Below are positions 1 to 64,000 of a stretch of DNA of 64,000 bases, piece by piece; position 1 is the first letter of the stretch; every line of letters begins with the position of its first letter. The DNA is taken from assembly GCA_030613055.1 (NCBI GenBank), contig JAUWMR010000003.1, forward strand, positions 62,001 to 126,000, read 5' to 3'. The translations under genes and the position numbers were made by a program. This DNA is from Desulfobacteraceae bacterium. GTDB lineage: Bacteria; Desulfobacterota; DSM-4660; Desulfatiglandales; Desulfatiglandaceae. The notes beneath the pieces were generated by a model. The model was not told the DNA's origin and searched no databases. It saw only the letters and a program-made list of their open reading frames with translations.

Positions 1-272
1 GCTATTGTTTCCCTGGACTTGAAGTTCAGATTTACACCCAGGCCTATCCCTGTCTCGCCTACATATCTCTCTTTTCCACCATGGCCGTCATCAAATATGC
101 ATTTGACATCAACCGAAGAGGTGATGATGAGATTGTAACCTGACCCGGGAATAGCATCACAGACAAGAACGCCAAGCCTGATCCCTGGCTCTCCGGCCAT
201 AACCAATCCGGAGGTGCCTAATACTACGCTGAACACACCAATGACGAAAATAATGAGAAATAGACGCTTCAT
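1..272 (-). CDS. DUF992 family secreted protein (partial, C-terminus beyond window)
   Basis: Reading leftward from an ATG at 272, the frame is open to the window edge (about 90 codons). It begins MKRLFLIIFVIGVFS, a hydrophobic signal peptide ending near VMAGEPG, followed by IRLGVLVCDAIPGSGY and a KCIFDDGHGGKERYVGE stretch. A cysteine in a GxLxCD context followed by a CxF and ERYxG motif is the pattern I recognise from DUF992, small periplasmic proteins of unknown function. The 3' part is missing, so the usual C-terminal half cannot be checked. The ATG has a weak purine-rich site upstream (AAGGAG on the minus strand near 280). Confidence 0.6.
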   Translation of the reverse strand, partial: MKRLFLIIFVIGVFSVVLGTSGLVMAGEPGIRLGVLVCDAIPGSGYNLIITSSVDVKCIFDDGHGGKERYVGETGIGLGVNLNFKSRETI

Positions 273-625
273 AATTAACTCCTTTCTAAATTAATGTTGA
301 AATTTTATACTGGTGTCATCTTTTCACACCAAGCTACCAGTAAACCTGTATCCCTCAAAACATGAGCCGCACATAACTATATGATTCATGGCCCTAATTT
401 AATGCAAAATGAAGCTTATTAGAATTAACCGCCATTGTCAAGAGCATACAAAAAATGTTGCAGGGCCTCGATTAAAGGCACAGTTTTTATTTTACCAGCC
501 TTTTGTCCACATTTCGTCATCAGTGAAAAGCACGTCCTGCAGCATGATTTTTCACCCCCATAAATATCTCAAATTTAGCGCAAAAATGCCGGATACACAA
601 CCTTTATTTTTTCGGTTTGCAGCCG
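273..625. other. intergenic stretch, no gene recognised
   Basis: This AT-rich 353-bp stretch lies between the start of the DUF992 gene and the end of the SRPBCC gene. It must hold the promoter of the DUF992 gene on the minus strand. I found no convincing coding sequence, RNA gene or strong hairpin. A plus-strand open frame across 409-756 runs into the SRPBCC gene and has no family resemblance. Confidence 0.5.
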
Positions 626-1102
626 TTAACGGAGCAGCCATCTTAGCGCTTTTACCCACCATGTCCATCTGTTTCCGGAAGGATTGCCTCCCAGATTCCT
701 TTCCGCCTTATCTAAAGAATCTTCTATCAACGCGTCATGCAGCGGACGGAATATGAGTGGCCAGCTCAAAAGGGCAAAACCACTGGTTTTCATTTCCAAG
801 ACATGTTGCAGAACGGCACCTGACCCGGACGGCTCGACCCAAAAGCTGTGATAACCGTTAAAACCTTTAGGGCCCGTAAACTGGAAACGTATGCTCTTAT
901 TGGGATCATAAGACTGGATAAAGTACCGAATAGGGCCATGACCTCCTTTTGAACCAAATTCCAGGCCTTTACTAAATTTCATCGGCGGCCATTTATGGTT
1001 TGGCCAAAGCTGATCGTCATTGGATGCAAGTGTACCTATGAGAGCGCCTACGACAGTGGCCGGGGAGGAAATCCAGCGTTCATGAATGTTTCTAACCTGC
1101 AT
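626..1102 (-). CDS. SRPBCC-fold (polyketide cyclase-like) protein
   Basis: A 158-residue protein starting MQVRNIHERW. The start at 1102 is preceded by AGGAAG at the right distance; an upstream in-frame start would run into the enoyl-CoA hydratase gene. The opening ERWISSPATVVGALI, the central YFIQSYDPNKSIRFQF and the C-terminal helix with DALIEDSLDKAE match the START/SRPBCC fold: an N-terminal strand, a curved sheet and a long final helix. SRPBCC proteins bind hydrophobic ligands; no specific ligand can be inferred. It lies 10 bp downstream of the enoyl-CoA hydratase-like gene and is probably co-transcribed with it. Confidence 0.6.
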   Translation of the reverse strand: MQVRNIHERWISSPATVVGALIGTLASNDDQLWPNHKWPPMKFSKGLEFGSKGGHGPIRYFIQSYDPNKSIRFQFTGPKGFNGYHSFWVEPSGSGAVLQHVLEMKTSGFALLSWPLIFRPLHDALIEDSLDKAERNLGGNPSGNRWTWWVKALRWLLR

Positions 1103-1112
1103 ATAGTCTTCC

Positions 1113-1853
1113 TCAGAATTTTTCCGCCGCTTTTGTAAGCAGTTCCTGAACCGGTTGGCTGAACCAGCAATCAAGAAAAATTTCATTCTTTACCTTATTG
1201 TTTTTTTCGTATGCCAAACGGATCGCCTCGACACGGTTGGACTTAATCGCCGCAAATGCCTGTTGGGGAAGGGTGGCCAGTTCTGAGATCTTTTCCAAAG
1301 CCCGGTTTTCAACCTTGCCATGTGGGAGGATTTCATCAATTAGTCCTATTTCCAGGGCCTTATCCGGTTCTATGAATTCACCTGAGTAAACCATTTCGGT
1401 TGCAGCCCGGTCACCTGCAATTTGCCGCAACATCAGGTCACACAAGTATGGTACAGGGACGCCTAATTTAACCTCATTCAGCCCCATAAGCTTTCTGCCA
1501 GAGGCCAAGAAACGATAATCACAGCTCAGGCTAAAAATAGTTCCTCCGGCAATAGCGTGACCGGTTATGGCACAGGCAGTGGGGATGGGCAGTGTATAAA
1601 TTTCAAAAACCACTTGATTAAAGCTATAAAAAAAGTCGGTCATCCCTGGTCGATCCAGTTTCCTTAATTCCGGTAAATCAAAGCCGATGCTGAAAAATTT
1701 TCCCCCGCCAGCTAAAATCATACCTCTAAATTCATCCTTGATCTGGTTGACCGCTGCAGAGAGACCCTCAACAAGGGCGGGGCTGATGGCATTGGTTACC
1801 TCGTTTTCCAACCGCAAAATTGCTACGTTCTCGCGATCCTCTATTTTTATCAT
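1113..1853 (-). CDS. enoyl-CoA hydratase/isomerase family protein, isomerase-like active site
   Basis: A 246-residue crotonase-fold protein. The start MIKIEDREN at 1853 has GAGGAGG upstream; a longer frame with 22 extra residues reaches 1919 but lacks a site. The oxyanion-hole segment GHAIAGGTIFSLSCDYR and the GLNEVKLGVPVP segment are visible. In true hydratases the first segment reads GGGxE; here the glutamate is replaced (GGTIF), while the glutamate in LNEVKLG is kept. Delta3,Delta2-enoyl-CoA isomerases keep only this second acid, so isomerase activity on unsaturated acyl-CoAs is more likely than hydration. It is the first gene of a two-gene minus-strand unit with the SRPBCC gene. Confidence 0.75.
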   Translation of the reverse strand: MIKIEDRENVAILRLENEVTNAISPALVEGLSAAVNQIKDEFRGMILAGGGKFFSIGFDLPELRKLDRPGMTDFFYSFNQVVFEIYTLPIPTACAITGHAIAGGTIFSLSCDYRFLASGRKLMGLNEVKLGVPVPYLCDLMLRQIAGDRAATEMVYSGEFIEPDKALEIGLIDEILPHGKVENRALEKISELATLPQQAFAAIKSNRVEAIRLAYEKNNKVKNEIFLDCWFSQPVQELLTKAAEKF

Positions 1854-1889
1854 GAAAACCTCCTCATATGCGTTATAGAAGAAATAATG

Positions 1890-2026
1890 TTGACAGTCTC
1901 GTAAAAAGTCAGAAAGCACCTGTTTTCGTCATTCCCGCGAAGGCGGGAATCCTGGAAAATCAACCACTTATGGACTCCCGCCTTCGCGGGAGTGACGTCC
2001 ATGGAGACTTTTTACGAGATCATCAA
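1890..2026. repeat. palindromic repeat with terminal inverted repeats (MITE-like)
   Basis: About 137 bp. The outer arms are TTGACAGTCTCGTAAAAAGTC (split as TTGACAG and TCTCGTAAAAAGTC) at 1890-1910 and their near-perfect reverse complement at 2006-2026. The inner part holds two small hairpins of the form CCCGCGAAGGCGGG and CCCGCCTTCGCGGG, themselves inverted relative to each other. Related copies or fragments occur at 2718-2873, 3221-3245, 3357-3515, 15397-15420, 16455-16520 and around the GIY-YIG gene at 25.5-25.9 kb. Confidence 0.85.
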
Positions 2027-2078
2027 TATAAGTCTTCAAAAAAGAATATGGTAATTACTCTAAGAACTTTTTTAAAGG

Positions 2079-2699
2079 CTATATGATAACAGCCTTTTTC
2101 AGGTATGTGAAAAGAAGCCTGCCAACCATTGCCAGGCATTCCGCATCTAAATACTTTTCTGCTCGACGTTTAAAAAGTACTGAACTCTTGGCCGGAAATT
2201 CTTCATCCGCATCGTTAAAAAGCAGAATAACGGGAACCCGCGGAAGGGCATCGAATTGCATGGACAGATCATACGTGACTTCCATATCAGGGGGATATCC
2301 GCCCAGTGTTTTGCATGCTTCTTTCATATCACCTAGTCTTCCCGAAAAATAGCCGGAGATTGCCTTTTCCACGTCATTTGCAAAATAGGTTGTTAAAGGC
2401 CCCGAATCTTTAAGACCCCTGAAAGATACCCATTCTTTTTCATTAGAATAAACATCAGGGCATAGAAGAAGATATTTACAAAGAATAACACATATATCAA
2501 GAGATGGTTGTTTCCCCGACGGATCAGTAATTCCGATTTCGGAAACCTTATTATGTGGTTTGCCAAAAAGAGGGATTGTAACACCATTCCCTTCCGCATG
2601 TATTCCGAGTTTTTGTTCGATCGATTTAAAATCTATTCGGGCAACCTGTGCTATATAATCTTTATAGGTCTTTTCAAATACAGAGTCTTTAGATGTCAT
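2079..2699 (-). CDS. DUF3786 domain protein
   Basis: A 206-residue protein with a good ribosome site (GGAGAT) before the ATG at 2699. The segments WVSFRGLKDSGPLTTYF, LGGYPP, DLSMQFDALPRVPVILLF and NDADEEFPAKSSVLF are characteristic of DUF3786, a family common in anaerobic Desulfobacterota, Firmicutes and acetogens. Its function is unknown; some relatives sit beside corrinoid or Fe-S protein genes. Here it is a single gene with palindromic repeats on both sides, so context gives no further hint. Confidence 0.75.
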   Translation of the reverse strand: MTSKDSVFEKTYKDYIAQVARIDFKSIEQKLGIHAEGNGVTIPLFGKPHNKVSEIGITDPSGKQPSLDICVILCKYLLLCPDVYSNEKEWVSFRGLKDSGPLTTYFANDVEKAISGYFSGRLGDMKEACKTLGGYPPDMEVTYDLSMQFDALPRVPVILLFNDADEEFPAKSSVLFKRRAEKYLDAECLAMVGRLLFTYLKKAVII

Positions 2700-2717
2700 T
2701 TTTATATCTCCATAAAA

Positions 2718-2873
2718 CTGACGGCTTCGTAAAAAGTCGAGTTTTCTTGTTTATCTGGGTTCCCGCCTATGTGGGAAGGACGATAAAGCATTTAATATCA
2801 ATCAGATATGATAGCCGTCATACCCGCGAAAGCGGGTATCCAGGCATTTAAATGACTTTTTGCGAGTCCATCA
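2718..2873. repeat. second copy of the palindromic repeat family
   Basis: The left arm ACGGCTTCGTAAAAAGTC and the right arm GACTTTTTGCGAGTCCATCA are imperfect inverted copies of the ends of the 1890-2026 element. Inside are CCCGCCTATGTGGG and TACCCGCGAAAGCGGGTA hairpins. A further fragment (TCTCGTATAAATCCCG) follows immediately at about 2880-2900, and the truncated thioesterase reading frame ends a few bases later. Confidence 0.75.
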
Positions 2874-2924
2874 AAACTGACAATCTCGTATAAATCCCGT
2901 TTTTCACTCCCCGGCGATAGGGGA

Positions 2925-3172
2925 CTAAGGGGCAATGCTGTTGAAGTGATATTCTCCAGGCTCTAATTCAAACACGGCACGGCCGCGGTCAATTTCCGAT
3001 ATCTTGTAACCAACAAGCCTCGCAATAGGCGGTTGAGAGATTTCAAACCCATCTTGATGCTGCGAAGATAGTCCAAACCGCTTATTGATATGGCATCTCT
3101 GGCGCTGATTTTTGGATCATCCCAGGTGATGGTCCGAATACGTTTGGGGTTTTTACTTCCGTTTGAAGACAT
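2925..3172 (-). pseudogene. PaaI-type hotdog thioesterase, frameshifted and truncated remnant
   Basis: The N-terminal frame from 3172 reads RIRTITWDDP then ISISGLDYLRSIKMG, the signature opening of PaaI-like thioesterases. At about 3047-3050 the frame is lost; one base later the expected continuation resumes as FEISQPPIARLVGYKIS then EIDRGRAVFELEPGEYHFNSI, ending in TAG at 2925-2927. In intact relatives EYHxNPxGTVHGG would follow, so the whole catalytic half is missing. The break lies next to palindromic repeat sequence at 2876-2925. The two segments together are the first third of the gene, with one frameshift and a 3' truncation. Confidence 0.75.
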
Positions 3173-3220
3173 GATTCCTCCTCAATGAGTTGAGGCAACC
3201 CCTCTAGTTCACAAACTCTT

Positions 3221-3245
3221 ATGGATTCCCGCGTAGGCGGGAATG
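3221..3245. repeat. short repeat fragment (ATGGATTCCCGC hairpin)
   Basis: Contains ATTCCCGCGTAGGCGGGAAT, a small hairpin of the same family as the larger palindromic elements. The identical core recurs at 25496-25521 before the GIY-YIG gene. Confidence 0.65.
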
Positions 3246-3356
3246 GTGACTGTTCATCAGGGTAATTCGTCATATGATCATTGACCATTCTTGCAAAAAA
3301 CGAAAATCTATTATAGCCTTGCCAGCAAGTTTTTAATAATATGTTAAAATCAAGGT

Positions 3357-3515
3357 TAATGAATTCATAAAAAGTCTTTATCTGTCTTTTTTTGTCATTC
3401 CCGCCCCGCATCAAGTGCGGGATAAACTACAGCGGGAATCCAGTCATTTCAGGCAGTTTTGGACTCCCGCCTTCGCGGGAGTGACGGTAAATTGGACTTT
3501 TTTCGAAACTGTCAA
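3357..3515. repeat. third larger copy of the palindromic repeat family
   Basis: The left end TTCATAAAAAGTC and the right end GGACTTTTTTCGAAACTGTCAA are inverted relatives of the 1890-2026 ends. Internal segments include GTCATTCCCGCCCCGC and GGACTCCCGCCTTCGCGGGA. It ends about 35 bp before the PilZ gene start and may influence that promoter region. Confidence 0.75.
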
Positions 3516-3551
3516 TGTTTTTGTTATAATAAATTGATGAGGTAAAAAGGC

Positions 3552-3887
3552 ATGGATTATACAGGCAAAGAGAGGCGCGATCCGCTGAGGTCTTATGTTG
3601 AGCCATATGATACCGGCACTTTTTTAGAGTTCACATTAGGAGATAAAGAGTGTCAATTCAATCTGCTTGACACATCTCCAGGTGGAGTCGGCATGCTTGT
3701 GATGAACCGGGATACAGAAATCCTGGAGAAACTAAAATATGGCGATCAAATAAAAATGAACTATGGCCGACCCGATACAACTACTATATCCATGACTTTT
3801 GAGATAAGACATATCACTGAAATAGAAAGGGGACCATTTAAAGGTCATTTCCAGGTGGGTCTATCATTGCAATCTGATCCAGGATAA
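3552..3887 (+). CDS. PilZ domain protein (predicted c-di-GMP receptor)
   Basis: 111 residues, essentially a single PilZ barrel. The N-terminal RDPLR at residues 9-13 gives the RxxxR motif and DTSPGG near residue 40 gives DxSxxG; both are the residues that bind c-di-GMP in this family. The end HFQVGLSLQ matches the final strand. There is no additional domain, so it should act through protein partners. It lies 23 bp before the DUF3108 gene on the same strand. The window also encodes a CHASE2-GGDEF protein, but no direct link is visible. Confidence 0.75.
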   Translation: MDYTGKERRDPLRSYVEPYDTGTFLEFTLGDKECQFNLLDTSPGGVGMLVMNRDTEILEKLKYGDQIKMNYGRPDTTTISMTFEIRHITEIERGPFKGHFQVGLSLQSDPG

Positions 3888-3910
3888 ATCGTTTTAAAGG
3901 GGTATGAAGG

Positions 3911-4744
3911 ATGAGAGTCTTATTTGCGGATAGTTTTAGCTCAAGACCATGCGCGCGTTTCATTCTTGCTCTTAATGTATTTTTATTGATCGCGACAGGT
4001 GGCATAACGGTAACTGCTAATGCAGCCGAAAGTGTCTTTCCCTTTCGTACAGGTGAAAAAATGACCTTTGAGGCCAAATGGAGTTTTATCCCGGTCGGGG
4101 AGGCAGTGCTTGAGGTCATGCCTGTCAAGATAATAAATGGTATCAGGGCGAGGCATTTTTTGATGACAGTAAATACTAATAAATTCGCGGATATTTTTTA
4201 TAAAATCCGTGATAGATTTGATTCCTATACGGATATGGGTATGACACGTTCGGTTTTATACAAGAAATTGCAGCAAGGCAAAAGTAAAAGAGATGCTGTG
4301 GCAAATTTTGACTGGAAAAAAGGGGAGGTCCAATACACCAACTTTGATAATAAAAAGGCCCCCATAAAATTATTACCCGGTTCATTTGATCCCCTGTCCA
4401 TATTTTATTTTTTTCGCATGCACGATCTGGAAAAAAACAAGGAGATAAAAACCGCTGTTACTGACGGGAAAAAATGTGTGGTGGGAAAAGCGAGGGTCAT
4501 CCGAAGAGAAAAAATAAAGCTTAAAAGCGGCACATATGACACCTATTTAGTAGAGCTGGAGACAAAGCATATTGGGGGGGTATTTGAGAAGAGTAAACAT
4601 GCCAAACTTCAGGTATGGGTTACCGCGGATGCCCTTCGCATCCCGGTCAAGGTAAAGAGCAGGGTGATTGTCGGGAGTTTTGTTGCGGAACTGATTAAGG
4701 CTGAAAAGACCGGCCAGGATACGGCAAGAGTTTCAAGACGGTGA
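3911..4744 (+). CDS. DUF3108 periplasmic protein
   Basis: 277 residues with an N-terminal hydrophobic signal segment (RFILALNVFLLIATGG) ending near NAAES. The mature part begins FPFRTGEKMTFEAKWSF and contains VGEAVLEV, DRFDSYTD, the DPLSIFYFFR stretch and VWVTADALRIPVKVKS, all recognisable from DUF3108, secreted beta-rich proteins of unknown function in Gram-negative bacteria. It follows the PilZ gene closely and is likely in the same transcript. Transcription probably ends at the perfect hairpin at 4783-4812. Confidence 0.75.
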   Translation: MRVLFADSFSSRPCARFILALNVFLLIATGGITVTANAAESVFPFRTGEKMTFEAKWSFIPVGEAVLEVMPVKIINGIRARHFLMTVNTNKFADIFYKIRDRFDSYTDMGMTRSVLYKKLQQGKSKRDAVANFDWKKGEVQYTNFDNKKAPIKLLPGSFDPLSIFYFFRMHDLEKNKEIKTAVTDGKKCVVGKARVIRREKIKLKSGTYDTYLVELETKHIGGVFEKSKHAKLQVWVTADALRIPVKVKSRVIVGSFVAELIKAEKTGQDTARVSRR

Positions 4745-4782
4745 TTTTTCGCGAAAGCCTCAGAGTTCACCAATATTATTTT

Positions 4783-4812
4783 TTTGATTTGCCGGAATCC
4801 CGGCAAATCAAA
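4783..4812. terminator. bidirectional terminator between convergent genes
   Basis: Perfect 13-bp stem TTTGATTTGCCGG, 4-nt loop AATC, then CCGGCAAATCAAA. A-rich and T-rich flanks on the two sides suit termination of both the plus-strand DUF3108 gene and the minus-strand YdbL-like gene. Confidence 0.8.
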
Positions 4813-4819
4813 ATCGTCC

Positions 4820-5356
4820 TTATTTCTGCCATTCCTTGGCAAAAACCTCTGCGACCTTATTTATCTGACTGGCGTCAATCTTAAGAGCCCTGGCAACTTC
4901 TCTATACAGTATCCCCCTGTCCCTGTTTTCCGAATCCACAAGGCTTTTCAGGTCCCTTTTCCCCTTGAGGCCCAATCCCCCTGTGTTTCCTAAGGAGACA
5001 TAGCCATTACTGCCCTCGCTTAACATACCCTTTTGATAATACGATTTCATCCGGGCATACCGGGCCTTCATCTTCTCTTTTAGGGCACGGATGGTTGGGT
5101 TGGAAACCGTGGTCACATCCTCGGCCCAGGCACAGGATGGTGACATGGCAAAAAAAGTTTTTTGCAAAAGAGAGCTTTTTTCGTTTTCCTGAGATTTTTG
5201 TTCACCGCCGCTGCGGCCCCTGATGTCATTTACAATCTCTCCCGCAACCGATTCAACCTTTTCAGCCGGGAAATAAATATTTACGGTGACGCAGGCAAAA
5301 ATCAATAGAGTGAACAACACACCTGCCGTGCATAAGACTTTTTTACAAGATTTCAT
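4820..5356 (-). CDS. ydbL: YdbL-like DUF1318 lipoprotein/periplasmic protein
   Basis: 178 residues. The hydrophobic start runs to LIFACVTVNIYFPAEKVES, in which the cysteine could be a lipoprotein acceptor and the VTVNIYFPA motif is typical of DUF1318. The C-terminal half has the YdbL pattern: ALKEKMKARYARMKSYYQKG, GYVSLGN, LVDSENRDRGILYREVA and a final helix. In enterobacteria ydbL stands next to ydbH in an operon linked to outer-membrane lipid homeostasis, and the same pairing is seen here (22 bp spacing). The middle region is longer than in YdbL. Confidence 0.75.
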   Translation of the reverse strand: MKSCKKVLCTAGVLFTLLIFACVTVNIYFPAEKVESVAGEIVNDIRGRSGGEQKSQENEKSSLLQKTFFAMSPSCAWAEDVTTVSNPTIRALKEKMKARYARMKSYYQKGMLSEGSNGYVSLGNTGGLGLKGKRDLKSLVDSENRDRGILYREVARALKIDASQINKVAEVFAKEWQK

Positions 5357-5377
5357 TTTGACCTCCTGGAAAATGTT

Positions 5378-8230
5378 TTATTTAATGACCGGCCCCTTTT
5401 TTGAGGAAGTTACACGTTGGATCCTTTTAACCATGTCCTTAAAACGGATGCGGTTATCAGGGTTTTGATTTACAATATTTACGCCTGAAAATCTACCCCT
5501 TTCTACTAAATACTCTTTGCCCCCTCTTTTAATGGTGCCGTTGATTCTGAAGACATCATTTTTAAGGGACGCGATCACGCCGATTTTATTATAAGAAAAT
5601 TCTTTGAAAAAAGAAGTAAATCCCCCGGCAAGCCCCATGAACGGGCTTGACCCGCCGCCGATCCGGGCTATGTTATCCACTGCCCTTACGCTGATTTTTT
5701 GACTTACACCTTCTACCCGGACTGTTTCTAATAGCAGCTCAAATTTTTGAGGCTGGCCATAGGCGATTTCCAGGTCGTTGATATGCCCCTCTAAGACCCC
5801 TTCAATCTTCCCAAAGGCCGTGCCCATTGTAATCTTTTCCAAATTCAGATATGTCAACAGGGCGCTTAACCTGTAAACAGGGGCCGGTGTAAACAGACCT
5901 GATGTCCAAATATCGGACAGCACAATCTCTCCGTCAAAAGCCTTTACGGTTATCACACCGGTAGTCTTAAGCGTGCCGCTTTTAAAATGTATTGGATTCA
6001 GGTATCCGTCTATGGTTCCATTTACGGGTTGCGGCAGGATTTTTTCCAGGACAGGTTTGGTCTCGACTGCATCTATGGACAGGCTTGTGTCTATGGAGGC
6101 CCGGGAAGAGAATATATCCTTTCCCACAACCGGCCCTAACTCGACGGACCCTCCGGGAACCTTCAGTATAGTGGGTGATTGCACGGACAGCATGTTCGGG
6201 CCGGCATTTAGGTTAAGTGTAAGCGACTGTTCAGGAAGAAAGGGGATGGTCATAGACCGGATGTACAGCTTTCCCTTGACAGGATTTCCTTTAAATGACG
6301 AATGATTGGTGACAAGTGACAGGTTTTGCTTAGGGCTCGTAATTCGTGACTCGTTACTTGTCACTGAGTAATGATACCAGACGGGCAGATCAAGCTCAAT
6401 CCCCTGACAGAACAGCCCTCTACCCTTCATTGAAAACTCTCCCTTATTCCATATACAGCGTCCCAAAACTTGCAGATCTTTCCTGTTTCCTGCCAATTCC
6501 AGGTTCACGGAAAGATTCCCTCCTATCGTGAGATCATTCAGAAAAGGTATTTCTGTATGAAATGGTTCTAACACGAAGTGTTTGAAGGCTGGTTTTACAG
6601 GGGTTTCGGGGATTTTTAGACAGAGCCGGATGCGGTTGTCCTCTGCCTTGTGATGAATCATCCCGTGTGCCTCAAGCGCTATGATGTCTCTTACGCCCAG
6701 CTTGAGACCTGATAACTGCAAATCTTTATTAGCAATATTATATATCGCTTTGCATGAAGTGGTTAAGGCGTTTTTTTCCAAATCCAGATAAAACCTGTCA
6801 TACAGGACTTCGCCCCTTTCTAATTCAATTGAGGTATTGGCGTTGATACAAGATGTTGCAAGATTTATCCTGCCATCAATTTTTACATGTGCGGAGACCT
6901 TTTCTCCCATGCAGGTACCATCGGGGTTTTGAAAATTCATGGACTGAAAATCCACAATCGTGCTGAATGACCAATATCTATTATCTTTTTGACGGGCCTT
7001 TATTTCGATGGAATCATGACCGCTGAATTGCCAGCCGGAAGGAAGAAGGTTCAGTGCCAGCGCTGACTCAAAAAGCCCTACCTGTTGTCCATTAAGCCCT
7101 ACTGTCACACGTTCCCCGTCATGCTTGAAAAAGACCCTAAGATTATTGAACCGGGTTGCCTTTGGCCGGTTTTCGGGGGCAGGGCGTGACGTTCCAATCT
7201 CGTCAATCAGGATTTCGACGCCCACACGTCTTTGCGTGCCAAGATGGGCATCCAGTCTGCCCTTTAATTGGAGGAGGTCCCTTATGGTCATCTGAAAATG
7301 TTGAGCCTTTAGCCGTCTGTCTTTCAGATCAAAGATGCCGTTTGTCTTTATGTACACGTTCAGTGGTGTGGATTGCTTTTTGGATTTCTGATTCAGTGTA
7401 ACTCCCTGGAAATGAAAATCTGCCTGGTCAAAGTAGAGTTTTCTGTGATTGTGGTTGTATTTCAAGCCAGCCGTCAGTGCCATGCCTTTCACACTAACGT
7501 CAGGGCTTTTTAACGCTGCATTTTTTATGGTCAGCCGGGCCTTTATTTCCGGGCTGGCAAAGGATATTACGCGATCCGTGTTGATAAAAATATGCGGAGC
7601 GGCAATGCTTATTTTCTTGTGGGGCCATTTGATCCGGGCATTTAATGAAATTTCCACGCGATGATCAGGGGTCAGAGACGCATAAATCCTGTTTAACCGG
7701 ATGGTCTGGTCTCTCAATTGGGCGGTGATAAGGCTGTTTATTATTTCTACACCCTGAAACTCAATGTCCCTGAAAAGAAAAAGGGCAATGACCTTTTTAA
7801 TTACCCTGCCTGTAAAAGAAGAACCTGCCGGACTTGAATCAATCTCTGTGACGTCCAATTTATGAGATATGTATAAGGAAAGCCGGTCAACCTTTAGCTT
7901 TTCGATGATCAGGCTTTTATGACCGAATGGTCCCTTAAACGAAATATGCGCTGTAAAATCAGGCAGCTCGAGATGAAAACCCTTCAAATCCTTACCGGGT
8001 TTGAGCTGTATGCCTTGAGCATGGATCATTATGGGTTTCAGGGAATAGGAAATTTTTTTAATGGTGACGGAAATTCCAGTGGATTTGGAAATTCTCTTTT
8101 CTATAAATGCCTTTAAGGCAGAAGGATGAGAATAATAATAAAAGACGGTGCCGCCTAAAAATACCAGTAAGACGATGAGGATGACGCAGGTGATCAGGAT
8201 AATTTTTTTTAATGAGCCGAGTTTAACCAT
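5378..8230 (-). CDS. ydbH: YdbH-like AsmA/TamB-type envelope protein
   Basis: 950 residues with one N-terminal transmembrane anchor (IILITCVILIVLLVFLGG) and an otherwise beta-rich periplasmic part. The opening IEKRISKSTGISVTIKKISYSL is the AsmA-type start. The C-terminal third (KFELLLETVRVEGVSQKISV, SYNKIGVIASLKNDVFRING, FSGVNIVNQNPDNRIRF) matches the YdbH C-terminal domain. Such proteins form long grooves that carry phospholipid between the two membranes in E. coli. The start overlaps the end of the upstream peptidase gene by 22 bp, so the three genes are translationally linked. The small partner YnbE found in E. coli was not seen. Confidence 0.75.
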   Translation of the reverse strand: MVKLGSLKKIILITCVILIVLLVFLGGTVFYYYSHPSALKAFIEKRISKSTGISVTIKKISYSLKPIMIHAQGIQLKPGKDLKGFHLELPDFTAHISFKGPFGHKSLIIEKLKVDRLSLYISHKLDVTEIDSSPAGSSFTGRVIKKVIALFLFRDIEFQGVEIINSLITAQLRDQTIRLNRIYASLTPDHRVEISLNARIKWPHKKISIAAPHIFINTDRVISFASPEIKARLTIKNAALKSPDVSVKGMALTAGLKYNHNHRKLYFDQADFHFQGVTLNQKSKKQSTPLNVYIKTNGIFDLKDRRLKAQHFQMTIRDLLQLKGRLDAHLGTQRRVGVEILIDEIGTSRPAPENRPKATRFNNLRVFFKHDGERVTVGLNGQQVGLFESALALNLLPSGWQFSGHDSIEIKARQKDNRYWSFSTIVDFQSMNFQNPDGTCMGEKVSAHVKIDGRINLATSCINANTSIELERGEVLYDRFYLDLEKNALTTSCKAIYNIANKDLQLSGLKLGVRDIIALEAHGMIHHKAEDNRIRLCLKIPETPVKPAFKHFVLEPFHTEIPFLNDLTIGGNLSVNLELAGNRKDLQVLGRCIWNKGEFSMKGRGLFCQGIELDLPVWYHYSVTSNESRITSPKQNLSLVTNHSSFKGNPVKGKLYIRSMTIPFLPEQSLTLNLNAGPNMLSVQSPTILKVPGGSVELGPVVGKDIFSSRASIDTSLSIDAVETKPVLEKILPQPVNGTIDGYLNPIHFKSGTLKTTGVITVKAFDGEIVLSDIWTSGLFTPAPVYRLSALLTYLNLEKITMGTAFGKIEGVLEGHINDLEIAYGQPQKFELLLETVRVEGVSQKISVRAVDNIARIGGGSSPFMGLAGGFTSFFKEFSYNKIGVIASLKNDVFRINGTIKRGGKEYLVERGRFSGVNIVNQNPDNRIRFKDMVKRIQRVTSSKKGPVIK

Positions 8231-9264
8231 TGTCTTGTCCTTGACAGCATGTTCCCGTCTTCTTTTGCAAGGTCCATAAAGAATGCCATCATGGCCTTGA
8301 TAGAGTTCCCATGTTTCCTCAAAACGGCCTCAAAAAGATGGAATTGCCAGTGATAAAGGCCGACAGACATGAGATAGGCGTTGTTTAATCCCGCACTGCC
8401 AAAGCGGGTAAAGCGCCGGGTCTTAAACCTGACTTTCAGGCGGCTGAAATCATCAATAGAGGTAAAAAAAACCTCCTCCCTTTGGGCAAGCTTATCCTGG
8501 TAGCTTATTGGTGAATTGTAAAAGGCCTCCAGCTTTTTAAGTAAGGAGGATAAAAAGGTGCAGAATAACCGTTCATCTTCAATAGACTCATTCGCCTCGA
8601 TGGTCAACGGATCGGATGGCCCATAGGTCTTTTTTAAGAAACTCAGTGCGCCGGCCTTACCCACCAGTACGGCTAAGCCCTCATTAAATTCACCCTGTCC
8701 CTTCAGATAAAGAGTAACGTGTGTCATTTCGTGAAGTATGGTCTCGACCAGGTCCACTGTAGAGCCCTGGATCAGATTCAGCGTAACAGGGTCCCTGAAC
8801 CAGCCTAATGTGCTATATGCATCGGCCACGCCCATAGTCACATCCAGATCTTTTTTCGCCAGATTCTCTTTTTTCGCCTCGGCGCTTTTTAAATCAAAAA
8901 AGCCTAAGTATGGCATATCTCCTACAACAGGAAACCACCAGGTTGTCCGGACCAGGCGATCCTTGGGGGAGGCGGAAATACAGTAAATGGGACATTTGGA
9001 GGATTTCAGATAGACTGTTTGATAGTTTCGGGTGGGTTTTAAGCCAAGCTCCTTTTCGCCGAAGTCTTTTATCCGGGTGACCAAGCGAAGGCGGGCCTTC
9101 TGTTCAGGGCTGAGTGTTTCGTCTTTTAGTGCCTCCTCCATTGGAATGGAATCGTGAAGCAATCGAAACTGACCAGAGGCCGCATGGAAGATATAGGCCA
9201 GGCGACAGCCATGGCAAGACAGGGCCAGAATCAAGATGACGGCGATTGTGCCTTTTTTTACCAC
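8209..9264 (-). CDS. COG4324-type predicted aminopeptidase, lipoprotein
   Basis: 351 residues. A short hydrophobic N-terminus with cysteines at LALSCHGC gives a plausible lipobox. The family landmarks are ASGQFRLL, IKDFGEKELGL, WWFPVVGDMPYLGFFD, AYSTLGWFRDP, and the zinc motif HEMTH (HExxH) followed by GEFNEGLA. This family of predicted zinc aminopeptidases has no established substrate; the HExxH plus downstream glutamate fits a gluzincin-like metal site. It heads the three-gene unit with the YdbH- and YdbL-like genes. Confidence 0.75.
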   Translation of the reverse strand: MVKKGTIAVILILALSCHGCRLAYIFHAASGQFRLLHDSIPMEEALKDETLSPEQKARLRLVTRIKDFGEKELGLKPTRNYQTVYLKSSKCPIYCISASPKDRLVRTTWWFPVVGDMPYLGFFDLKSAEAKKENLAKKDLDVTMGVADAYSTLGWFRDPVTLNLIQGSTVDLVETILHEMTHVTLYLKGQGEFNEGLAVLVGKAGALSFLKKTYGPSDPLTIEANESIEDERLFCTFLSSLLKKLEAFYNSPISYQDKLAQREEVFFTSIDDFSRLKVRFKTRRFTRFGSAGLNNAYLMSVGLYHWQFHLFEAVLRKHGNSIKAMMAFFMDLAKEDGNMLSRTRQWLNSAH

Positions 9265-9297
9265 AGCCTGATGAACCGGTCTCTCATATGTTAAACC

Positions 9298-10986
9298 CTA
9301 TAAGACTTCCACGGTCTCCACACGGTTTCTTCCTGATTCCTTTGCTTTGTAGAGGCCTTCATCCGCCCTCTTAATGACGGTCTCCTCATCATCCTGGGGT
9401 TTATATATAGATACACCTATACTGATTTTTACTTTATACGTATGATCTTTGTCCGCGACTTCATAATCCTCCACGTTTTTTCTTATTTTCTCAGCAACAC
9501 TTAATCCCTGTTCCATGGAAGCGCCTCTTAGAAGAACTATCTTTTCTTCTCCTCCGTACCTCGCTACAATATCCGAAGAACGTACCGAATCTCTCATGAC
9601 ATTTGCCACTTCTTTTAATACCAGATCCCCTACCTGATGCCCGTATGTATCATTAAAATGCTTGAAATGGTCAATGTCACTCATGATTATGCAGAATCTC
9701 TTGCTAATATCTGCCGTTGCCATAACACACTCAGCTTTTAAAAGCTGCTTGAAATATCGTATATTATACAAACCGGTTAACCCATCGGTCTCGGCCAGTT
9801 TAAAAAACCTCAGCGCTTTTTTAGACTCAATTACAAAGTAGCATGTTGCAATGACTATGTAACTTGCAAAGAGTGAAAGCAAAGGCAAATAAAATTCTAC
9901 TATTGTACCGCTCTGGAAAAATAGTAATACAATAATAAAAAACAATATTCCGGCAATTATTGCTGATAGGGATTCCCTTAAAGCCCTTTCCCCTGTGATT
10001 GCCAATGATGGAATTAGAGCTAAGGCATAAATAAGCAGCCAGTTAATCCATCCGGCAGGTACGTTCAGAAATTTATTATCTAAAATATTGCCAATTGTAA
10101 CAGCAATAGCCCCTGCTACCGGATATGCGGGCTGGAGGGATATTGGTTTTATGTCATAAAGCCCAATGGCGGTGACTGCGACAATGCAAATACTGTCTCT
10201 AAATGAATCTATATCTATTGCCGGCTTTGTATTGTTCTTAATATCCTTGTGAGCATTTATTACATCTAAAAAAGAATAGCGCTTAAATGTGTCTTCCCAT
10301 TTTCCTGGCCAGTTAATCAGCATCTTATTCCCTTCGATTAAAGGGATTTTGGTCTCATGAGCAGGGCTTGAAAGCAAAAGGTATTGAGGTGTTATCTCTT
10401 TTATTTTTGATCCGGAATAATCCAGGGCTATTTGTAAGGCAATATGATAAAAAAGATCATTTTTTATCCTGAAATATAGAGGGATCATTCGTAAAACACC
10501 ATCCATGTCTGTAGGGATATTCGTGGAACCCGTCCCTTTTGTATATTCGGAAAACTCCTTGATGGGGAAAAGCGCATTTCTTAAATCGAAAGAGTGAGAA
10601 TTTTCCTGAAAAACAAAAGGTAGATATACATTGCCCGCATTTTTTATGGACTTGGCTAATTCGTTGTCATCCTTATTAGAAGATGCCTCGGAAAACAGGA
10701 TATCAAAGTAGATATATTTGGCCCCCAGTGCCTTTAATGCCTTGACGATTGAGGCATGCCGCGTTCTTCGCCATGGCCACCTGCCTAATTTTGAGATGTT
10801 TTCATCGTCTATTTCTACAATTACAATGTGGGGGTTACATGGGGTAGACGCCCTTAGCCTGAAAAGAAAGTCCATGCTTCCCAATTCCAGACGTTTAAAA
10901 AGGCCTTGTTCAGAAAGGATGATTATAGAAGAGGAGATTATAAAGGCTATGGCAATATTAAGAAGAAGTGTCTTTTTCAGCTTCAA
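9298..10986 (-). CDS. CHASE2-transmembrane-GGDEF protein with an altered GGEEK motif
   Basis: 562 residues: N-terminal membrane helix, extracytoplasmic CHASE2 sensor (DENISKLGRWPWRR, AKYIYFDILFSE), then three membrane helices around residues 330-400 and a C-terminal GGDEF domain beginning ETDGLTGLYNIRYF. The signature reads RYGGEEKIVLL around residue 478, so the phenylalanine of GG(D/E)EF is lysine. The inhibitory RxxD site (RSSD) five residues upstream is intact. The acidic catalytic position is kept, so diguanylate cyclase activity is possible but uncertain; a receptor role through the RxxD site is an alternative. It lies about 110 bp downstream of fumC. Confidence 0.85.
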   Translation of the reverse strand: MKLKKTLLLNIAIAFIISSSIIILSEQGLFKRLELGSMDFLFRLRASTPCNPHIVIVEIDDENISKLGRWPWRRTRHASIVKALKALGAKYIYFDILFSEASSNKDDNELAKSIKNAGNVYLPFVFQENSHSFDLRNALFPIKEFSEYTKGTGSTNIPTDMDGVLRMIPLYFRIKNDLFYHIALQIALDYSGSKIKEITPQYLLLSSPAHETKIPLIEGNKMLINWPGKWEDTFKRYSFLDVINAHKDIKNNTKPAIDIDSFRDSICIVAVTAIGLYDIKPISLQPAYPVAGAIAVTIGNILDNKFLNVPAGWINWLLIYALALIPSLAITGERALRESLSAIIAGILFFIIVLLFFQSGTIVEFYLPLLSLFASYIVIATCYFVIESKKALRFFKLAETDGLTGLYNIRYFKQLLKAECVMATADISKRFCIIMSDIDHFKHFNDTYGHQVGDLVLKEVANVMRDSVRSSDIVARYGGEEKIVLLRGASMEQGLSVAEKIRKNVEDYEVADKDHTYKVKISIGVSIYKPQDDEETVIKRADEGLYKAKESGRNRVETVEVL

Positions 10987-11098
10987 ACCTTATTCCTGTA
11001 TTTTACATGGTTGGCGAGATATCATATTTACATTAATATGGTTGTATAGTGGGAAATCGCTTGTGTGTCAAGGCAAAGCAGGAAGACCAATGTCCGCC

Positions 11099-12517
11099 TT
11101 ACCCAGTCAAATCCTGTCTTTTCCCGGGGATACCCGGCCTTACCATTTCTTCGGGCCTTACGATCTCATCAAATTCCACCTCGGTTACATATCCTAATGT
11201 GACAGCGCTTTCCTTTAGCGTTGTTCCATGTTTGAGGGCTTCATGGGCAACCTGTGCTGCCTTATCATAGCCGATATGCGGGCTGAGCGCCGTGACCAGC
11301 ATCAGGGATTTGTTCAACAACTCCTCTATCCTGTCTCTGTCCGCCTTAATGTCCTTGACAAGGTTGTCCGTAAAGCTCATGGTGGCATCCGAAATAAGCC
11401 TTATGGACTGTAGCAGGCTGTAGATCATGACAGGCTTAAACACGTTAAGCTCAAAGTTGCCCTGGGAACCTGCAAAACCAATAGTAACATCGTTGCCGAG
11501 CACCCTGGCCACAACCATAGTCATGGCCTCACACTGCGTGGGATTTACCTTCCCGGGCATGATGGAGCTGCCCGGTTCATTCGCAGGGATAACAATCTCT
11601 CCAATGCCGCACCTCGGCCCGCAGGCCAGCCACCTTATGTCGTTGGCAATCTTCATAAGACTGCATGAAATGGTTTTTACGGCGCCGCTGGCTTCTACAA
11701 TGGCGTCATGGGCGGCAAGGCCTTCAAATTTGTTGTCAGCGGTTTCAAACGGGAGGCCGGTGATTTCAGCAATCTTCGTGGCAGCCAGAACATCGAATCC
11801 CACAGGTGTATTTAAACCGGTCCCCACTGCTGTCCCGCCTAATGCAAGCCTGTAAAGGTTTTTCAAAGACTGACTTGCCCTCCCAATGCCCAATTCCACC
11901 TGTTTGGCATAGCCCGAAAACTCCTGGCCTAATGTCAAAGGAGTTGCATCCTGGAGATGGGTCCGTCCTATCTTTACAATATCATTGAATTCCTCTACCT
12001 TTATATCGAGTGCCTTCTTCATGTGCTCAAGGGCAGGAATCAATTGTAGATAGATAGACTCGGCAGCGGATATGTGCATGGCAGTCGGAAAGGTATCGTT
12101 AGATGACTGGGACATGTTCACATGGTCGTTGGGGTGGACAGGGTCTTTGCTGCCAAGCTTGCCTCCGGCAATTTCGACAGCCCGGTTTGAAATAACTTCA
12201 TTGGCATTCATATTGGTCTGAGTACCGCTTCCTGTTTGCCATACAACGAGTGGAAAATGCTCATCCAGCTTTCCTTCGATCACCTCATCAGCGGCTTTTA
12301 TGATCAGAGCACCTGTGTCTTTATCCAAGGCACCTAATTCCATGTTTGCAAGGGCACATGCCTTTTTCAGGATACCGAGCGCCCGTATGATTTCCCTCGA
12401 CATCCTTTCATCGCCAATCTTGAAGTTCGCAAGCGAACGCTGGCTTTGCGCACCCCAGTACCTGTCATCCTCGACTTCAACGCTGCCCATGGAATCCTTC
12501 TCAACCCTTACGCCCAT
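11099..12517 (-). CDS. fumC: class II fumarase (fumarate hydratase)
   Basis: 472 residues, the usual length for FumC. It interconverts fumarate and malate in the citric acid cycle, without a metal cofactor. Landmarks in order: [46 protein letters not shown] (active site histidine) and the fumarate lyase signature [16 protein letters not shown] near residue 320. The ATG at 12517 follows AGGAGG. It is probably the first gene of its unit; upstream lies a 230-bp intergenic stretch with the divergent DUF4190 gene. Confidence 0.93.
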
Positions 12518-12750
12518 AATGTCCTCCTTAAAAAATACCTGTTATTGACATAACTGGAATCAGTTTTTTTCAGGGCTATAATAACAGAAATAATTCTTGC
12601 AGGACAATATTTTATCAATTCCTGTCTCCTAAATCCCAATTCCTTTGCGGATATGCCGTATTCATGCTATAAGAACTGAAAAATACCAATATATTCGGGA
12701 CGTTTAGTGTGCTAAGTGGTTATTACCTTAAAACAAGGAAGGGGTTTACA

Positions 12751-13035
12751 ATGGAGACCCAGTTACAGCAGCCGCAAACCAGCCCTCTGGCAATCTGGAG
12801 TCTGATTCTCAGTATAACAAGTCTTTTTTGCTGCGGTCTTTTAACGGCAATTCCAGGAATAATTTGCGGACATATGGCCAGATCAAAGATCAGGGAATCA
12901 AATGGAACACTCGCAGGAGATGGATTGGCCTTAGCTGGTTTGATTATCGGGTATGTTGGCGCGGTCCTGTTTGTAGTGATTTCCCTTATCGGAATATTAG
13001 GCGTTGTTTTTGGGTTTCTGGACCAGATGGGCTAA
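12751..13035 (+). CDS. DUF4190 small membrane protein
   Basis: 94 residues starting METQLQQPQTSPLAIWSLILS, with AAGGAAGGGG before the ATG at 12751. Two hydrophobic hairpins (SLILSITSLFCCGLLTAIPGIICGHMA, split around a glycine-rich turn, and LAGLIIGYVGAVLFVVISLIG) are separated by the KIRESNGTLAGDGLA loop; this is the DUF4190 pattern (SxxxGxxCxxxxxxGxxxGHxA). Function unknown; a membrane location is clear. Confidence 0.75.
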   Translation: METQLQQPQTSPLAIWSLILSITSLFCCGLLTAIPGIICGHMARSKIRESNGTLAGDGLALAGLIIGYVGAVLFVVISLIGILGVVFGFLDQMG

Positions 13036-13108
13036 CCGTTATTTACACTCTGTTGATACAATCCCGCCACAGGGCCATGAAGCTTTCCATGAGTAATGGA
13101 GGAGAGAC

Positions 13109-13180
13109 ATGCGACGTTGGAATGGTTGGGGCGCACAAGGCTTGGCATATTACCCTAACGTTGCAAAAGCACCCCATCTA
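13109..13180 (+). pseudogene. relic of the N-terminus of a FAD-linked oxidase (AgpS/GlcD-like)
   Basis: A strong GGAGGAG site precedes an ATG that opens MRRWNGWGAQGLAYYP. MRRWNGWG is the opening I associate with FAD-binding oxidoreductases related to alkyldihydroxyacetonephosphate synthase. After about 20 codons the frame runs over the 3' end of the convergent universal stress protein gene and all resemblance is lost. I read it as the surviving start of a deleted gene. The similarity is short, so this is tentative. Confidence 0.4.
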
Positions 13181-13624
13181 CTCGGACTTGACAACCAGGA
13201 CAGCCGTCCCTTCGAGGGCCCTTATCAGTTTGACGCTTACATCCCCCATCACAAATTCCTCGGCCTTGGGAATGCGCTTGCGGCCTATTACTACCATATC
13301 AAAATGCTTTTTCTTGAACTGGTCGATAATACCTTCTGCCACGGTCGGATAAGGATCGGTTACCAGTTCAATCTCGATATTATTGGGGTCAAAACCGTTT
13401 TCTACAAGTTTGTCCCTGGCGTTCTCCAGGACTGCTAAAAACCTTGCCGGCTGTTCCTCTGTAAATTTCTTGCCCATAAGGTCCTCACTGGCCGTTGGTT
13501 TCTTGAACATGTGGATCAGGGTAATATGGGCATCTTCCGGGCGGAACGCGAGGCGGGCAAGATAGTCCACTACTGCCCGGGAACTCACAGAATCATTTAA
13601 TGACACAAGTATTGAATTATTCAA
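13178..13624 (-). CDS. universal stress protein (UspA family)
   Basis: 148 residues with the Usp fold: N-terminal NSILVSLNDSVSSRAVVDYLARLA, the PDKD-region THITLIHMF-like strand (AHITLIHMF), and the C-terminal VVIGRKRIPKAEEFVMGDVSVKLI nucleotide loop, in which the first glycine pair of the ATP-binding GxxG motif is partly changed (GRKR). The reading frame starts with TTG at 13624 after GGAGGG; no ATG is available nearby. It follows the kinase-like gene on the same strand with 54 bp between them. Confidence 0.8.
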   Translation of the reverse strand: MNNSILVSLNDSVSSRAVVDYLARLAFRPEDAHITLIHMFKKPTASEDLMGKKFTEEQPARFLAVLENARDKLVENGFDPNNIEIELVTDPYPTVAEGIIDQFKKKHFDMVVIGRKRIPKAEEFVMGDVSVKLIRALEGTAVLVVKSE

Positions 13625-13678
13625 GGATTCCCTCCTGCTTTTGAAGAACCGTTAGGCAAGCTGTAGAGAATACGCCAG

Positions 13679-14593
13679 CTATGTGTCTACAGAGATATAG
13701 TGCAGGCACCTGTTTAAGTCTTCGACGATTTCCTCCACAATTTCGTAATATACAGTCGCACCTCTTGAGAAATGCAGGAGAATATCATTAAGCATCACGG
13801 GAATGTATAGGTACAATTTTCGCAGATTTACAAGCCTTCTTTTAAGTATTATGGAAAAATCCGTGGGTTCAAGGCGATCTTTCAGGTCTCCGTATTTCAC
13901 CGCGTCATTCAGTATCATTTGAATAGTATGAAATCCTTTCCCAACCGCATTAATCAAAATATTCCCTAATCCGAATAGTTCCAGCCCAAATGGATTTTCA
14001 CCGGCGTCATAGTCATAATCAAAGTCTATCCACACATAGTTTCCCGTATCGCGCTCTACTATGATATGATCATTTCTTATGTCTCCATGCTTGAACCCAT
14101 GAATATGAAGAAAACGGATCGCTTCAAATGCCTTCACCAGTTTTTTCATGATGCCCGGAAGTACTGTGTGAAAGTAAGTCTCATGACCCATACTGATCGA
14201 ATCAATGTAATAAAGAAAATTTGGCCCTGGTACGATGTCCAATATGCGAATAACATTATTTTTTTCATCTCTATGGGTTATTCCTTGCATAAAGTACGGA
14301 TGATCTTTTACAAGTTCTAAAATGTCCGCTTCTTTCTGGGGGCTTCTAAAGCATCTTACCCTTACACTGCCAAATTTGGTTTCGAATGATTCCAGAAAGG
14401 AGAGCTTCAAGATCTTAGTCTCTCCGGTCTCCATATCAACAGCCCGCTTTACCCAGAATTTGGGGTCCTCCATACCGAACCGGCGTTCACGCTCATAACC
14501 GGTAACTTCGTAACGCTTCTCGCCGACCAGGATAATATCCCCATATTCTATGTCAAAGAATTCGGTTGTATCGGTAATCAGCCGTTGTGCCAC
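13679..14593 (-). CDS. protein kinase-like protein
   Basis: 304 residues starting at GTG (14593). FLHIHGFKHGDIRNDHIIV provides an HxDxxxxN catalytic-loop equivalent (HGDIRNDH), and VWIDFDYDYDAGENPFG an aspartate in the DFG position, so this belongs to the protein-kinase-like superfamily. An N-terminal lysine in TKILKLSFLESFE is a candidate ATP-binding residue. No membrane segment. It lies between the GAF remnant (3 bp upstream) and the universal stress protein gene, suggesting a stress or signalling role. The substrate is unknown. Confidence 0.65.
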   Translation of the reverse strand: MAQRLITDTTEFFDIEYGDIILVGEKRYEVTGYERERRFGMEDPKFWVKRAVDMETGETKILKLSFLESFETKFGSVRVRCFRSPQKEADILELVKDHPYFMQGITHRDEKNNVIRILDIVPGPNFLYYIDSISMGHETYFHTVLPGIMKKLVKAFEAIRFLHIHGFKHGDIRNDHIIVERDTGNYVWIDFDYDYDAGENPFGLELFGLGNILINAVGKGFHTIQMILNDAVKYGDLKDRLEPTDFSIILKRRLVNLRKLYLYIPVMLNDILLHFSRGATVYYEIVEEIVEDLNRCLHYISVDT

Positions 14594-14596
14594 GGA

Positions 14597-14946
14597 TTAC
14601 AGCCCCTCCAGCAGACGCAGTGGCAGGCTTCCCAGCGCAGTCTTTACACCATCGAGGAAGTTCCTCAGTCCGTTGTTCTCTATCACGAGGCCCAGATGCT
14701 CACCCAGGATACACAGGGCATCAATATCCTCTTCATGAAATACCTGGGGTTCACTTTCATAGATTCTTAATACGCCAATGGTTGATTCTCGGCTTTTAAC
14801 GGGAATAGACAGCATGGAAACGATGCCTTCTTTGGCAGCGGCCTTCGGATATTGAACCACGGGACTGTTTTGCATGTCCTCGATAAAAACGGGTTCCCCC
14901 GTGCAGACGGCACATTGCTCCCTTTCTACTAATACCGGACCTTTGA
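14597..14946 (-). pseudogene. C-terminal part of a GAF domain protein (5' end lost)
   Basis: The frame contains KGPVLVEREQCAVCTGEPVF, then VVQYPKAAAKEGIVSMLSIPV and IGVLRIYESEP, closely similar to the intact GAF protein at 17949-18572 (which has RIQYPKEAKKEGIASLLSVPI and RVYTSEP at the same places). Similarity ends near 14946 where the frame enters the ketopantoate reductase relic. No ATG, GTG or TTG is available in the frame upstream of the ATG at 14875, so it either starts inside the domain (92 residues) or is dead. It directly precedes the kinase-like gene. Confidence 0.65.
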
Positions 14947-15363
14947 CCCATGAAGGGACGTTGCACCATGGAATGTCAAACCGCCCAGAATCATTGTCTT
15001 ATTCACAATCTCGGCCATGGTTTCAATATTTCCCAGGCCCGTTTGGATTGTGAGGATGGGAGCCTGTTGGTTTACAAGGTGCATTATGCTCCGGGTAGCG
15101 GCAGCCGTAGTGTAGCTCTTTACTGCCAGAATGCTCAATTCACAGGATTCTACGGAATTTCCTTCAGTGCTCGCCCGGGCCTCGACATTAAGATATACAT
15201 CGCTTTTTGTCTCACCGAGCTTAATAAACTGGATCCCGTTATCATTTATGGCCTTTACAACATCAGGGTCCTTTTCCACAAATAACACCTCATGGCCTCC
15301 ACTGCCCAGCATGCCCCCGAAGAATCTTCCAATGGCACCGGCGCCGACTATTACGATCTTCAT
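14929..15363 (-). pseudogene. panE: ketopantoate reductase (PanE/ApbA-like), truncated
   Basis: 144 residues with good site AGGAGG before the ATG at 15363. It starts MKIVIVGAGAIGRFFGGMLG, a Rossmann GxGxxG, and continues through LAVKSYTT and ILTIQTGLGNIE to GATSLHGSKVRY, then a stop. Full PanE proteins are about 300 residues and have a C-terminal helical domain with the catalytic lysine; that half is absent here. The stop lies inside sequence that is read in another frame as a GAF domain, which suggests a deletion joined two genes. Confidence 0.7.
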
Positions 15364-15706
15364 TTTTTTCCTCCTGTGGCCCTGCGCATATTATAATTGA
15401 CGAACTCGTAAAAAGTCCAAATCCATGTTTCTGATGCCCATAACTAATTGAACTTACAACATGTAAATTCTACTTTTTGTGTATGTTGCCTGTCGAAGCG
15501 TAGCGTAGATTTATCCGCCTATGGAGGATCCCGCTATCGGGGCCCATTGAAATATTCACCCTGTGAAATACGAATCCTATTTCTCTGGGGCAGAGTCAAT
15601 TTCACCTGGATGCCTTTTTGCGGCTATATTAATCATAGCGTAACCTCACAATCCCATAACCTACCAGGATCATCAAGCATTTACTGCACCAATATTATCA
15701 TTTTTA
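15364..15706. other. intergenic stretch with a repeat fragment
   Basis: Begins with the ribosome site and promoter region of the panE relic and contains TTGACGAACTCGTAAAAAGTC-like sequence (15397-15420), one end of the palindromic repeat family, without its other end nearby. The rest, including a CTATGGAGGATCCCGCTATCGG stretch near 15520-15540, showed no coding potential I could recognise. Confidence 0.5.
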
Positions 15707-16417
15707 TTATGTACATTCCTTGTCTTGAGGAGTGTCAATCCCCTGTCTCAACAGCCGGGCATAATAGCTGCCGCTCGTGTAGAGCGCTGCTGCCGGATTA
15801 TGGGCGAGTACCCGATCCTTTGATATGAGTACCGTCGTAAATGCCTTGCTGTATTTAAAAAAGAGCGAGTCATGTCCAACGCAAAGGCCAACCAGTATAT
15901 TAAAGTCGGTCCTCTCCTCGTTAAGAAGAGCTGCCTGGACAATGGGGCTGCACATGGACTCGAATTCGCCGATCCTGATCTTCTGTTCATCCTTTAACCC
16001 TAATGACTCTTTTGAGGTGCATCCCGTCTTGCACACCACCGAAACTACCTGAAAGCCCTGGGCCTTCAGGATGTTTGTAAGCGTACGCGCTTCTGAATGG
16101 AGCCCTGCACAGAAGGCAATACCAAGTTTGTTGTATCGCATTTTGTTTGCAAACTCACAGATTTCCTGGACCCTCGGCTTTACAGGATGCAATACATAAG
16201 GCTTGATATGCCTGTTTATATAACACTCGGCCTCCTGAATGGAAGCCATTTTGGCAAATTCTCTGATTTCGAGCTTATCGTACTCCTTTAATGCTTTCTC
16301 TATGGTTTCTCTGTAATTTTTTGTCGGACAGGATTCCGGACCAGTACCATTCTCCACCCGGCATGCCGGGTCTTTAACGGAACATAGCGCGCACTGGGGA
16401 CTACTCTCATCGTTCAT
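15707..16417 (-). CDS. DUF1847 metal-binding protein
   Basis: 236 residues from the ATG at 16417, which is spaced 7-8 bases from GGAGG; an in-frame ATG two codons upstream lies too close to that site. Cysteine-rich ends are typical of this family: CALCSVKDPAC, then ESCPTKNY, and in the middle FCAGLHSEA, VCKTGC and LVGLCVGHDSLFFK, FKYSKAF, ending AHNPAAALY. DUF1847 proteins are found mostly in strict anaerobes and are annotated as metal-binding; the reaction is unknown. Confidence 0.75.
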   Translation of the reverse strand: MNDESSPQCALCSVKDPACRVENGTGPESCPTKNYRETIEKALKEYDKLEIREFAKMASIQEAECYINRHIKPYVLHPVKPRVQEICEFANKMRYNKLGIAFCAGLHSEARTLTNILKAQGFQVVSVVCKTGCTSKESLGLKDEQKIRIGEFESMCSPIVQAALLNEERTDFNILVGLCVGHDSLFFKYSKAFTTVLISKDRVLAHNPAAALYTSGSYYARLLRQGIDTPQDKECT

Positions 16418-16454
16418 AACCATGCCTCCACTATTTTTATTTCATATCATATCT

Positions 16455-16584
16455 TGCTGGTCTCGTAAAAAGCCGAACCTCTCAGGACTCCTTTACCTAT
16501 CCCACGTTTCGCGGGACTGAAACTAATTCACAATTCCTAAATCCTTAAATACGTAATTGCCTGTAAAAAACGACTTTTTACAGG
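16455..16584. repeat. repeat fragment and small hairpin
   Basis: TGGTCTCGTAAAAAGCCG at 16455 resembles the end of the palindromic repeats. At 16560-16584 CCTGTAAAAA, ACGAC, TTTTTACAGG forms a 10-bp perfect hairpin. They lie upstream of the DUF1847 gene. Confidence 0.55.
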
Positions 16585-16758
16585 CGCACCATATCTTACT
16601 GTCCGGCAGATTGCGAGGTCGTTTTTAAAATTTATCCGGGCTCCCGGTTTCCCGTGAAAGTCTCCTTTGAATTCACTTGACTGTATTAATATCTGAACAT
16701 AAACTAACTCATTATTCATAAGTATTTTAACCCAACGTCAATGTCATGAACCTAACGC

Positions 16759-16823
16759 GTAGCGCAGGGCTTCAGCCCTGCCACGAACCCGTGCAATACG
16801 GCAGGGCTGAAGCCCTGCGCTAC
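16759..16823. repeat. long perfect hairpin inside a direct/inverted repeat element
   Basis: The arms at 16759-16782 and 16800-16823 are perfect 24-bp reverse complements with the core GCAGGGCTTCAGCCCTGC, itself nearly self-palindromic. The element is flanked by CAACGTCAATGTCAT on the left (about 16733-16747) and ATGACATTGACCCTAACGTTG-like sequence on the right (about 16861-16881, split here), suggesting outer inverted ends. Confidence 0.8.
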
Positions 16824-17062
16824 ATTGTAAAATTCTTGCGCCGATTCGGGCCCTTAAGTTAATGACATTGACCCTAACGTTGCACAAACAATACGGCTTA
16901 ATATTATTAAAAACCTTTATGCTTAGTGGTTTCCGCACCTTTTCACCCCGACCTCAAAAAGCCACGGCTTTAGTCCCGCCCTTTTGTGTTCGTGATTGCG
17001 GGCTGGACTGAAAGGTGAAAGCTTTAAGCCACGTGAATGGGAAAACAAAGAGGGAATAGATC

Positions 17063-17596
17063 ATGTTTATATCTTTAATTCAAAAAAGGCGAAGCATCAG
17101 AAAGTTTGAGACAAAAGAGGTGGAAGCGGAGAAAATCGACAGGCTCATTGAGGCAGCGCTTCGCGCGCCTTCATCGATGGGAAGCAAGCCATGGGAGTTT
17201 ATCATTGTCTCGGATCGCGAGGTACTGGCAAAGCTTTCAATGGCAAAGCAACACGGAGCCTCATTCCTGAAAAATGCGCCCTTAGCCATTGTTGTCTGCG
17301 CGGACCCGGATAAAAGTCAGGTGTGGATTGAAGATGCATCCATTGCTTCGATTTTTATCCATTTGGCAGCGGAATCCATGGGACTTGGGAGCTGCTGGAT
17401 ACAGATCAGAAAGAGAATGCATGACAATACAACAACCTCCGAGGCGTATGTTTCACAACTTTTGAACATACCTGAAGGGAAAAGGGTGGAATCGATTATC
17501 GCCGTGGGCTATCCGGATGAGGGAAAACCCCCTCATAAGAAGGAATCATTACAGTATGAAAAGGTGCATCTGGGTTCATTCGGCAAGCCATACTAA
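17063..17596 (+). CDS. nitroreductase family protein
   Basis: 177 residues, a small member of the FMN-dependent nitroreductase family. The opening IQKRRSIRKFETKEV, LIEAALRAPSSMGSKPWEFI, and AAESMGLGSCWIQIR followed by GYPDEGKPPHKK are the standard landmarks for FMN and NAD(P)H binding. Such enzymes reduce nitro groups, quinones or flavins; the physiological substrate cannot be told. Starts at ATG after GAGGGA. It is a monocistronic gene. Confidence 0.85.
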   Translation: MFISLIQKRRSIRKFETKEVEAEKIDRLIEAALRAPSSMGSKPWEFIIVSDREVLAKLSMAKQHGASFLKNAPLAIVVCADPDKSQVWIEDASIASIFIHLAAESMGLGSCWIQIRKRMHDNTTTSEAYVSQLLNIPEGKRVESIIAVGYPDEGKPPHKKESLQYEKVHLGSFGKPY

Positions 17597-17948
17597 ACGC
17601 TAACGTTGCAAAAGCCGGACTTCCCCCAACCTCTGACCGCCGATCCCTGCCCTATATTGTTTCTTTTACACACAAACTTTTTCCATATTTTATAAAAAGT
17701 TTCCTTTATGCTGAGAATATATGGGATCACATCTGTGAATCCTGAATCGGGCTGAATTTTGGAAATATCTTATGAAAAAAATTGTGAAGTATGATAATCT
17801 GACTGATATGACTTATTGGATTTGTATGATTTTAAGCCTAAATGCATAAGAATTTACTTTAACTACATTTTATAAATATCTGAATAAAAAACAACCTCAC
17901 AGACATTATCTCAAAAGCTAATAAAAAAATAGCGAAAGGAGAAAAATC
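17597..17948. other. AT-rich intergenic stretch
   Basis: About 350 bp with no recognised gene. It opens with CTAACGTTGCAAAAGC, a word also present at 13154-13169 and partly at 16873, so it may be a repeat fragment. The remainder is AT-rich and presumably carries the promoter of the GAF gene. Confidence 0.45.
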
Positions 17949-18572
17949 ATGAAAAAATATCTCATAAATTATGAAACATTGCTTAAGGTTACGAAGGCAA
18001 TTTCTCATTCAAAGGATCCGGAAGAAGTTGCTCTGATTACGGTAGAAAGCATCAAAACAGCTTTGGATACCAAAGGATGTTCTTTGTTTCTGATCAATCG
18101 TAAAACCAATGAACTGGAGTTGGGCGCTTCATTCGGGTTGAGTGATGAGTATATAAATAAAGGCCCTTTAAGTGCATTGCACTCTATTGCCCAATCGCTG
18201 AAGGAGGGACCTGTGGCGATCTTTGATGTTATGGATGATCCGAGAATTCAATACCCGAAGGAAGCCAAAAAAGAAGGAATTGCATCCCTCCTGTCGGTGC
18301 CGATCGTGGTTGGTGGTAAATTAATAGGGGCTATGCGTGTCTATACTTCTGAACCCTGGGAATTCACGTTGGAAGATGTGAATTTTGCCCAGTCTCTGGC
18401 TCAAATAGCCGGAATGGCCATAAGTATGGCCAGGTATTCTAAAGGATTAAAAAGCAGCATTGATGTACTGAAAACAATGAGGGAAGTTCAGACCCATAGA
18501 ACTACAAGAAGGACCCATTATGAGGGAGTTCCCGTAAGTGTCCCTTCGGGCAAACTTGATAAAAAGGATTAA
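17949..18572 (+). CDS. GAF domain protein
   Basis: 207 residues with GGAG before the ATG. A single GAF domain spans about residues 15-165: LLKVTKAISHSKDPEEV, GCSLFLINRKTNELEL, AIFDVMDDPRIQYP, ASLLSVPIVVGGKLIGAMRVYT. GAF domains bind small ligands or cofactors. No output domain is attached, so it would act with a partner. It is clearly paralogous to the truncated GAF at 14597-14946, which lies beside a kinase-like gene, so a kinase partner is plausible. Confidence 0.75.
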   Translation: MKKYLINYETLLKVTKAISHSKDPEEVALITVESIKTALDTKGCSLFLINRKTNELELGASFGLSDEYINKGPLSALHSIAQSLKEGPVAIFDVMDDPRIQYPKEAKKEGIASLLSVPIVVGGKLIGAMRVYTSEPWEFTLEDVNFAQSLAQIAGMAISMARYSKGLKSSIDVLKTMREVQTHRTTRRTHYEGVPVSVPSGKLDKKD

Positions 18573-18802
18573 TTGTCTGGGTTGAAAAGGGGTTATTGAC
18601 CCAACGACGGGGCCCTGCCAATCTTTGAGACATAATTGACAATTGATAACAGGATATGAGAATTTCAAGGCATAATGTAATCAGCAGCGGCGGATGCCAT
18701 TGTTGAGATTATTTACATCTTACCAGAAAGAGAGAAACCGGCATAAGGATATGGGAACATAACGCGGAGCACTGGCTTTCACCAAATATAGGAGGGATTG
18801 CG

Positions 18803-19216
18803 ATGAGAGTTTTTAGAATTATACCCACCCTTTTTTATACCGTTGTCGTGTACAATATACTGGCCCTTTTGGGCGGTGATATTTTGAATGCAGGCATATG
18901 GAAAATAGGCCTTGTCTCCGGCGCCGAATGGAGTCTTTCGGTCAATGAACTGATTCTCACTCTTTCGGTCATATTCCTGTATATTGAAATATTCAAGTCC
19001 ACCAGAACCTCCACTTCCTCTATTATCGATCATGGCCTCTCTATGGGGTTGTTTATTATATGCCTGCTGGAATTTATCATGATTCCGAGTATGGGTAATT
19101 CCACGTTTTTTATTATAATGCTTATATGCCTTTTAGATGTAGTTGCTGGTTTTACCGTTACGATTTCAACAGCACGAAGGGATTTTGGCATTGGGGCGCA
19201 TGCCATGGATTCCTAA
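18803..19216 (+). CDS. four-helix membrane protein of unknown function
   Basis: 137 residues with AGGAGG before the ATG. Four hydrophobic segments are visible: LFYTVVVYNILALLGG, LILTLSVIFLYIEIF, LSMGLFIICLLEFIMI and FFIIMLICLLDVVAGFTVTIS. A conserved-looking loop, FKSTRTSTSSIIDHGLS, connects helices 2 and 3. I do not assign a family beyond a small integral membrane protein. It is followed by a hairpin at 19226-19249. Confidence 0.65.
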   Translation: MRVFRIIPTLFYTVVVYNILALLGGDILNAGIWKIGLVSGAEWSLSVNELILTLSVIFLYIEIFKSTRTSTSSIIDHGLSMGLFIICLLEFIMIPSMGNSTFFIIMLICLLDVVAGFTVTISTARRDFGIGAHAMDS

Positions 19217-19225
19217 TTAGTGCTC

Positions 19226-19249
19226 ATCCGAAAATAGATATTTTCGGAT
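19226..19249 (+). terminator. hairpin after the membrane protein gene
   Basis: ATCCGAAAATA, two bases GA, then TATTTTCGGAT: an 11-bp perfect stem directly after the stop codon. The loop is short and the T tract weak, so termination is likely but not certain. Confidence 0.5.
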
Positions 19250-19596
19250 TTATGCGATCAGCCGTCAGTTTTCAGCTATCAGTAAAAAATGTGTAACCCC
19301 TGCCAGTTAGACTGGGTGTCGATCGCTGAATTCTGACAGCTCCATTCTGGAATCTATTTTTGTGTCACAAACAAGGCCTTATTGTTGTAATCCTGTCATC
19401 CTGTTTAAACATACATAAGAGTAATATCATTAACCTCTTTTTGTTGGTCCCAGTGAAAGACGCGAATGATTGTCTCTCTATCCAATCGGAGCACTGCTAA
19501 ACGAAGCATTTTCACACTGTCAGTGATGTCTCAGTACAGTTTTTAATCCGGCCCATATTGCTTTTCAAATTTTTCCTTTTTTTTCAGTAAAAACGA

Positions 19597-19647
19597 TTGA
19601 CTTCAAATATATGCTGTGTTAAATTTATGAATGATAATTCATTCATA
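19597..19647 (+). promoter_or_regulatory. promoter and FadR-like operator of the fadNAE operon
   Basis: TTGACT at 19597-19602, a 17-bp spacer and TAAATT at 19620-19625 make a reasonable housekeeping promoter. Immediately after it, at 19626-19647, is a perfect 9-bp inverted repeat TATGAATGA, N4, TCATTCATA. Its centre agrees at 15 of 16 defined positions with the consensus I remember for Bacillus subtilis FadR (TetR family), TGAATGANTANTCATTCA. The site covers the expected transcription start, the position for a repressor. The rest of the 19217-19763 gap shows no gene. Confidence 0.7.
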
Positions 19648-19763
19648 GGTATTTAATATTTATAATTTCAATATGTTATCCAAAATAATATTGAGGGGCA
19701 AAAAGGGTATCAGGCAATCTGAAAAACGGTGGCAATTACATGATTTGTAAGGAGGTCGGTTTT

Positions 19764-22196
19764 ATGGAGAAAAAAATAAAAAGGGCCGGTGTTATCGGGG
19801 CAGGAGTGATGGGTGCCACCATCGCTGCCCAGTTGGCCAATGTGGGTATCGAGACAGTTTTATTAGATATTGTACTACCTAAACTGACTGATGATGACAA
19901 GAAAAAGGGACTTACCGAGGAAAGCAAGGCCTTCAGGAATAAACTCGCACAAAATGGAGTGGGCATAGCGCTCAAGTCAAAACCGGCGTCATTTTATCTG
20001 CCTGAAAACGCAAAGCTAATCACAATAGGAAACCTGGAAGACAATTTGGAGTGGTTGAGCGATGTAGATTTGATCATCGAAGTGGTTATTGAACTAATTA
20101 AAATCAAAAAAATCGTTTTTGAAAAGATTGAAACGGTCCTGACGCCCGGAACCATCGTTACGTCCAATACCTCGGGTATCTCCGCGGCCGCCATGTGCGA
20201 AGGGCGGTCAGAGGAATTTCGAAAACATTTTGCCATCACACATTTTTTCAATCCCCCGAGATACATGAAACTTTTAGAGATCGTTCCCGGACCGGATACA
20301 CTTCCCGAAGTTATTGAGCTCTTAGGCGAAACGTGTGAGAAAATCGTGGGCAAAGGCGTTGTTTATGCCAAGGATACCCCAAACTTTGTGGCCAACCGGA
20401 TCGGGGTTTACAGCATGCTTTATGTGATGGAAGCCATGAGGGATCTGGGGCTGACAGTTGAAGCCACAGACAAACTGACCGGCCCCGTCATAGGCCACCC
20501 CAAAAGCGCCTCATTCAGGACAGCGGACCTTGTGGGTCTGGATACCCTGATTCATGTGTCCGATAATGTGTATGACGGTGCGCCTGATGATGAAAAACGA
20601 GATATGTTCAAGGCCCCTGATTTTGTCAAGCAAATGATCGAGAAAAATCTCTTAGGCGAAAAGACCAAGCAGGGGTTTTACAAGAAGAGCAAGGACAGTG
20701 AAGGCAAAAAGGTGATCCTTTCATTAGATTACAAGACCTTAGAATACACGCCACAGGAGAAGGTGAAATTTGCCTCATTGGAGGCGGCAAAGAATGCGTC
20801 AGGTTCCGGTGAAAAACTAAAAACTCTTTATTATGCCGATGACCCGGCAGGACAATTTACCTTCCGTACCCTGACCGAAACCCTCATTTACTCGGCCAAC
20901 CGGATCCCTGAAATCGTTGATGACATTGTCAACATAGACAATGCCATGAAATGGGGCTTTGGCTGGAAATTGGGTCCATTCGAGACCTGGGATGCCGTTG
21001 GCGCAGGTAAATCCGTTGCTAAGATGAAAGAAGGAGGTTACCAGATCCCGGCCTGGGTACAGGAGATGTTAGACAGTGGAAAGGAATCCTTTTACAAGAA
21101 AGAGGCCGGAGCGTTTTTCTACTTTGACCCTGCTTCTAAGGATTACAAGGAAGTCCCTGTCAAGCCCGGGATTATTCTCCTGCCCTCCCTCAAGGACAGG
21201 GAAAAGACGGTTGCTGAAAACACCGGCGCTTCTCTCATAGACATCGGAGATGGTGTGGCCTGTCTGGAATTTCATACCAAGATGAATGCCATAGGCGACG
21301 ATATCATCAGTATGGTCAACCAGAGTGCCGATATCGTCAGCAGGGATTTTAAAGGCCTTGTAGTTGCCAATCACGGGACGAACTTCTCTGCCGGTGCCAA
21401 CCTGCCGCTAGTCCTTTTTACTGCACAGGAAGAGGAATGGGATGATCTGGAATGGGTGATCAAGACCTTCCAGGATTCGTTAATGAGGCTGAAATATCTG
21501 GATAAACCCATTGTAACCGCCCCTGCAGGGATGGCCTTGGGCGGTGGGTGTGAAATCTGCTTAGCCTCGGACCGGGTAAGATACGCGGCCGAGACCTATA
21601 TGGGTCTTGTGGAAGCAGGCGTTGGTCTGGTTCCTGCCGGAGGCGGAACCAAGGAGTTGTTTCTAAGAAATACTGATCACCTGTTTGAGGTTCAAAAAGG
21701 CGGGCTTTATCCTAAACAGATCGAATTCATGCCCTTTGTGGCCCGGGCATTTGAGTCCATTGCCATGGCCAAGGTTGCAACATCCGGTCCTGAAGCGGTC
21801 AAGTTTGGCTATCTTAAGGCAACGGACAAGATGACGGTCAATCGGGATTACCAGATCCAGGATGCCAAAAACACAGTGCTGGCAATGAACTTAGAGGGGT
21901 ACACGCCTCCCCGTACCAGGAATGATATCCGCGTGCCCGGTGGAAACACCTTTGCCATGATCAAACTGGGTCTGTGGTCAATGCATGAGCAGAACTTTAT
22001 TACCGATCATGATGTGACCGTCTCCACCAAGATAGGGTATATCCTTTGCGGCGGGAATGTTATTGAAAACACCGTTGTGAGCGAGCAGTATCTTCTGGAT
22101 CTTGAACGGGAGGCGTTTTTGAGCCTGTGCGGTGATCCTAATACACAGGCCAGGATCCAGCATATGCTGACAACAGGTAAACCACTGAGAAATTAA
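19764..22196 (+). CDS. fadN: 3-hydroxyacyl-CoA dehydrogenase/enoyl-CoA hydratase (FadN type)
   Basis: 810 residues from the ATG at 19764, which follows AAGGAGG; an in-frame ATG at 19740 has no such site. The N-terminal dehydrogenase half opens RAGVIGAGVMGATIAAQ (NAD-binding) and has HFFNPPRYMKLLEIV. The C-terminal crotonase half includes GTNFSAGANLPL and GMALGGGCEICLASDR followed by GLVEAGVGLVPAGGGTKE. This order, dehydrogenase first, is that of FadN rather than E. coli FadB. It performs the hydration and second oxidation steps of beta-oxidation and is followed by a thiolase and an acyl-CoA dehydrogenase as in Bacillus. Confidence 0.9.
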   Translation: MEKKIKRAGVIGAGVMGATIAAQLANVGIETVLLDIVLPKLTDDDKKKGLTEESKAFRNKLAQNGVGIALKSKPASFYLPENAKLITIGNLEDNLEWLSDVDLIIEVVIELIKIKKIVFEKIETVLTPGTIVTSNTSGISAAAMCEGRSEEFRKHFAITHFFNPPRYMKLLEIVPGPDTLPEVIELLGETCEKIVGKGVVYAKDTPNFVANRIGVYSMLYVMEAMRDLGLTVEATDKLTGPVIGHPKSASFRTADLVGLDTLIHVSDNVYDGAPDDEKRDMFKAPDFVKQMIEKNLLGEKTKQGFYKKSKDSEGKKVILSLDYKTLEYTPQEKVKFASLEAAKNASGSGEKLKTLYYADDPAGQFTFRTLTETLIYSANRIPEIVDDIVNIDNAMKWGFGWKLGPFETWDAVGAGKSVAKMKEGGYQIPAWVQEMLDSGKESFYKKEAGAFFYFDPASKDYKEVPVKPGIILLPSLKDREKTVAENTGASLIDIGDGVACLEFHTKMNAIGDDIISMVNQSADIVSRDFKGLVVANHGTNFSAGANLPLVLFTAQEEEWDDLEWVIKTFQDSLMRLKYLDKPIVTAPAGMALGGGCEICLASDRVRYAAETYMGLVEAGVGLVPAGGGTKELFLRNTDHLFEVQKGGLYPKQIEFMPFVARAFESIAMAKVATSGPEAVKFGYLKATDKMTVNRDYQIQDAKNTVLAMNLEGYTPPRTRNDIRVPGGNTFAMIKLGLWSMHEQNFITDHDVTVSTKIGYILCGGNVIENTVVSEQYLLDLEREAFLSLCGDPNTQARIQHMLTTGKPLRN

Positions 22197-22204
22197 CAAA
22201 AATC

Positions 22205-22260
22205 GGTTGAGTGGTCAATTGGTTAAGTAGTTAAATGGTATGAACTTCAACCACTCAACC
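22205..22260. repeat. inverted repeat between fadN and fadA
   Basis: GGTTGAGTGG at 22205-22214 pairs with CCACTCAACC at 22251-22260. It may fold in the transcript and adjust expression between the two genes, or be a small repeat. There is no T tract. Confidence 0.5.
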
Positions 22261-22290
22261 ATTTGACTAAGCCTGGAGGAGGAAAATATT

Positions 22291-23475
22291 ATGAAAGAAG
22301 CCGTGATTGTTGCTGCCTGTAGAACGGCAGTGGGAAGGGCCCCTCGCGGAATACTGAAGGATACACGGCCGGAGCATATGGGATGCACTGTATTGGGTGA
22401 TCTGCTGAAACGGGCAGGGGATCTGGATCCCATGGTCATTGACGATGTGATTATCGGGTGCACCTTTCCCGAGGCCACACAGGGACTCAACTTGGGTCGT
22501 GTCCTGGTTATGTCCATGGGATGGCCGGATCGTATTCCAGGGATGACGGTTAACAGATTCTGCTCGTCGGGCCTCCAGGCCATCGTAATTGGCGCTGAGA
22601 AAATCATGTGTGGGTTCGCAGATGTGGTTATTGCCGGTGGCGTGGAAAGCATGAGCCAGATACCCATGGGCGGGAGCATGATGTACCCCAACCCTGCGCT
22701 TGTGGATATGAGGCCGGGTGCTTTTACCGGGATGGGGCTTACTGCCGAAAACGTGGCCGAGCGGTATAACATAGGCCGTGAAGAGCAGGATGAATTCGGC
22801 GCAAAAAGCCAGCAGAAGGCTGAGGCGGCCATTAAGGCGGGCCGGTTCAAGAGCCAGATTGTTCCACTTACCGTTAAAAGACAGAAACAGTTGCCAAACG
22901 GGCATTTCGAATTTGAAGAGTTCGTCTTTGATACGGATGAAGGGATGAGGCCAGGAACGACAAAGGAAGGTATTTCCAAGATTCGACCGGCCTTTAAACC
23001 GGATGGAACCGTGACCGCAGGCAATTCATCCCAGACGAGTGATGCGGCTGCCGGTGTGGTACTCATGTCAAAGGAAAAGGCAAAAGAACTGGGCCTGAAA
23101 CCCATGGCCACATTCAGATTCCACGTAGCGGAAGGATGTCCCCCGGAATACATGGGCGTGGGACCATCGGTCGCCATTCCCAAGGTGATGAAGATCTCCG
23201 GTATGAGCCTTGAGCAGATGGAATTGATCGAGCTGAACGAGGCATTTGCGGCCCAGGCTATCTACTGTATTAAAGAACTGGGCATCAACGAAGAAATAAC
23301 AAACGTTAACGGCGGGGCCGTTGCATTGGGGCATCCTCTGGGTTGTACGGGTGCGAAATTAACTACACAGCTCATCTATGAGATGCAGGAAAGAAAGCTC
23401 CGCTGGGGACTGGTCTCCATGTGCATCGGCTTTGGGATGGGCGCTGCAGCGATTTTTGAGATTGAGAAATATTAA
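22291..23475 (+). CDS. fadA: acetyl-CoA acyltransferase (beta-ketothiolase)
   Basis: 394 residues, typical thiolase length, with GGAGGAGG before the ATG. The acyl-accepting cysteine is in [11 protein letters not shown]; the NEAFA motif reads [13 protein letters not shown]; the catalytic histidine is in [15 protein letters not shown] and the second cysteine in [15 protein letters not shown]. It cleaves 3-ketoacyl-CoA with CoA to give acetyl-CoA. It lies between fadN and the acyl-CoA dehydrogenase gene in one operon. Confidence 0.93.
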
Positions 23476-23577
23476 TAGATTGATGATTGACTATAGGCGA
23501 TTGGCGATTGAATGTTGGTTAATTTGAAGTGGAAACACTGTCAATCTAAAATCGAAAATTGAAAAAGGAGTGATAAA

Positions 23578-25362
23578 ATGGCTGACAGGAAAATTTTTAC
23601 CGGGGGAGAGTTTTTGATTACAGACGTGGCCCCTGATGACGTATTTACGCCCGAGGATTTTACGGATGAACACAAGATGATCTATGAAACCGCTAAGGAT
23701 TTTATAGCCAAAGAGGTTATGCCCAATGTTGACAAGCTTGAGGAAAAAAATCCCGAATTGATGCTTGAGCTTCTTGGAAAAGCAGGGGAGTTAGGGCTCC
23801 TGGGCACGGATATTCCCGAGGAATACGGCGGATTGGGACTGGACAAGGTCAGCACCACGGTTGTGGGAGAGGCAGTGGGAGATTCAGGCCCCTTTGCTGT
23901 AGTTCATGGTGCACACACAGGGATCGGAACCCTGCCTATCGTATATTTTGGAAACGATGAACAGAAAAAGAAATACCTGCCTAAACTGGCGTCCGGAGAG
24001 TGGTGCGCGGCCTACTGCCTGACAGAGGCAGGCGCCGGTACCGATGCCTTGAATGCCAGGACAAAAGCGGTACTTTCCGACGACGGAAAGTACTACATTC
24101 TGAACGGCGAGAAGATGTTTATCACCAATGCCGGTTGGGCAAGCAGCTTCATTGTCTATGCCAAGGTAGACGGCGAGCAGTTTACCGGTTTTATTGTGGA
24201 AAAGGATTATCCCGGCGTTTCTACAGGAGCCGAGGAGAAGAAGTTGGGAGTGCACGGGTCTTCCACCCGGCCGCTCATCTTAGAAGATGCAAAGGTGCCG
24301 GTTGAAAATGTCATGTATGAAATCGGCAAGGGCCATAAGATAGCCTTTAACATTTTAAATATTGGCCGGTGGAAATTAGGTGCCATGACAATGGGTACCT
24401 GCAAGACCTGCGTGACAGGGGCCGTAAAATATGCAAATGGCCGGACCCAGTTCAATGTACCAATCAGTTCCTTTGGCATGATCAAGACCAAGCTGGCAGA
24501 CATGGCTGTCCGCACCTACATGAGCGAGAGCATGATGTACCGGCAGGCCGGCATGTTTGATGATAAGCTGAGCACCTTAGACGAAGAGGCCAAAAAGAGC
24601 GGCGCTGAAACGGCCAAGGCTATTGAGGAATACGCTGCTGAGTGCTCCATTACAAAGGTATACGGCTCAGAAACACTTGATTTTTGTGCTGATGAATATG
24701 TTCAGACCTTAGGCGGATACGGGTTTTGTGCCGAGTATCCGGCCGAAAGATATTACAGGGATTCCCGTATCAATAAAATCTGGGAAGGAACCAATGAGAT
24801 CAACAGGATGCTCGTGCCCGGCACCATGATGAAAAGGGCCATGCAGGGCCGGTTGAACCTGTTGCAGGCGGCCCAGGGCATTGCCGGGGAGCTCATGACC
24901 TATTCGCCTCTTTCAGTGCAGTTGCCTGATACACCTCTTGCGCTGCAGGAGCACATGGTCAAGATGAGCAAGAAATTAGCGCTCATGGTAGCTGGTGTGG
25001 CTGCCCAAAAATTTGGGGCCAAATTGGACAGAGAACAGGAGGTCCTGGCTAAGATTGCAGATATCGTGATCGAGATTTTTGCAATGGAGAGCGGCCTTTT
25101 AAGAGCACTGAAAATTATTGATAAGCAGGGAGAAGACAAGGCAGAGTATCAGATTGCGGCGGTCAAGGTCTATGTGGATGAGATGATTCCTAAGATCGAG
25201 ACCTGGGCCAAACAGGCCATCGCCTATGTGGAAGCAGGAGATACTCTAAGGACGCAGTTGGCCGGTGTGAAAAAGCTGGCCCGGTACCAGCCCATTGACG
25301 CTATAAGCCTGAAGAGACAAATTGCCGACCGGGTGATTGAGCTGGAATCCTATCCCTTCTAA
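23578..25362 (+). CDS. fadE: acyl-CoA dehydrogenase, 594 residues (Bacillus FadE type)
   Basis: 594 residues with AAAGGAGT before the ATG. The dehydrogenase core has CAAYCLTEAGAGTDALNA and FITNAGWASSFIVYAKV, then TLGGYGFCAEYPAERYYRDSRI and IWEGTNEINRM, the catalytic-base region. The C-terminal extension of about 180 residues separates this class from short-chain enzymes of about 380. It makes the trans-2 double bond in acyl-CoA and passes electrons to ETF. Third gene of the fadN-fadA-fadE set; a terminator follows. Confidence 0.9.
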   Translation: MADRKIFTGGEFLITDVAPDDVFTPEDFTDEHKMIYETAKDFIAKEVMPNVDKLEEKNPELMLELLGKAGELGLLGTDIPEEYGGLGLDKVSTTVVGEAVGDSGPFAVVHGAHTGIGTLPIVYFGNDEQKKKYLPKLASGEWCAAYCLTEAGAGTDALNARTKAVLSDDGKYYILNGEKMFITNAGWASSFIVYAKVDGEQFTGFIVEKDYPGVSTGAEEKKLGVHGSSTRPLILEDAKVPVENVMYEIGKGHKIAFNILNIGRWKLGAMTMGTCKTCVTGAVKYANGRTQFNVPISSFGMIKTKLADMAVRTYMSESMMYRQAGMFDDKLSTLDEEAKKSGAETAKAIEEYAAECSITKVYGSETLDFCADEYVQTLGGYGFCAEYPAERYYRDSRINKIWEGTNEINRMLVPGTMMKRAMQGRLNLLQAAQGIAGELMTYSPLSVQLPDTPLALQEHMVKMSKKLALMVAGVAAQKFGAKLDREQEVLAKIADIVIEIFAMESGLLRALKIIDKQGEDKAEYQIAAVKVYVDEMIPKIETWAKQAIAYVEAGDTLRTQLAGVKKLARYQPIDAISLKRQIADRVIELESYPF

Positions 25363-25386
25363 TCCTGAACATATTAGTGTATTGTC

Positions 25387-25420
25387 AAAGAGGGTTTGCC
25401 TGTGCAGACCCTCTTTTTTG
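25387..25420 (+). terminator. terminator of the fad operon
   Basis: AAAGAGGGT, a 10-nt loop, ACCCTCTTTTTT: a G/C-containing stem directly followed by T residues, 25 bp after the fadE stop codon. Confidence 0.85.
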
Positions 25421-25495
25421 ATTGTATATTCCAAGCAAATATAATCACGGAAACGGCTAAAGAGGTAGCATCCCAATAGATCGGGGCAATCACAA

Positions 25496-25521
25496 ATGGA
25501 TTCCCGCGTAGGCGGGAATCC
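25496..25521. repeat. repeat hairpin upstream of the GIY-YIG gene
   Basis: ATTCCCGCGTAGGCGGGAAT, identical in its core to 3224-3243. It touches the 5' end of the GIY-YIG gene and the longest open frame would even begin inside it. Confidence 0.75.
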
Positions 25522-25534
25522 AGAATATTATGAA

Positions 25535-25828
25535 ATGACTAAACAGTTTTATGTGTATATACTGGCGAGCAAGCGTAACGGGACATTATACATAGGGGTT
25601 ACATCAAATCTCGTACAGAGGGTGTGGCACCATAGAAACAAAATAGTCGAAGGTTTTACCAAAAAGTATAATGTAAAGAGGCTTGTGTATTACGAAGCGT
25701 ATGCCTATGCAGAAAATGCCATCAACAGAGAAAAGCAAATGAAGAAATGGCGAAGATCGTGGAAGATACGATTGATAGAAGGAAAAAATCCCAGTTGGCG
25801 GGATCTGTATGATGATATCAAAATTTGA
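25535..25828 (+). CDS. GIY-YIG endonuclease-domain protein (small, YhbQ/UPF0213-like)
   Basis: 97 residues starting MTKQFYVYILASKRNG. The domain is complete: YVYILAS (GIY equivalent), LYIGVTSNL (YIG), the arginine in QRVWHHR, and a glutamate in ENAINREKQMKKWRR, followed by IRLIEGKNPSWRDLYDDI. This family of single-domain nucleases has no settled function. No Shine-Dalgarno sequence is obvious. The gene is enclosed on both sides by copies of the GGATTCCCGC palindrome, an arrangement reminiscent of REP sequences flanking RAYT transposase genes; mobility is an inference. Confidence 0.85.
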   Translation: MTKQFYVYILASKRNGTLYIGVTSNLVQRVWHHRNKIVEGFTKKYNVKRLVYYEAYAYAENAINREKQMKKWRRSWKIRLIEGKNPSWRDLYDDIKI

Positions 25829-25831
25829 ACT

Positions 25832-25876
25832 GGATTCCCGCTCCCCGTATGCTTGGGGAGAGGCTTCGCGGGAACC
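25832..25876. repeat. repeat hairpin downstream of the GIY-YIG gene
   Basis: TGGATTCCCGCTCCCCGTAT, then CTTGGGGAGAGGCTTCGCGGGAACCC (given here in parts): nested GGATTCCCGC and GCGGGAACCC ends with an inner CTCCCC/GGGGAG stem. Same family as the element on the other side of the gene. Confidence 0.7.
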
Positions 25877-25938
25877 CACAAAGTATGGAAATTTAACGTT
25901 CTGACAATTAAAAACATCTTAAATGTTATGGTATTTCA

Positions 25939-28029
25939 ATGATTAACGATATTCAAAAACTAAGAAACATCGGTATCAGCGCCCACATCGATTCGGGAAA
26001 GACCACCCTGACCGAGAGGATCCTTTATTATACAAAGCGAATCTTTGCCATTCATGAGGTCAAGGGAAAGGACGGTGTGGGGGCCACCATGGATTCCATG
26101 GAACTGGAGAAAGAAAGGGGAATTACCATCACATCTGCGGCTACCCATTGTGAGTGGAAGGGGCACAGGATAAACATCATAGATACTCCCGGACACGTGG
26201 ATTTTACAATCGAAGTCGAGCGTGCCCTGAGGGTTCTGGACGGGGCCGTTTTGATCCTCTGTGCCGTAGGCGGGGTCCAGTCTCAGTCCCTGACCGTTGA
26301 CAGGCAGATGAATCGTTACAAGGTCCCGAGAATCGCTTTTATCAACAAATGTGATCGATCAGGGGCCGACCCATTTAGAGTGTGTGACCAGCTTCGCGTG
26401 AAATTGAACCATAACGCCGTGCTCATGCAGATCCCTATCGGACTGGAAGCAGATTTTTCCGCGATAGTGGATCTGGTTACAATGAAAGCGGTCTATTTTG
26501 AAGGACCCAACGGGGACGAGGTCAGGGAGGATGAGATTCCTGAAGGGATGCTTGATAAGGCCCGTGTAAAAAGGGAAGAGCTTCTTGATGCGGCTTCCAT
26601 GTTCTCCGATGAACTCATGGAGGCCATTTTTGAAGAAAGCGTAACGGAAGACCTAATCTATGAAGCGGTAAGAGCGGGAACCCTTTCAAGACAATTGACC
26701 CCGGTCTTTGTGGGATCGGCCTACAAGAACATCGGCGTTCAATGCATATTGGACGGGGTGAACCGGTATCTTCCTGCCCCAACAGAGGTGCAAAATGTGG
26801 CCCTTGACCCGGATCAGGACGAAAAAGAAATCCTTCTTGAAAACGATCCTGACTTGCCCGTCGTTGCCCTGGCCTTCAAATTGGAGGTCACACCATACGG
26901 GCAGTTGACCTATCTCAGGATTTATCAGGGATCAATCGGCAAAGGGGACGATCTTGTTGTCACACGGAACAGGAAAAAGATAAAGGTGGGGAGACTGGTC
27001 CGTATGCATGCAGACGAAATGGAAGAAATCACCAGGGCCTATGCAGGGGATATCATAGCCCTGTTCGGTGTGGACTGCTATTCAGGAGATACATTTACGG
27101 ACGGCCGTTTGAGCTATAGCATGTCCTCCATGTTCGTGCCCGAACCGGTCATATCACTGGCCGTTACACCGGAGGACAATAAGTCCCAGAATAACATGTC
27201 CAAGGCCCTGAACAGGTTTATAAGAGAAGACCCCACATTCAGGTCTCATGTGGATGGAGAGTCGGGCGAGACTATTATATCGGGCATGGGAGAACTTCAC
27301 TTAGATGTGTATGTGGAGAGGATGAAAAGGGAGTTCAACGCCCAGGTTGTGACAGGAATTCCCCAGGTGGCATACCGTGAGGCCATTACTAAAAAGGCGC
27401 TATTCGATTATATCCATAAAAAACAGACCGGAGGTGCGGGCCAGTTTGGGCGGGTTTCCGGGTTTATGGAACCTTCCGAGGACGGGACCTATGAGTTTGA
27501 CAATCAGGTAAAGGGTGGTGCGATTCCCACTGAATACCTGCCTGCAGTGGACAAAGGTATGCAGTCCTGCCTCAAAAAGGGACTCATGTTAGGATTCCCG
27601 GTTATCGGCATGAAGGTGACGGTCAACGACGGCAAATCTCACAGTGTGGATTCATCCGAGATGGCCTTTACACAGGCAGCTGTCGGCGCATTCAAGCAGG
27701 CATATATGAAAGCCAGACCGGTTATCCTTGAGCCGATCATGAAACTGGCAGTGGAGGGTCCTTCCGAGTTTCAGGGGAATGTGATGTCGTCCATCAACCA
27801 GCGAAGGGGCCTGATTACGAGTTCTACGGAAGACGGCGTGTTTACAAACATCGAAGCCGAAGTACCCCTGGAAGAGATGTTCGGTTATGCAACGACCTTA
27901 AGATCGCTCACTCAGGGCAAGGCAGAATTCACCATGGAGTTTTCAAGGTATGCCAGGGTCCCTGATGCCATTGCAGAGGACCTGAAAAAAGGCATTAGAG
28001 AAAAATCAAAGGGAGGTAAAAAGTCATGA
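25939..28029 (+). CDS. elongation factor G-like GTPase (second type)
   Basis: 696 residues, full EF-G architecture. G1 is [14 protein letters not shown], switch II region [19 protein letters not shown]4 NKCDRSGAD; domains II-V follow, including [11 protein letters not shown]-like [17 protein letters not shown] and the C-terminal [13 protein letters not shown]. The serine in AHIDSGKTT (rather than alanine) is the form seen in mitochondrial EF-G1 and in the spirochaete/planctomycete/deltaproteobacterial paralogues, so I take this as that EF-G class. Whether it translocates or recycles ribosomes is not decided by sequence. Its stop overlaps the ATPase start (ATGA). Confidence 0.85.
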
Positions 28030-28730
28030 AAGATTTTATTTCGGTGAGCCCATTAAAGGTCCTGGAAAAGTCCTCCCGGAAAGGATTAGGTCGGGGGAAT
28101 CTTGCGGTCCTCATAGCCAGGGCCGGGGTTGGTAAGACGGCCTGCCTGATCCGTATTGCTTTTGACAAGCTTTTTCGCCAGGAAAAACTGGTCCATGTTT
28201 CCCTTGAAGAAGGACCGGAAAAGGTGACCTCCTACTACAATGTCACGCACTCTGACCTTGTAAGGGCCTTAAATTTTAAAGACGAGCATGATGAATACCG
28301 GATGCTCATTGACAGGAACAGGATGATTCTGGCTTACTTGAACCAGAGCTTTGAGATAGAACGTCTCAGGGCAAATCTCAAGAACCTGGCGGAAAATATC
28401 AATTTCAGCCCAGACGCGATTATTGTTGACGGTCTTGATTTTGAAAAGGCCGGGAGAACCATATTTGAAGGTCTTAAACAGATTGCGGAGGAATTCAAGG
28501 CGGAGATATGGCTTTCAGCCCTTTCGCACCGCCACATTACCGATGTAAATGAAAGAGGCATTCCTTATCCATGCCAGCAACTTGATGACCTCTTCAGCCT
28601 CATCCTTCAATTGCAACCCGAACAGTCGGAGATTGTTTTGAGGCTTCTAAAGGACCATGATAACCCAACAGTCCATGACGTCAGCGTCACGCTGGATCCA
28701 AATACATTCCTGACATTGGAAACTGTTTAA
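28026..28730 (+). CDS. RecA/KaiC-like P-loop ATPase coupled to EF-G2
   Basis: 234 residues beginning in the ATGA overlap with the EF-G gene. Walker A is [13 protein letters not shown] and Walker [24 protein letters not shown] and a polar segment at [11 protein letters not shown] resemble RecA/KaiC-type core strands. I do not recognise a named family. The translational coupling to EF-G suggests a role in translation or stress response, but this is inferred only from position. Confidence 0.6.
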
Positions 28731-29099
28731 GCCGTCAGTGCCCCACAATTAAGAGAAAAACATCCCTGTGAACAGGACGCCCCCCCCCTTATTTTGTCTT
28801 GACAATTTGAAGCACCTGCTATTTAACAAAAAATGGTAATAGCTCAATATTTCCGGAGTATACTTATTACCACGAAGGGCACGAAGAGACAGAGCACAAA
28901 AATATCCAATGCCCGCCTGCCGTCCCTGCCCGCAGTACGGCAGGCGGGCATTGGATATTATCTCACGGTCGCATCCATAGTTCTTCGTGGTGATTAATTT
29001 CCTTTCATTTTAAGGAGGGCATTGTTATAGACATAAAGCCCCTATTTATTGAGAAGATACGAAAAAGTTCACTAATACACCCGGACAGGAGGTAGGAAA
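28731..29099. repeat. intergenic stretch with a long perfect hairpin
   Basis: No gene was recognised. The arms at 28901-28923 and 28937-28959 (AATATCCAATGCCCGCCTGC plus CGT and its exact reverse complement) form a 23-bp stem with a 13-nt loop. Around it, TACCACGAAGGGCACGAAGA at about 28868 and TCTTCGTGGTGATTA at about 28981 form looser outer inverted ends. This looks like another small palindromic element. The end of the stretch contains the ribosome site of the BON gene. Confidence 0.75.
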
Positions 29100-29411
29100 A
29101 TGCGGAAATTTAAAATGATTACGGCTCTGTTTCTTTGTGTAGGCATCCTTTGTGTCTTTTGTTCATGCCAGACGCCGGCCGGCCGAACAGCGGGACAGGT
29201 ATTGGATGACGGGACCATAACCACCAAGGTGAAGGCGAAGCTCTTTGACGATCCTGTTGTCAGCGGGTTTTCCATCTCGGTTAAGACGTTTCAGGGAGAA
29301 GTGACCCTGACAGGAGGGGTGAATTCCAAAAAGACCAAAGACAAAGCAGGGCAATTAGCGCGCGGTACTGCCGGTGTACGCAAGGTGCATAATCTTATCA
29401 AGATAAAGTAG
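29100..29411 (+). CDS. BON-domain lipoprotein
   Basis: 103 residues with CAGGAGG upstream. The signal sequence ends in CVFCSCQTPAG, a lipobox cysteine. The single BON domain follows: DDGTITTKVKAKLFDDPVV, ISVKTFQGEVTLTGGV and GVRKVHNLIKIK. BON domains of this kind (OsmY-like) occur in envelope proteins that respond to osmotic or envelope stress and may bind phospholipid. Single gene, ended by the terminator at 29433-29462. Confidence 0.85.
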   Translation: MRKFKMITALFLCVGILCVFCSCQTPAGRTAGQVLDDGTITTKVKAKLFDDPVVSGFSISVKTFQGEVTLTGGVNSKKTKDKAGQLARGTAGVRKVHNLIKIK

Positions 29412-29432
29412 AAGGATGCACATGCTGAAATA

Positions 29433-29462
29433 AAGCGGGGCGACCCTGTGGTCGCCCCGCTT
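29433..29462. terminator. bidirectional terminator between BON gene and cstA
   Basis: AAGCGGGGCGACC, a 4-nt loop, GGTCGCCCCGCTT: a 13-bp perfect stem between convergent genes. Confidence 0.85.
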
Positions 29463-29485
29463 AGTTTCTATGAAAAGGCGGTGTC

Positions 29486-31219
29486 TTATGCCGCTGTTTC
29501 TGCCACAGCCTCTTCCTTACCGTAAACATCTTTAAATACGATCACACTTTCGATAATCATCCAGATCTCAAGGACAAAGACCGCCAGCCCTATTATGAAG
29601 AGGAGCCAGTTGGAGCTGCTATAGTATCTCTGGATGTTGATGACCATGGCCCATCCGGTCATTATGATCATAAACACCATGGGTATGCCGGTGTATGCAA
29701 TGCTTATCTTGCGACGCGCCAGATAGATGGTGATTACCAAAAGAGCCAGGCCTGCCAAGAGCTGGTTTATCGATCCGAACAGGGGCCATAGCTTCAGGGC
29801 GCCCTTGCCGCTCCCGTCATAAAATGCCAATAGCACGGCGGTAATAACGGCAAATGCAGTAGCTGCCTGTCGCCCTGTCAAGGGCTTAAAGTTACAGGCT
29901 GAGGAAAGCTCCACTACCACATAACGCTGGATACGGGTGGCCGAATCGAGCGTGGTGGCTGCAAAGGACACAACGAAGACCGCCATGACGGCAAGTGTTA
30001 TGTTGGCAGGGATACCTAAGCTCTGAATCATATTTGAAGCGCCCTGGACAAAGACTCGGAGATAGTTGCCCAAGCCTCCAACGGAACCCCAGTCTGCGTA
30101 GTGGTGGTTAAAGGCCGCAACACCTGTAAAAAACTCGCCTCCCTTTCCAGTAAATCCCATTCCAATCCCGGCGGCAACCGCCACGATGACCAGCGTGGCC
30201 AGAGTGCCCTCCATCAACATGCTCCCGTACCCGATAAACAGGGAGTCGCTTTCTGACCTACATTGTTTTGACGAGGTCCCGGAACTGACCAGGCTGTGAA
30301 ACCCGGAAATGGCCCCACAGGCGATCACCACAAAGAGGAAAGGCCAGACAGGCGGCGCACCCTTTACCGCGAAGTTGACAGCCGGCGCTACGATCGGTGG
30401 ATGTGCCACAATCACGCCCAGGGTCATCAATACCAATGCAATCACGAGCTGGTGAGAGTTAATAAAGTCCCTGGGTTGAAGCAGTGTCTGTACGGGCAGG
30501 CTTGAAGCCAGCCAGGCATCAAGTAATATAACAATGACGATCCAGGCGATCAGGGCCTGCTTGCCGGTGATGCCGAATATGACTGTAAAATCAATCGGGA
30601 CATAGGCCCCGATAACCACCGTAATATACATGAGAATCACGGCGACAATGCTGAGTCCCCATTCGTTTTTTCCCTTTTTGTAGACCATGTGCCCAAGCCA
30701 AAGGGCGAGCACGATCTCAAACCAGACAGGGATAACAGCTATTGGATACATGGTGAATAGGATAGCAACGACGAGGCCAAAAATAGCGATCACGATCCAC
30801 AGTTCAAAGAAGATGATCAGCAGGAAAAGAGTTCTAACCCTCTTATTGACGACATCAGAGGCCAGTTCGCCAATGGATTTACCCTGAGATCTTAGGGATA
30901 CCACCAGGGCGCCAAAATCATGGATCGCCCCGAAAAAGATGGAACCGAAAAAGACCCAGATGACGGCCGGGACCCAGCCCCATATAATGGCAATGGCCGG
31001 TCCTCCGATGGGGCCCAAACCTGCTATAGATGTAAAGTGGTGACCAAAAAGGACATGTTTCTTGGTAGGGACAAAATCGTGGCCATCCTGAAGCTCTGTG
31101 CTTGGACAGACAACGTCAGGTTTCAGTTTGAAGATCTTGCGGGCTATAAATTTTCCATAGGTATGGTAGGCTACAAAATATCCTACCATCATAAGCAATG
31201 CCAGAACCAATGAATTCAT
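29486..31219 (-). CDS. cstA: carbon starvation protein CstA-type peptide/pyruvate transporter
   Basis: 577 residues from the ATG at 31219, preceded by AAAGGAG; an upstream frame extension lacks a site. It has about 15 hydrophobic segments. Family landmarks: FGHHFTSIAGLGPIGGPAIA, WGWVPAVIWVFFGSIFFGAI HDF, SGFHSLVSSGTSSKQ, SFAATTLDSATRIQRYV and KLWPLFGSINQLLAGLAL. CstA proteins import peptides or pyruvate during carbon limitation. This is the shorter form (E. coli CstA is about 700 residues). It is preceded by a strong promoter and a leader of about 215 bases. Confidence 0.9.
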   Translation of the reverse strand: MNSLVLALLMMVGYFVAYHTYGKFIARKIFKLKPDVVCPSTELQDGHDFVPTKKHVLFGHHFTSIAGLGPIGGPAIAIIWGWVPAVIWVFFGSIFFGAIHDFGALVVSLRSQGKSIGELASDVVNKRVRTLFLLIIFFELWIVIAIFGLVVAILFTMYPIAVIPVWFEIVLALWLGHMVYKKGKNEWGLSIVAVILMYITVVIGAYVPIDFTVIFGITGKQALIAWIVIVILLDAWLASSLPVQTLLQPRDFINSHQLVIALVLMTLGVIVAHPPIVAPAVNFAVKGAPPVWPFLFVVIACGAISGFHSLVSSGTSSKQCRSESDSLFIGYGSMLMEGTLATLVIVAVAAGIGMGFTGKGGEFFTGVAAFNHHYADWGSVGGLGNYLRVFVQGASNMIQSLGIPANITLAVMAVFVVSFAATTLDSATRIQRYVVVELSSACNFKPLTGRQAATAFAVITAVLLAFYDGSGKGALKLWPLFGSINQLLAGLALLVITIYLARRKISIAYTGIPMVFMIIMTGWAMVINIQRYYSSSNWLLFIIGLAVFVLEIWMIIESVIVFKDVYGKEEAVAETAA

Positions 31220-31471
31220 AACAATACTCCTTTCTGACTCCTGCACGGGAAAGTCATATGGCTTTGTTACAAGCTACAATACCTCCTAAATTCTTCGGTT
31301 CACCTCCTTCCGCTAATGCCTCATTTTATTATTATATCGTTATATCCGGGCAAAACTCAGTCCTTGAGTTCAGCCCGGGACGCAAGAGGCTCTCAAAAGT
31401 TCGGGACCAAGATAGAGTTCTCCTCCCGCATTATTGTCGGGACTATTACCATCTGAGCAGCAATTTGTCAA
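31220..31471 (-). promoter_or_regulatory. cstA promoter and long structured leader
   Basis: On the minus strand TTGACA (31471-31466), a 17-bp spacer and TAATAG (31448-31443) form a near-consensus promoter. Transcription should begin near 31436, leaving a leader of roughly 215 nt before the cstA ATG. Within it, 31346-31378 folds as CCGGGC/GCCCGG with an inner AACTCA/TGAGTT stem. Two extra SD-like sequences (GGAAGGAGG and TTAGGAGG) lie before the true one. I recognise no known riboswitch class. Confidence 0.6.
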
Positions 31472-31557
31472 CTTTAATAAAGATGCTTGAATAAAACTCA
31501 AATAAAGATTAGTTTAAGATACTTAAATAGACATCTTTGAATTGAGCCGTCGTTCGT

Positions 31558-31905
31558 ATGGAGCAAGGCGGGGCCCCTTACCTCGGACCGATCACTATTG
31601 TTTTCCTTTGGCCATTAAGTATTTTTATCTATAATAAAAAATTTATAGAAGAACGAGGCATCAAAGATGTGACCTTCAACTTAACAGTTGTGGAGCCTGC
31701 GGGATGCTCCCTGGGCATTGCTAAAGAGATAGAACCCGTGTACGAGGCGGTTAAGGATGCATCAAATTACTGGTATTTCCAGGTTGAGGGGTTACACGTA
31801 TTTGTCTCCCGGGAAATCAAGATATTGGGCCCTTTGACCATCACAACCGAAGGCCTCTGGAAAATAAAACGACTGGCACTTAGGGGTGCGACGGTTCCGC
31901 TTTAA
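31558..31905 (+). CDS. small conserved-looking protein of unknown function
   Basis: 115 residues at most. The part from FIEERGIKDVTFNLTVVEPA through EIEPVYEAVKDASNYWYFQV and GLHVFVSREIKILGPLTITT to the C-terminal LALRGATVPL has the look of a real alpha-beta protein, distantly like HesB/IscA or the CC/Se-motif small proteins, with one cysteine (AGCSLG). The first ~20 residues are doubtful and no ribosome site precedes the ATG at 31558, so the start may lie further in. Its role is unknown. Confidence 0.5.
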   Translation: MEQGGAPYLGPITIVFLWPLSIFIYNKKFIEERGIKDVTFNLTVVEPAGCSLGIAKEIEPVYEAVKDASNYWYFQVEGLHVFVSREIKILGPLTITTEGLWKIKRLALRGATVPL

Positions 31906-32000
31906 TGGCACTGAAAAGCCGAGGATAGAAGCTTTTTGACCACAACAATCGGCCATCCCATAATATTTTCCCCGCGCGCTGAAAACAGGGCAAGGCATAC

Positions 32001-33260
32001 ATGAAGTCTGAAGAGAAAAAAAACATGCTCAAGGTAATTCTGAGCGGCCGCATGCTGGTGGCCCTTCTGATGGGTTTTGCCTGTGGCCTGCCCCTTCTTC
32101 TGACCATCAGCGTATTGCAGGCCTGGATGAAAGAAGAAGGGGTAGACCTGGCCATGATCGGGATGATGGCCTTAGTGGGTCTTCCTTATACCTTGAAGTT
32201 TCTCTGGGCCCCATTTATGGACCGTTTCACACTGCCTTTTTTAGGCCGCAGAAGGGGATGGCTGCTAATAGCTCAGATAGCATTAATTTTTTCTATTGGG
32301 GGGCTGGGTTTTACCGATCCGGCTAATAACCCGTGGATGCTGGCATTTGCGGCATTTTTGGTGACCTTTTTCAGCGCCTCCCAGGACATTGTTGTAGACG
32401 CCTACCGGAGAGAAGACTTTTCTGATGAGGAACTTGGGCTTGCCTCTTCACTATATATCAATGGGTACCGGGTGGGGATGCTTCTGGCCTCCGGGGGCGG
32501 CCTTATCATGGCAGACCATATGCCGTTCTCTTTTGTTTATCTGATCATGGCGGCCTGCATGCTGCCCGGTCTTCTTACTACGCTCCTGGCCCATGAGCCA
32601 AAAATTACACACGGAACGCCCCAGACCATGCGGGAGGCTGTTGTTGATCCGTTGGTGGAGTATTTTAGCCGGCAGGGTGCGCTGTGGATCCTGGCCTTCA
32701 TCCTTTTCTATAAAATCGGAGACACTATGGCCAGCGCCATGACAATCCCTTTTTATCTTGATATCGGGTTTTCAAAAACTGAAATCGGTGCGGTCGTAAA
32801 ATTGTTCGGCTTCTGGGCAACCATCGCCGGGGCCCTGACAGGCGGGGTGCTTATGCTCCGGCTGGGCATCAACCGTTCTTTGTGGGTGTTTGGTTTTCTC
32901 CAGGCAATATCGACTGCATGTTTCGCCATTTTAGCGCGCATAGGGTACAGTGTCGCAGCCCTGTCCGGTGTGATTGCCTTTGAGAATCTGAGCAGCGGCA
33001 TGGGGACCGCGGCCTATGCGGCGTTTATGGCCAGCATTACAAACAGGAAGTTCACTGCCACGCAGTACGCACTGTTAACAAGCCTTATGGGCATCCCCAG
33101 GGTATTTGCCTCGGCCCCCACCGGCTTTTTTGCGAAAAATTTGGGCTGGGAAAGTTTCTTCATTGCATGTACGCTGATTGCCATTCCCGGGATGCTGCTG
33201 CTTCTGAAATTCGCGCCGTGGAATTTACAACAGGTGACAGAACAAAAAATGATTCATTAG
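32001..33260 (+). CDS. AmpG-like major facilitator transporter
   Basis: 419 residues with 12 hydrophobic segments. The start LMGFACGLPLLLTISVLQAWMKEEGVDL, split here as the AmpG-type GFxxGLPLLLT and LQAW motifs, is followed by GLPYTLKFLWAPFMDR and FLGRRRGWLLI. Other landmarks are ASQDIVVDAYRRE and a second-half repeat FFAKNLGWESFF. AmpG carries cell-wall muropeptides into the cytoplasm for recycling; relatives transport other compounds. There are no recycling enzymes nearby, so the substrate stays open. Confidence 0.75.
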   Translation: MKSEEKKNMLKVILSGRMLVALLMGFACGLPLLLTISVLQAWMKEEGVDLAMIGMMALVGLPYTLKFLWAPFMDRFTLPFLGRRRGWLLIAQIALIFSIGGLGFTDPANNPWMLAFAAFLVTFFSASQDIVVDAYRREDFSDEELGLASSLYINGYRVGMLLASGGGLIMADHMPFSFVYLIMAACMLPGLLTTLLAHEPKITHGTPQTMREAVVDPLVEYFSRQGALWILAFILFYKIGDTMASAMTIPFYLDIGFSKTEIGAVVKLFGFWATIAGALTGGVLMLRLGINRSLWVFGFLQAISTACFAILARIGYSVAALSGVIAFENLSSGMGTAAYAAFMASITNRKFTATQYALLTSLMGIPRVFASAPTGFFAKNLGWESFFIACTLIAIPGMLLLLKFAPWNLQQVTEQKMIH

Positions 33261-33362
33261 AAGGAGATATTTGGATCAATTGATTTGTCTTTTCTATAAT
33301 ATTTGATACTATCCGCAGGGAATCAAATAACAGATGTCCATAAGATTTTGAGGTCAATTAAA

Positions 33363-34256
33363 GTGTTTCAAAAAAACAGAAAGATAAAAGTGGGACGAAA
33401 TGATCCTTGCCCTTGCGGAAGCGGGCTTAAATATAAGAAGTGCTGTATTGGAAAAGGGGACGTGTCTTCAATGAAGCTCAAGGATCTGTATTATGAAAAA
33501 CACAGGATCCGGCTAAAAGGAAAGATGGATATTGAAGGTCTCAAAAAGGCCGGACGTGTGGCCCTGGCAACACTCGATCTGGTGGAGGCGGAGATACGGC
33601 CTGGTTTAGCCACTGAAAAAATCAACACTCTGGTTCATGAATTTACCATCAAAAACAACGCGACCTCTGCGCCGTTAAACTACCGTGGTTTTCCCAAGAG
33701 CGTCTGCGTTTCCGTAAATGAAGTGATCTGTCATGGCATCCCGGGGGAAAGGGTGTTGAAGGACGGTGATATTGTAAATGTGGATGTCACTCCTATTCTG
33801 AACGGATATTACGCGGATGTTAGTAAGACATTTTTCGTTGGAAATCCAGGGCCTGATGCGCGGAAGATAATGAGGGTTGCAAGGGAAAGCCTGAAAAAGG
33901 GCATGTCCATGGTGCATCCAGGCAATACTGTCGGGGACATAGGCTGGGCAATCCAGAAATACGCGGAAGAAGAAGGATGCTCGGTTGTCAGGGAATTTGT
34001 TGGCCACGGAGTAGGGTTTGAATTTCATGAACCCCCCCAGGTCCCTCATTACGGGAGAAAAGGTAAAGGTATTGCCCTGGTTCCTGGCATGGTCTTCACG
34101 ATTGAACCTATGATCAATTTAGGTAAAAGCCATCTTCGAGTATTGGAAGACAACTGGACTGCCGTCACGGCTGACGGTTCTCTTTCTGCCCAGTTCGAAC
34201 AAACCGTTCTTGTAACGGAAAACGGTTTTGAAAGCCTTACCCCGTTTGACTTATAG
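33363..34256 (+). CDS. map: type I methionine aminopeptidase with N-terminal SEC-C zinc motif
   Basis: 297 residues if it starts at the GTG at 33363 (GAGG site 9 bases upstream); a TTG at 33303 gives 20 more residues but no site. The N-terminus [17 protein letters not shown] is a SEC-C zinc-binding motif, as in chlamydial, plant-type and many anaerobe MetAPs. The catalytic domain follows with [10 protein letters not shown], the metal ligands in [45 protein letters not shown] and [11 protein letters not shown]. It removes N-terminal methionine. Its TAG overlaps the GTG of queG. Confidence 0.9.
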
Positions 34257-35239
34257 TGGAAATGGAACCACACAGGAGCCAGGAGCAGGAATTCAGTACG
34301 CGGAATAACGGTGAACCTTCAACTGACAATCTGATTTCCGCCTTAAAAGATGAGGCCAAAGGCCTCGGATTTATTGCCGTGGGTTTTTCCCGGTCCGGGA
34401 AGGCCCTTTTTTTTGACAAATTCCGTTCATGGGTTGCCGCCGGAAAACATAGAGAAATGGCCTGGCTTGAGCGACATCAAGAGTTAAGGGAGGACCCATC
34501 TAAGTTACTCGACGGTTGCATGACCGTTATTTCACTTGCATACCCGTATTCTTCCAGCAAACCCTGTTCTCCTGACGGTTATACGGCGTCAAGATATACA
34601 GAGGGCAAAACCACTGACTATCATAATCGCTTAAATACCCTGTCCCGGAACCTTGAACGCACCCTTGTCAAATGGTACCCGGGAAGCACCATAAGAATCT
34701 GCGTTGATTCCGCACCAATTCTCGAGCGAAGTTTTGCCTTTGCTTCGGGTATCGGATTTATAGGTAAAAATAATATGCTCATTATACCTGGTTTCGGATC
34801 ATACTTTTTTCTTGTCGAGATCCTTATCACTGTTCCTTTACCATTTAAACAAGCCACGCTTATGGATAACCAATGCGGGTCATGCACGCGATGTATGGAT
34901 GCCTGTCCTACAGGTGCCCTTGAGAAGCCCTTCTTAATAAACGCCTCTAAATGTCTTTCCTACCTGAGCATAGAATATCATGGAGCGGTGAACAACCGGA
35001 CCGGGAGTATGATGGGTAATTGTTTTTTCGGCTGCGACGTATGTCAGGAGGTTTGTCCGTTTAACGAAGATGTGTCATCAAAAAAGGTTCTGCTGCCTTC
35101 AACAGAAGAAATCTTGGAGATGGACGAGAAAAGTTTCAAGTCGGAATTCGGGAAAACAGCCTTTGCCCGGGCCGGACTGGAGAAACTGAAAGGCAATATC
35201 CGGGCAGTCAGGCCAGGGACTGCCAGTTACAAGATCTGA
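34256..35239 (+). CDS. queG: epoxyqueuosine reductase
   Basis: 327 residues. QueG reduces epoxyqueuosine to queuosine in tRNA using cobalamin and two 4Fe-4S clusters. Landmarks: HREMAWLERHQELREDP, ICVDSAPILERSFAFASGIG, GKNNMLI, CGSCTRCMDACPTGAL and CDVCQEVCPFN (the eight cluster cysteines). The GTG at 34256 overlaps the map stop by one base; an ATG follows at 34262, so either may be used. The coupling is only positional. Confidence 0.9.
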   Translation: MEMEPHRSQEQEFSTRNNGEPSTDNLISALKDEAKGLGFIAVGFSRSGKALFFDKFRSWVAAGKHREMAWLERHQELREDPSKLLDGCMTVISLAYPYSSSKPCSPDGYTASRYTEGKTTDYHNRLNTLSRNLERTLVKWYPGSTIRICVDSAPILERSFAFASGIGFIGKNNMLIIPGFGSYFFLVEILITVPLPFKQATLMDNQCGSCTRCMDACPTGALEKPFLINASKCLSYLSIEYHGAVNNRTGSMMGNCFFGCDVCQEVCPFNEDVSSKKVLLPSTEEILEMDEKSFKSEFGKTAFARAGLEKLKGNIRAVRPGTASYKI

Positions 35240-35269
35240 TTGTCAAATAAAAGACCTGCCCTCTATTCC

Positions 35270-36529
35270 TTAGAAATAATAGCGTACCTCAATATTCACT
35301 GAGTATGGATACAACCCGAATTCGCTTCTGATTTCAGAAGCTTTTGGTTTTCTACCAATGGGCGCACCGAGATTGATTGCAACTTCGGCTTCATCGGATA
35401 AGGAGTAGACCGCGTTAATTGACAACAAATAGGAATAGTCGGTCAGATTGGCAATTGCCAACATTTCTGCGTTTAGCAGCGGTGTGAATTCATAGCTGGC
35501 ACCGAGAGCGGTGTAGTTGCGACCCAGATAGGCATTCTCCCCCGGTGCAGCAGTGGATACAGCACCATAGCCCAAACGGTCGCTGGCGCCACCGCCGTGA
35601 TAAAACTGCTCGAGCCTTAAGGTCAGGCTGTTCTCCCAGCGGTGTTCGATACCTGCTGACAGTTCCGGGTATGTGCCCCGTTTTGAATCATCAGGATCGT
35701 AGGAATGGCCTTCGGCGCGCACGCCTAACCATTGAAACAGCTCACCCTGCAGGGAACCGCCGATCACGTTGGCCTCACGAATTACACCGCCAAACAGTGC
35801 CAGATCAAAGTCAAATAAAACAGTGGAGATTCGTCCAACGTATGAAGAACGGTTAGTGTCGGGTTCGTTGCTCCAGCCGGTTTCACTAACAAGGTCGCGT
35901 TTATAACCGAGCACGCCAATCAATGACATCTGGGAAAGATTGCCAAGCCGCACGCCAGCGCGGACAGCGTCGACGCCTGGTTTGTATACGCGATAAAACG
36001 CCTGGGCCGCGAAAGGGGCGAAGAAATCGTTGGGCGTAAAATAGAACGTGGTCGCCAGATTTACGGGTTGACGCCCTATGATAAGGTCGAGACGATCCCG
36101 CGACCAGCGGATGTTTGCCCTGTCTATCGCGAGGTGTACATATTCGTCGTCGCTGAAACTCCACTCCAGGCCGGCGCTGCGCTCAACATCAAAGGAAGTG
36201 CCCAGACCTGTCTGACGGGACGCCAAAGAGGAAAGGATCCATGTCTGGTAGGCGTTCAACTCCAGGCCGAAATGTTGACCGGCCTGTGCCTCCATAATCA
36301 GGCGGGCGACTGCACCTGCTCCGGTATCAGATCTGTCTTGATAGAAAAAACCCCTTTCCGGGTTTTCGCAGGCACTCCCGAATCCCCGGATCAAGCCGCG
36401 TAAATCCAGGGATCCATCTTCGGCCTGCCATTCAAAAAAGGCCCTTGCCGGGACATTCAATAATGTAAATAGAAGCGTCGCGCTGAAGAACAAGGCGAGG
36501 ATTGCCCTTGTGGTTGCATTGTGCTTCAA
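35270..36529 (-). CDS. outer-membrane beta-barrel protein linked to an ABC transporter
   Basis: 419 residues with a signal peptide (LALFFSATLLFTLLNVPARA). The mature part alternates in a beta-barrel pattern and ends in YSVNIEVRYYF, the C-terminal phenylalanine typical of outer-membrane barrels. Segments such as RDRLDLIIGRQPVNLATTFYFTPNDFFAPF and VYKPGVDAVRAGVRLG recur in barrel proteins encoded with MacB-like ABC genes. It overlaps the downstream end of the ABC ATPase remnant by 4 bp, so it was part of that export operon. Confidence 0.7.
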   Translation of the reverse strand: MKHNATTRAILALFFSATLLFTLLNVPARAFFEWQAEDGSLDLRGLIRGFGSACENPERGFFYQDRSDTGAGAVARLIMEAQAGQHFGLELNAYQTWILSSLASRQTGLGTSFDVERSAGLEWSFSDDEYVHLAIDRANIRWSRDRLDLIIGRQPVNLATTFYFTPNDFFAPFAAQAFYRVYKPGVDAVRAGVRLGNLSQMSLIGVLGYKRDLVSETGWSNEPDTNRSSYVGRISTVLFDFDLALFGGVIREANVIGGSLQGELFQWLGVRAEGHSYDPDDSKRGTYPELSAGIEHRWENSLTLRLEQFYHGGGASDRLGYGAVSTAAPGENAYLGRNYTALGASYEFTPLLNAEMLAIANLTDYSYLLSINAVYSLSDEAEVAINLGAPIGRKPKASEIRSEFGLYPYSVNIEVRYYF

Positions 36530-37005
36530 CCGCGAACCTCATCGTTCTCTATTTTACCGTCCCGCAGGCGGATAAGGCGGTGTGCGCGATCCATCACCCG
36601 CTGGTCGTGTGTGGAAAACAAAAAGGTTATCCCATAGTCCTGGTTGAGCTGCTGCATGATATCCAGCAGGGTATCTGCCGTTGCTGAATCCACATTTGCG
36701 GTAGGTTCGTCGGCCAGCACAATAGCAGGTCGAGTCACGATAGCCCGCGCTATTGCCACCCGCTGCTGTTGGCCTCCGGACATTTCATCGGGCCTGCGGT
36801 CTTCCAACCCATCAAGGCCAACATCTTTAAGGATAGCCATTACCCGATTCCTGCATTCGCTGGACGATACACCCTGCAACTTTAGAACGAATTCCGCGTT
36901 TTCATATGTGGTCATTACTGGGATCAGGTTATATGCCTGGAACACAAAACCGATGCGATCCCGGCGTATGGCTGCAACCCGGGAGCGGCCGATGGAGGCG
37001 AGTTC
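36526..37005 (-). pseudogene. MacB/LolD-type ABC ATPase lacking its N-terminus
   Basis: The open frame from 37005 reads ELASIGRSRVAAIRRDRIGF then VFQAYNLIPVMTTYENAEF (Q-loop), MSGGQQQRVAIARAIV (signature), IVLADEPTANVD (Walker B) and FLFSTHDQRVM (H-loop). Walker A and the first ~65 residues are missing: an in-frame TAA lies at 37006-37008 and the sequence beyond belongs to a truncated regulator gene. The gene cannot encode a working ATPase. A deletion that removed the promoter-proximal part, including any permease gene, is the simplest explanation. Confidence 0.85.
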
Positions 37006-37027
37006 TTATCACCTTATCACCTCACCA

Positions 37028-37141
37028 TCACCCACCCTCACCAAGATATTGGAGGCACCGGCACATGGCCATCTCGATATCCAAGCTGCCGCATATCCGC
37101 ACTGTTACCTGCCGGAAGAAATCGTTTTCGTCTATGATCAT
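37028..37141 (-). pseudogene. start of a sigma-54 regulator gene, first ~33 codons only
   Basis: The frame from the ATG at 37141 reads [20 protein letters not shown] then DIEMAMCRCLQYLGEGG and stops. Its first 33 residues match the start of the intact regulator at 46588 ([37 protein letters not shown]) with few changes; similarity ends at LQYL. The ribosome site AAGGAGAA is preserved. It is the remnant of a paralogous regulator whose upstream module (37142-37321) is kept intact. Confidence 0.9.
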
Positions 37142-37191
37142 AATATTCTCCTTCTGGGTGGTGGCAAAGCCGGCAGATCGTTCAATCAAAG

Positions 37192-37233
37192 TGCCATATT
37201 TGGAACATTAACACACATGTGCCAAATATGGCA
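37192..37233. promoter_or_regulatory. putative enhancer (UAS) for the sigma-54 regulator, copy A
   Basis: TGCCATATTTGG at 37192-37203 and CCAAATATGGCA at 37222-37233 are perfect 12-bp inverted repeats separated by 18 bp, which itself includes CACATGTG. The centre lies about 95 bp upstream of the -24 element at 37307, a usual position for enhancer-binding proteins. The same site with one mismatch is at 46639-46680. Confidence 0.8.
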
Positions 37234-37304
37234 ATTTCTTTTGCCATTATTGACCCTTTGAACAGGGCTACTTGCTAACAGTTTGATTTTATTAAAATAA
37301 TATC

Positions 37305-37321
37305 TTGGCATGGTTTATGCT
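37305..37321 (+). promoter_or_regulatory. sigma-54 promoter of operon A
   Basis: TTGGCATGGTTTATGCT fits the -24/-12 consensus: GG at 37307-37308 and GC at 37319-37320 with exactly 10 bp between. It lies about 65 bp before the acyl-CoA dehydrogenase start at 37385. An almost identical promoter is at 46752-46768. Confidence 0.85.
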
Positions 37322-37384
37322 TATTCAAATTATGAGCTATAAACAATTTGCTATAAGCTGGAAAAATGATGGAAGGAAAGGTTT

Positions 37385-38540
37385 ATGGATTTTGAAATCC
37401 CGGAAAACCTGCGAATGATACAGGAGACCATCCGCCGTTTTGTAAAACAGGACCTTGAACCCATCTCTCAGAAGGTGGAGGATGAGGATCACATTCCAGA
37501 GGAGATTGTCCAGAAGATGCGTGAATTGGGCCTGTTTGGCCTCTCCATCCCCGAGGATTATGGTGGTCTGGGCTTGGGGGCGCTTGGGGAATGCCTGGTC
37601 TATGAGGAACTGACCAAGACCAACGCCGCCTTTCGATCCCGCATCGGAACGAGCAACGGCATCGGTTCCATGGGTATCCTGCTTGACGGTACGGAAGACC
37701 AGAAGCAAAAATACCTGCCTAAGATTGCCAGCGGGGAGTGGACTGCCTGCTTTGCCTTGTCAGAACCCGAGGCAGGTTCTGATGCGGGCAATGTTCAGAC
37801 CACAGCGGAGCGGGATGGTGAACATTTTATTATCAACGGGCTGAAGCATTTTATTACCAACGGTGATGTGGCCGATCTGGCCACAGTGATGACCGTGACC
37901 GATAAAGAGAAGAGAACCCGGGGAGGGATTACCGCTTTTGCGGTGGAGAAAGAAACGCCCGGGTTTTACGTGGGGACCATCGAGCGCAAAATGGGTTTGC
38001 GGGGCAAGCCACACATGCGAGCTGATCTTTGACAACTGTCGCCTCCCGGTGGAGAGCGTCATTGGCGGCGAGCCCATGATCGGTCAGGGCTTTAAAACAG
38101 CCATGCGGGTCCTTGACAAGGGCCGTCTCACCATGGGGTCATGCGCACTTGGGGCAGCTCAAAAGCTGTTGGACCTGTGTGTAGCTTACTCAAAGGAACG
38201 GGTCCAATTCGGCAAACCCATTTTTAAGTTTCAGTCAGTAGGGAATATGCTGGCAGATATGGCAACGGAAATCTACGCGGCCAGGCAGATGCTCTACCAC
38301 GCGGCATGGTTGAGGGACCAGGGAAAAAAGGTGATAAAGGAGGCCTCCATGGTGAAGCTCTTTTGCACGGAAATGGGGTGCAGGGTGGCTGACAATGCAC
38401 TACAGGTCTTCGGTGGCATGGGCTACATGAAGGATTTTCCTGTTGAACGGTTTTATCGGGATCTTCGTCTATACCGGATCTACGAAGGCACCAGCGAAAT
38501 TCAACGGCTGGTGATCGCCCGCGAGTTGACAAAGGACTAA
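37385..38540 (+). pseudogene. acyl-CoA dehydrogenase with a single-base frameshift
   Basis: First frame (37385-38032): MDFEIPENLRMIQETIRRF through FALSEPEAGSDAGNVQTTAE to ERKMGLRGKPHMRADL, then a stop. Second frame (to 38540) continues exactly where expected: SHTCELIFDNCRLPVESVIG, LQVFGGMGYMKDFPVERF, RLYRIYEGTSEIQRLV. Together they are a normal ~385-residue enzyme. Removing one A at 38006-38007 restores GSHTCEL. The rest of the gene shows no decay, so the lesion is recent or an assembly error. First gene of operon A, with GGAAAGG before the ATG. Confidence 0.85.
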
Positions 38541-38577
38541 AATTTGAATCACGGATTTTCATAAAGGAGGATTATAG

Positions 38578-39447
38578 ATGAGCGATGGAAAGGTGTTCAT
38601 TGTAGGCTCTGGACTAATGGGCAGTGGAATTGCCCAGGTCTGCGCCCAGGCAGGGATTGAGGTCTTTCTCTATGACATTAATCCCGATGCATTGGATAAG
38701 GCCCTTAAAGGTATTGAGTGGTCGGTCAACAAGTTTGTTGAAAAGGACAAAGTAAAAGAAGATGGAAACACCATCATGGGCAGGATCAAGACTGTCTCTG
38801 ATTTTTCGGAGGCTGAAGCGGTAGATCTGATCATCGAGGCGGTCTTTGAAAGGCTGGATCTCAAGCAGGAGATCTTCAAAAAGGCAGATGAGGCGGCAGG
38901 CCCTGAAGCCCTCATTGCCAGCAACACTTCGGCCATCCCCATCACCGAACTGGCCGCTGTGACCAACCGTCCGGAACAGGTTCTCGGACTCCACTTTTTC
39001 AGCCCGGTTCCCATGATGGAGGCAGTGGAGGTGATAAAAGGCGTTGCCACCACTGATGAGACGGCCAGAAAGGGAAAAGATTTTGTCCTTCAAATCGGCA
39101 AGGAGCCGATTATGGTCAACCGGGACATTGCCGGCTTCGTCATTAACCGGATCAATTTCCCGTCTACCATTGAAGCCATGAATCTGGTGGAGCAAGGGGT
39201 TGCGACAGTGGAAGACATCGACAAGGGGTTGAGGCTGGCTTCTGGAAGGAGAATGGGAATCTTTGAGACCGGAGATATGGTGGGTCTGGATGTGACCTAT
39301 GGGGCCATGATGGCTATGTACCAGGAAACTGGCGATCCGCGCTTTTACCCACCTCTGCTTCTGCGGCGCAAGGTAAAGGCCGGTCATCTGGGACGCAAGA
39401 CCGGTAAGGGGTGGTATGAATACGATGCGGATGGGAATAGAAAATAG
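38578..39447 (+). CDS. 3-hydroxyacyl-CoA (3-hydroxybutyryl-CoA type) dehydrogenase
   Basis: 289 residues, usual for single-domain 3-hydroxyacyl-CoA dehydrogenases. NAD-binding GSGLMGSGIAQVCAQAG; catalytic histidine and specificity region LGLHFFSPVPMMEAVEVIKG; the C-terminal domain has RDIAGFVINRINFP and TGKGWYEY. It oxidises 3-hydroxyacyl-CoA to 3-ketoacyl-CoA with NAD+. AAGGAGG precedes the ATG. The first dehydrogenase is 37 bp upstream and the large acyl-CoA dehydrogenase 16 bp downstream, all in operon A. Confidence 0.93.
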   Translation: MSDGKVFIVGSGLMGSGIAQVCAQAGIEVFLYDINPDALDKALKGIEWSVNKFVEKDKVKEDGNTIMGRIKTVSDFSEAEAVDLIIEAVFERLDLKQEIFKKADEAAGPEALIASNTSAIPITELAAVTNRPEQVLGLHFFSPVPMMEAVEVIKGVATTDETARKGKDFVLQIGKEPIMVNRDIAGFVINRINFPSTIEAMNLVEQGVATVEDIDKGLRLASGRRMGIFETGDMVGLDVTYGAMMAMYQETGDPRFYPPLLLRRKVKAGHLGRKTGKGWYEYDADGNRK

Positions 39448-39463
39448 CGTGGAGGAGTAAACT

Positions 39464-41251
39464 ATGGGACATTTCAAAGTAAATGAGAAAGATATCTTTT
39501 TTATCCTGAAAGACCAGTTGAACTACGGCAGCCTTTGCAAGCTCGACCGCTACCGCGAACTTGACGAAGAGACGCTTGATATGCTTGTCAATGAGGCCGT
39601 CAAGTTTGCAAAGGGAGAACTCGACCCCCTTCAGGAGATCGGTGAAAACTGGGGGGTGAAATTTGAAAACGGAGAAGTCCTCTGTCCCCCTGAGTACAGG
39701 CATGCCTTTAGGCTGTACAGTGAAAACGGGTGGACAGCAGCAACCCGGGACCCCGAATATGGTGGCCAGGGCTTTCCCCATATGATGAGGACTGTCATAA
39801 ATGATCTCATGTTTGGTGCGGCCCAGGCATTCAATATAGCACCAAGCCTCACACATGGGGCCGCCCACCTTATAGAAAGCTTTGCGACCGAAGAGTTAAA
39901 AGAACGATTTGTTCCAAAGATGTTTGGGGGTGAATGGGCCGGAACCATGGCCATTACCGAACCGAATGCCGGCTCTAACCTGGCCGCCATCAAAACTACG
40001 GCCTTTCTCGAAGAAGATCATTTTAAGATCAAAGGCACCAAGATCTTTATTTCATGGGGAGACCACGATCTGGCCGAAAACATTATTCACCTCCTTTTGG
40101 CCCGTATTGAAGGTGCGCCCGAGGGGGTGAAAGGCATTTCGCTCTTTATCGTGCCCAAAATCAGGGTGCTTCCTGATGGTTCTCTGGGGGATGCCAATGA
40201 TGTTATCTGCACCGGAGTAGAAAAAAAGCTCGGACTCCACGCTTCGCCAACTTGTGCGCTTAATTTTGGGGATAATGACGGCTGTATCGGTTACCTTTGT
40301 GGGGGGCAAAGCAAAGGTCTGGTCCATATGTTTCAGATGATGAATGGTGCACGGATAAACATCGGTGTGAGCGGCATGACCCTGGCAAGTACAGCTTACC
40401 AGAATGCCCTTGCCTACACCAAAGAGCGCATTCAGGGTTCTGACGTGGCTGGCAGAAAGCCCGGGGATGTGCCAATCATCGACCATCCGGATGTGCGCCG
40501 GATGCTGCTATGGATGAAGGCTGTGGTGGACGGCATGCGATCCATGATTTACACGGCCGCCTTCTGGTCGGATCTGGCCCTTGAACTGCCGGACGGCGAA
40601 GATAAGGAGCACTATGAGAACCTAGTCGATTTCATGACACCCATTGTTAAGGCCTACTGCTCGGACATGGGTTTCCGGGTGTGTGAGACGGCCATCCAGT
40701 GCCTCGGCGGTTACGGGTTTTGCAAGGATTATCCCCTGGAGCAATACCTGCGAGACGCAAAGATAATGTCTCTCTATGAAGGAACCAACGGCATCCAATC
40801 CATGGACCTGATGGGCCGCAAGATGACCATCAGGGACGGTGCGGCGTATGCCGCCTATAAAGCCGAAATCGAACGCTTCTGCAAAAAGAACCAGGAACAT
40901 CCGGAACTGGGTGACAGGGTGCGGGCTCTGGCCGGGGTGGTGAAGCGGCTGTGGGAAACTGCTGAAGAGATGAAAGGCCGGATGGAGACCGATCCCCTCC
41001 AGTGGGCATCCTATACCTATCCGGGCCTTATGGCGTTCAGCGAGGTCACCATGGCCTGGCGCTTGCTGGACATGGCCCTGATCGCTTATGAACCTGCGCA
41101 AAAGGAAGGCAAGAAATATGATTCTTACCGGGGCAAGATCTTCCAGGCCACCTATTTTGTGGACACCACCCTGCCCCATACCCTGGCCACCATCGAAACC
41201 TGCCTGCGTCAAGGACGGGAAATCGTGGAAATTCCCGACATTGCGTTTTAG
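39464..41251 (+). CDS. large acyl-CoA dehydrogenase (DmdC/AcdA-like, 595 residues)
   Basis: 595 residues. MAITEPNAGSNLAAIKTTAF and FISWGDHDLAENI correspond to the flavin-binding middle domain; QCLGGYGFCKDYPLEQYLRDAKI and SLYEGTNGIQSMDLMGRK to the catalytic C-terminal domain, followed by a helical extension. This length and the EGTNGIQSMDLMGR wording are those of the subfamily that includes 3-methylmercaptopropionyl-CoA dehydrogenase DmdC; many members act on ordinary or branched acyl-CoAs. The substrate is not determined by sequence. GGAGGAG precedes the ATG; it belongs to operon A. Confidence 0.88.
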   Translation: MGHFKVNEKDIFFILKDQLNYGSLCKLDRYRELDEETLDMLVNEAVKFAKGELDPLQEIGENWGVKFENGEVLCPPEYRHAFRLYSENGWTAATRDPEYGGQGFPHMMRTVINDLMFGAAQAFNIAPSLTHGAAHLIESFATEELKERFVPKMFGGEWAGTMAITEPNAGSNLAAIKTTAFLEEDHFKIKGTKIFISWGDHDLAENIIHLLLARIEGAPEGVKGISLFIVPKIRVLPDGSLGDANDVICTGVEKKLGLHASPTCALNFGDNDGCIGYLCGGQSKGLVHMFQMMNGARINIGVSGMTLASTAYQNALAYTKERIQGSDVAGRKPGDVPIIDHPDVRRMLLWMKAVVDGMRSMIYTAAFWSDLALELPDGEDKEHYENLVDFMTPIVKAYCSDMGFRVCETAIQCLGGYGFCKDYPLEQYLRDAKIMSLYEGTNGIQSMDLMGRKMTIRDGAAYAAYKAEIERFCKKNQEHPELGDRVRALAGVVKRLWETAEEMKGRMETDPLQWASYTYPGLMAFSEVTMAWRLLDMALIAYEPAQKEGKKYDSYRGKIFQATYFVDTTLPHTLATIETCLRQGREIVEIPDIAF

Positions 41252-41280
41252 GTGGAAAAAGGAGATACGGGAGGATCACA

Positions 41281-42363
41281 TGAAAGAAGTCGTTGTTATC
41301 AGTGCCGTCAGAACGCCTGTTGGCCGGTACATGGGCGCTCTTAGAACAGTTGAAGCCTATGACCTTGCAGCCCTGGTGCTCAACGAAGCAATAAAAAGAG
41401 CGAATGTTGAGCCGTATCAAGTGGATGAGGTGATACTGGGCCAGTCCTATCAGAACGGCGAATATGTCAATATCGCCCGGATGGCGCTGCTCAAGGCCGG
41501 ATGGCCTGAAGGGATACCTGGCGTCACACTGGACCGGCGTTGCTGCACCGGGCTGGACGTGGTGCGCTTTGCAGCCGCCCTTATCCGGTCAAATCAGGCG
41601 GAGATCGTTGTGGCGGGGGGAGTAGAGAGCATGAGCAATGCCGAGTTTTATCTTCCCGGAAACATAAAATGGGGTGTGGGCGGAAGCAAAGGTATGCCCC
41701 GCGGTCACGGGGATCTGTCCATTTGGGGGCTTCGATTTTATGATCGCATTCAGCGGGCCCGGGTCATGACACAGCCGGAAGATCGATACGGGGTACTCCC
41801 TTCCATGATGTCATGGGCCGAGACTGCTGCAAAAGAGGAAAATATCACGCGGGAGGCATGTGACCAGTGGTCCCTTGAAAGCCACCAAAAAGCCTGTAAG
41901 GCCATGGAAGCGGCAAATTCAAGGAGGAGATCCTCCCCATGTCGGTTCCCCAGCCCAAGGGTGCCCCGGCGATCGTGGATCAAGACGAAAATCCCCGGGC
42001 CGACACCACACTGGAGAGGCTCAGCCGCCTCAAACCGGTATTAGGCGGAGTATGCACTGCAGGCAATTCCTCCACGGAAAATGATGGGGCAGCCGCAGTG
42101 GTCGTTACATCAGCAGAAAAAGCGGCCGAATTGGGCGTCACACCCTTTGCCACTCTAAAGTCTTGCGCTGTGGCAGGGGATGATCCCAGGCATACATACA
42201 GAACGGTTCAGGGATCTCTCTTGGTCACCCCATAGCGTGTACAGGAACACGGGTGTTGGTCACCCTGCTTCATGAAATACGAAGGCGAAATGCACGTTAC
42301 GGGCTGGAATGCATCTGCGGGGGCGGGGGACTCGGAATCGCTGCGATCTTCGAAAGGCGATAG
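41281..42363 (+). pseudogene. thiolase pseudogene with two frame breaks and an internal deletion
   Basis: Starts normally (AAGGAGATACGGGAGG site) as MKEVVVISAVRTPVGRYMGA and keeps the reactive cysteine (RRCCTGLDVV). At 41912-41913 one G of a GGG run is missing, after which the thiolase frame continues as LPMSVPQPKGAPAIVDQDE to SCAVAGDDPRHTYRTV. At about 42208-42212 it jumps to GISLGHPIACTGTRVLVTL in yet another frame and ends normally at GGGGLGIAAIFERR, stop 42361-42363. About 50 residues with the NEAFA motif are gone, as judged against the adjacent intact thiolase. It cannot give a functional enzyme. Confidence 0.88.
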
Positions 42364-42380
42364 AAAAGGAGAATGGGCAT

Positions 42381-43574
42381 ATGGAAAAAATTTTGAACGA
42401 CGTGGTGGTGATCGATGCGGTCCGTACCGCCTTCGGCCGCGCCGGTGAAAAGGGAATCTTCTGGAAAACAAGGGCAGACGACCTCTGTGTTCCGCTGCTC
42501 AAGGCCCTGATTGAACGGAATCATCCGATGCAACCGAATATGGTCGAAGACGTGATCTGGGGCGCGACCAACCAGATGAAAGAACAGGGAGGAACCATCG
42601 GCAGGAGTATTTCCATGCTTGCAGATTGGGGCTGGGACATACCGGGCTGCTCCATCGACAGGCTGTGCGCAAGCGGGCTGACAGCTACCGGATTTGGTGT
42701 CTCCTACATTGCCACTGGCATGGCCGACTGTCTGGTTACCGGTGGCGTCGAGCACATGGGGCATCTGCCCATGGGCTATATGCGTGATCCGCACCCAAGG
42801 GCAGAAGAGGTCATGGGAGATGCTTCCGCTTTTAACATGGGAATGACCGCGGAAAACATCCACGACCGATTTCCCGAATTCACCAGGGAAATGGCGGACG
42901 CTTACGCTGTGCTCTGCCAGAAAAAGGCAGACAGGGCCATCAAGGCCGGAAAAATGAAAGAGATGATCATTCCCATTGAGATCGAGCTTGTGGACGGGAT
43001 AAGCATCATTGCCGATAAAGATCAGCCGCCCAGACCCGATACCAGTATAGAAGGATTGGCTGAGCTGAAAACCCCCTTCAGAGAGGAAAACGGACGGGTG
43101 ACGGCAGGAAATGCCTCGGGGCTAAATGACGGGGCCGCTGCAGTCCTGCTTATGGATGCTGAGAAGGCCTCGGAGCTGGGTCTCCGTCCCAAAATGCGTT
43201 GGGTGGCCTCTGCTGTGGTTGCCGTAGATCCCAGAGTCATGGGCATTGCACCCGTCCCTGCCACGGAAAAGGTCCTGAAAAAGGCCGGATTGACCATGGA
43301 AGATATGGACATCATTGAACTCAATGAGGCCTTTGCGGTTCAGGCCCTTTATTGCCTGGATCGTCTTGGATTAAAGTGGGATGATCCCAGGGTAAACATA
43401 TGGGGCGGCTCCATTGCTTACGGACACCCGCTTGCATCCTCCGGCCCCCGCCTTGTGGCTTTTTTGATGAACATTTTCAAGGAAAATCCTGGCGCCAGGT
43501 ACGGGTTAACCACCATGTGCGTGGGAAGGGGGCAGGGATATTCCGTGATCTGGGAAAACCTTTTGGGAGAATAA
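42381..43574 (+). CDS. acetyl-CoA acyltransferase (thiolase)
   Basis: 397 residues from the ATG at 42381 (AAAAGGAG upstream); a longer frame from 42309 overlaps the preceding pseudogene. The nucleophile is in IDRLCASGLTATG; NEAFA in [15 protein letters not shown]; the histidine in GGSIAYGHPLASSGPR; the second cysteine in TMCVGRGQGYSVIWE. It completes beta-oxidation by releasing acetyl-CoA. As the thiolase just upstream is broken, this one presumably carries the step in operon A. Confidence 0.92.
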   Translation: MEKILNDVVVIDAVRTAFGRAGEKGIFWKTRADDLCVPLLKALIERNHPMQPNMVEDVIWGATNQMKEQGGTIGRSISMLADWGWDIPGCSIDRLCASGLTATGFGVSYIATGMADCLVTGGVEHMGHLPMGYMRDPHPRAEEVMGDASAFNMGMTAENIHDRFPEFTREMADAYAVLCQKKADRAIKAGKMKEMIIPIEIELVDGISIIADKDQPPRPDTSIEGLAELKTPFREENGRVTAGNASGLNDGAAAVLLMDAEKASELGLRPKMRWVASAVVAVDPRVMGIAPVPATEKVLKKAGLTMEDMDIIELNEAFAVQALYCLDRLGLKWDDPRVNIWGGSIAYGHPLASSGPRLVAFLMNIFKENPGARYGLTTMCVGRGQGYSVIWENLLGE

Positions 43575-43640
43575 CTACTTTAAAACCATTTGCTTAAAGT
43601 TTAAGGGACGTGGAAAATAACATTAAAAAGGAATAAAGTA

Positions 43641-44411
43641 ATGAAATTCGAAAATATCATTTTAGAGAAAAAGGATCACCTCAGCATTATCACCTTCGAC
43701 CATCCTCCGGCCAACGCCTGGAATCTTGCCACCCTGGAGGAATTTGAAAAAGTTATTGATGCGTTGGAAAATGATCGTGATACAAGGGTGGTCATCCTGA
43801 CCGGTGCCGGAGAGAAGTGTTTTTCCGCAGGGCTCGATGTCAGTGATACCGCAAATATTCCTAAAATAAGCCCCAAGGCCCGGGCCCTATGGAGACGGAT
43901 CGATCGTTTCCCTAAGCCAGTCATCGCCGCTATCAACGGCTATGCCCTGGGAGGGGGGCTGGAGCTGGCCATGTGCTGCCATTTTCGAATAATGGTGGAC
44001 GACTCGAAAATCACGGTCGGTCTTACCGAGCTTAACCTCGGGATTTTCCCGGGCTGGGGAGGAACACAACGATTGCCGCTTCTGGTGGGCAAGGCCAGGG
44101 CCCTGGGCATGATCCTTTTCAGCAAGAAAATCAACGCCGCCGCGGCCCTGGAGATCGGCTTGATTAACCAGGTGTCTGCTCCGGGGAAACTGATGGATGA
44201 TGCCCTTGAATTTGCGCAAAAGCTGGTCGAAAGACCCCCCATCGCGGTCAGTTGCGTGCTAAACGCGATGGCCGCTGGAAACTATGAGGGCCTGGACAAA
44301 GGGCTCAATGTGGAGGCGGAGGGCAGCACCCGAGTGCGTGAGACAAAAGATCGTGTCGAGGGTTTTACCGCATTCCTTGAGAAGCGTAAGCCTGTGTTTA
44401 CAGGAAAATAG
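43641..44411 (+). CDS. enoyl-CoA hydratase
   Basis: 256 residues. Both catalytic glutamates are present: GYALGGGLELAMCCHFR (near residue 108) and GLTELNLGIFPGWGGTQRL (near residue 130), unlike the protein at 1113-1853. It hydrates trans-2-enoyl-CoA. AAAAGGA precedes the ATG. It is the last intact gene of operon A; fragments of an MFS gene and an acyl-CoA synthetase follow. Confidence 0.92.
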   Translation: MKFENIILEKKDHLSIITFDHPPANAWNLATLEEFEKVIDALENDRDTRVVILTGAGEKCFSAGLDVSDTANIPKISPKARALWRRIDRFPKPVIAAINGYALGGGLELAMCCHFRIMVDDSKITVGLTELNLGIFPGWGGTQRLPLLVGKARALGMILFSKKINAAAALEIGLINQVSAPGKLMDDALEFAQKLVERPPIAVSCVLNAMAAGNYEGLDKGLNVEAEGSTRVRETKDRVEGFTAFLEKRKPVFTGK

Positions 44412-44430
44412 AGTGATACCGAAAACCGGG

Positions 44431-44602
44431 ATGATGCGTATTGTGCCTACTGCAAAGAACCGAATCTATTACGGCTGGTACATTGTGGCCATCGCGTTCT
44501 TCGCACACTTCATGGCCGTAGGCAGTGGATTTTACGTCTTCAACGCCTTCATGCAGCCGCTCTGCGAGGTGCGGAACTGGACCCGAACCGATATAAATCG
44601 CT
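44431..44602 (+). pseudogene. N-terminal fragment of an MFS transporter
   Basis: The frame reads MRIVPTAKNRIYYGWYIVAI then AFFAHFMAVGSGFYVFNAFM and QPLCEVRNWTRTDIN, the first helix region of oxalate/formate antiporter-like MFS proteins. After about 55 codons the same frame runs straight into acyl-CoA synthetase sequence, with no second helix. It starts 20 bp after the enoyl-CoA hydratase stop. Confidence 0.7.
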
Positions 44603-44986
44603 GGCCTGCAATAGAACTCTCTGGAACTGAGAGGGCTTACGGTGAAGCTGTCAAGGCCGTTTGTGCTGATCCCGGAGTGGATGCGCTGTTTCTGCACATT
44701 TTTGTCGGAGGGTTGGCAAGGCATCTTGAAATTTCTTCTATCGTTAAGGTTGTCCGGGATGCCGGGAAGCCACTGTTTTGTTGGCTTCTGGGAAAGCGCA
44801 AGGAAGCCAGAGAATTTCACAAGCAGGTCCAGGATATGGGCATTCCGGTTTACCGTGAACTGTACCGGGCCGTTGAATGCATGGTGGCCGTCCTTTCCCG
44901 CAAATCAGTGAGACAGACATCAACCCGCTCATCGTCGAAAACGGCATGCCTGTTACCGTGGATGCAACAATGATTCTGGAGGGGTA
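44603..44986 (+). pseudogene. fragments of an NDP-forming acyl-CoA synthetase
   Basis: First fragment (to about 44895): RAYGEAVKAVCADPGVDALF, IVKVVRDAGKPLFCWLLGKR, GIPVYRELYRAVECMVAVL, matching the end of the CoA-binding half of ADP-forming acyl-CoA synthetases. Then, in another frame, PQISETDINPLIVENG and PVTVDATMILEG with a stop at 44984-44986, the very end of the ATP-grasp half. The catalytic grasp region between them (about 200 residues) is deleted. Confidence 0.7.
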
Positions 44987-45046
44987 ATGTGAATCGCCAT
45001 AACATCAAACATACGAACGGAAATCAAATCCGAAAGTGAAGGCCCT

Positions 45047-46588
45047 TTACAGGGCGGCCCGACGCCCATACGGTATACCTAATCTCTCCATTCGATTTCT
45101 AAGGGTGCTTGGGTTTATCCCAAGCAGTTCAGCAGCCCCTCCCGGACCCCGGACTTTTCCTTTTGCCATCTTCAATACCCGCCGGATGTGCCTCGATACA
45201 ACCTCGTCAAGTTTAAGCGGTTCATCCTCCGCAACAGGTAAGCCCGAGGTTTCATCTTCTTGTTGGGGCAATATCAACTGGTCTAATTTCATGGAACCGG
45301 TCTTGTTCAGAATCATGGCACGTTCAAGGATGTTTTCAAGCTCTCGCACGTTGCCCGGCCAATTGTAGGCCATTAGATGGTCAATGGCGCCAGTGTATAG
45401 CTTCGGGGGCGTGTGTAGGTTAAGTTCCCTGGATTTTCGCTCAATCAGGTGATTAACCAATGCAGGGATGTCCCTTTTTCTCTTCCTCAAAGGCGGAATC
45501 ATGATGGGAAAGACGTTGAGTCGAAACCACAAATCTTCCCGGAACTGATTCGACTCGACCATGCTTTTCAGGTTCCGATGAGTAGCAGCGATAACCCTTA
45601 TATCAACAGAAATAGGCCCTGATCCTCCTACCCGCTCGATCTCTTTGTGCTGAAGGACTCTGAGCATTCTGAGCTGTGCCTGCGGCGACAGTTCCCCGAT
45701 CTCGTCAAGAAAAATGGTTCCCTTATCAGCGCGCTCAAAGCGACCGCGTTTTTGAGCCACGGCTCCGGTAAAAGCCCCCTTCTCGTGTCCAAAGAGCTCG
45801 CTGTCCATCAGGTTCTCCGGAATAGAACCGCAATTGACCTTGATTAACGGTCCATCCCTTCGGGGAGATAAATGATGAATGTCGTTTGCGATAAGCTCTT
45901 TGCCTACTCCGGTCTCTCCCAGGAGCAACACCGGCGTATTGAGCTGGGCCACCTTTGCGACCATCTCCATTACACCTTTCAAGCCCAGATCCTTGCCGAT
46001 GATTTCGTCGCCGGACTGACGCAGGAGCTCTTGATAAAGATAGCGGTTGTCGTCGGTCACCAGGTCCTTCAATTTGGTAACTTCCTGATGCCTGAGGGCG
46101 TTGGAAATGGCGATGGCAAAGGGCTCATTCAACAGTGAAAATAAACGGGCGTGCTCCTCCGAATATCTGTCCTTTCCCTTGGCTCCTAAGGTAATACCTC
46201 CGATTCTCTTGCCTTCGATCACCATGCGCATGACCAAAAATGACCATTCCGGTCTCCCAAAGGATTTGATCACATCCTGCATAACCGTGTCCTGTTCAGG
46301 CCGATTGATGATTTTCACTAAATCCAAGAGGGCCTCCCCTTCAAGGCTGGACCTTGCTTTCTGAGATAGGGGAATTAGCAGATCCATCTTTCTGCCCTCG
46401 GAAGCCGTTGCCCGGGCGATGGTTCGCAAGGCACCAAGACCAGGGTCATAGAGGTTCAGGAACATGGAATCCACGGGCAGAAAACGCTCAAGATATTGGA
46501 GACACCGAAACATCGCCAGCTCGATATACAGGCTGCCGCATATCCGAATGGTTACCTGCCGGAAGAAATCGTTTTCGTCTATGATCAT
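45047..46588 (-). CDS. sigma-54-dependent activator (GAF-AAA+-Fis)
   Basis: 513 residues from the ATG at 46588, chosen for AAGGAGAA just upstream; a longer frame to 46636 enters the regulatory region. Residues ~20-190 resemble a GAF sensor domain. The AAA+ domain has Walker A GETGVGKE (near 221), the sigma-54 contact loop GAFTGA (near 270), [17 protein letters not shown] and [13 protein letters not shown]-like [20 protein letters not shown]. The Fis-type helix-turn-helix is at the end ([21 protein letters not shown]). It is divergent from operon B and shares a 180-bp module with operon A, so it probably activates both. The inducer bound by the GAF domain is unknown. Confidence 0.92.
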
Positions 46589-46638
46589 AATGTTCTCCTT
46601 CTGAGTGGTGGCAAAGCCGCCAGATGGTTCAATCAAAG

Positions 46639-46680
46639 TGCCATATCTGGAACATTAACACACATGTGCCAAATATGGCA
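46639..46680. promoter_or_regulatory. putative enhancer (UAS) for the sigma-54 regulator, copy B
   Basis: TGCCATATCTGG at 46639-46650 and CCAAATATGGCA at 46669-46680, an inverted repeat with one mismatch and the same 18-bp spacer as copy A at 37192. The centre lies about 95 bp from the -24 element. It stands between the regulator gene and operon B and could serve both autoregulation and activation. Confidence 0.8.
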
Positions 46681-46751
46681 AATTCTTTTGCCATTATTGA
46701 CCCTTTGAACAGAGCTATTTGCTAACAGCTTGATTTTATTATAATAATATT

Positions 46752-46768
46752 TTGGCATGGTTTATGCC
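46752..46768 (+). promoter_or_regulatory. sigma-54 promoter of operon B
   Basis: TTGGCATGGTTTATGCC: GG at 46754-46755, 10 bp, GC at 46766-46767. Same position relative to the enhancer as in copy A. The first intact gene begins at 47191, leaving a leader of roughly 410 nt that contains a sulfatase relic. Confidence 0.8.
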
Positions 46769-46963
46769 TATTATGATAGTGGTAGACAAAGAGAAAGAGT
46801 AACCGTTCACAGGTTCAGGGTTCAACGTTCAGGGTTAAGGACAAAGAAGGGATTGAAGACCCGAAGTCCTCGTTAAAAATGCTCATTTTCCCAAGTAATT
46901 GCCAATTTGGCTCCAAATTTTGGATTAGGCCTGTCGAAGATGACGCTTTTTGGGCTTGGTCGC

Positions 46964-47152
46964 ATGGAGGAAAAGACAGATATCTGGACGTGCACCCCTG
47001 GAAGTGTCGCAGAAACTCCCACGGGTGACGAATTATATGATCGAAAAAAAGATCCTTTTCAATTAGACAATCTGTTGGATCAAAGACCTGATATGGGTAA
47101 GGAGCTTTTCCAGCAGTTAAGAGACCATATGTTGGTATTGAGAACTTCCTGA
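46964..47152 (+). pseudogene. C-terminal relic of a sulfatase (arylsulfatase family), copy 1
   Basis: The frame reads IWTCTPGSVAETPTG, then DELYDRKKDPFQLDNLLDQR and a final helix to MLVLRTS with stop. ELYDxxKDPxQxxNL is the conserved end of type I (formylglycine) sulfatases. The catalytic part with the CxPxR motif is absent. A second, clearly related relic lies at 59824-60000, so the two bracket operon B. Confidence 0.8.
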
Positions 47153-47190
47153 GTCAAGAGATGTCTACGATCTAAAATGGGGGGTGAGAG

Positions 47191-48570
47191 ATGGGAAAAA
47201 TACTTGAACTTGCAGAAGCACTATGGAAGGGAGAAGATGATGTGTACTCCCATCATCCTTTTGGCCCCCCCTATGGTACGGAACCTATCGCAGAGGGTGC
47301 TTGGTTCAATAAAGGCTTTGCAAATACTATCATCCGGAAGACGGAAGATGGATTAATTATCGTGGATCCTGGCGGTTTTTTCGACAGCCGAAACAAGTTT
47401 GATTCCATCCGTAAGGTGGTCCCTGACCCTCTCCACACCGCCATTTTCACCCATGGGCATACCGATCATGTCTTCGGCGTACCGCAATTTGTGAAAGAGG
47501 CCGCCTCAAAGGGTTGCTCCAGGCCAAGAGTCATTGCCCATGAGGCCATATTGGACCGTTTTCGGCGCTACGCGGAAACGGCGGGTTGGAACGGGGTCAT
47601 CAACGGCCGACAATTCCAGGGCAATGCCGATCAACCTACCTGGCCGGATCAATTCTCTACGCCTGACATAACCTATACAAAAAGTCTCAATATATGCGTA
47701 GGCGGTGTTGATCTGCATCTCAGACACGCACGGGGGGAGACCGACGACCATACCTGGGTCTTTTTCCCGGATATCCGCCTCCTCTGCACCGGCGATCTCT
47801 TTATCTATGCCGTTCCAAACGCGGGCAACCCCCAAAAGGTCCAGCGTTACGCCGGGGAATGGGCCATGGCCTTGCGTGAAATGGCCTCCCTTGAACCGGA
47901 AATCCTGGCCCCCGGCCATGGATTCCCCATTCTGGGCAGGGACCGGGTTTGTCAGGCCCTGGAGGACACGGCGGCTCTGTTAGAATCTCTTCAAGAACAG
48001 ACGCTAACTCTGATGAACAAGGGAGCAACTCTGGATGAGATCCTTCACGCGGTGAAGATTCCGGAAAAACTCAGCAGGCGTCCTTACTTGCAGCCGGTGT
48101 ATGATGAGCCCGAATTCATTGTCCGAAACATTTACCGTCTGTATGGCGGCTGGTACGACGGGATGCCGTCACACCTGAAACCTGCGCCTGAGCAAGCAAA
48201 AGCCGAGGAGGTCGCACGCCTTGCAGGGGGTGCAGATAAACTTGCGGCCAGGGCGGAAGAGCTCCTGGCCGAAGGAAACCTTCGCCTGGCTTGCCACCTG
48301 GCCGACTGGGCTTATCTCGCTGCTCCGGAAGACACGGCAGTTAGGAGGACAGCGGGTCGAATCTACATGGCCAGGACAGAGTCAGAGCAGTCAACCATGG
48401 CCATGGGAATCTACCTGTCCGTTGCGAGAGAAATGGATGCGGAACCGGAAAATGAATTGCTGCAAAAGGGTTACCTGATCCGCGCCCAGTCTGCACGGGA
48501 AAAAGGGGCATTGGGTGAAAAAAAGCATGTGAAAAATCAAGAAACAATGGGCGGGGATAGGAATGGCTAA
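47191..48570 (+). CDS. alkyl-sulfatase-like metallo-beta-lactamase protein 1
   Basis: 459 residues. MBL zinc motif THGHTDH at residues 87-93; later ligands in HARGETDDHTWVFFP, LLCTGDLF and APGHGFPILG. The following region YGGWYDGMPSHLKPAPEQA with helical LAARAEELLAEGNLRLACHLADWA corresponds to the alkyl-sulfatase dimerisation domain. It has no C-terminal SCP2-like domain and no signal peptide. Most similar in the window to the protein at 58495 (same GETDDHxW wording). It may be a sulfatase variant or a related hydrolase. It overlaps the ligase gene by 8 bp. Confidence 0.8.
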   Translation: MGKILELAEALWKGEDDVYSHHPFGPPYGTEPIAEGAWFNKGFANTIIRKTEDGLIIVDPGGFFDSRNKFDSIRKVVPDPLHTAIFTHGHTDHVFGVPQFVKEAASKGCSRPRVIAHEAILDRFRRYAETAGWNGVINGRQFQGNADQPTWPDQFSTPDITYTKSLNICVGGVDLHLRHARGETDDHTWVFFPDIRLLCTGDLFIYAVPNAGNPQKVQRYAGEWAMALREMASLEPEILAPGHGFPILGRDRVCQALEDTAALLESLQEQTLTLMNKGATLDEILHAVKIPEKLSRRPYLQPVYDEPEFIVRNIYRLYGGWYDGMPSHLKPAPEQAKAEEVARLAGGADKLAARAEELLAEGNLRLACHLADWAYLAAPEDTAVRRTAGRIYMARTESEQSTMAMGIYLSVAREMDAEPENELLQKGYLIRAQSAREKGALGEKKHVKNQETMGGDRNG

Positions 48571-50110
48571 AAGTTTCCGGGGAGGAATCTATTTGAATTT
48601 AGTCCAATTAGCTGAAGACAACTACAACAAATTTGGTGAATATCGGTACCTGGTTTTCGATGAAAAGGATTACACAAATTTGGAAATGCTCCGCTATTCC
48701 AAAAAAATGTCAAACGGCCTGAGAAATCTGGGTCTGAAATCGGGTGACAACGTGGTTGTTATGATGCCCAATTCCCCGGAGGTGCTTGTGAGCTATCAGG
48801 GAATATTAGGGGCAGGTTGTGTTATTGTACCGGTGGTGCCGGCGTTAACCGAAAGAGAATTAAAACATATTTTATTGAATTCCGGGGCTGTGGCGATTGT
48901 TACGAGCCTGGCACATCTGCCCAAGGTCGAATTGGTTAGAGAAGAGATAGAAACCCTGAAGCACGTCATCATCGTGAAAGAGGGTCAAGTTCCCGGAACT
49001 ACAGATTTTTGGGATTTGATAAATGATAGCTCTGATGAGCCCATTTCAATTAACATAAAGGATGATGATCTGGCTGTTATTATTTATACGGCCGGCACTA
49101 CCGGAACACCCAAAGGTGTCATGCTGACGCACAAAAACCTTTATACCAATGCCATAAATAGCGCATCGGCCCGCAAAGCTAAAAAAGACGAGATCAGCCT
49201 GGCAGTACTGCCCATGTCCCACTCTTTCGGCATAACAATAATGAATATGTCATTCATCCATGGAAATTTTTGGGTTTTGATGCCTCGTTTCAACGTTGAA
49301 GAAACGTTCAGGCTGATCGAAAAACACAGGGTCACGAATTTCCCCGGAGTGCCGACCATGCTAAGTCTTATGCTGCTTGCCCCCCCGGAGGTGAGGCAAA
49401 AATATGATCTTTCCTCCCTTGAGAATGTGACCAGCGGCTCAGCACCCCTGCCGGTGGAGACACTGCAGACCTTCCAGAAGGAATTCGACTGTATCATTAG
49501 AGAAGGTTACGGCTTGTCCGAAGCCTCCCCGGTGGTAAGCACCCATTATATTGATCGCGAGATCAAACCGGGCTCCGTCGGTCAACCCATCCCGGAAACA
49601 GAAGTTCGAATTGTCGATGAAACGGAAGAAGATGTGCCCGTGGGCGAAGTCGGCGAACTTATCGCAAAAGGCCCCAACATTTCGCCCGGCTATTATAAGA
49701 TGCCCCTGGAGACCGGCAATACCTTCAAGGACGGATGGCTTTATACCGGCGACATGGCCAGGATGGACAAGGACGGTTATCTTTTCATTGTTGAAAGAAA
49801 AAAAGATCTTATCATCCGTGGCGGTTTTAATATCTATCCCCGCGATGTTGAGGAGATACTCCATCAATATCCCAAAGTGCAGGAAGCAGCGGTCATCGGC
49901 GTTCCGGATCCCATTATGGGTGAGGAAGTAAAAGTCTTCATTGTTCTTGCAAGCGGTGCAACCGCCAGAGAGCAGGACATAATAGATTTCTGCAAACAAC
50001 ATCTTTCAGAAAATAAATGTCCTAAAATGGTCCAGTTTCTTGACAATCTGCCCAAAAGCCCCATCGGTAAGGTCTTGCGAAAAGAACTGCGCAAGCTCGA
50101 AGGGGAATAG
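48563..50110 (+). CDS. AMP-forming acyl-CoA ligase
   Basis: 515 residues. P-loop IIYTAGTTGTPKGVMLTH, adenylate-binding EGYGLSEASPVVS, DGWLYTGDMARMDKDGYLFI, hinge RKKDLIIRGGFNIYPRDVEE and the C-terminal lysine in PIGKVLRKELRK: all motifs of the acyl-CoA synthetase superfamily. It activates a carboxylic acid to acyl-CoA using ATP. The position between two sulfatase-like genes and before alcohol/aldehyde oxidation genes fits activation of a fatty acid derived from an alkyl sulfate. Chain length is not known. Confidence 0.9.
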   Translation: MAKSFRGGIYLNLVQLAEDNYNKFGEYRYLVFDEKDYTNLEMLRYSKKMSNGLRNLGLKSGDNVVVMMPNSPEVLVSYQGILGAGCVIVPVVPALTERELKHILLNSGAVAIVTSLAHLPKVELVREEIETLKHVIIVKEGQVPGTTDFWDLINDSSDEPISINIKDDDLAVIIYTAGTTGTPKGVMLTHKNLYTNAINSASARKAKKDEISLAVLPMSHSFGITIMNMSFIHGNFWVLMPRFNVEETFRLIEKHRVTNFPGVPTMLSLMLLAPPEVRQKYDLSSLENVTSGSAPLPVETLQTFQKEFDCIIREGYGLSEASPVVSTHYIDREIKPGSVGQPIPETEVRIVDETEEDVPVGEVGELIAKGPNISPGYYKMPLETGNTFKDGWLYTGDMARMDKDGYLFIVERKKDLIIRGGFNIYPRDVEEILHQYPKVQEAAVIGVPDPIMGEEVKVFIVLASGATAREQDIIDFCKQHLSENKCPKMVQFLDNLPKSPIGKVLRKELRKLEGE

Positions 50111-50139
50111 GGAAATAAGCATAAAAAGGAGGGTATCCT

Positions 50140-51858
50140 GTGCCAACCAACCGCGCCTACGATAAACCTGCTCCCACCATCCATCCAAGACTGACGGAAC
50201 ATTCGCAAAAGATGGCCAAAAAGGTATACAAGGTAACGGATGGCTATTATCTTGCTTATGGATATGGTCTTGCCAGTACCCATATGATCGTTGGAAACGA
50301 TGGTATTATTATCATTGATCCGGTTGAATGCGTCGTGAAATCCCGTGAGATCTACCAGGAATTCCGCAAAATCACGGACAAGCCCGTGAAAGCCATCATC
50401 TACACCCATATGCACGGAGACCATGTTTTTGGGGTTAAGGCCTTTGTTTCACAAGAGGAGGTGGACGCAGGATCGTGTGAGATCATTGCCCACGAGACCA
50501 TGATCCCAAACTTGATTGCCGCGGGAACAACCGGTGCGGGAAAAGTGCTCTTTTTCCGGACCTATTACACCTTCGGCAACTTCCTGGAATCAGGGCCTGA
50601 AGGCCGTGTGAACGGGGGGATCGGGCCGGATGGGTTATATGAGGAGATCTCTCTTATCCTCCCTACCCGGACAGTTAAAGATGTTCTGGATCTGGAAATT
50701 GTGGGAGTAAAAATGCATATCTTCTGGGTTCCCAGCGAATGTGACGATGAAATCGCCGTGTGGTTCCCCCAGATGAAGGTCCTTTGCAGCGCAGAAGTCA
50801 TTCAGGGCGAGACTTTTCCCAACCTGCATAGCCTTAGGGGGACTCGGTACCGTGATCCGAAGCAATGGTATAAAAGCATCGATCTCCTCCGAACATTTGA
50901 TGCCGAACATATGGCGCCTTCTCATGGGCGGCCCGTAACCGGCAGAAAAAACGTGGCCGAGATTCTGACTGCTTACCGGGATGCCATCCAGTTCGTCCAC
51001 AACCAGACGATCCGCTATATGAATAAGGGCTACACGCCGGATGAACTGGTCGAACTTGTCAAACTCCCTGATCACCTGGCTTATCACCCATGGCTTGGAG
51101 AATTCTACGGCACGGTCAAGCACTCTGTACGTCAAATATATCAGGGAGAACTCGGATGGTTCAATGGCGATCCCACCACCCTGGATCCAACGCCGCCTAA
51201 AAAACTGGCCTCACGCCATGTGGCGCTCATGGGTGGCCGCGACAGGATAATGGCGGAGGCCAGAAAAGCCCTGGATGATCGGGATTACCAGTGGGCGGCA
51301 GAACTGACCTCCCATATTATCCGTATGGATAAAGAGGACATGGAGGCCCGAAAAATAAAGGCATCAGCGCTCCGTGAACTCGGTTACAAAACCATGAATA
51401 TCAACTGGAGAAACTGGTACCTGACGTCTGCCCGAGAGCTGGAGGGCACCAAATTCGATCCTTCCCGGATGGTAGACAGGACTGATGTGGTGGGAGCACT
51501 GCCGTCCGGTGTAAAGGTTGAAGCCATTGGGATGCGCCTTGCCGCGGAAAACGCCCTTGATCTCCACATGACCATGGGTTTCCACTTCCCGGACTCTAAT
51601 GAACATCACGCCATAGAAATACGCAGGGGCATCGCCCAGTTCCATCCCAGATATCCGGACAAGGTCGATGTGGCGCTGGTTCTGACTGAGACCTATCTTG
51701 GAGAGATTATCGTTGGGAAAGCATCCTTTGAAGAGGGACTGAGAACAGGCAAAATAAAGGTTGAGGGAAAAATGGAAGACGTCGTCAAATTCTTTGGCTG
51801 CATTGAGAAGCCCAAGAACAACGATACGATTTTTCTTACACAAACAAACCAGCCGTAG
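50140..51858 (+). CDS. SdsA-type alkyl sulfatase (MBL fold, SCP2-like C-terminus)
   Basis: 572 residues starting with GTG after AAAGGAGG. The domain order is that of linear alkyl sulfatases such as SdsA1: GYGLASTHMIVGNDGIIIID opening, zinc motif THMHGDHVFG (T89-H95), glutamates in PSECDDEIAVWFP and LCSAEVIQGETFPNLHSLRG, a histidine in APSHGRPVTG, dimerisation domain from TLDPTPPKKLASRHVALMGG, and an SCP2-like C-terminal domain (VGALPSGVKVEAIGMRLAAE, GKASFEEGLRTGKIKVEG). SdsA1 is exported, but this protein has no signal peptide and should be cytoplasmic, which fits the transporter genes that follow. It hydrolyses R-OSO3 to alcohol and sulfate. Confidence 0.88.
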   Translation: MPTNRAYDKPAPTIHPRLTEHSQKMAKKVYKVTDGYYLAYGYGLASTHMIVGNDGIIIIDPVECVVKSREIYQEFRKITDKPVKAIIYTHMHGDHVFGVKAFVSQEEVDAGSCEIIAHETMIPNLIAAGTTGAGKVLFFRTYYTFGNFLESGPEGRVNGGIGPDGLYEEISLILPTRTVKDVLDLEIVGVKMHIFWVPSECDDEIAVWFPQMKVLCSAEVIQGETFPNLHSLRGTRYRDPKQWYKSIDLLRTFDAEHMAPSHGRPVTGRKNVAEILTAYRDAIQFVHNQTIRYMNKGYTPDELVELVKLPDHLAYHPWLGEFYGTVKHSVRQIYQGELGWFNGDPTTLDPTPPKKLASRHVALMGGRDRIMAEARKALDDRDYQWAAELTSHIIRMDKEDMEARKIKASALRELGYKTMNINWRNWYLTSARELEGTKFDPSRMVDRTDVVGALPSGVKVEAIGMRLAAENALDLHMTMGFHFPDSNEHHAIEIRRGIAQFHPRYPDKVDVALVLTETYLGEIIVGKASFEEGLRTGKIKVEGKMEDVVKFFGCIEKPKNNDTIFLTQTNQP

Positions 51859-51927
51859 GAGCTGCTGGCTTGAGGGCTCGGGTAAGACTTTGTCCTTCCT
51901 CGCACTTGATCGGTGGAGACACGACAT

Positions 51928-53841
51928 ATGAAAAAAGACCAATCAACCCCTTTAAGACCACCAGAAAAGTATTTCAAGTGGGCGATGATTTTCGTCGCCC
52001 TGGCCATGATCGCCTATCACGCCCTGATCGTCTGGCACCCCCTGTTCGGCGAACTCATGAACCAGAACACGCACCTTGGGTTTTGTCTGGTGCTCCTTTT
52101 CCTTTACGGGGCAGGGGGCGCCAACACGGCCCGGAAGAGGGCTTTCAACCTGGGCGCCATGCTCATAAGCCTCGGTCTCGTTATCTACATGGCGGTCAAT
52201 TATGAAAGACTGGATATGGAAGCCGGCTTCCCTGAACCCCGGGACATTGTTGTGGGCGTGCTGCTCATGACCATAGTCCTGGTTCTGACCTGGAGGAGTT
52301 TCGGGGCGGTATTTCCCGTCATGGTCCTGTGCGCCATCACCTATGCCTTGTGGGGGCAGTATATCCCCGGCGTGATGAGCCATCCCCCACTGGAATTTGG
52401 TTACATCGTCTCCAGCCTGAGTGTGGGGTTCCAGGGTATCTATGGAATGCTGCTCAATGTCTCGGTTAATATCCTTTTTCTGCTGGTCATCTTCGGATCC
52501 ATCTTCGAAGCCACGGGCGTCACCCGGTTTTTCATGGAATTCGGGACCCTTTTAAGCCGACATCTGAAAGGAGGCGCAGGTCAAACCGCCATTTTTTCAA
52601 GTTCCTTTGTTGGCATGGCGAACGGTGTGGCCGTGGCCAATGTGGCCATCACGGGCTCCTTTACCATACCTGTGATGAAAAAATCGGGCTTCCGCGGAGA
52701 ATGTGCGGGCGCCATCGAGGCCATGGCATCTACCGGCGGCCAACTGACCCCTCCGATTATGGGGATTGCGGTTTTTATTATGGCCAACTTCCTGGGGGTC
52801 AGCTATGCGGAACTCATGTCCAAGGCCCTGATACCCGCCGTGGCCTACTATACCATCGCGGTCCTTGGCGTCATACTCATTGCCTCGAGGGAAGACATTC
52901 CCCTGTCTCGGAATACCGTAAACTGGAGAACCCTGGCGGTCGGGGCCCCGGTGTTTATCATCCCCATGTCCGTGCTGACCATAATCCTTCTCCTCCATTA
53001 TTCTGCCGGGTATGCGGCTTTTTGGGGAATATCCACACTTATTTTCGTTTCTCTTCTGCTCAAAGAAACAAGACCGACCTTAAAGGCATTGACCGAGAAC
53101 CTGGTTAAAGGCGCCGTATTGGGTGCTACTTTCGGCGCGGCGGTAGGCTGCATTGGTATCTTTGTGAAATGTATGACCCTTACGGGCGCCACCACAAAAC
53201 TGAGCCTGCTCATTACCGACCTCAGCGGATCATCACTGCTCCCGGCCCTGATCCTCACCATGCTGCTTTCCATCCTATTGAGTTCTTCCACACCCACGGT
53301 GATCGCCTATGTGGTGGTGGCCTTTCTGGCGGCGCCCGTGTTGACGACAATGGGTGTTTCCAAGGTCGTTGCTCACTTTTTTGTCTTTTATTTTGCTGTC
53401 CTTGCAGCCGTAACACCACCCGTTGCAGGCGCCGCCATGGTGGGGAGTCAAATTGCCAAAGCAAGCTATATGAGAACCTCCTGGGAGAGTTTTAAACTGG
53501 TTGGCCCCTTTTTCCTGCTGCCTTATTTTATCATCAATAATCCAGTCATCATTGCAGGATCTCAGCCGGTTGTTGAAGCAGTGATGGCGCTGACCGCCCT
53601 TTGCATTGCCTTGGGAACCTTCATGTGCTTCTGTCAGAAATACTGTTTTTCCCACTTGGGGAAGGGGGAAAGGGTTCTCTTTCTTTTTGCCGCGATTCAG
53701 GCGACCTTGTATGGTCTGTATGGCCATGCTGCCTTCTTTGCAATTGCTTTGCTACTGACCGTTGGCCTATTGGCTTTCCAGTGGCGAAAGCGAACGTTGC
53801 TTAACCATGCTGATATTTCCAAAAGGGAAAAATCAATGTGA
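51928..53841 (+). CDS. TRAP transporter fused permease (DctQM, 4TM/12TM type)
   Basis: 637 residues with more than 15 hydrophobic segments. GGTGGAG precedes the ATG at 51928. The N-terminal four-helix part (DctQ-like) is followed by the large permease: FEATGVTRFFMEFGTLLSRH, GGAGQTAIFSSSFVGMANGVAVANVAITG (split here), STGGQLTPPIMGIAVFIMA, VTPPVAGAAMVGSQIAKA. This is the membrane part of TAXI-type TRAP systems, which use ion gradients to import organic acids. Next to the sulfatase, import of an organosulfate or related anion is plausible. Confidence 0.9.
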   Translation: MKKDQSTPLRPPEKYFKWAMIFVALAMIAYHALIVWHPLFGELMNQNTHLGFCLVLLFLYGAGGANTARKRAFNLGAMLISLGLVIYMAVNYERLDMEAGFPEPRDIVVGVLLMTIVLVLTWRSFGAVFPVMVLCAITYALWGQYIPGVMSHPPLEFGYIVSSLSVGFQGIYGMLLNVSVNILFLLVIFGSIFEATGVTRFFMEFGTLLSRHLKGGAGQTAIFSSSFVGMANGVAVANVAITGSFTIPVMKKSGFRGECAGAIEAMASTGGQLTPPIMGIAVFIMANFLGVSYAELMSKALIPAVAYYTIAVLGVILIASREDIPLSRNTVNWRTLAVGAPVFIIPMSVLTIILLLHYSAGYAAFWGISTLIFVSLLLKETRPTLKALTENLVKGAVLGATFGAAVGCIGIFVKCMTLTGATTKLSLLITDLSGSSLLPALILTMLLSILLSSSTPTVIAYVVVAFLAAPVLTTMGVSKVVAHFFVFYFAVLAAVTPPVAGAAMVGSQIAKASYMRTSWESFKLVGPFFLLPYFIINNPVIIAGSQPVVEAVMALTALCIALGTFMCFCQKYCFSHLGKGERVLFLFAAIQATLYGLYGHAAFFAIALLLTVGLLAFQWRKRTLLNHADISKREKSM

Positions 53842-53899
53842 AGTAATGATAACCTTTTAAACCCGGAACCTTAAACCCTATATGAAAAAGGAGAAAAAA

Positions 53900-54976
53900 A
53901 TGAAAAAATCGGTGATGTTCTTTTTTGTTCTGACCGCATTGGCCATGTCCTCTCTTCAGCCTGCCCTGTCTGCCGCAGAGGAAACCCGAAAGCCGGTGGA
54001 CGTGGTGTTTATGACCACTCCCTTTGGGACCCACATGTACAATGTGGGCGCCGCTGCGGAGCAGGTCTTCAAAAAGGCGGGCTCCTGGGTACGTATTAAA
54101 CATCAGGAGACCCCCGGCGCCATGTATATGTATCGCTACATTGCCAAGAACCGGGAAAAGATGAAGAAATGCGAGGTGGACTATACCCTGGCCATTGGCT
54201 CCGCCGGCATCGTGGATTTCCTGGCCGAAGGGCGCAAACCGTTTGACAAAGTACCCTGGCCCACTGTAAAGGCCCTGGTCTCTTCTCCCGCAGTGATGGG
54301 GGTTTACGGGACATTTGACCCCAATATTAAAACCTTAGATTATCTTGCAGGCAAAAGGGTCGGCACCGGAGAACGATCCCGACCTTTCCAGGGCATTTTG
54401 CTGGATAAACCCCTGTTCGGAGCCATGGGCATCTATAAGGATATCACATGGGCTCCTTTGGGCGCTATAGGATGCAAGGATGCATTTCTGAACGGCAAGA
54501 TTGACGTCATCCCCCTTCGTTTCATGGGAATGCTGATGGTTGGCCCCAAAGGCCGGTTCGTCTGCCCCAAGTCCGCGGGCGGGGCCGCTACCATGGAGAT
54601 CCTGAATTCAGGTAGACAGATGTACTTTGTCCCCATGTCGCCATCCGACCTGGCCAAGGCCAACAAGGTACCAGGCGCGTTGACCCAGTATCCTATCCTT
54701 TTCAAAAAGGGCGCATTTACGGGCTTGGAACAGGACTTGCCGGGCCGCGCAGGACCAGGGGCTGTGCTGTGCGACGATTCATTGCCTGATGATATTGCCG
54801 AAGAGATCGTGAGGGTATGGAGCAAGCACCGAAAGGATTTTGCCAAATACCACGCCGTGCTGAACTTCATGCCCATGACTCCCTACCCTCTGGGGGCACG
54901 CTCAGACCAGGTGCATCCCGGCACGGTGAAGGCCATGAAACAGATGGGGCTGCCCATTCCGGAGTTTAAGTTCTAA
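53900..54976 (+). CDS. TAXI-family TRAP solute-binding protein
   Basis: 358 residues from the ATG at 53900, which has AAAGGAGA upstream; the ATG at 53882 has no site. A signal peptide (VMFFFVLTALAMSSLQPALSA) leads to a mature part of the TAXI type: FMTTPFGTHMYNVGAAAEQV, CEVDYTLAIGSAGIVDFLAE, DYLAGKRVGTGERSRPFQGI, GKIDVIPLRF. It binds the substrate outside the membrane for the permease upstream. A wide hydrophobic or charged pocket cannot be deduced from sequence. Confidence 0.88.
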   Translation: MKKSVMFFFVLTALAMSSLQPALSAAEETRKPVDVVFMTTPFGTHMYNVGAAAEQVFKKAGSWVRIKHQETPGAMYMYRYIAKNREKMKKCEVDYTLAIGSAGIVDFLAEGRKPFDKVPWPTVKALVSSPAVMGVYGTFDPNIKTLDYLAGKRVGTGERSRPFQGILLDKPLFGAMGIYKDITWAPLGAIGCKDAFLNGKIDVIPLRFMGMLMVGPKGRFVCPKSAGGAATMEILNSGRQMYFVPMSPSDLAKANKVPGALTQYPILFKKGAFTGLEQDLPGRAGPGAVLCDDSLPDDIAEEIVRVWSKHRKDFAKYHAVLNFMPMTPYPLGARSDQVHPGTVKAMKQMGLPIPEFKF

Positions 54977-55162
54977 AAAATGTCTTGGTTCAAAAACCAT
55001 ATGAGGCCGGGCAGAGATCGTGCCCGACCTCTTTATATGCATCAGCAACCCATTCCGCCGCGCGGATCCGCCCCAGTACAGTGGCAAGGGAGAGTGTTTT
55101 CTCTGGCGGCCCTGTCTGCATCTTAAAAGAACCGGCATCGTTCAGTTAAGGAGGATCAGTCT

Positions 55163-56431
55163 ATGAGTTATTGGTTTACCAATCCAATGCTGAAAATTCT
55201 GCTACCCATGGGAAACTCCACATCGATCAAGGGCTTGACCACTATTTTCAGCATGCCCAGGCTTATCATGGGAGCCAATGCCTTTCCCGAGGGTAAAGTG
55301 CTTGGCATGACCGCAGTAGATTATTTTGCTGCGCGGTGTGACCGGAAGCAGGCGTTTGTGGTTACCGATGAATTCGGCGAACGCTTTGCTTCCCGTGTTG
55401 TGCGGGCCGTCGAAGCCGCAGGCTTTTCGACACAAACCTGGGCAAAGGCGGCGCCGGAGGCCCCCATGGATAACGTTAAAGAATGCGCCGATGCCATGAG
55501 CCAGTTTTCGCCTGACCTGATCGTGGCTGTGGGTGGAGGGTCGGTAATTGACGGCGCCAAAGCCGCCTGGATCCACTACGAACGGCCGGATATCATCGAT
55601 ATAGGAATGATCACACCGGCACAGCCCCTTGGGCTGAGAAAGAAAGCCGTTTTCGCGGCGGTGCCCACCACAAGCGGAACCGGCTCTGAGTGCACCAGCG
55701 TGACCGTTGTTCACGACACAGCGGCCCATCGGAAGATTCCGGTCGCCAATCCGGAACTTATGCCGGATTTTGCCGTGCTCTGTCCTGAATTCACCATGAC
55801 CATGCCGCCGAAGCTTACTGCCGGCACAGGGTTGGACGCCCTTTCCCATGCCATGGACGCCGTGGCCACGCCGGCGGCCAATGAGCTGACTGATGCCCTG
55901 GCCCTGCAGGCGATCAAAATGGTCTTCAAGTATCTCCCCCGGGCCTATCGAAACGGTAAGGATCGGGAAGCGCGTCACCGGATGCTGTTGGCCTCTAGTT
56001 TGGCCGGCATCGCCTTCGGGCAGAGCGGGGCAGCCCTGACTCACAGCTTCGGCCACTCCCTTGGCTCGCTGTTTGATATCCATCACGGTCTGGCCGTGGG
56101 AATCTTCATCCCGTACGTCTTCCAGTTCTACCAGGCGGTTTCGGACAAATACGTGGCCATCTGCCAGGTCCTCGGGGTGGCGGGCGAATCCAGGGAGGAG
56201 AGCATGGCCGGTCTGGTTGAGAAGGTGAGAGATCTTTTCAGGGAGTTGGATGTTCCACTGAACCTCGCTGACATGGGCATCCCGGCGGATCAACTGGAGG
56301 AAAAGATGGAAAAGCTTGTGCTGTACGCTTATGAGGATATCGACACCCTCTTTAGCCCCAGGCCGATAACACCGGACCAGTGCGAATACATATTCAGGTA
56401 TGCCTATGAAGGCAAAGATGTGGATTTCTAA
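55163..56431 (+). CDS. iron-containing alcohol dehydrogenase
   Basis: 422 residues with AAGGAGG upstream. NAD-binding region DLIVAVGGGSVIDGAKAAWI, the loop TTSGTGSECTSVTVVHDT, and metal ligands in GTGLDALSHAMDAV and LTHSFGHSLGSLFDIHHGLAVG. These type III dehydrogenases oxidise primary alcohols or reduce aldehydes with NAD(H). The gene is 12 bp before the AOR gene, so alcohol to aldehyde to acid is the natural reading. It is a member of operon B, about 185 bp after the binding-protein gene. Confidence 0.92.
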   Translation: MSYWFTNPMLKILLPMGNSTSIKGLTTIFSMPRLIMGANAFPEGKVLGMTAVDYFAARCDRKQAFVVTDEFGERFASRVVRAVEAAGFSTQTWAKAAPEAPMDNVKECADAMSQFSPDLIVAVGGGSVIDGAKAAWIHYERPDIIDIGMITPAQPLGLRKKAVFAAVPTTSGTGSECTSVTVVHDTAAHRKIPVANPELMPDFAVLCPEFTMTMPPKLTAGTGLDALSHAMDAVATPAANELTDALALQAIKMVFKYLPRAYRNGKDREARHRMLLASSLAGIAFGQSGAALTHSFGHSLGSLFDIHHGLAVGIFIPYVFQFYQAVSDKYVAICQVLGVAGESREESMAGLVEKVRDLFRELDVPLNLADMGIPADQLEEKMEKLVLYAYEDIDTLFSPRPITPDQCEYIFRYAYEGKDVDF

Positions 56432-56443
56432 GGAGGTAAAAGC

Positions 56444-58276
56444 ATGTACGGATATCACGGCAGGTTTCTCAAGGTTGACTTGGAGGCTAAGACGACTGAG
56501 GACATGCCCCTCTCCGAGGTCGATTTAAAGAAATATATAGGCGGTGCTACGCTGGCTGCCGCCTTGATCTATAACTACATAGAAAAGGACATGGATCCCC
56601 TAAGTCCGAAAAGCCCCCTTGTCTTTTCCACCGGTCCTCTCACCGGATCACCGATTCCAATGGTCAGCCGGTACGCGGTCTGCGGCATATCGCCGCTGAC
56701 CGGATACTGGGGCGAAGCCACAAGCGGCGGTGCCTTTCCGTTCCGGCTCAAGGGCGCCGGCTACGATGGCGTCTTTATCACCGGACGGGCGGAAGGCCCT
56801 GTTTATCTCTATCTTGAGAACGGTTCTGCGCAAATAAAGGACGCCAGGCACCTCTGGGGACAGGATATTTACGAGACCCAGAAGGTCCTCAAGAGTCAGA
56901 TTGAAGCAACCACTTTCAGCACGGCCTGTATCGGGCAAGCGGGAGAGCGTCAAATTAGATATGCCTCCATCATGAATGATCGGGGCCGGGCCGCGGGACG
57001 TTGCGGTCTGGGTGCGCTTATGGGGTCGAAGAACCTAAAAGCGGTGGTGGTATCGGGCGGCATGAAGCCCGGGTCCTCTGACAAAGAGAAGGTGAAAGCG
57101 CTTGCCAAGGAGGCAGTTTCCACAATCAGAGGGAACCTTATCTCGGTGGCGCTTCGGGAATACGGCACCCTGTTTTATATGGATATGGCCATGGCTTTGG
57201 GTGATGTGCCGGCCAAATATTTCAGCAAGAGCGTCTTTCCGGCGGAAAAGATCAGCGGGCAGGCCTTGAGACAAGCCTATACGGTGGAAAACTACGCCTG
57301 CATGGGGTGTCCCATCGGATGCGGCCGGGAGGTGAAGAACTTCCGCAAAGACCTGGACAGGGTGGATGGGCCGGAATATGAGACGGTGGGCGCCTTCGGA
57401 CCATTGTGCATGAACTTTGACCTGGATTCCATTGTGGAGGCCAACCACCTCTGCAACGCTCACGGCCTGGACACCATCTCCGCCGGGGTTTCTATTGCCT
57501 ATGCCATGTATTTGTATGAAAAGGGTATACTGACCAGGGACAGGGCAGGCATGGAAATAAAGTGGGGCAACGGGAATACGGTGGTCAGGCTGGTGGAAAT
57601 GATCGTCAAACAAGAAGGTATTGGGGAATTGCTCTCCAGGGGCACATTGGAGATGGCTAAGGAATTAGGACGGGACCCGGACGAAGCGGCCCAGGTCAAG
57701 GGGATGGAGATGCCGATGCATGAAGGCAGAGCCTTTCACGGGATGGCGGTCTCCTATGCCACCGGACCTCGGGGGGCGTGCCATCTGAAGGGTGATTACT
57801 ACAACGTGGACCTGGGTGGAACGGTCCCTGAGCTTAACATCTTTCCCGGCGATAGGCTGGCATCGGAGGGCAAGGCTGAGCCCGCTGCCAAGTATCAGAG
57901 TCTGAAGGATCTCTATGATGCCCTGACCCTTTGCAAGTTTGCTCCCCTCAGTGTCACACAAATTTGCCAGATATTGAGCGCTATCACAGGATGGGAGATG
58001 AGCCCGGCAGACCTGCTTTCTGCCGGAGACAGGTCAGTCAATCTCAAAAGGGCGATCAGCAATAAGCTCGGCCTGACCCGGGAAGAAGACCGACTCCCCA
58101 AAGTGTGCATGGATACATTAAAAGAAGGAGGTTCTGCCGGTAAGGCGCCGGATATGGACCTGCTTCTTAAGGAATACTACAACTTCAGAGGGTGGGATTG
58201 GGAAACGGGCAAGCCCTCCAAGGAAAAATTAATTGAACTTGGCTTAAGCCACGTAGCTGATGATTTATATCCATAA
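56444..58276 (+). CDS. aor: tungsten/molybdopterin aldehyde:ferredoxin oxidoreductase
   Basis: 610 residues with AAGGAGG upstream. The AOR opening MYGYHGRFLKVDLEAK and the pterin region GRAAGRCGLGALMGSKNLKA are present. The 4Fe-4S ligands C286, C289 and C293 (CMGCPIGC) and C497 (LTLCKF) fall almost exactly at the positions known from Pyrococcus AOR (288, 291, 295, 494). AOR oxidises aldehydes to acids and gives electrons to ferredoxin; run backward it reduces acids. It directly follows the alcohol dehydrogenase gene. Confidence 0.93.
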   Translation: MYGYHGRFLKVDLEAKTTEDMPLSEVDLKKYIGGATLAAALIYNYIEKDMDPLSPKSPLVFSTGPLTGSPIPMVSRYAVCGISPLTGYWGEATSGGAFPFRLKGAGYDGVFITGRAEGPVYLYLENGSAQIKDARHLWGQDIYETQKVLKSQIEATTFSTACIGQAGERQIRYASIMNDRGRAAGRCGLGALMGSKNLKAVVVSGGMKPGSSDKEKVKALAKEAVSTIRGNLISVALREYGTLFYMDMAMALGDVPAKYFSKSVFPAEKISGQALRQAYTVENYACMGCPIGCGREVKNFRKDLDRVDGPEYETVGAFGPLCMNFDLDSIVEANHLCNAHGLDTISAGVSIAYAMYLYEKGILTRDRAGMEIKWGNGNTVVRLVEMIVKQEGIGELLSRGTLEMAKELGRDPDEAAQVKGMEMPMHEGRAFHGMAVSYATGPRGACHLKGDYYNVDLGGTVPELNIFPGDRLASEGKAEPAAKYQSLKDLYDALTLCKFAPLSVTQICQILSAITGWEMSPADLLSAGDRSVNLKRAISNKLGLTREEDRLPKVCMDTLKEGGSAGKAPDMDLLLKEYYNFRGWDWETGKPSKEKLIELGLSHVADDLYP

Positions 58277-58326
58277 TTCAGGCGCATGAACCGATCCTGA
58301 CTCCGTCAAAGGCGGGGCTAATAGAA

Positions 58327-58387
58327 GTGACTAAAATGAACTAAAGTTAGAAGGAATAACCTCTCTTACTTTAGGCACTTTAGTCAC
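58327..58387. repeat. imperfect inverted repeat between aor and the third MBL gene
   Basis: GTGACTAAAATGAACTAAAG plus TTA at 58327-58349 pairs with TTACTTTAGGCACTTTAGTC plus AC at 58366-58387, with a few mismatches. It may be a repeat element or a structured RNA separating the two genes. Confidence 0.6.
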
Positions 58388-58494
58388 CGTCGGGATTAGG
58401 CACTTCAAAATTCTGAAAGTGCTCACATTTAGGAGTAAGAAAAAATTGAAGAGTTAAATGCGAATCTTAGAAAAGAGGAAATAAGGAGGAAAGT

Positions 58495-59727
58495 ATGAAC
58501 AAGAAAACACAGTTTGGAAAACTGCGCATTGAAGGTGAGAACCCGGTCAATCCTGCACCCGGTGTATGGATGATGCCCGGTTTTGGAAACACCGGCGTTG
58601 TGGAAACGGATGAGGGTCTCGTCTTAGTTGATATGCCAGTCCAGTCCTATGCAGAGAGGACAATGGGGATGCTCCGACAGAAATTGAAGGACCCGGTGCA
58701 CACAGTGTTTTTAACTCACGGACATTTGGATCATGCCTTTCACCTTGATCCCCTTTTCAATGAGGCCAAGCGAAATGGCACCTCTCCGCCAAGGGTCATT
58801 GCCCAGCGCAATATTTTGAAGCGGTTTCAGAAGTACCGAATGTTGTCTCAGTTTCATGAACACATAAACCGGATTCAATTCAATATTCCTGAAGGAGAGA
58901 AAGCCTTTACTCTTCCTGAGCGTAATCCTGACATTATTTTCGATCAAACCATAAGCGTTAGGGTGGGCGGAATTGATTTTCATGCCTTTCACGGGCTGGG
59001 GGAGACAGATGATCACCTGTGGATCTGGGTCCCTGAGAAGAAGTCTGTATTTGCAGGGGACTTTGTCATCTGGTCTTTTCCAAATGTAGGGAACCTCTTC
59101 AAGGTTCAGCGTTACACACTGGAGTGGGCTGAAACGCTTGAGGCCGTGGTTGCAAGAGAACCCGAAATCCTAATACCGGGTCACGGTCCAGTGATCAAGG
59201 GCCATGAAAAGATCAGAGAGGTTTGTCTCAAATTCTCTACGGCTCTCCGTTACCTCCATGATGAAGTGATTAAACGTCTCAATAAAGGCATGTGGTATGA
59301 GGATATTGTTCACGATATTAGCCTGCCCGACCACATGCTTGATAATGAATTCCTGGCTCCTCGGTATGGATGTCCAACCTTTATGGTCCACGGGATCCTT
59401 CGCCAGTACACAGGCTGGTATGATGGGAATCCATCGAATCTCCTCCCACCCAAGAAGACTGATATATTTTCGGAAGTTGTTGCACTGGTGGAAAAAGACA
59501 GGATCATGGAACACGCTCGCCAAATCAAAGAAGAAGGGCGATACGCGATGGCATTGCAATTCATAGATATGGTTTTAGCCGCACAATTGGACGCTAAAGA
59601 GGAGCAGGAGATGCACTTGCTCAGGGGGGAACTATTGGACATTCTGGGCCACAATGAAAAAAGCTTTATCACCAAAAGCATTTATTATAGGGCCAGAGAC
59701 CGTGCGATGGAGGCTGCAAAATCATAA
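58495..59727 (+). CDS. alkyl-sulfatase-like metallo-beta-lactamase protein 2
   Basis: 410 residues with AAGGAGG upstream. Zinc motif THGHLDH at residues 74-80, then GGIDFHAFHGLGETDDHLWI, SVFAGDFVI, IPGHGPVIKGHEK, and the shared YTGWYDGNPSNLLPP linker leading to a short helical domain. Same organisation as the protein at 47191 but shorter; no SCP2-like domain. It is the last gene of operon B, 218 bp after aor, and is followed by gene fragments. Its substrate is unknown. Confidence 0.78.
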   Translation: MNKKTQFGKLRIEGENPVNPAPGVWMMPGFGNTGVVETDEGLVLVDMPVQSYAERTMGMLRQKLKDPVHTVFLTHGHLDHAFHLDPLFNEAKRNGTSPPRVIAQRNILKRFQKYRMLSQFHEHINRIQFNIPEGEKAFTLPERNPDIIFDQTISVRVGGIDFHAFHGLGETDDHLWIWVPEKKSVFAGDFVIWSFPNVGNLFKVQRYTLEWAETLEAVVAREPEILIPGHGPVIKGHEKIREVCLKFSTALRYLHDEVIKRLNKGMWYEDIVHDISLPDHMLDNEFLAPRYGCPTFMVHGILRQYTGWYDGNPSNLLPPKKTDIFSEVVALVEKDRIMEHARQIKEEGRYAMALQFIDMVLAAQLDAKEEQEMHLLRGELLDILGHNEKSFITKSIYYRARDRAMEAAKS

Positions 59728-59823
59728 TTGCTAAATGGCTCAACTCCCGGAGAATGTTCAATCATATCTAATAATGTGGGCTCCCTTGGCTGCACCTTTA
59801 CAGTGGGTTTAGGGGCTTAAAGA

Positions 59824-60000
59824 GTCTGTGCTATCCTCTGGACGTGCACTCCTGGAAACGTAGCAAAAACCCCCAAGAGGAATGAATTATACGATCGAAA
59901 GAAAGATCCCTATCAATTGAATAACTTGCTGGATCAGGAGCCTGAAATAGCCAATAAATTGCATCTAAAACTGAGATATTACATGCTAAAATTGAGAACC
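59824..60000 (+). pseudogene. C-terminal relic of a sulfatase, copy 2
   Basis: The frame reads ILWTCTPGNVAKTPKRNELY then DRKKDPYQLNNLLDQEPEIA and YYMLKLRT, closely parallel to 46964-47152 (IWTCTPGSVAETPTGDELYD). The end is fused to another fragment at about 60000. No catalytic domain is present. Confidence 0.78.
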
Positions 60001-60007
60001 TTCTTCG

Positions 60008-60145
60008 GCAGATCCCAACTATATCCTCTCGGAAGCGCAATCCGTCATTACTTTCGCCGTTCCTCTGAGCAAAGACTGGGTCCCCGATTACGTCGGGAAG
60101 GTGACCAGCAAAGTCTTTGCCAGTGTGTCTGGTGTTACATCTTGA
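60008..60145 (+). pseudogene. fragment of a QueG-like Fe-S reductase N-terminal domain
   Basis: The frame reads ADPNYILSEAQSVITFAVPL then SKDWVPDYVGKVTSKVFASV, ending at TGA 60143-60145. The LxEAxSVIxFAxPL pattern is seen in the N-terminal domain of epoxyqueuosine reductase-like and related corrinoid Fe-S proteins. The match is short, so the identity is tentative. Confidence 0.4.
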
Positions 60146-60254
60146 ATTGTGAATTGAGCCGGTTGAGTTCTTGTGAAATCCTGATATTCTTTTGCAGGGA
60201 AACGTCAAAGTCGTAATAAATGAAAAAAGTCATGGTCACGAAAGGTATATTTAG

Positions 60255-60452
60255 ATCCTCAAGCATCTGGGTTTGTGGGATGTGAAGCTATGGCCACCAC
60301 CCAAACCCAAAGCGCCATCAGTCGATATCCACCTAGATTATTCCCACCGGGGTGTAGGTCCCTATGGGCCGGAGGCAGATTCTCAGGTCCCATCCTGTGA
60401 TGATTATCTTTACTGTGATCCTGATTACCCCGTTGAAGTTCATGCCTCATGA
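60255..60452 (+). pseudogene. C-terminal relic of a transposase (probably IS91-like)
   Basis: After an in-frame TAG at 60252-60254 the frame reads ILKHLGLWDVKLWPPPKPKA, later CDDYLYCDPDYPVEVHAS and stop. KILxHLGLW followed by a proline-rich segment and DYxxDPDYPxE is the end of IS91-type rolling-circle transposases as I know them. Only this ~65-codon end remains; no inverted repeats or target site were found. Confidence 0.6.
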
Positions 60453-60830
60453 TTTATTTAAAACCAGCCACGGGATCAAATAGAGCGATGTGCCCAGATT
60501 AAGCCCAAATGGCGTCAGTTTCCAATAAACTTCGTCTCTTAATCGTCTCTATTATTCCACCCTATATTCCTGAAGAACCCCTGAACTGCAATCCAGCCTG
60601 ACACCACCTTCCTCTATTTTGTGTCAAAAAAATGACGGCAGCCATTGTTTTTCCGAGGAAAAACCTCTTGACAGCATATGTTGTACACAGTACACAATTA
60701 ACACCATAATCAAGGCAAAACTCGATTAAATGGTAATCGTTATTTGTTGTCTTTTATTGGTGCTGAGTACTCGAATCATAATGTTATATCTCACCCCCAA
60801 ACAACCCTTTTTTCCATATGGAGGCGTCTT
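60453..60830 (+). promoter_or_regulatory. promoter region of the CoA-transferase/etf operon
   Basis: The first 200 bp show no gene. TTGACA at 60668-60673 may be a -35 element. The imperfect palindrome TTGTACACAGTACACAA at 60681-60697 overlaps the expected -10 position (TACACA, a poor match). The half-sites recall GntR/FadR-type operators (TNGTNNACNA). The site is only a suggestion. GGAGGC precedes the ATG at 60831. Confidence 0.4.
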
Positions 60831-62018
60831 ATGGATTTCTTAAAAAAAATTACCGTATTGTCCCTTGAACAGGCAACTGTTCTGCCCTATTTGACTTACA
60901 GGCTGACCCACGATGGCATGCGTGTCATAAGGCTGGAACATCCTGTCTACGGGGACCCGAACAGGATGATAGGTGAAAATGTTCTTAAGGAAGAGAGAAT
61001 GAACGCCTATTATCTGTGTATCAATTCAGGTAAAGAGGCACTGACACTGAATCTTGGTGACCCGGAAGGACAAAAGATATTCCATTCCCTGATCAAAGAG
61101 CTGAATGTCGATATCTTTTCAACCAATCAACTTCCCAGAAATTATGAAAAATTAGGCATCGATTACGAGTCCATGAAGGCCTTGAAACCGGACATCATAT
61201 GGCTCGGTGTTACCGGTTTCGGTCCGGACAGTAACGAGGCGGCATACGATCCTATTTTACAGGCAAGGTCGGGTATGATGGAGATGACCGGCGAGGCCGA
61301 CGGAGATCCCCAGGTAGTGGGGGTTCCATTACCGGATATGGGCACCAGCGAGCATTCGTACGGACTGTTGATGAAGGCGCTTTATAAACGCGAAGTCACG
61401 GGAGAAGGCTCTTGCATCAACGTGTCCATGTTTGAATCCTCCGTTTCATGGCTCACGGTCCCCATCACGCTTTCCGCACTTTTAGATAAAAATATCTCTC
61501 GAAGGGGCAACACCCATGAGTTTTTCGCCCCTGTTTCCGTTTACAGGACAAGCAATGGATTTGTGTATACGGCAGTGGGGAATGACCGTCAGTGGAAAAC
61601 CATGGTTTCCCAGGAAATGTTTAAATCACTTGATAAGCCGGAGTATGAAAAAAATGCCGGCCGGATAAAGGACGTACAAAACTTAAACCGCGCCATTAAC
61701 AAAATTACCCAAAAATATACGACGGAAGAACTCATAGAACTGTTTAACTCTCTCACGCTTCCTATAAGTAAGATAAAGACTATTCCGGAGGTAATCGCCG
61801 ATCCTTTGGTTGAAAAAAGGCTTCTGTCCGCCCAGGATCCGGTGACGGGAACCAGACTCACATTACCGCCGCCTCCCAATATGACGCCGTACCTTGAAAA
61901 ATTGGACCGGCAGCTACCTTTTCCACCACGCTTTGGAGAACATAATAAGGAAATATACGGTAAATTAGGGTATTCAGATGAAGACCTGGGGCGTCTAAAG
62001 GAAAACAAGATAATATAA
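60831..62018 (+). CDS. CaiB/BaiF-type (class III) CoA-transferase
   Basis: 395 residues from the ATG at 60831; a longer frame begins at 60744 without a site. The opening VLSLEQATVLPYLTYRLTHDG and the DP ILQARSGMMEMTGE segment are family features; the catalytic aspartate is in VPLPDMGTSEHSYGLLMKAL. The end has PPPNMTPYLEKLDRQL. These enzymes move CoA between carboxylic acids without ATP. Here it precedes etfB and etfA, so it may start a dedicated acid oxidation route; acceptor and donor are unknown. Confidence 0.88.
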   Translation: MDFLKKITVLSLEQATVLPYLTYRLTHDGMRVIRLEHPVYGDPNRMIGENVLKEERMNAYYLCINSGKEALTLNLGDPEGQKIFHSLIKELNVDIFSTNQLPRNYEKLGIDYESMKALKPDIIWLGVTGFGPDSNEAAYDPILQARSGMMEMTGEADGDPQVVGVPLPDMGTSEHSYGLLMKALYKREVTGEGSCINVSMFESSVSWLTVPITLSALLDKNISRRGNTHEFFAPVSVYRTSNGFVYTAVGNDRQWKTMVSQEMFKSLDKPEYEKNAGRIKDVQNLNRAINKITQKYTTEELIELFNSLTLPISKIKTIPEVIADPLVEKRLLSAQDPVTGTRLTLPPPPNMTPYLEKLDRQLPFPPRFGEHNKEIYGKLGYSDEDLGRLKENKII

Positions 62019-62042
62019 GCATTTCGAATTGGAGTAAACGCC

Positions 62043-62834
62043 ATTAATATCATCGTATTAATAAAACAGGTCCCGGATACAACAGATGTCAAACTGGATC
62101 CAAAGACAGGAACCCTCATCAGGGAAGGTATAGAGAATATCATTAATCCGGATGACAGGCATGCCCTTGAAGCAGCCATTGGATTAAAAGAAACTTATGG
62201 CGGAATGGTTACCGTAATCTCCATGGGTCCGCCTCAGGCCATTGATGCCATATCGGAAGCGATCGCAATGGGTGCGGATGAAGGGATCCTTCTGTCTGAC
62301 ACGGCATTTGCCGGCGCAGACACCTGGGCGACGTCATATACCCTTGGAAAGGCTATCGAAAAGACAGGAAAATATGATCTTATCATCTGCGGCAGGCAGG
62401 CCATTGATGGGGATACAGCCCAGATCGGGCCACAGGTGGCCGACTATCTTCAAATACCCCAGGCAACCTATGTTTGTGGACTTGAGAAGGTAACCAAAAA
62501 GTCCATTTTCATCAAGAGGCGTCTTGAGGATGGCTTTGAACGGGTCCGCTCCCCGCTTCCCGCCCTGCTGACTGTAATCGGCGAACTAAATATTCCCCGG
62601 CATCCCAATGTCGCGAGGTTGATTGATGCATGCAGGGAAAAGGCGCCAATCAAAATCTGGAACGCTGCAGATATCAATGTCCAGGCAAATGAGATCGGAC
62701 TGGAAGGCTCATTGACCCATGTCATCAAAACCTTTGCTCCCAAGTTCAAGAGACATGGCGAGATTCTTAAAGGTGATGTTAAAGAAATGGCGAAAGGCCT
62801 GGTCAACAAGTTAAGAGAAAATAAGCTTATTTAA
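62043..62834 (+). CDS. etfB: electron transfer flavoprotein beta subunit, predicted AUU start
   Basis: 263 residues if read from ATT at 62043. Conserved EtfB sequence begins INIIVLIKQVPDTTDVKLDP there, and GGAG lies 8 bases before the ATT. No ATG, GTG or TTG exists in this frame between the stop at 62016-62018 and the ATG at 62205; starting at 62205 would remove 54 conserved residues including the KQVPDT nucleotide-binding start. Further motifs: NPDDRHALEAA, CGRQAIDGDTAQIGPQVADY (AMP-binding signature). EtfB with EtfA accepts electrons from acyl-CoA dehydrogenases. Confidence 0.88.
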   Translation: MNIIVLIKQVPDTTDVKLDPKTGTLIREGIENIINPDDRHALEAAIGLKETYGGMVTVISMGPPQAIDAISEAIAMGADEGILLSDTAFAGADTWATSYTLGKAIEKTGKYDLIICGRQAIDGDTAQIGPQVADYLQIPQATYVCGLEKVTKKSIFIKRRLEDGFERVRSPLPALLTVIGELNIPRHPNVARLIDACREKAPIKIWNAADINVQANEIGLEGSLTHVIKTFAPKFKRHGEILKGDVKEMAKGLVNKLRENKLI

Positions 62835-62875
62835 GAAATCAAAGAGGAACATAGGAGGCTGTCCGAGAATATGCA

Positions 62876-64000
62876 ATGACCGTCTGGGTTGAAATTGATT
62901 TGTGCAATGGGTGCAAGCGCTGCATAAAGACATGTCCGTATGGGGCCATTGAGATTAAGGATAGCAAAGCCCATATTCTTAAGCAGTGCACATCGTGCGG
63001 TGCCTGCTTAGAGGCATGTAAGGAAAAGGCTATCCAAACGGACGCCAGGCCAAAGACCATTCCCGATTTTAGCGACCGGCAGGGTGTATGGGTCTTTGCC
63101 GAACAGAGGGGCGGCAACCTTAGCCGTGTCTCCCTCGAACTCTTAGGCAAGGCCCAGGAATTGGCCATGACGCTCAACCAGGAAGTTTCCGCCCTGCTGC
63201 TTGGTTCCGGGGTCTCGAAACTGGCCGATACACTAATCGAGTATGGCGCTGATAATGTGTATCTGGCACAGCACAGGGCCCTTGAGAATTACAGGACCCT
63301 TTCCTACACAAAGGTTATTGAAGAACTGTTGGTTAATTACATGCCTAATATCCTGCTTTTAGGCGCAACGCATTTAGGCCGTGACCTTGCGCCCCGCCTG
63401 TCACGCAGGGTGGGAGTGGGACTGACCGCGGATTGCACGGAGTTAACCATTGATCCGGGGGAAGGAATCCTCCTTCAGACCAGACCCGCCTTCGGGGGAG
63501 ACATTATGGCCACTATTGCCAATCGGTACTCGCGGCCCCAGATGGCTACGGTGCGTCCAGGAGTAATGGAAGCAATAAAAAAACCTGGAAACAAGGGGCG
63601 TGTGATCAGGCATAAGGTATCCCTGTTGGAGAAAGAGATCCGCACGAAAATCCTGGAAATGGTCAGGGAAAGGAAAAAGAATGTCAGCCTGGCAGATGCC
63701 AAGGTCATCGTAGCAGGTGGACGGGGCGTTGGATCCAAAGAGGAAATGAAATCTCTTTTTTCCATTGCGGAACTTATGGGGGGTGAAGTGGCCGGCACGA
63801 GGATAATCGTTGAAGAGGGGTGGCTGCCGGTCGAGAGGCAAGTGGGGCAGACGGGGCAGACGGTCAGGCCGGAGATATATATCGCGTGCGGTATATCCGG
63901 CGCCATTCAGCACAGGGCCGGGATGCTCGGTTCACGATATATCATTGCCATTAACAAGGATGAGAGGGCGCCAATCTTTGAGGTGGCGGATTGGGGTATC
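62876..64000 (+). CDS. etfA: EtfA with N-terminal 2x[4Fe-4S] ferredoxin domain (partial, C-terminus beyond window)
   Basis: 375 codons within the window. The N-terminus carries two cluster motifs, CNGCKRCIKTCP and CTSCGACLEACKEKA (residues ~10-50). The EtfA part follows: VWVFAEQRGG, LLLGATHLGRDLAPRLSRRV, RPAFGGDIMATI, VIVAGGRGVGSKEEM, and the FAD region ACGISGAIQHRAGM, IIAINKDERAPIFEVADWGI. Ferredoxin-bearing EtfA occurs in anaerobes such as acetogens, where some perform electron bifurcation. The best ribosome site (AGGAGG at 62853) is 17 bases away from the ATG; a weaker GAGA is closer. Confidence 0.9.
   Translation, partial: MTVWVEIDLCNGCKRCIKTCPYGAIEIKDSKAHILKQCTSCGACLEACKEKAIQTDARPKTIPDFSDRQGVWVFAEQRGGNLSRVSLELLGKAQELAMTLNQEVSALLLGSGVSKLADTLIEYGADNVYLAQHRALENYRTLSYTKVIEELLVNYMPNILLLGATHLGRDLAPRLSRRVGVGLTADCTELTIDPGEGILLQTRPAFGGDIMATIANRYSRPQMATVRPGVMEAIKKPGNKGRVIRHKVSLLEKEIRTKILEMVRERKKNVSLADAKVIVAGGRGVGSKEEMKSLFSIAELMGGEVAGTRIIVEEGWLPVERQVGQTGQTVRPEIYIACGISGAIQHRAGMLGSRYIIAINKDERAPIFEVADWGI

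Follow-up and report, generated by a model that had tools for sequence, protein, structure and literature searches.

A sigma-54 regulatory module present twice, before two catabolic operons of a Desulfobacteraceae bacterium

The window, by which we mean the whole 64,000-nucleotide stretch of Desulfobacteraceae DNA analyzed here, carries two copies of one regulatory segment, each in front of a different catabolic operon. The best reading of these sequences is that a single activator probably controls both operon A (beta-oxidation) and operon B (sulfate-ester degradation) through the copied regulatory module. An earlier note on this DNA had held that both operons answer to the same activator. 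We retain that claim as the most economical reading, given that both modules are complete and of the family type and that the genome yielded a single full-length member of the activator family.

Two copies of one regulatory module

A BLASTN comparison within the window aligned positions 37042-37325 with 46489-46772 over 284 bp, ungapped, at 92.25% identity (E = 8e-116). The two copies lie in direct orientation, 9.4 kb apart, and the pairwise alignment keeps a constant offset of 9447. An ungapped alignment at this offset, with about a dozen substitutions, had already been described for 37139-37321. There, 171 of 183 positions are identical, which makes exactly 12 substitutions. The duplication described was real, but its span was too short: the repeat extends about 100 bp further to the left, and this left part, absent from the earlier note, covers codons 1-33 of the regulator. 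At the right end, the match stops four bases past the promoter element. Across the genome (4.26 Mb in 97 contigs, 95.6% complete), a full search found these two copies only. Near-identical regulatory regions here precede unrelated first genes in one genome, the pattern by which a duplicated or propagated promoter is recognized.

Copy A (37042-37325, plus strand) comprises the regulator start, an enhancer, an IHF-type site and a sigma-54 promoter, while copy B (46489-46772, plus strand) is attached to the intact regulator, whose start makes up its left part. By alignment and motif search, candidate enhancer (UAS) palindromes were placed at 37192-37233 in copy A and at 46639-46680 in copy B, and in each copy the half-sites precede the promoter by 110 and 81 bp. 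The 12-bp inverted repeat previously reported for both copies is perfect in A (arms 12/12) but reaches only 11/12 in B, where a C replaces a T. A genome-wide search for the paired palindrome returned these two sites only, whether exact or with up to three mismatches, and a genome-wide control with the reversed pattern gave no matches. A consensus scan added an element that had gone unmentioned, a perfect (9/9) IHF-type site between enhancer and promoter in each copy (37276-37288 and 46723-46735, both on the minus strand), 29 bp upstream of the promoter element. Promoter scoring found a -24/-12 promoter at 37305-37321 in A (TTGGCATGGTTTATGCT, plus strand, 13/13 consensus positions) and at 46752-46768 in B (TTGGCATGGTTTATGCC, plus strand, 12/13). 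The GG-N10-GC element noted before, TTGGCATGGTTTATGC, is identical in A and B, and the regulator's ribosome site is likewise retained in both copies, as its complement TTCTCCTT. Both copies are predicted to be complete sigma-54 modules of paired palindrome, IHF-type site and -24/-12 promoter.

The regulator had been placed correctly at 45047-46588 (minus strand). Pfam matches describe a one-component sigma-54 activator with a GAF-like N-terminus, an AAA+ domain with GAFTGA and a Fis-type HTH. The AAA+ domain matches PF00158 (Sigma54_activat) at E = 1.6e-68, as expected of an enhancer-binding protein, and the GAFTGA motif is found in the translation at columns (271-276) that are invariant across 23 family members. 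The HTH_8 match (E = 1.7e-4, 21.7 bits) falls just under the cut-off of 22 and was taken as a Fis-type HTH; HTH_8 is found at E <= 0.001 in 18 of the 23 members. The GAF_2 match is weak (E = 2.5e-4, under the curated cut-off), and five of the 23 members match that domain. The regulator reached none of the NCBIfam equivalog cut-offs shown for NorR, FhlA and NifA, the best NifA model giving 365 bits vs 529. A search with the N-terminal profile found this one full-length member of the family in the genome, which also holds one rpoN gene and several HU/IHF-type genes.

At copy A, only a truncated regulator stub is left (37028-37141, minus strand). Its translation holds 33 codons homologous to the regulator, beyond which the sequence is foreign and the frame closes after 37 codons in total, and the profile matches residues 1-33 only. 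The stub is fused to an ABC-transporter ATPase fragment (36526-36945, minus strand) that has lost its 5' end, judging from its reading frame and from a Pfam ABC_tran match that starts only at position 65 of 137.

The enhancer arms and promoter had also been held to be better preserved than expected for a useless relic. This did not survive comparison: the core elements differ at 3 of 72 bp vs 9 of 112 bp in the other noncoding part of the repeat (Fisher p = 0.24). The preservation tests on substitutions gave p = 0.14 to 0.24, none of them significant, and we dropped the argument for selection from the substitution pattern at these values. None of the three core substitutions hits a required position. 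One lies in a palindrome arm, at a position that matches better in A, another in the spacer of the IHF site and the third at the last promoter position.

The operons behind the two promoters

Operon B, on the plus strand, was annotated by domain and family searches. Its first gene (47191-48570) encodes an alkyl-sulfatase-type metallo-beta-lactamase protein without the C-terminal domain, which is also absent from the protein at 58495. An AMP-forming acyl-CoA synthetase (48563-50110) follows, and then an alkyl sulfatase (50140-51858) with all three domains of the SdsA type, namely the metallo-beta-lactamase, dimerisation and C-terminal domains. Further downstream are a fused TRAP transporter permease and TAXI-type binding protein (51913-54976) and an iron-type alcohol dehydrogenase together with an aldehyde ferredoxin oxidoreductase (55163-58276). 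The leader between the promoter and the first gene is 420 bp long and holds sulfatase debris. Positions 46983-47082 and 59837-59936 form a 100-bp repeat, 79% identical and present at only these two places in the genome, which reads like the C-terminal end of a class-I sulfatase (ELYDRKKDP..., with E of about 0.002 against sulfatases in PDB). Since one copy of this repeat lies within the leader, the B promoter may formerly have stood in front of a sulfatase gene and driven it. A search of Rfam found no known RNA in 36000-60500.

Operon A, also on the plus strand, begins with an acyl-CoA dehydrogenase gene (37385-38540) whose reading frames reveal one frameshift, near 38010-38030 and outside any homopolymer, which could be an assembly error. 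An assembly error explains less easily the state of the first thiolase gene (41277-42306), a pseudogene that carries frameshifts and lacks about 60 internal codons through a deletion. Pfam searches found intact genes for a 3-hydroxyacyl-CoA dehydrogenase (38578-39447), a second acyl-CoA dehydrogenase (39464-41251), a second thiolase (42309-43574) and an enoyl-CoA hydratase (43641-44411), i.e., one intact gene for each step of beta-oxidation. A further ORF, at 44284-44973, looks like the start of a transporter gene fused to the end of a CoA-ligase gene, and the one Pfam match, to CoA ligase, was weak. To judge from these reading frames, operon A is partly pseudogenised and decaying, so its wiring may outlast part of its output. 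This decay, like the regulator stub at copy A, had gone unnoticed in the earlier note. The broken genes could also lower expression of the remaining operon by polarity.

Two features lie elsewhere in the window. An electron transfer flavoprotein ORF at 62205-62834 matches Pfam ETF only from position 35, and the N-terminal region may have been deleted or may lie in a different frame. A self-complementary segment of about 60 bp at 28901-28959, with 90% identity to its own reverse complement, is a potential hairpin.

Layout and stubs across the activator family

We compared the module with 118 upstream regions of the activator family, drawn from relatives and named public genomes as well as from this genome. 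Divergent sigma-54 promoters with a score of 11/13 or higher were present at 88 of these 118 loci, vs 2 in shuffled sequence. The promoter-anchored comparison comprised 83 loci, with the window's own two copies excluded. An IHF-type site was located 29-30 bp upstream of the promoter in 36 of the 83 and was nearly absent at other offsets; after thinning to <70% protein identity, it was found at 28-31 bp in 25 of 54 loci. CATATTT half-sites were observed at 27 of the 83 loci vs 5.2 expected. Forward and reverse half-sites tend, on small counts, toward about 111-114 and 81-84 bp upstream, and the enhancer distance in the window falls within this family-typical region of half-site enrichment. Because both window copies fit the family geometry, we take the predicted order of enhancer, IHF-type site and promoter to be genuinely conserved rather than a resemblance by chance.

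In other genomes, family regulators adjoin genes of the operon B type (L206, from Desulfatitalea alkaliphila, and L217) as well as genes of the operon A type (L167, L191 and L170 (Desulfosarcina cetonica)), so both are normal company for this family. In the regulator tree, the window regulator groups with neither the sulfatase-linked nor the acyl-CoA-dehydrogenase-linked members, so that on this tree either operon may have been its original target. Elsewhere in the family, the regulator at L195 4184-5017 has an apparent second in-frame copy of the conserved N-terminal stretch about 171 residues after the first.

More than once, the body of the regulator is gone and the predicted enhancer-promoter survives; orphan stub-plus-promoter units are found in two other genera. 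In a second genus of the same family (genome G003), an orphan stub at L072 7766-8840 (G003:C1:1554441-1554539) has the same 33 codons with a palindrome and a sigma-54 promoter. From the translations, read without a family search, this module precedes genes that resemble a molybdenum-hydroxylase-type operon, and on the stub side it is joined to the ribosome site of a gene that resembles a carbonic anhydrase. A search of the same genome for a parent of the L072 module found none. In genome G159 (L154 9587-10267, G159:C27), a stub about 23 codons long, which retains a strong sigma-54 promoter and an IHF-type site, lies 680 bp before a full-length regulator, which is itself without a recognisable divergent sigma-54 promoter. 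Decayed stubs number two in G440 and one in G003. We considered the codon-33 breakpoint of L072 as a defined cassette end and rejected it, as other stubs end at about codons 22-23 and 43; the common codon-33 end of the copy A and L072 stubs may be coincidence. It seems quite unlikely that regulator start, enhancer and promoter form a recurrent unit of spread, with preferred breakpoints such as codon 33, that repeatedly leaves stubs with their enhancer-promoter modules intact and brings new catabolic operons under trans control by an activator that has survived.

Probable shared control, its alternatives and known systems

Control of both operons by the one activator is favoured because both modules are complete in the family geometry and the genome holds one full-length family member and one rpoN. 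The source of the shared control would be the copied regulatory module of the putative GAF-AAA+-Fis activator. Dimers of the activator would occupy each palindrome, some 80-110 bp ahead of the promoter, IHF would bend the DNA between enhancer and promoter, and the activator, upon a ligand signal, would remodel sigma-54 RNA polymerase at both promoters. A single signal would thereby induce operon B, for uptake, sulfate-ester cleavage, alcohol and aldehyde oxidation and CoA activation, jointly with operon A, for beta-oxidation of the resulting acyl-CoA. Shared control makes metabolic sense because the steps follow in this order. From the known chemistry of the enzyme families, the two operons could together form one route from a sulfate ester, the presumed substrate, to acetyl-CoA. 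Several points count against shared control: the frameshifted first gene and the thiolase 1 pseudogene of operon A, the non-significant preservation test, the debris-laden 420-bp leader of operon B, and the incompleteness of the genome, from which a further family member could be missing.

Some of the same points would suit an alternative that we regard as unlikely, in which copy A is a recent non-functional leftover. Here, the whole regulator-plus-promoter unit would have been duplicated and the second regulator deleted, with the promoter now drifting along with a dying operon A. The fusion of the stub to a truncated ABC gene fits this account, as do the frameshifted first gene, the deleted thiolase and the fused transporter/ligase remnant of operon A, the core elements that are not significantly better preserved than the rest, and other family stubs (L152 and L153) without a recognisable promoter. 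However, copy A keeps every required position of enhancer, IHF-type site and promoter after 8% divergence, surpasses copy B in both palindrome and promoter match, and precedes four intact enzymes.

We consider it very unlikely that two older modules, each acquired on its own, are being kept alike by gene conversion or recombination, in which case the similarity would say little about the timing of shared control. Direct homologous segments 9.4 kb apart could exchange sequence, and both operon types adjoin separate family members in other genomes; yet the 22 substitutions of the full repeat are spread, with no visible converted block, and the homology stops abruptly at both ends. That another sigma-54 activator switches on operon A, the retained enhancer being irrelevant or only partly used, is more improbable still: the genome encodes many other such activators, but none of them matches the N-terminal profile of the family, and the enhancer layout of operon A is identical to the one beside the regulator.

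Under the preferred reading of shared control, this would be a case of rewiring caught soon after the event: one can still read which segment was copied and where it ends, as well as the parent regulator and the operon that received the copy. From the family comparison there also emerges a conserved layout of enhancer, IHF-type site and promoter, shared by a large group of activators from Desulfobacterota and their relatives, and a limited literature search found no paper describing it. The conserved layout should make regulon membership predictable in genomes rich in such regulators.

With GAF-AAA+-Fis activators of the NorR, FhlA and NifA type, the window regulator has in common the GAFTGA loop and the domain order, the latter clear except for its weak GAF match. 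NifA-type promoters have an IHF-assisted activation layout, as do the predicted modules here. Unlike those proteins, the window regulator has its own conserved N-terminal stretch, and it scores under the equivalog cut-offs shown. The largest numbers of such activators are found in Desulfobacteria (PMC12316311). In Desulfovibrio vulgaris, one-component sigma-54 activators are divergent from neighbouring targets and have palindromic sites (PMC4641369). The window shares with that species an enhancer-binding protein gene divergent from a sigma-54 promoter and a palindromic upstream site; it differs in that the segment of regulator start, enhancer and promoter is present twice, the second copy preceding another operon. 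Regarding the pathway, the Psychrobacter plasmid pP62BP1 carries an SDS-degradation gene cluster with an alkyl sulfatase (PMC10779009). Alkyl sulfatase genes in a degradation cluster are common to both systems. Unlike the pP62BP1 cluster, the set here, with its putative substrate, is of anaerobic type, with aldehyde ferredoxin oxidoreductase and TRAP transport, and stands beside a sigma-54 activator.

Copying existing promoters before other genes is an established route of rewiring, according to PMC5906472, which cites Matus-Garcia 2012 and Oren 2014. As in promoter propagation in prokaryotes (Matus-Garcia et al. 2012, cited in PMC5906472), an existing upstream regulatory region has been copied before other genes, and the duplication is a clear example of this known rewiring by copying. 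In this case, however, an enhancer, an IHF-type site and part of the regulator gene were copied as well, and the parent regulator is still nearby. It is unusual that a copy spans the full enhancer layout plus a regulator piece and that parent and copy are still together.
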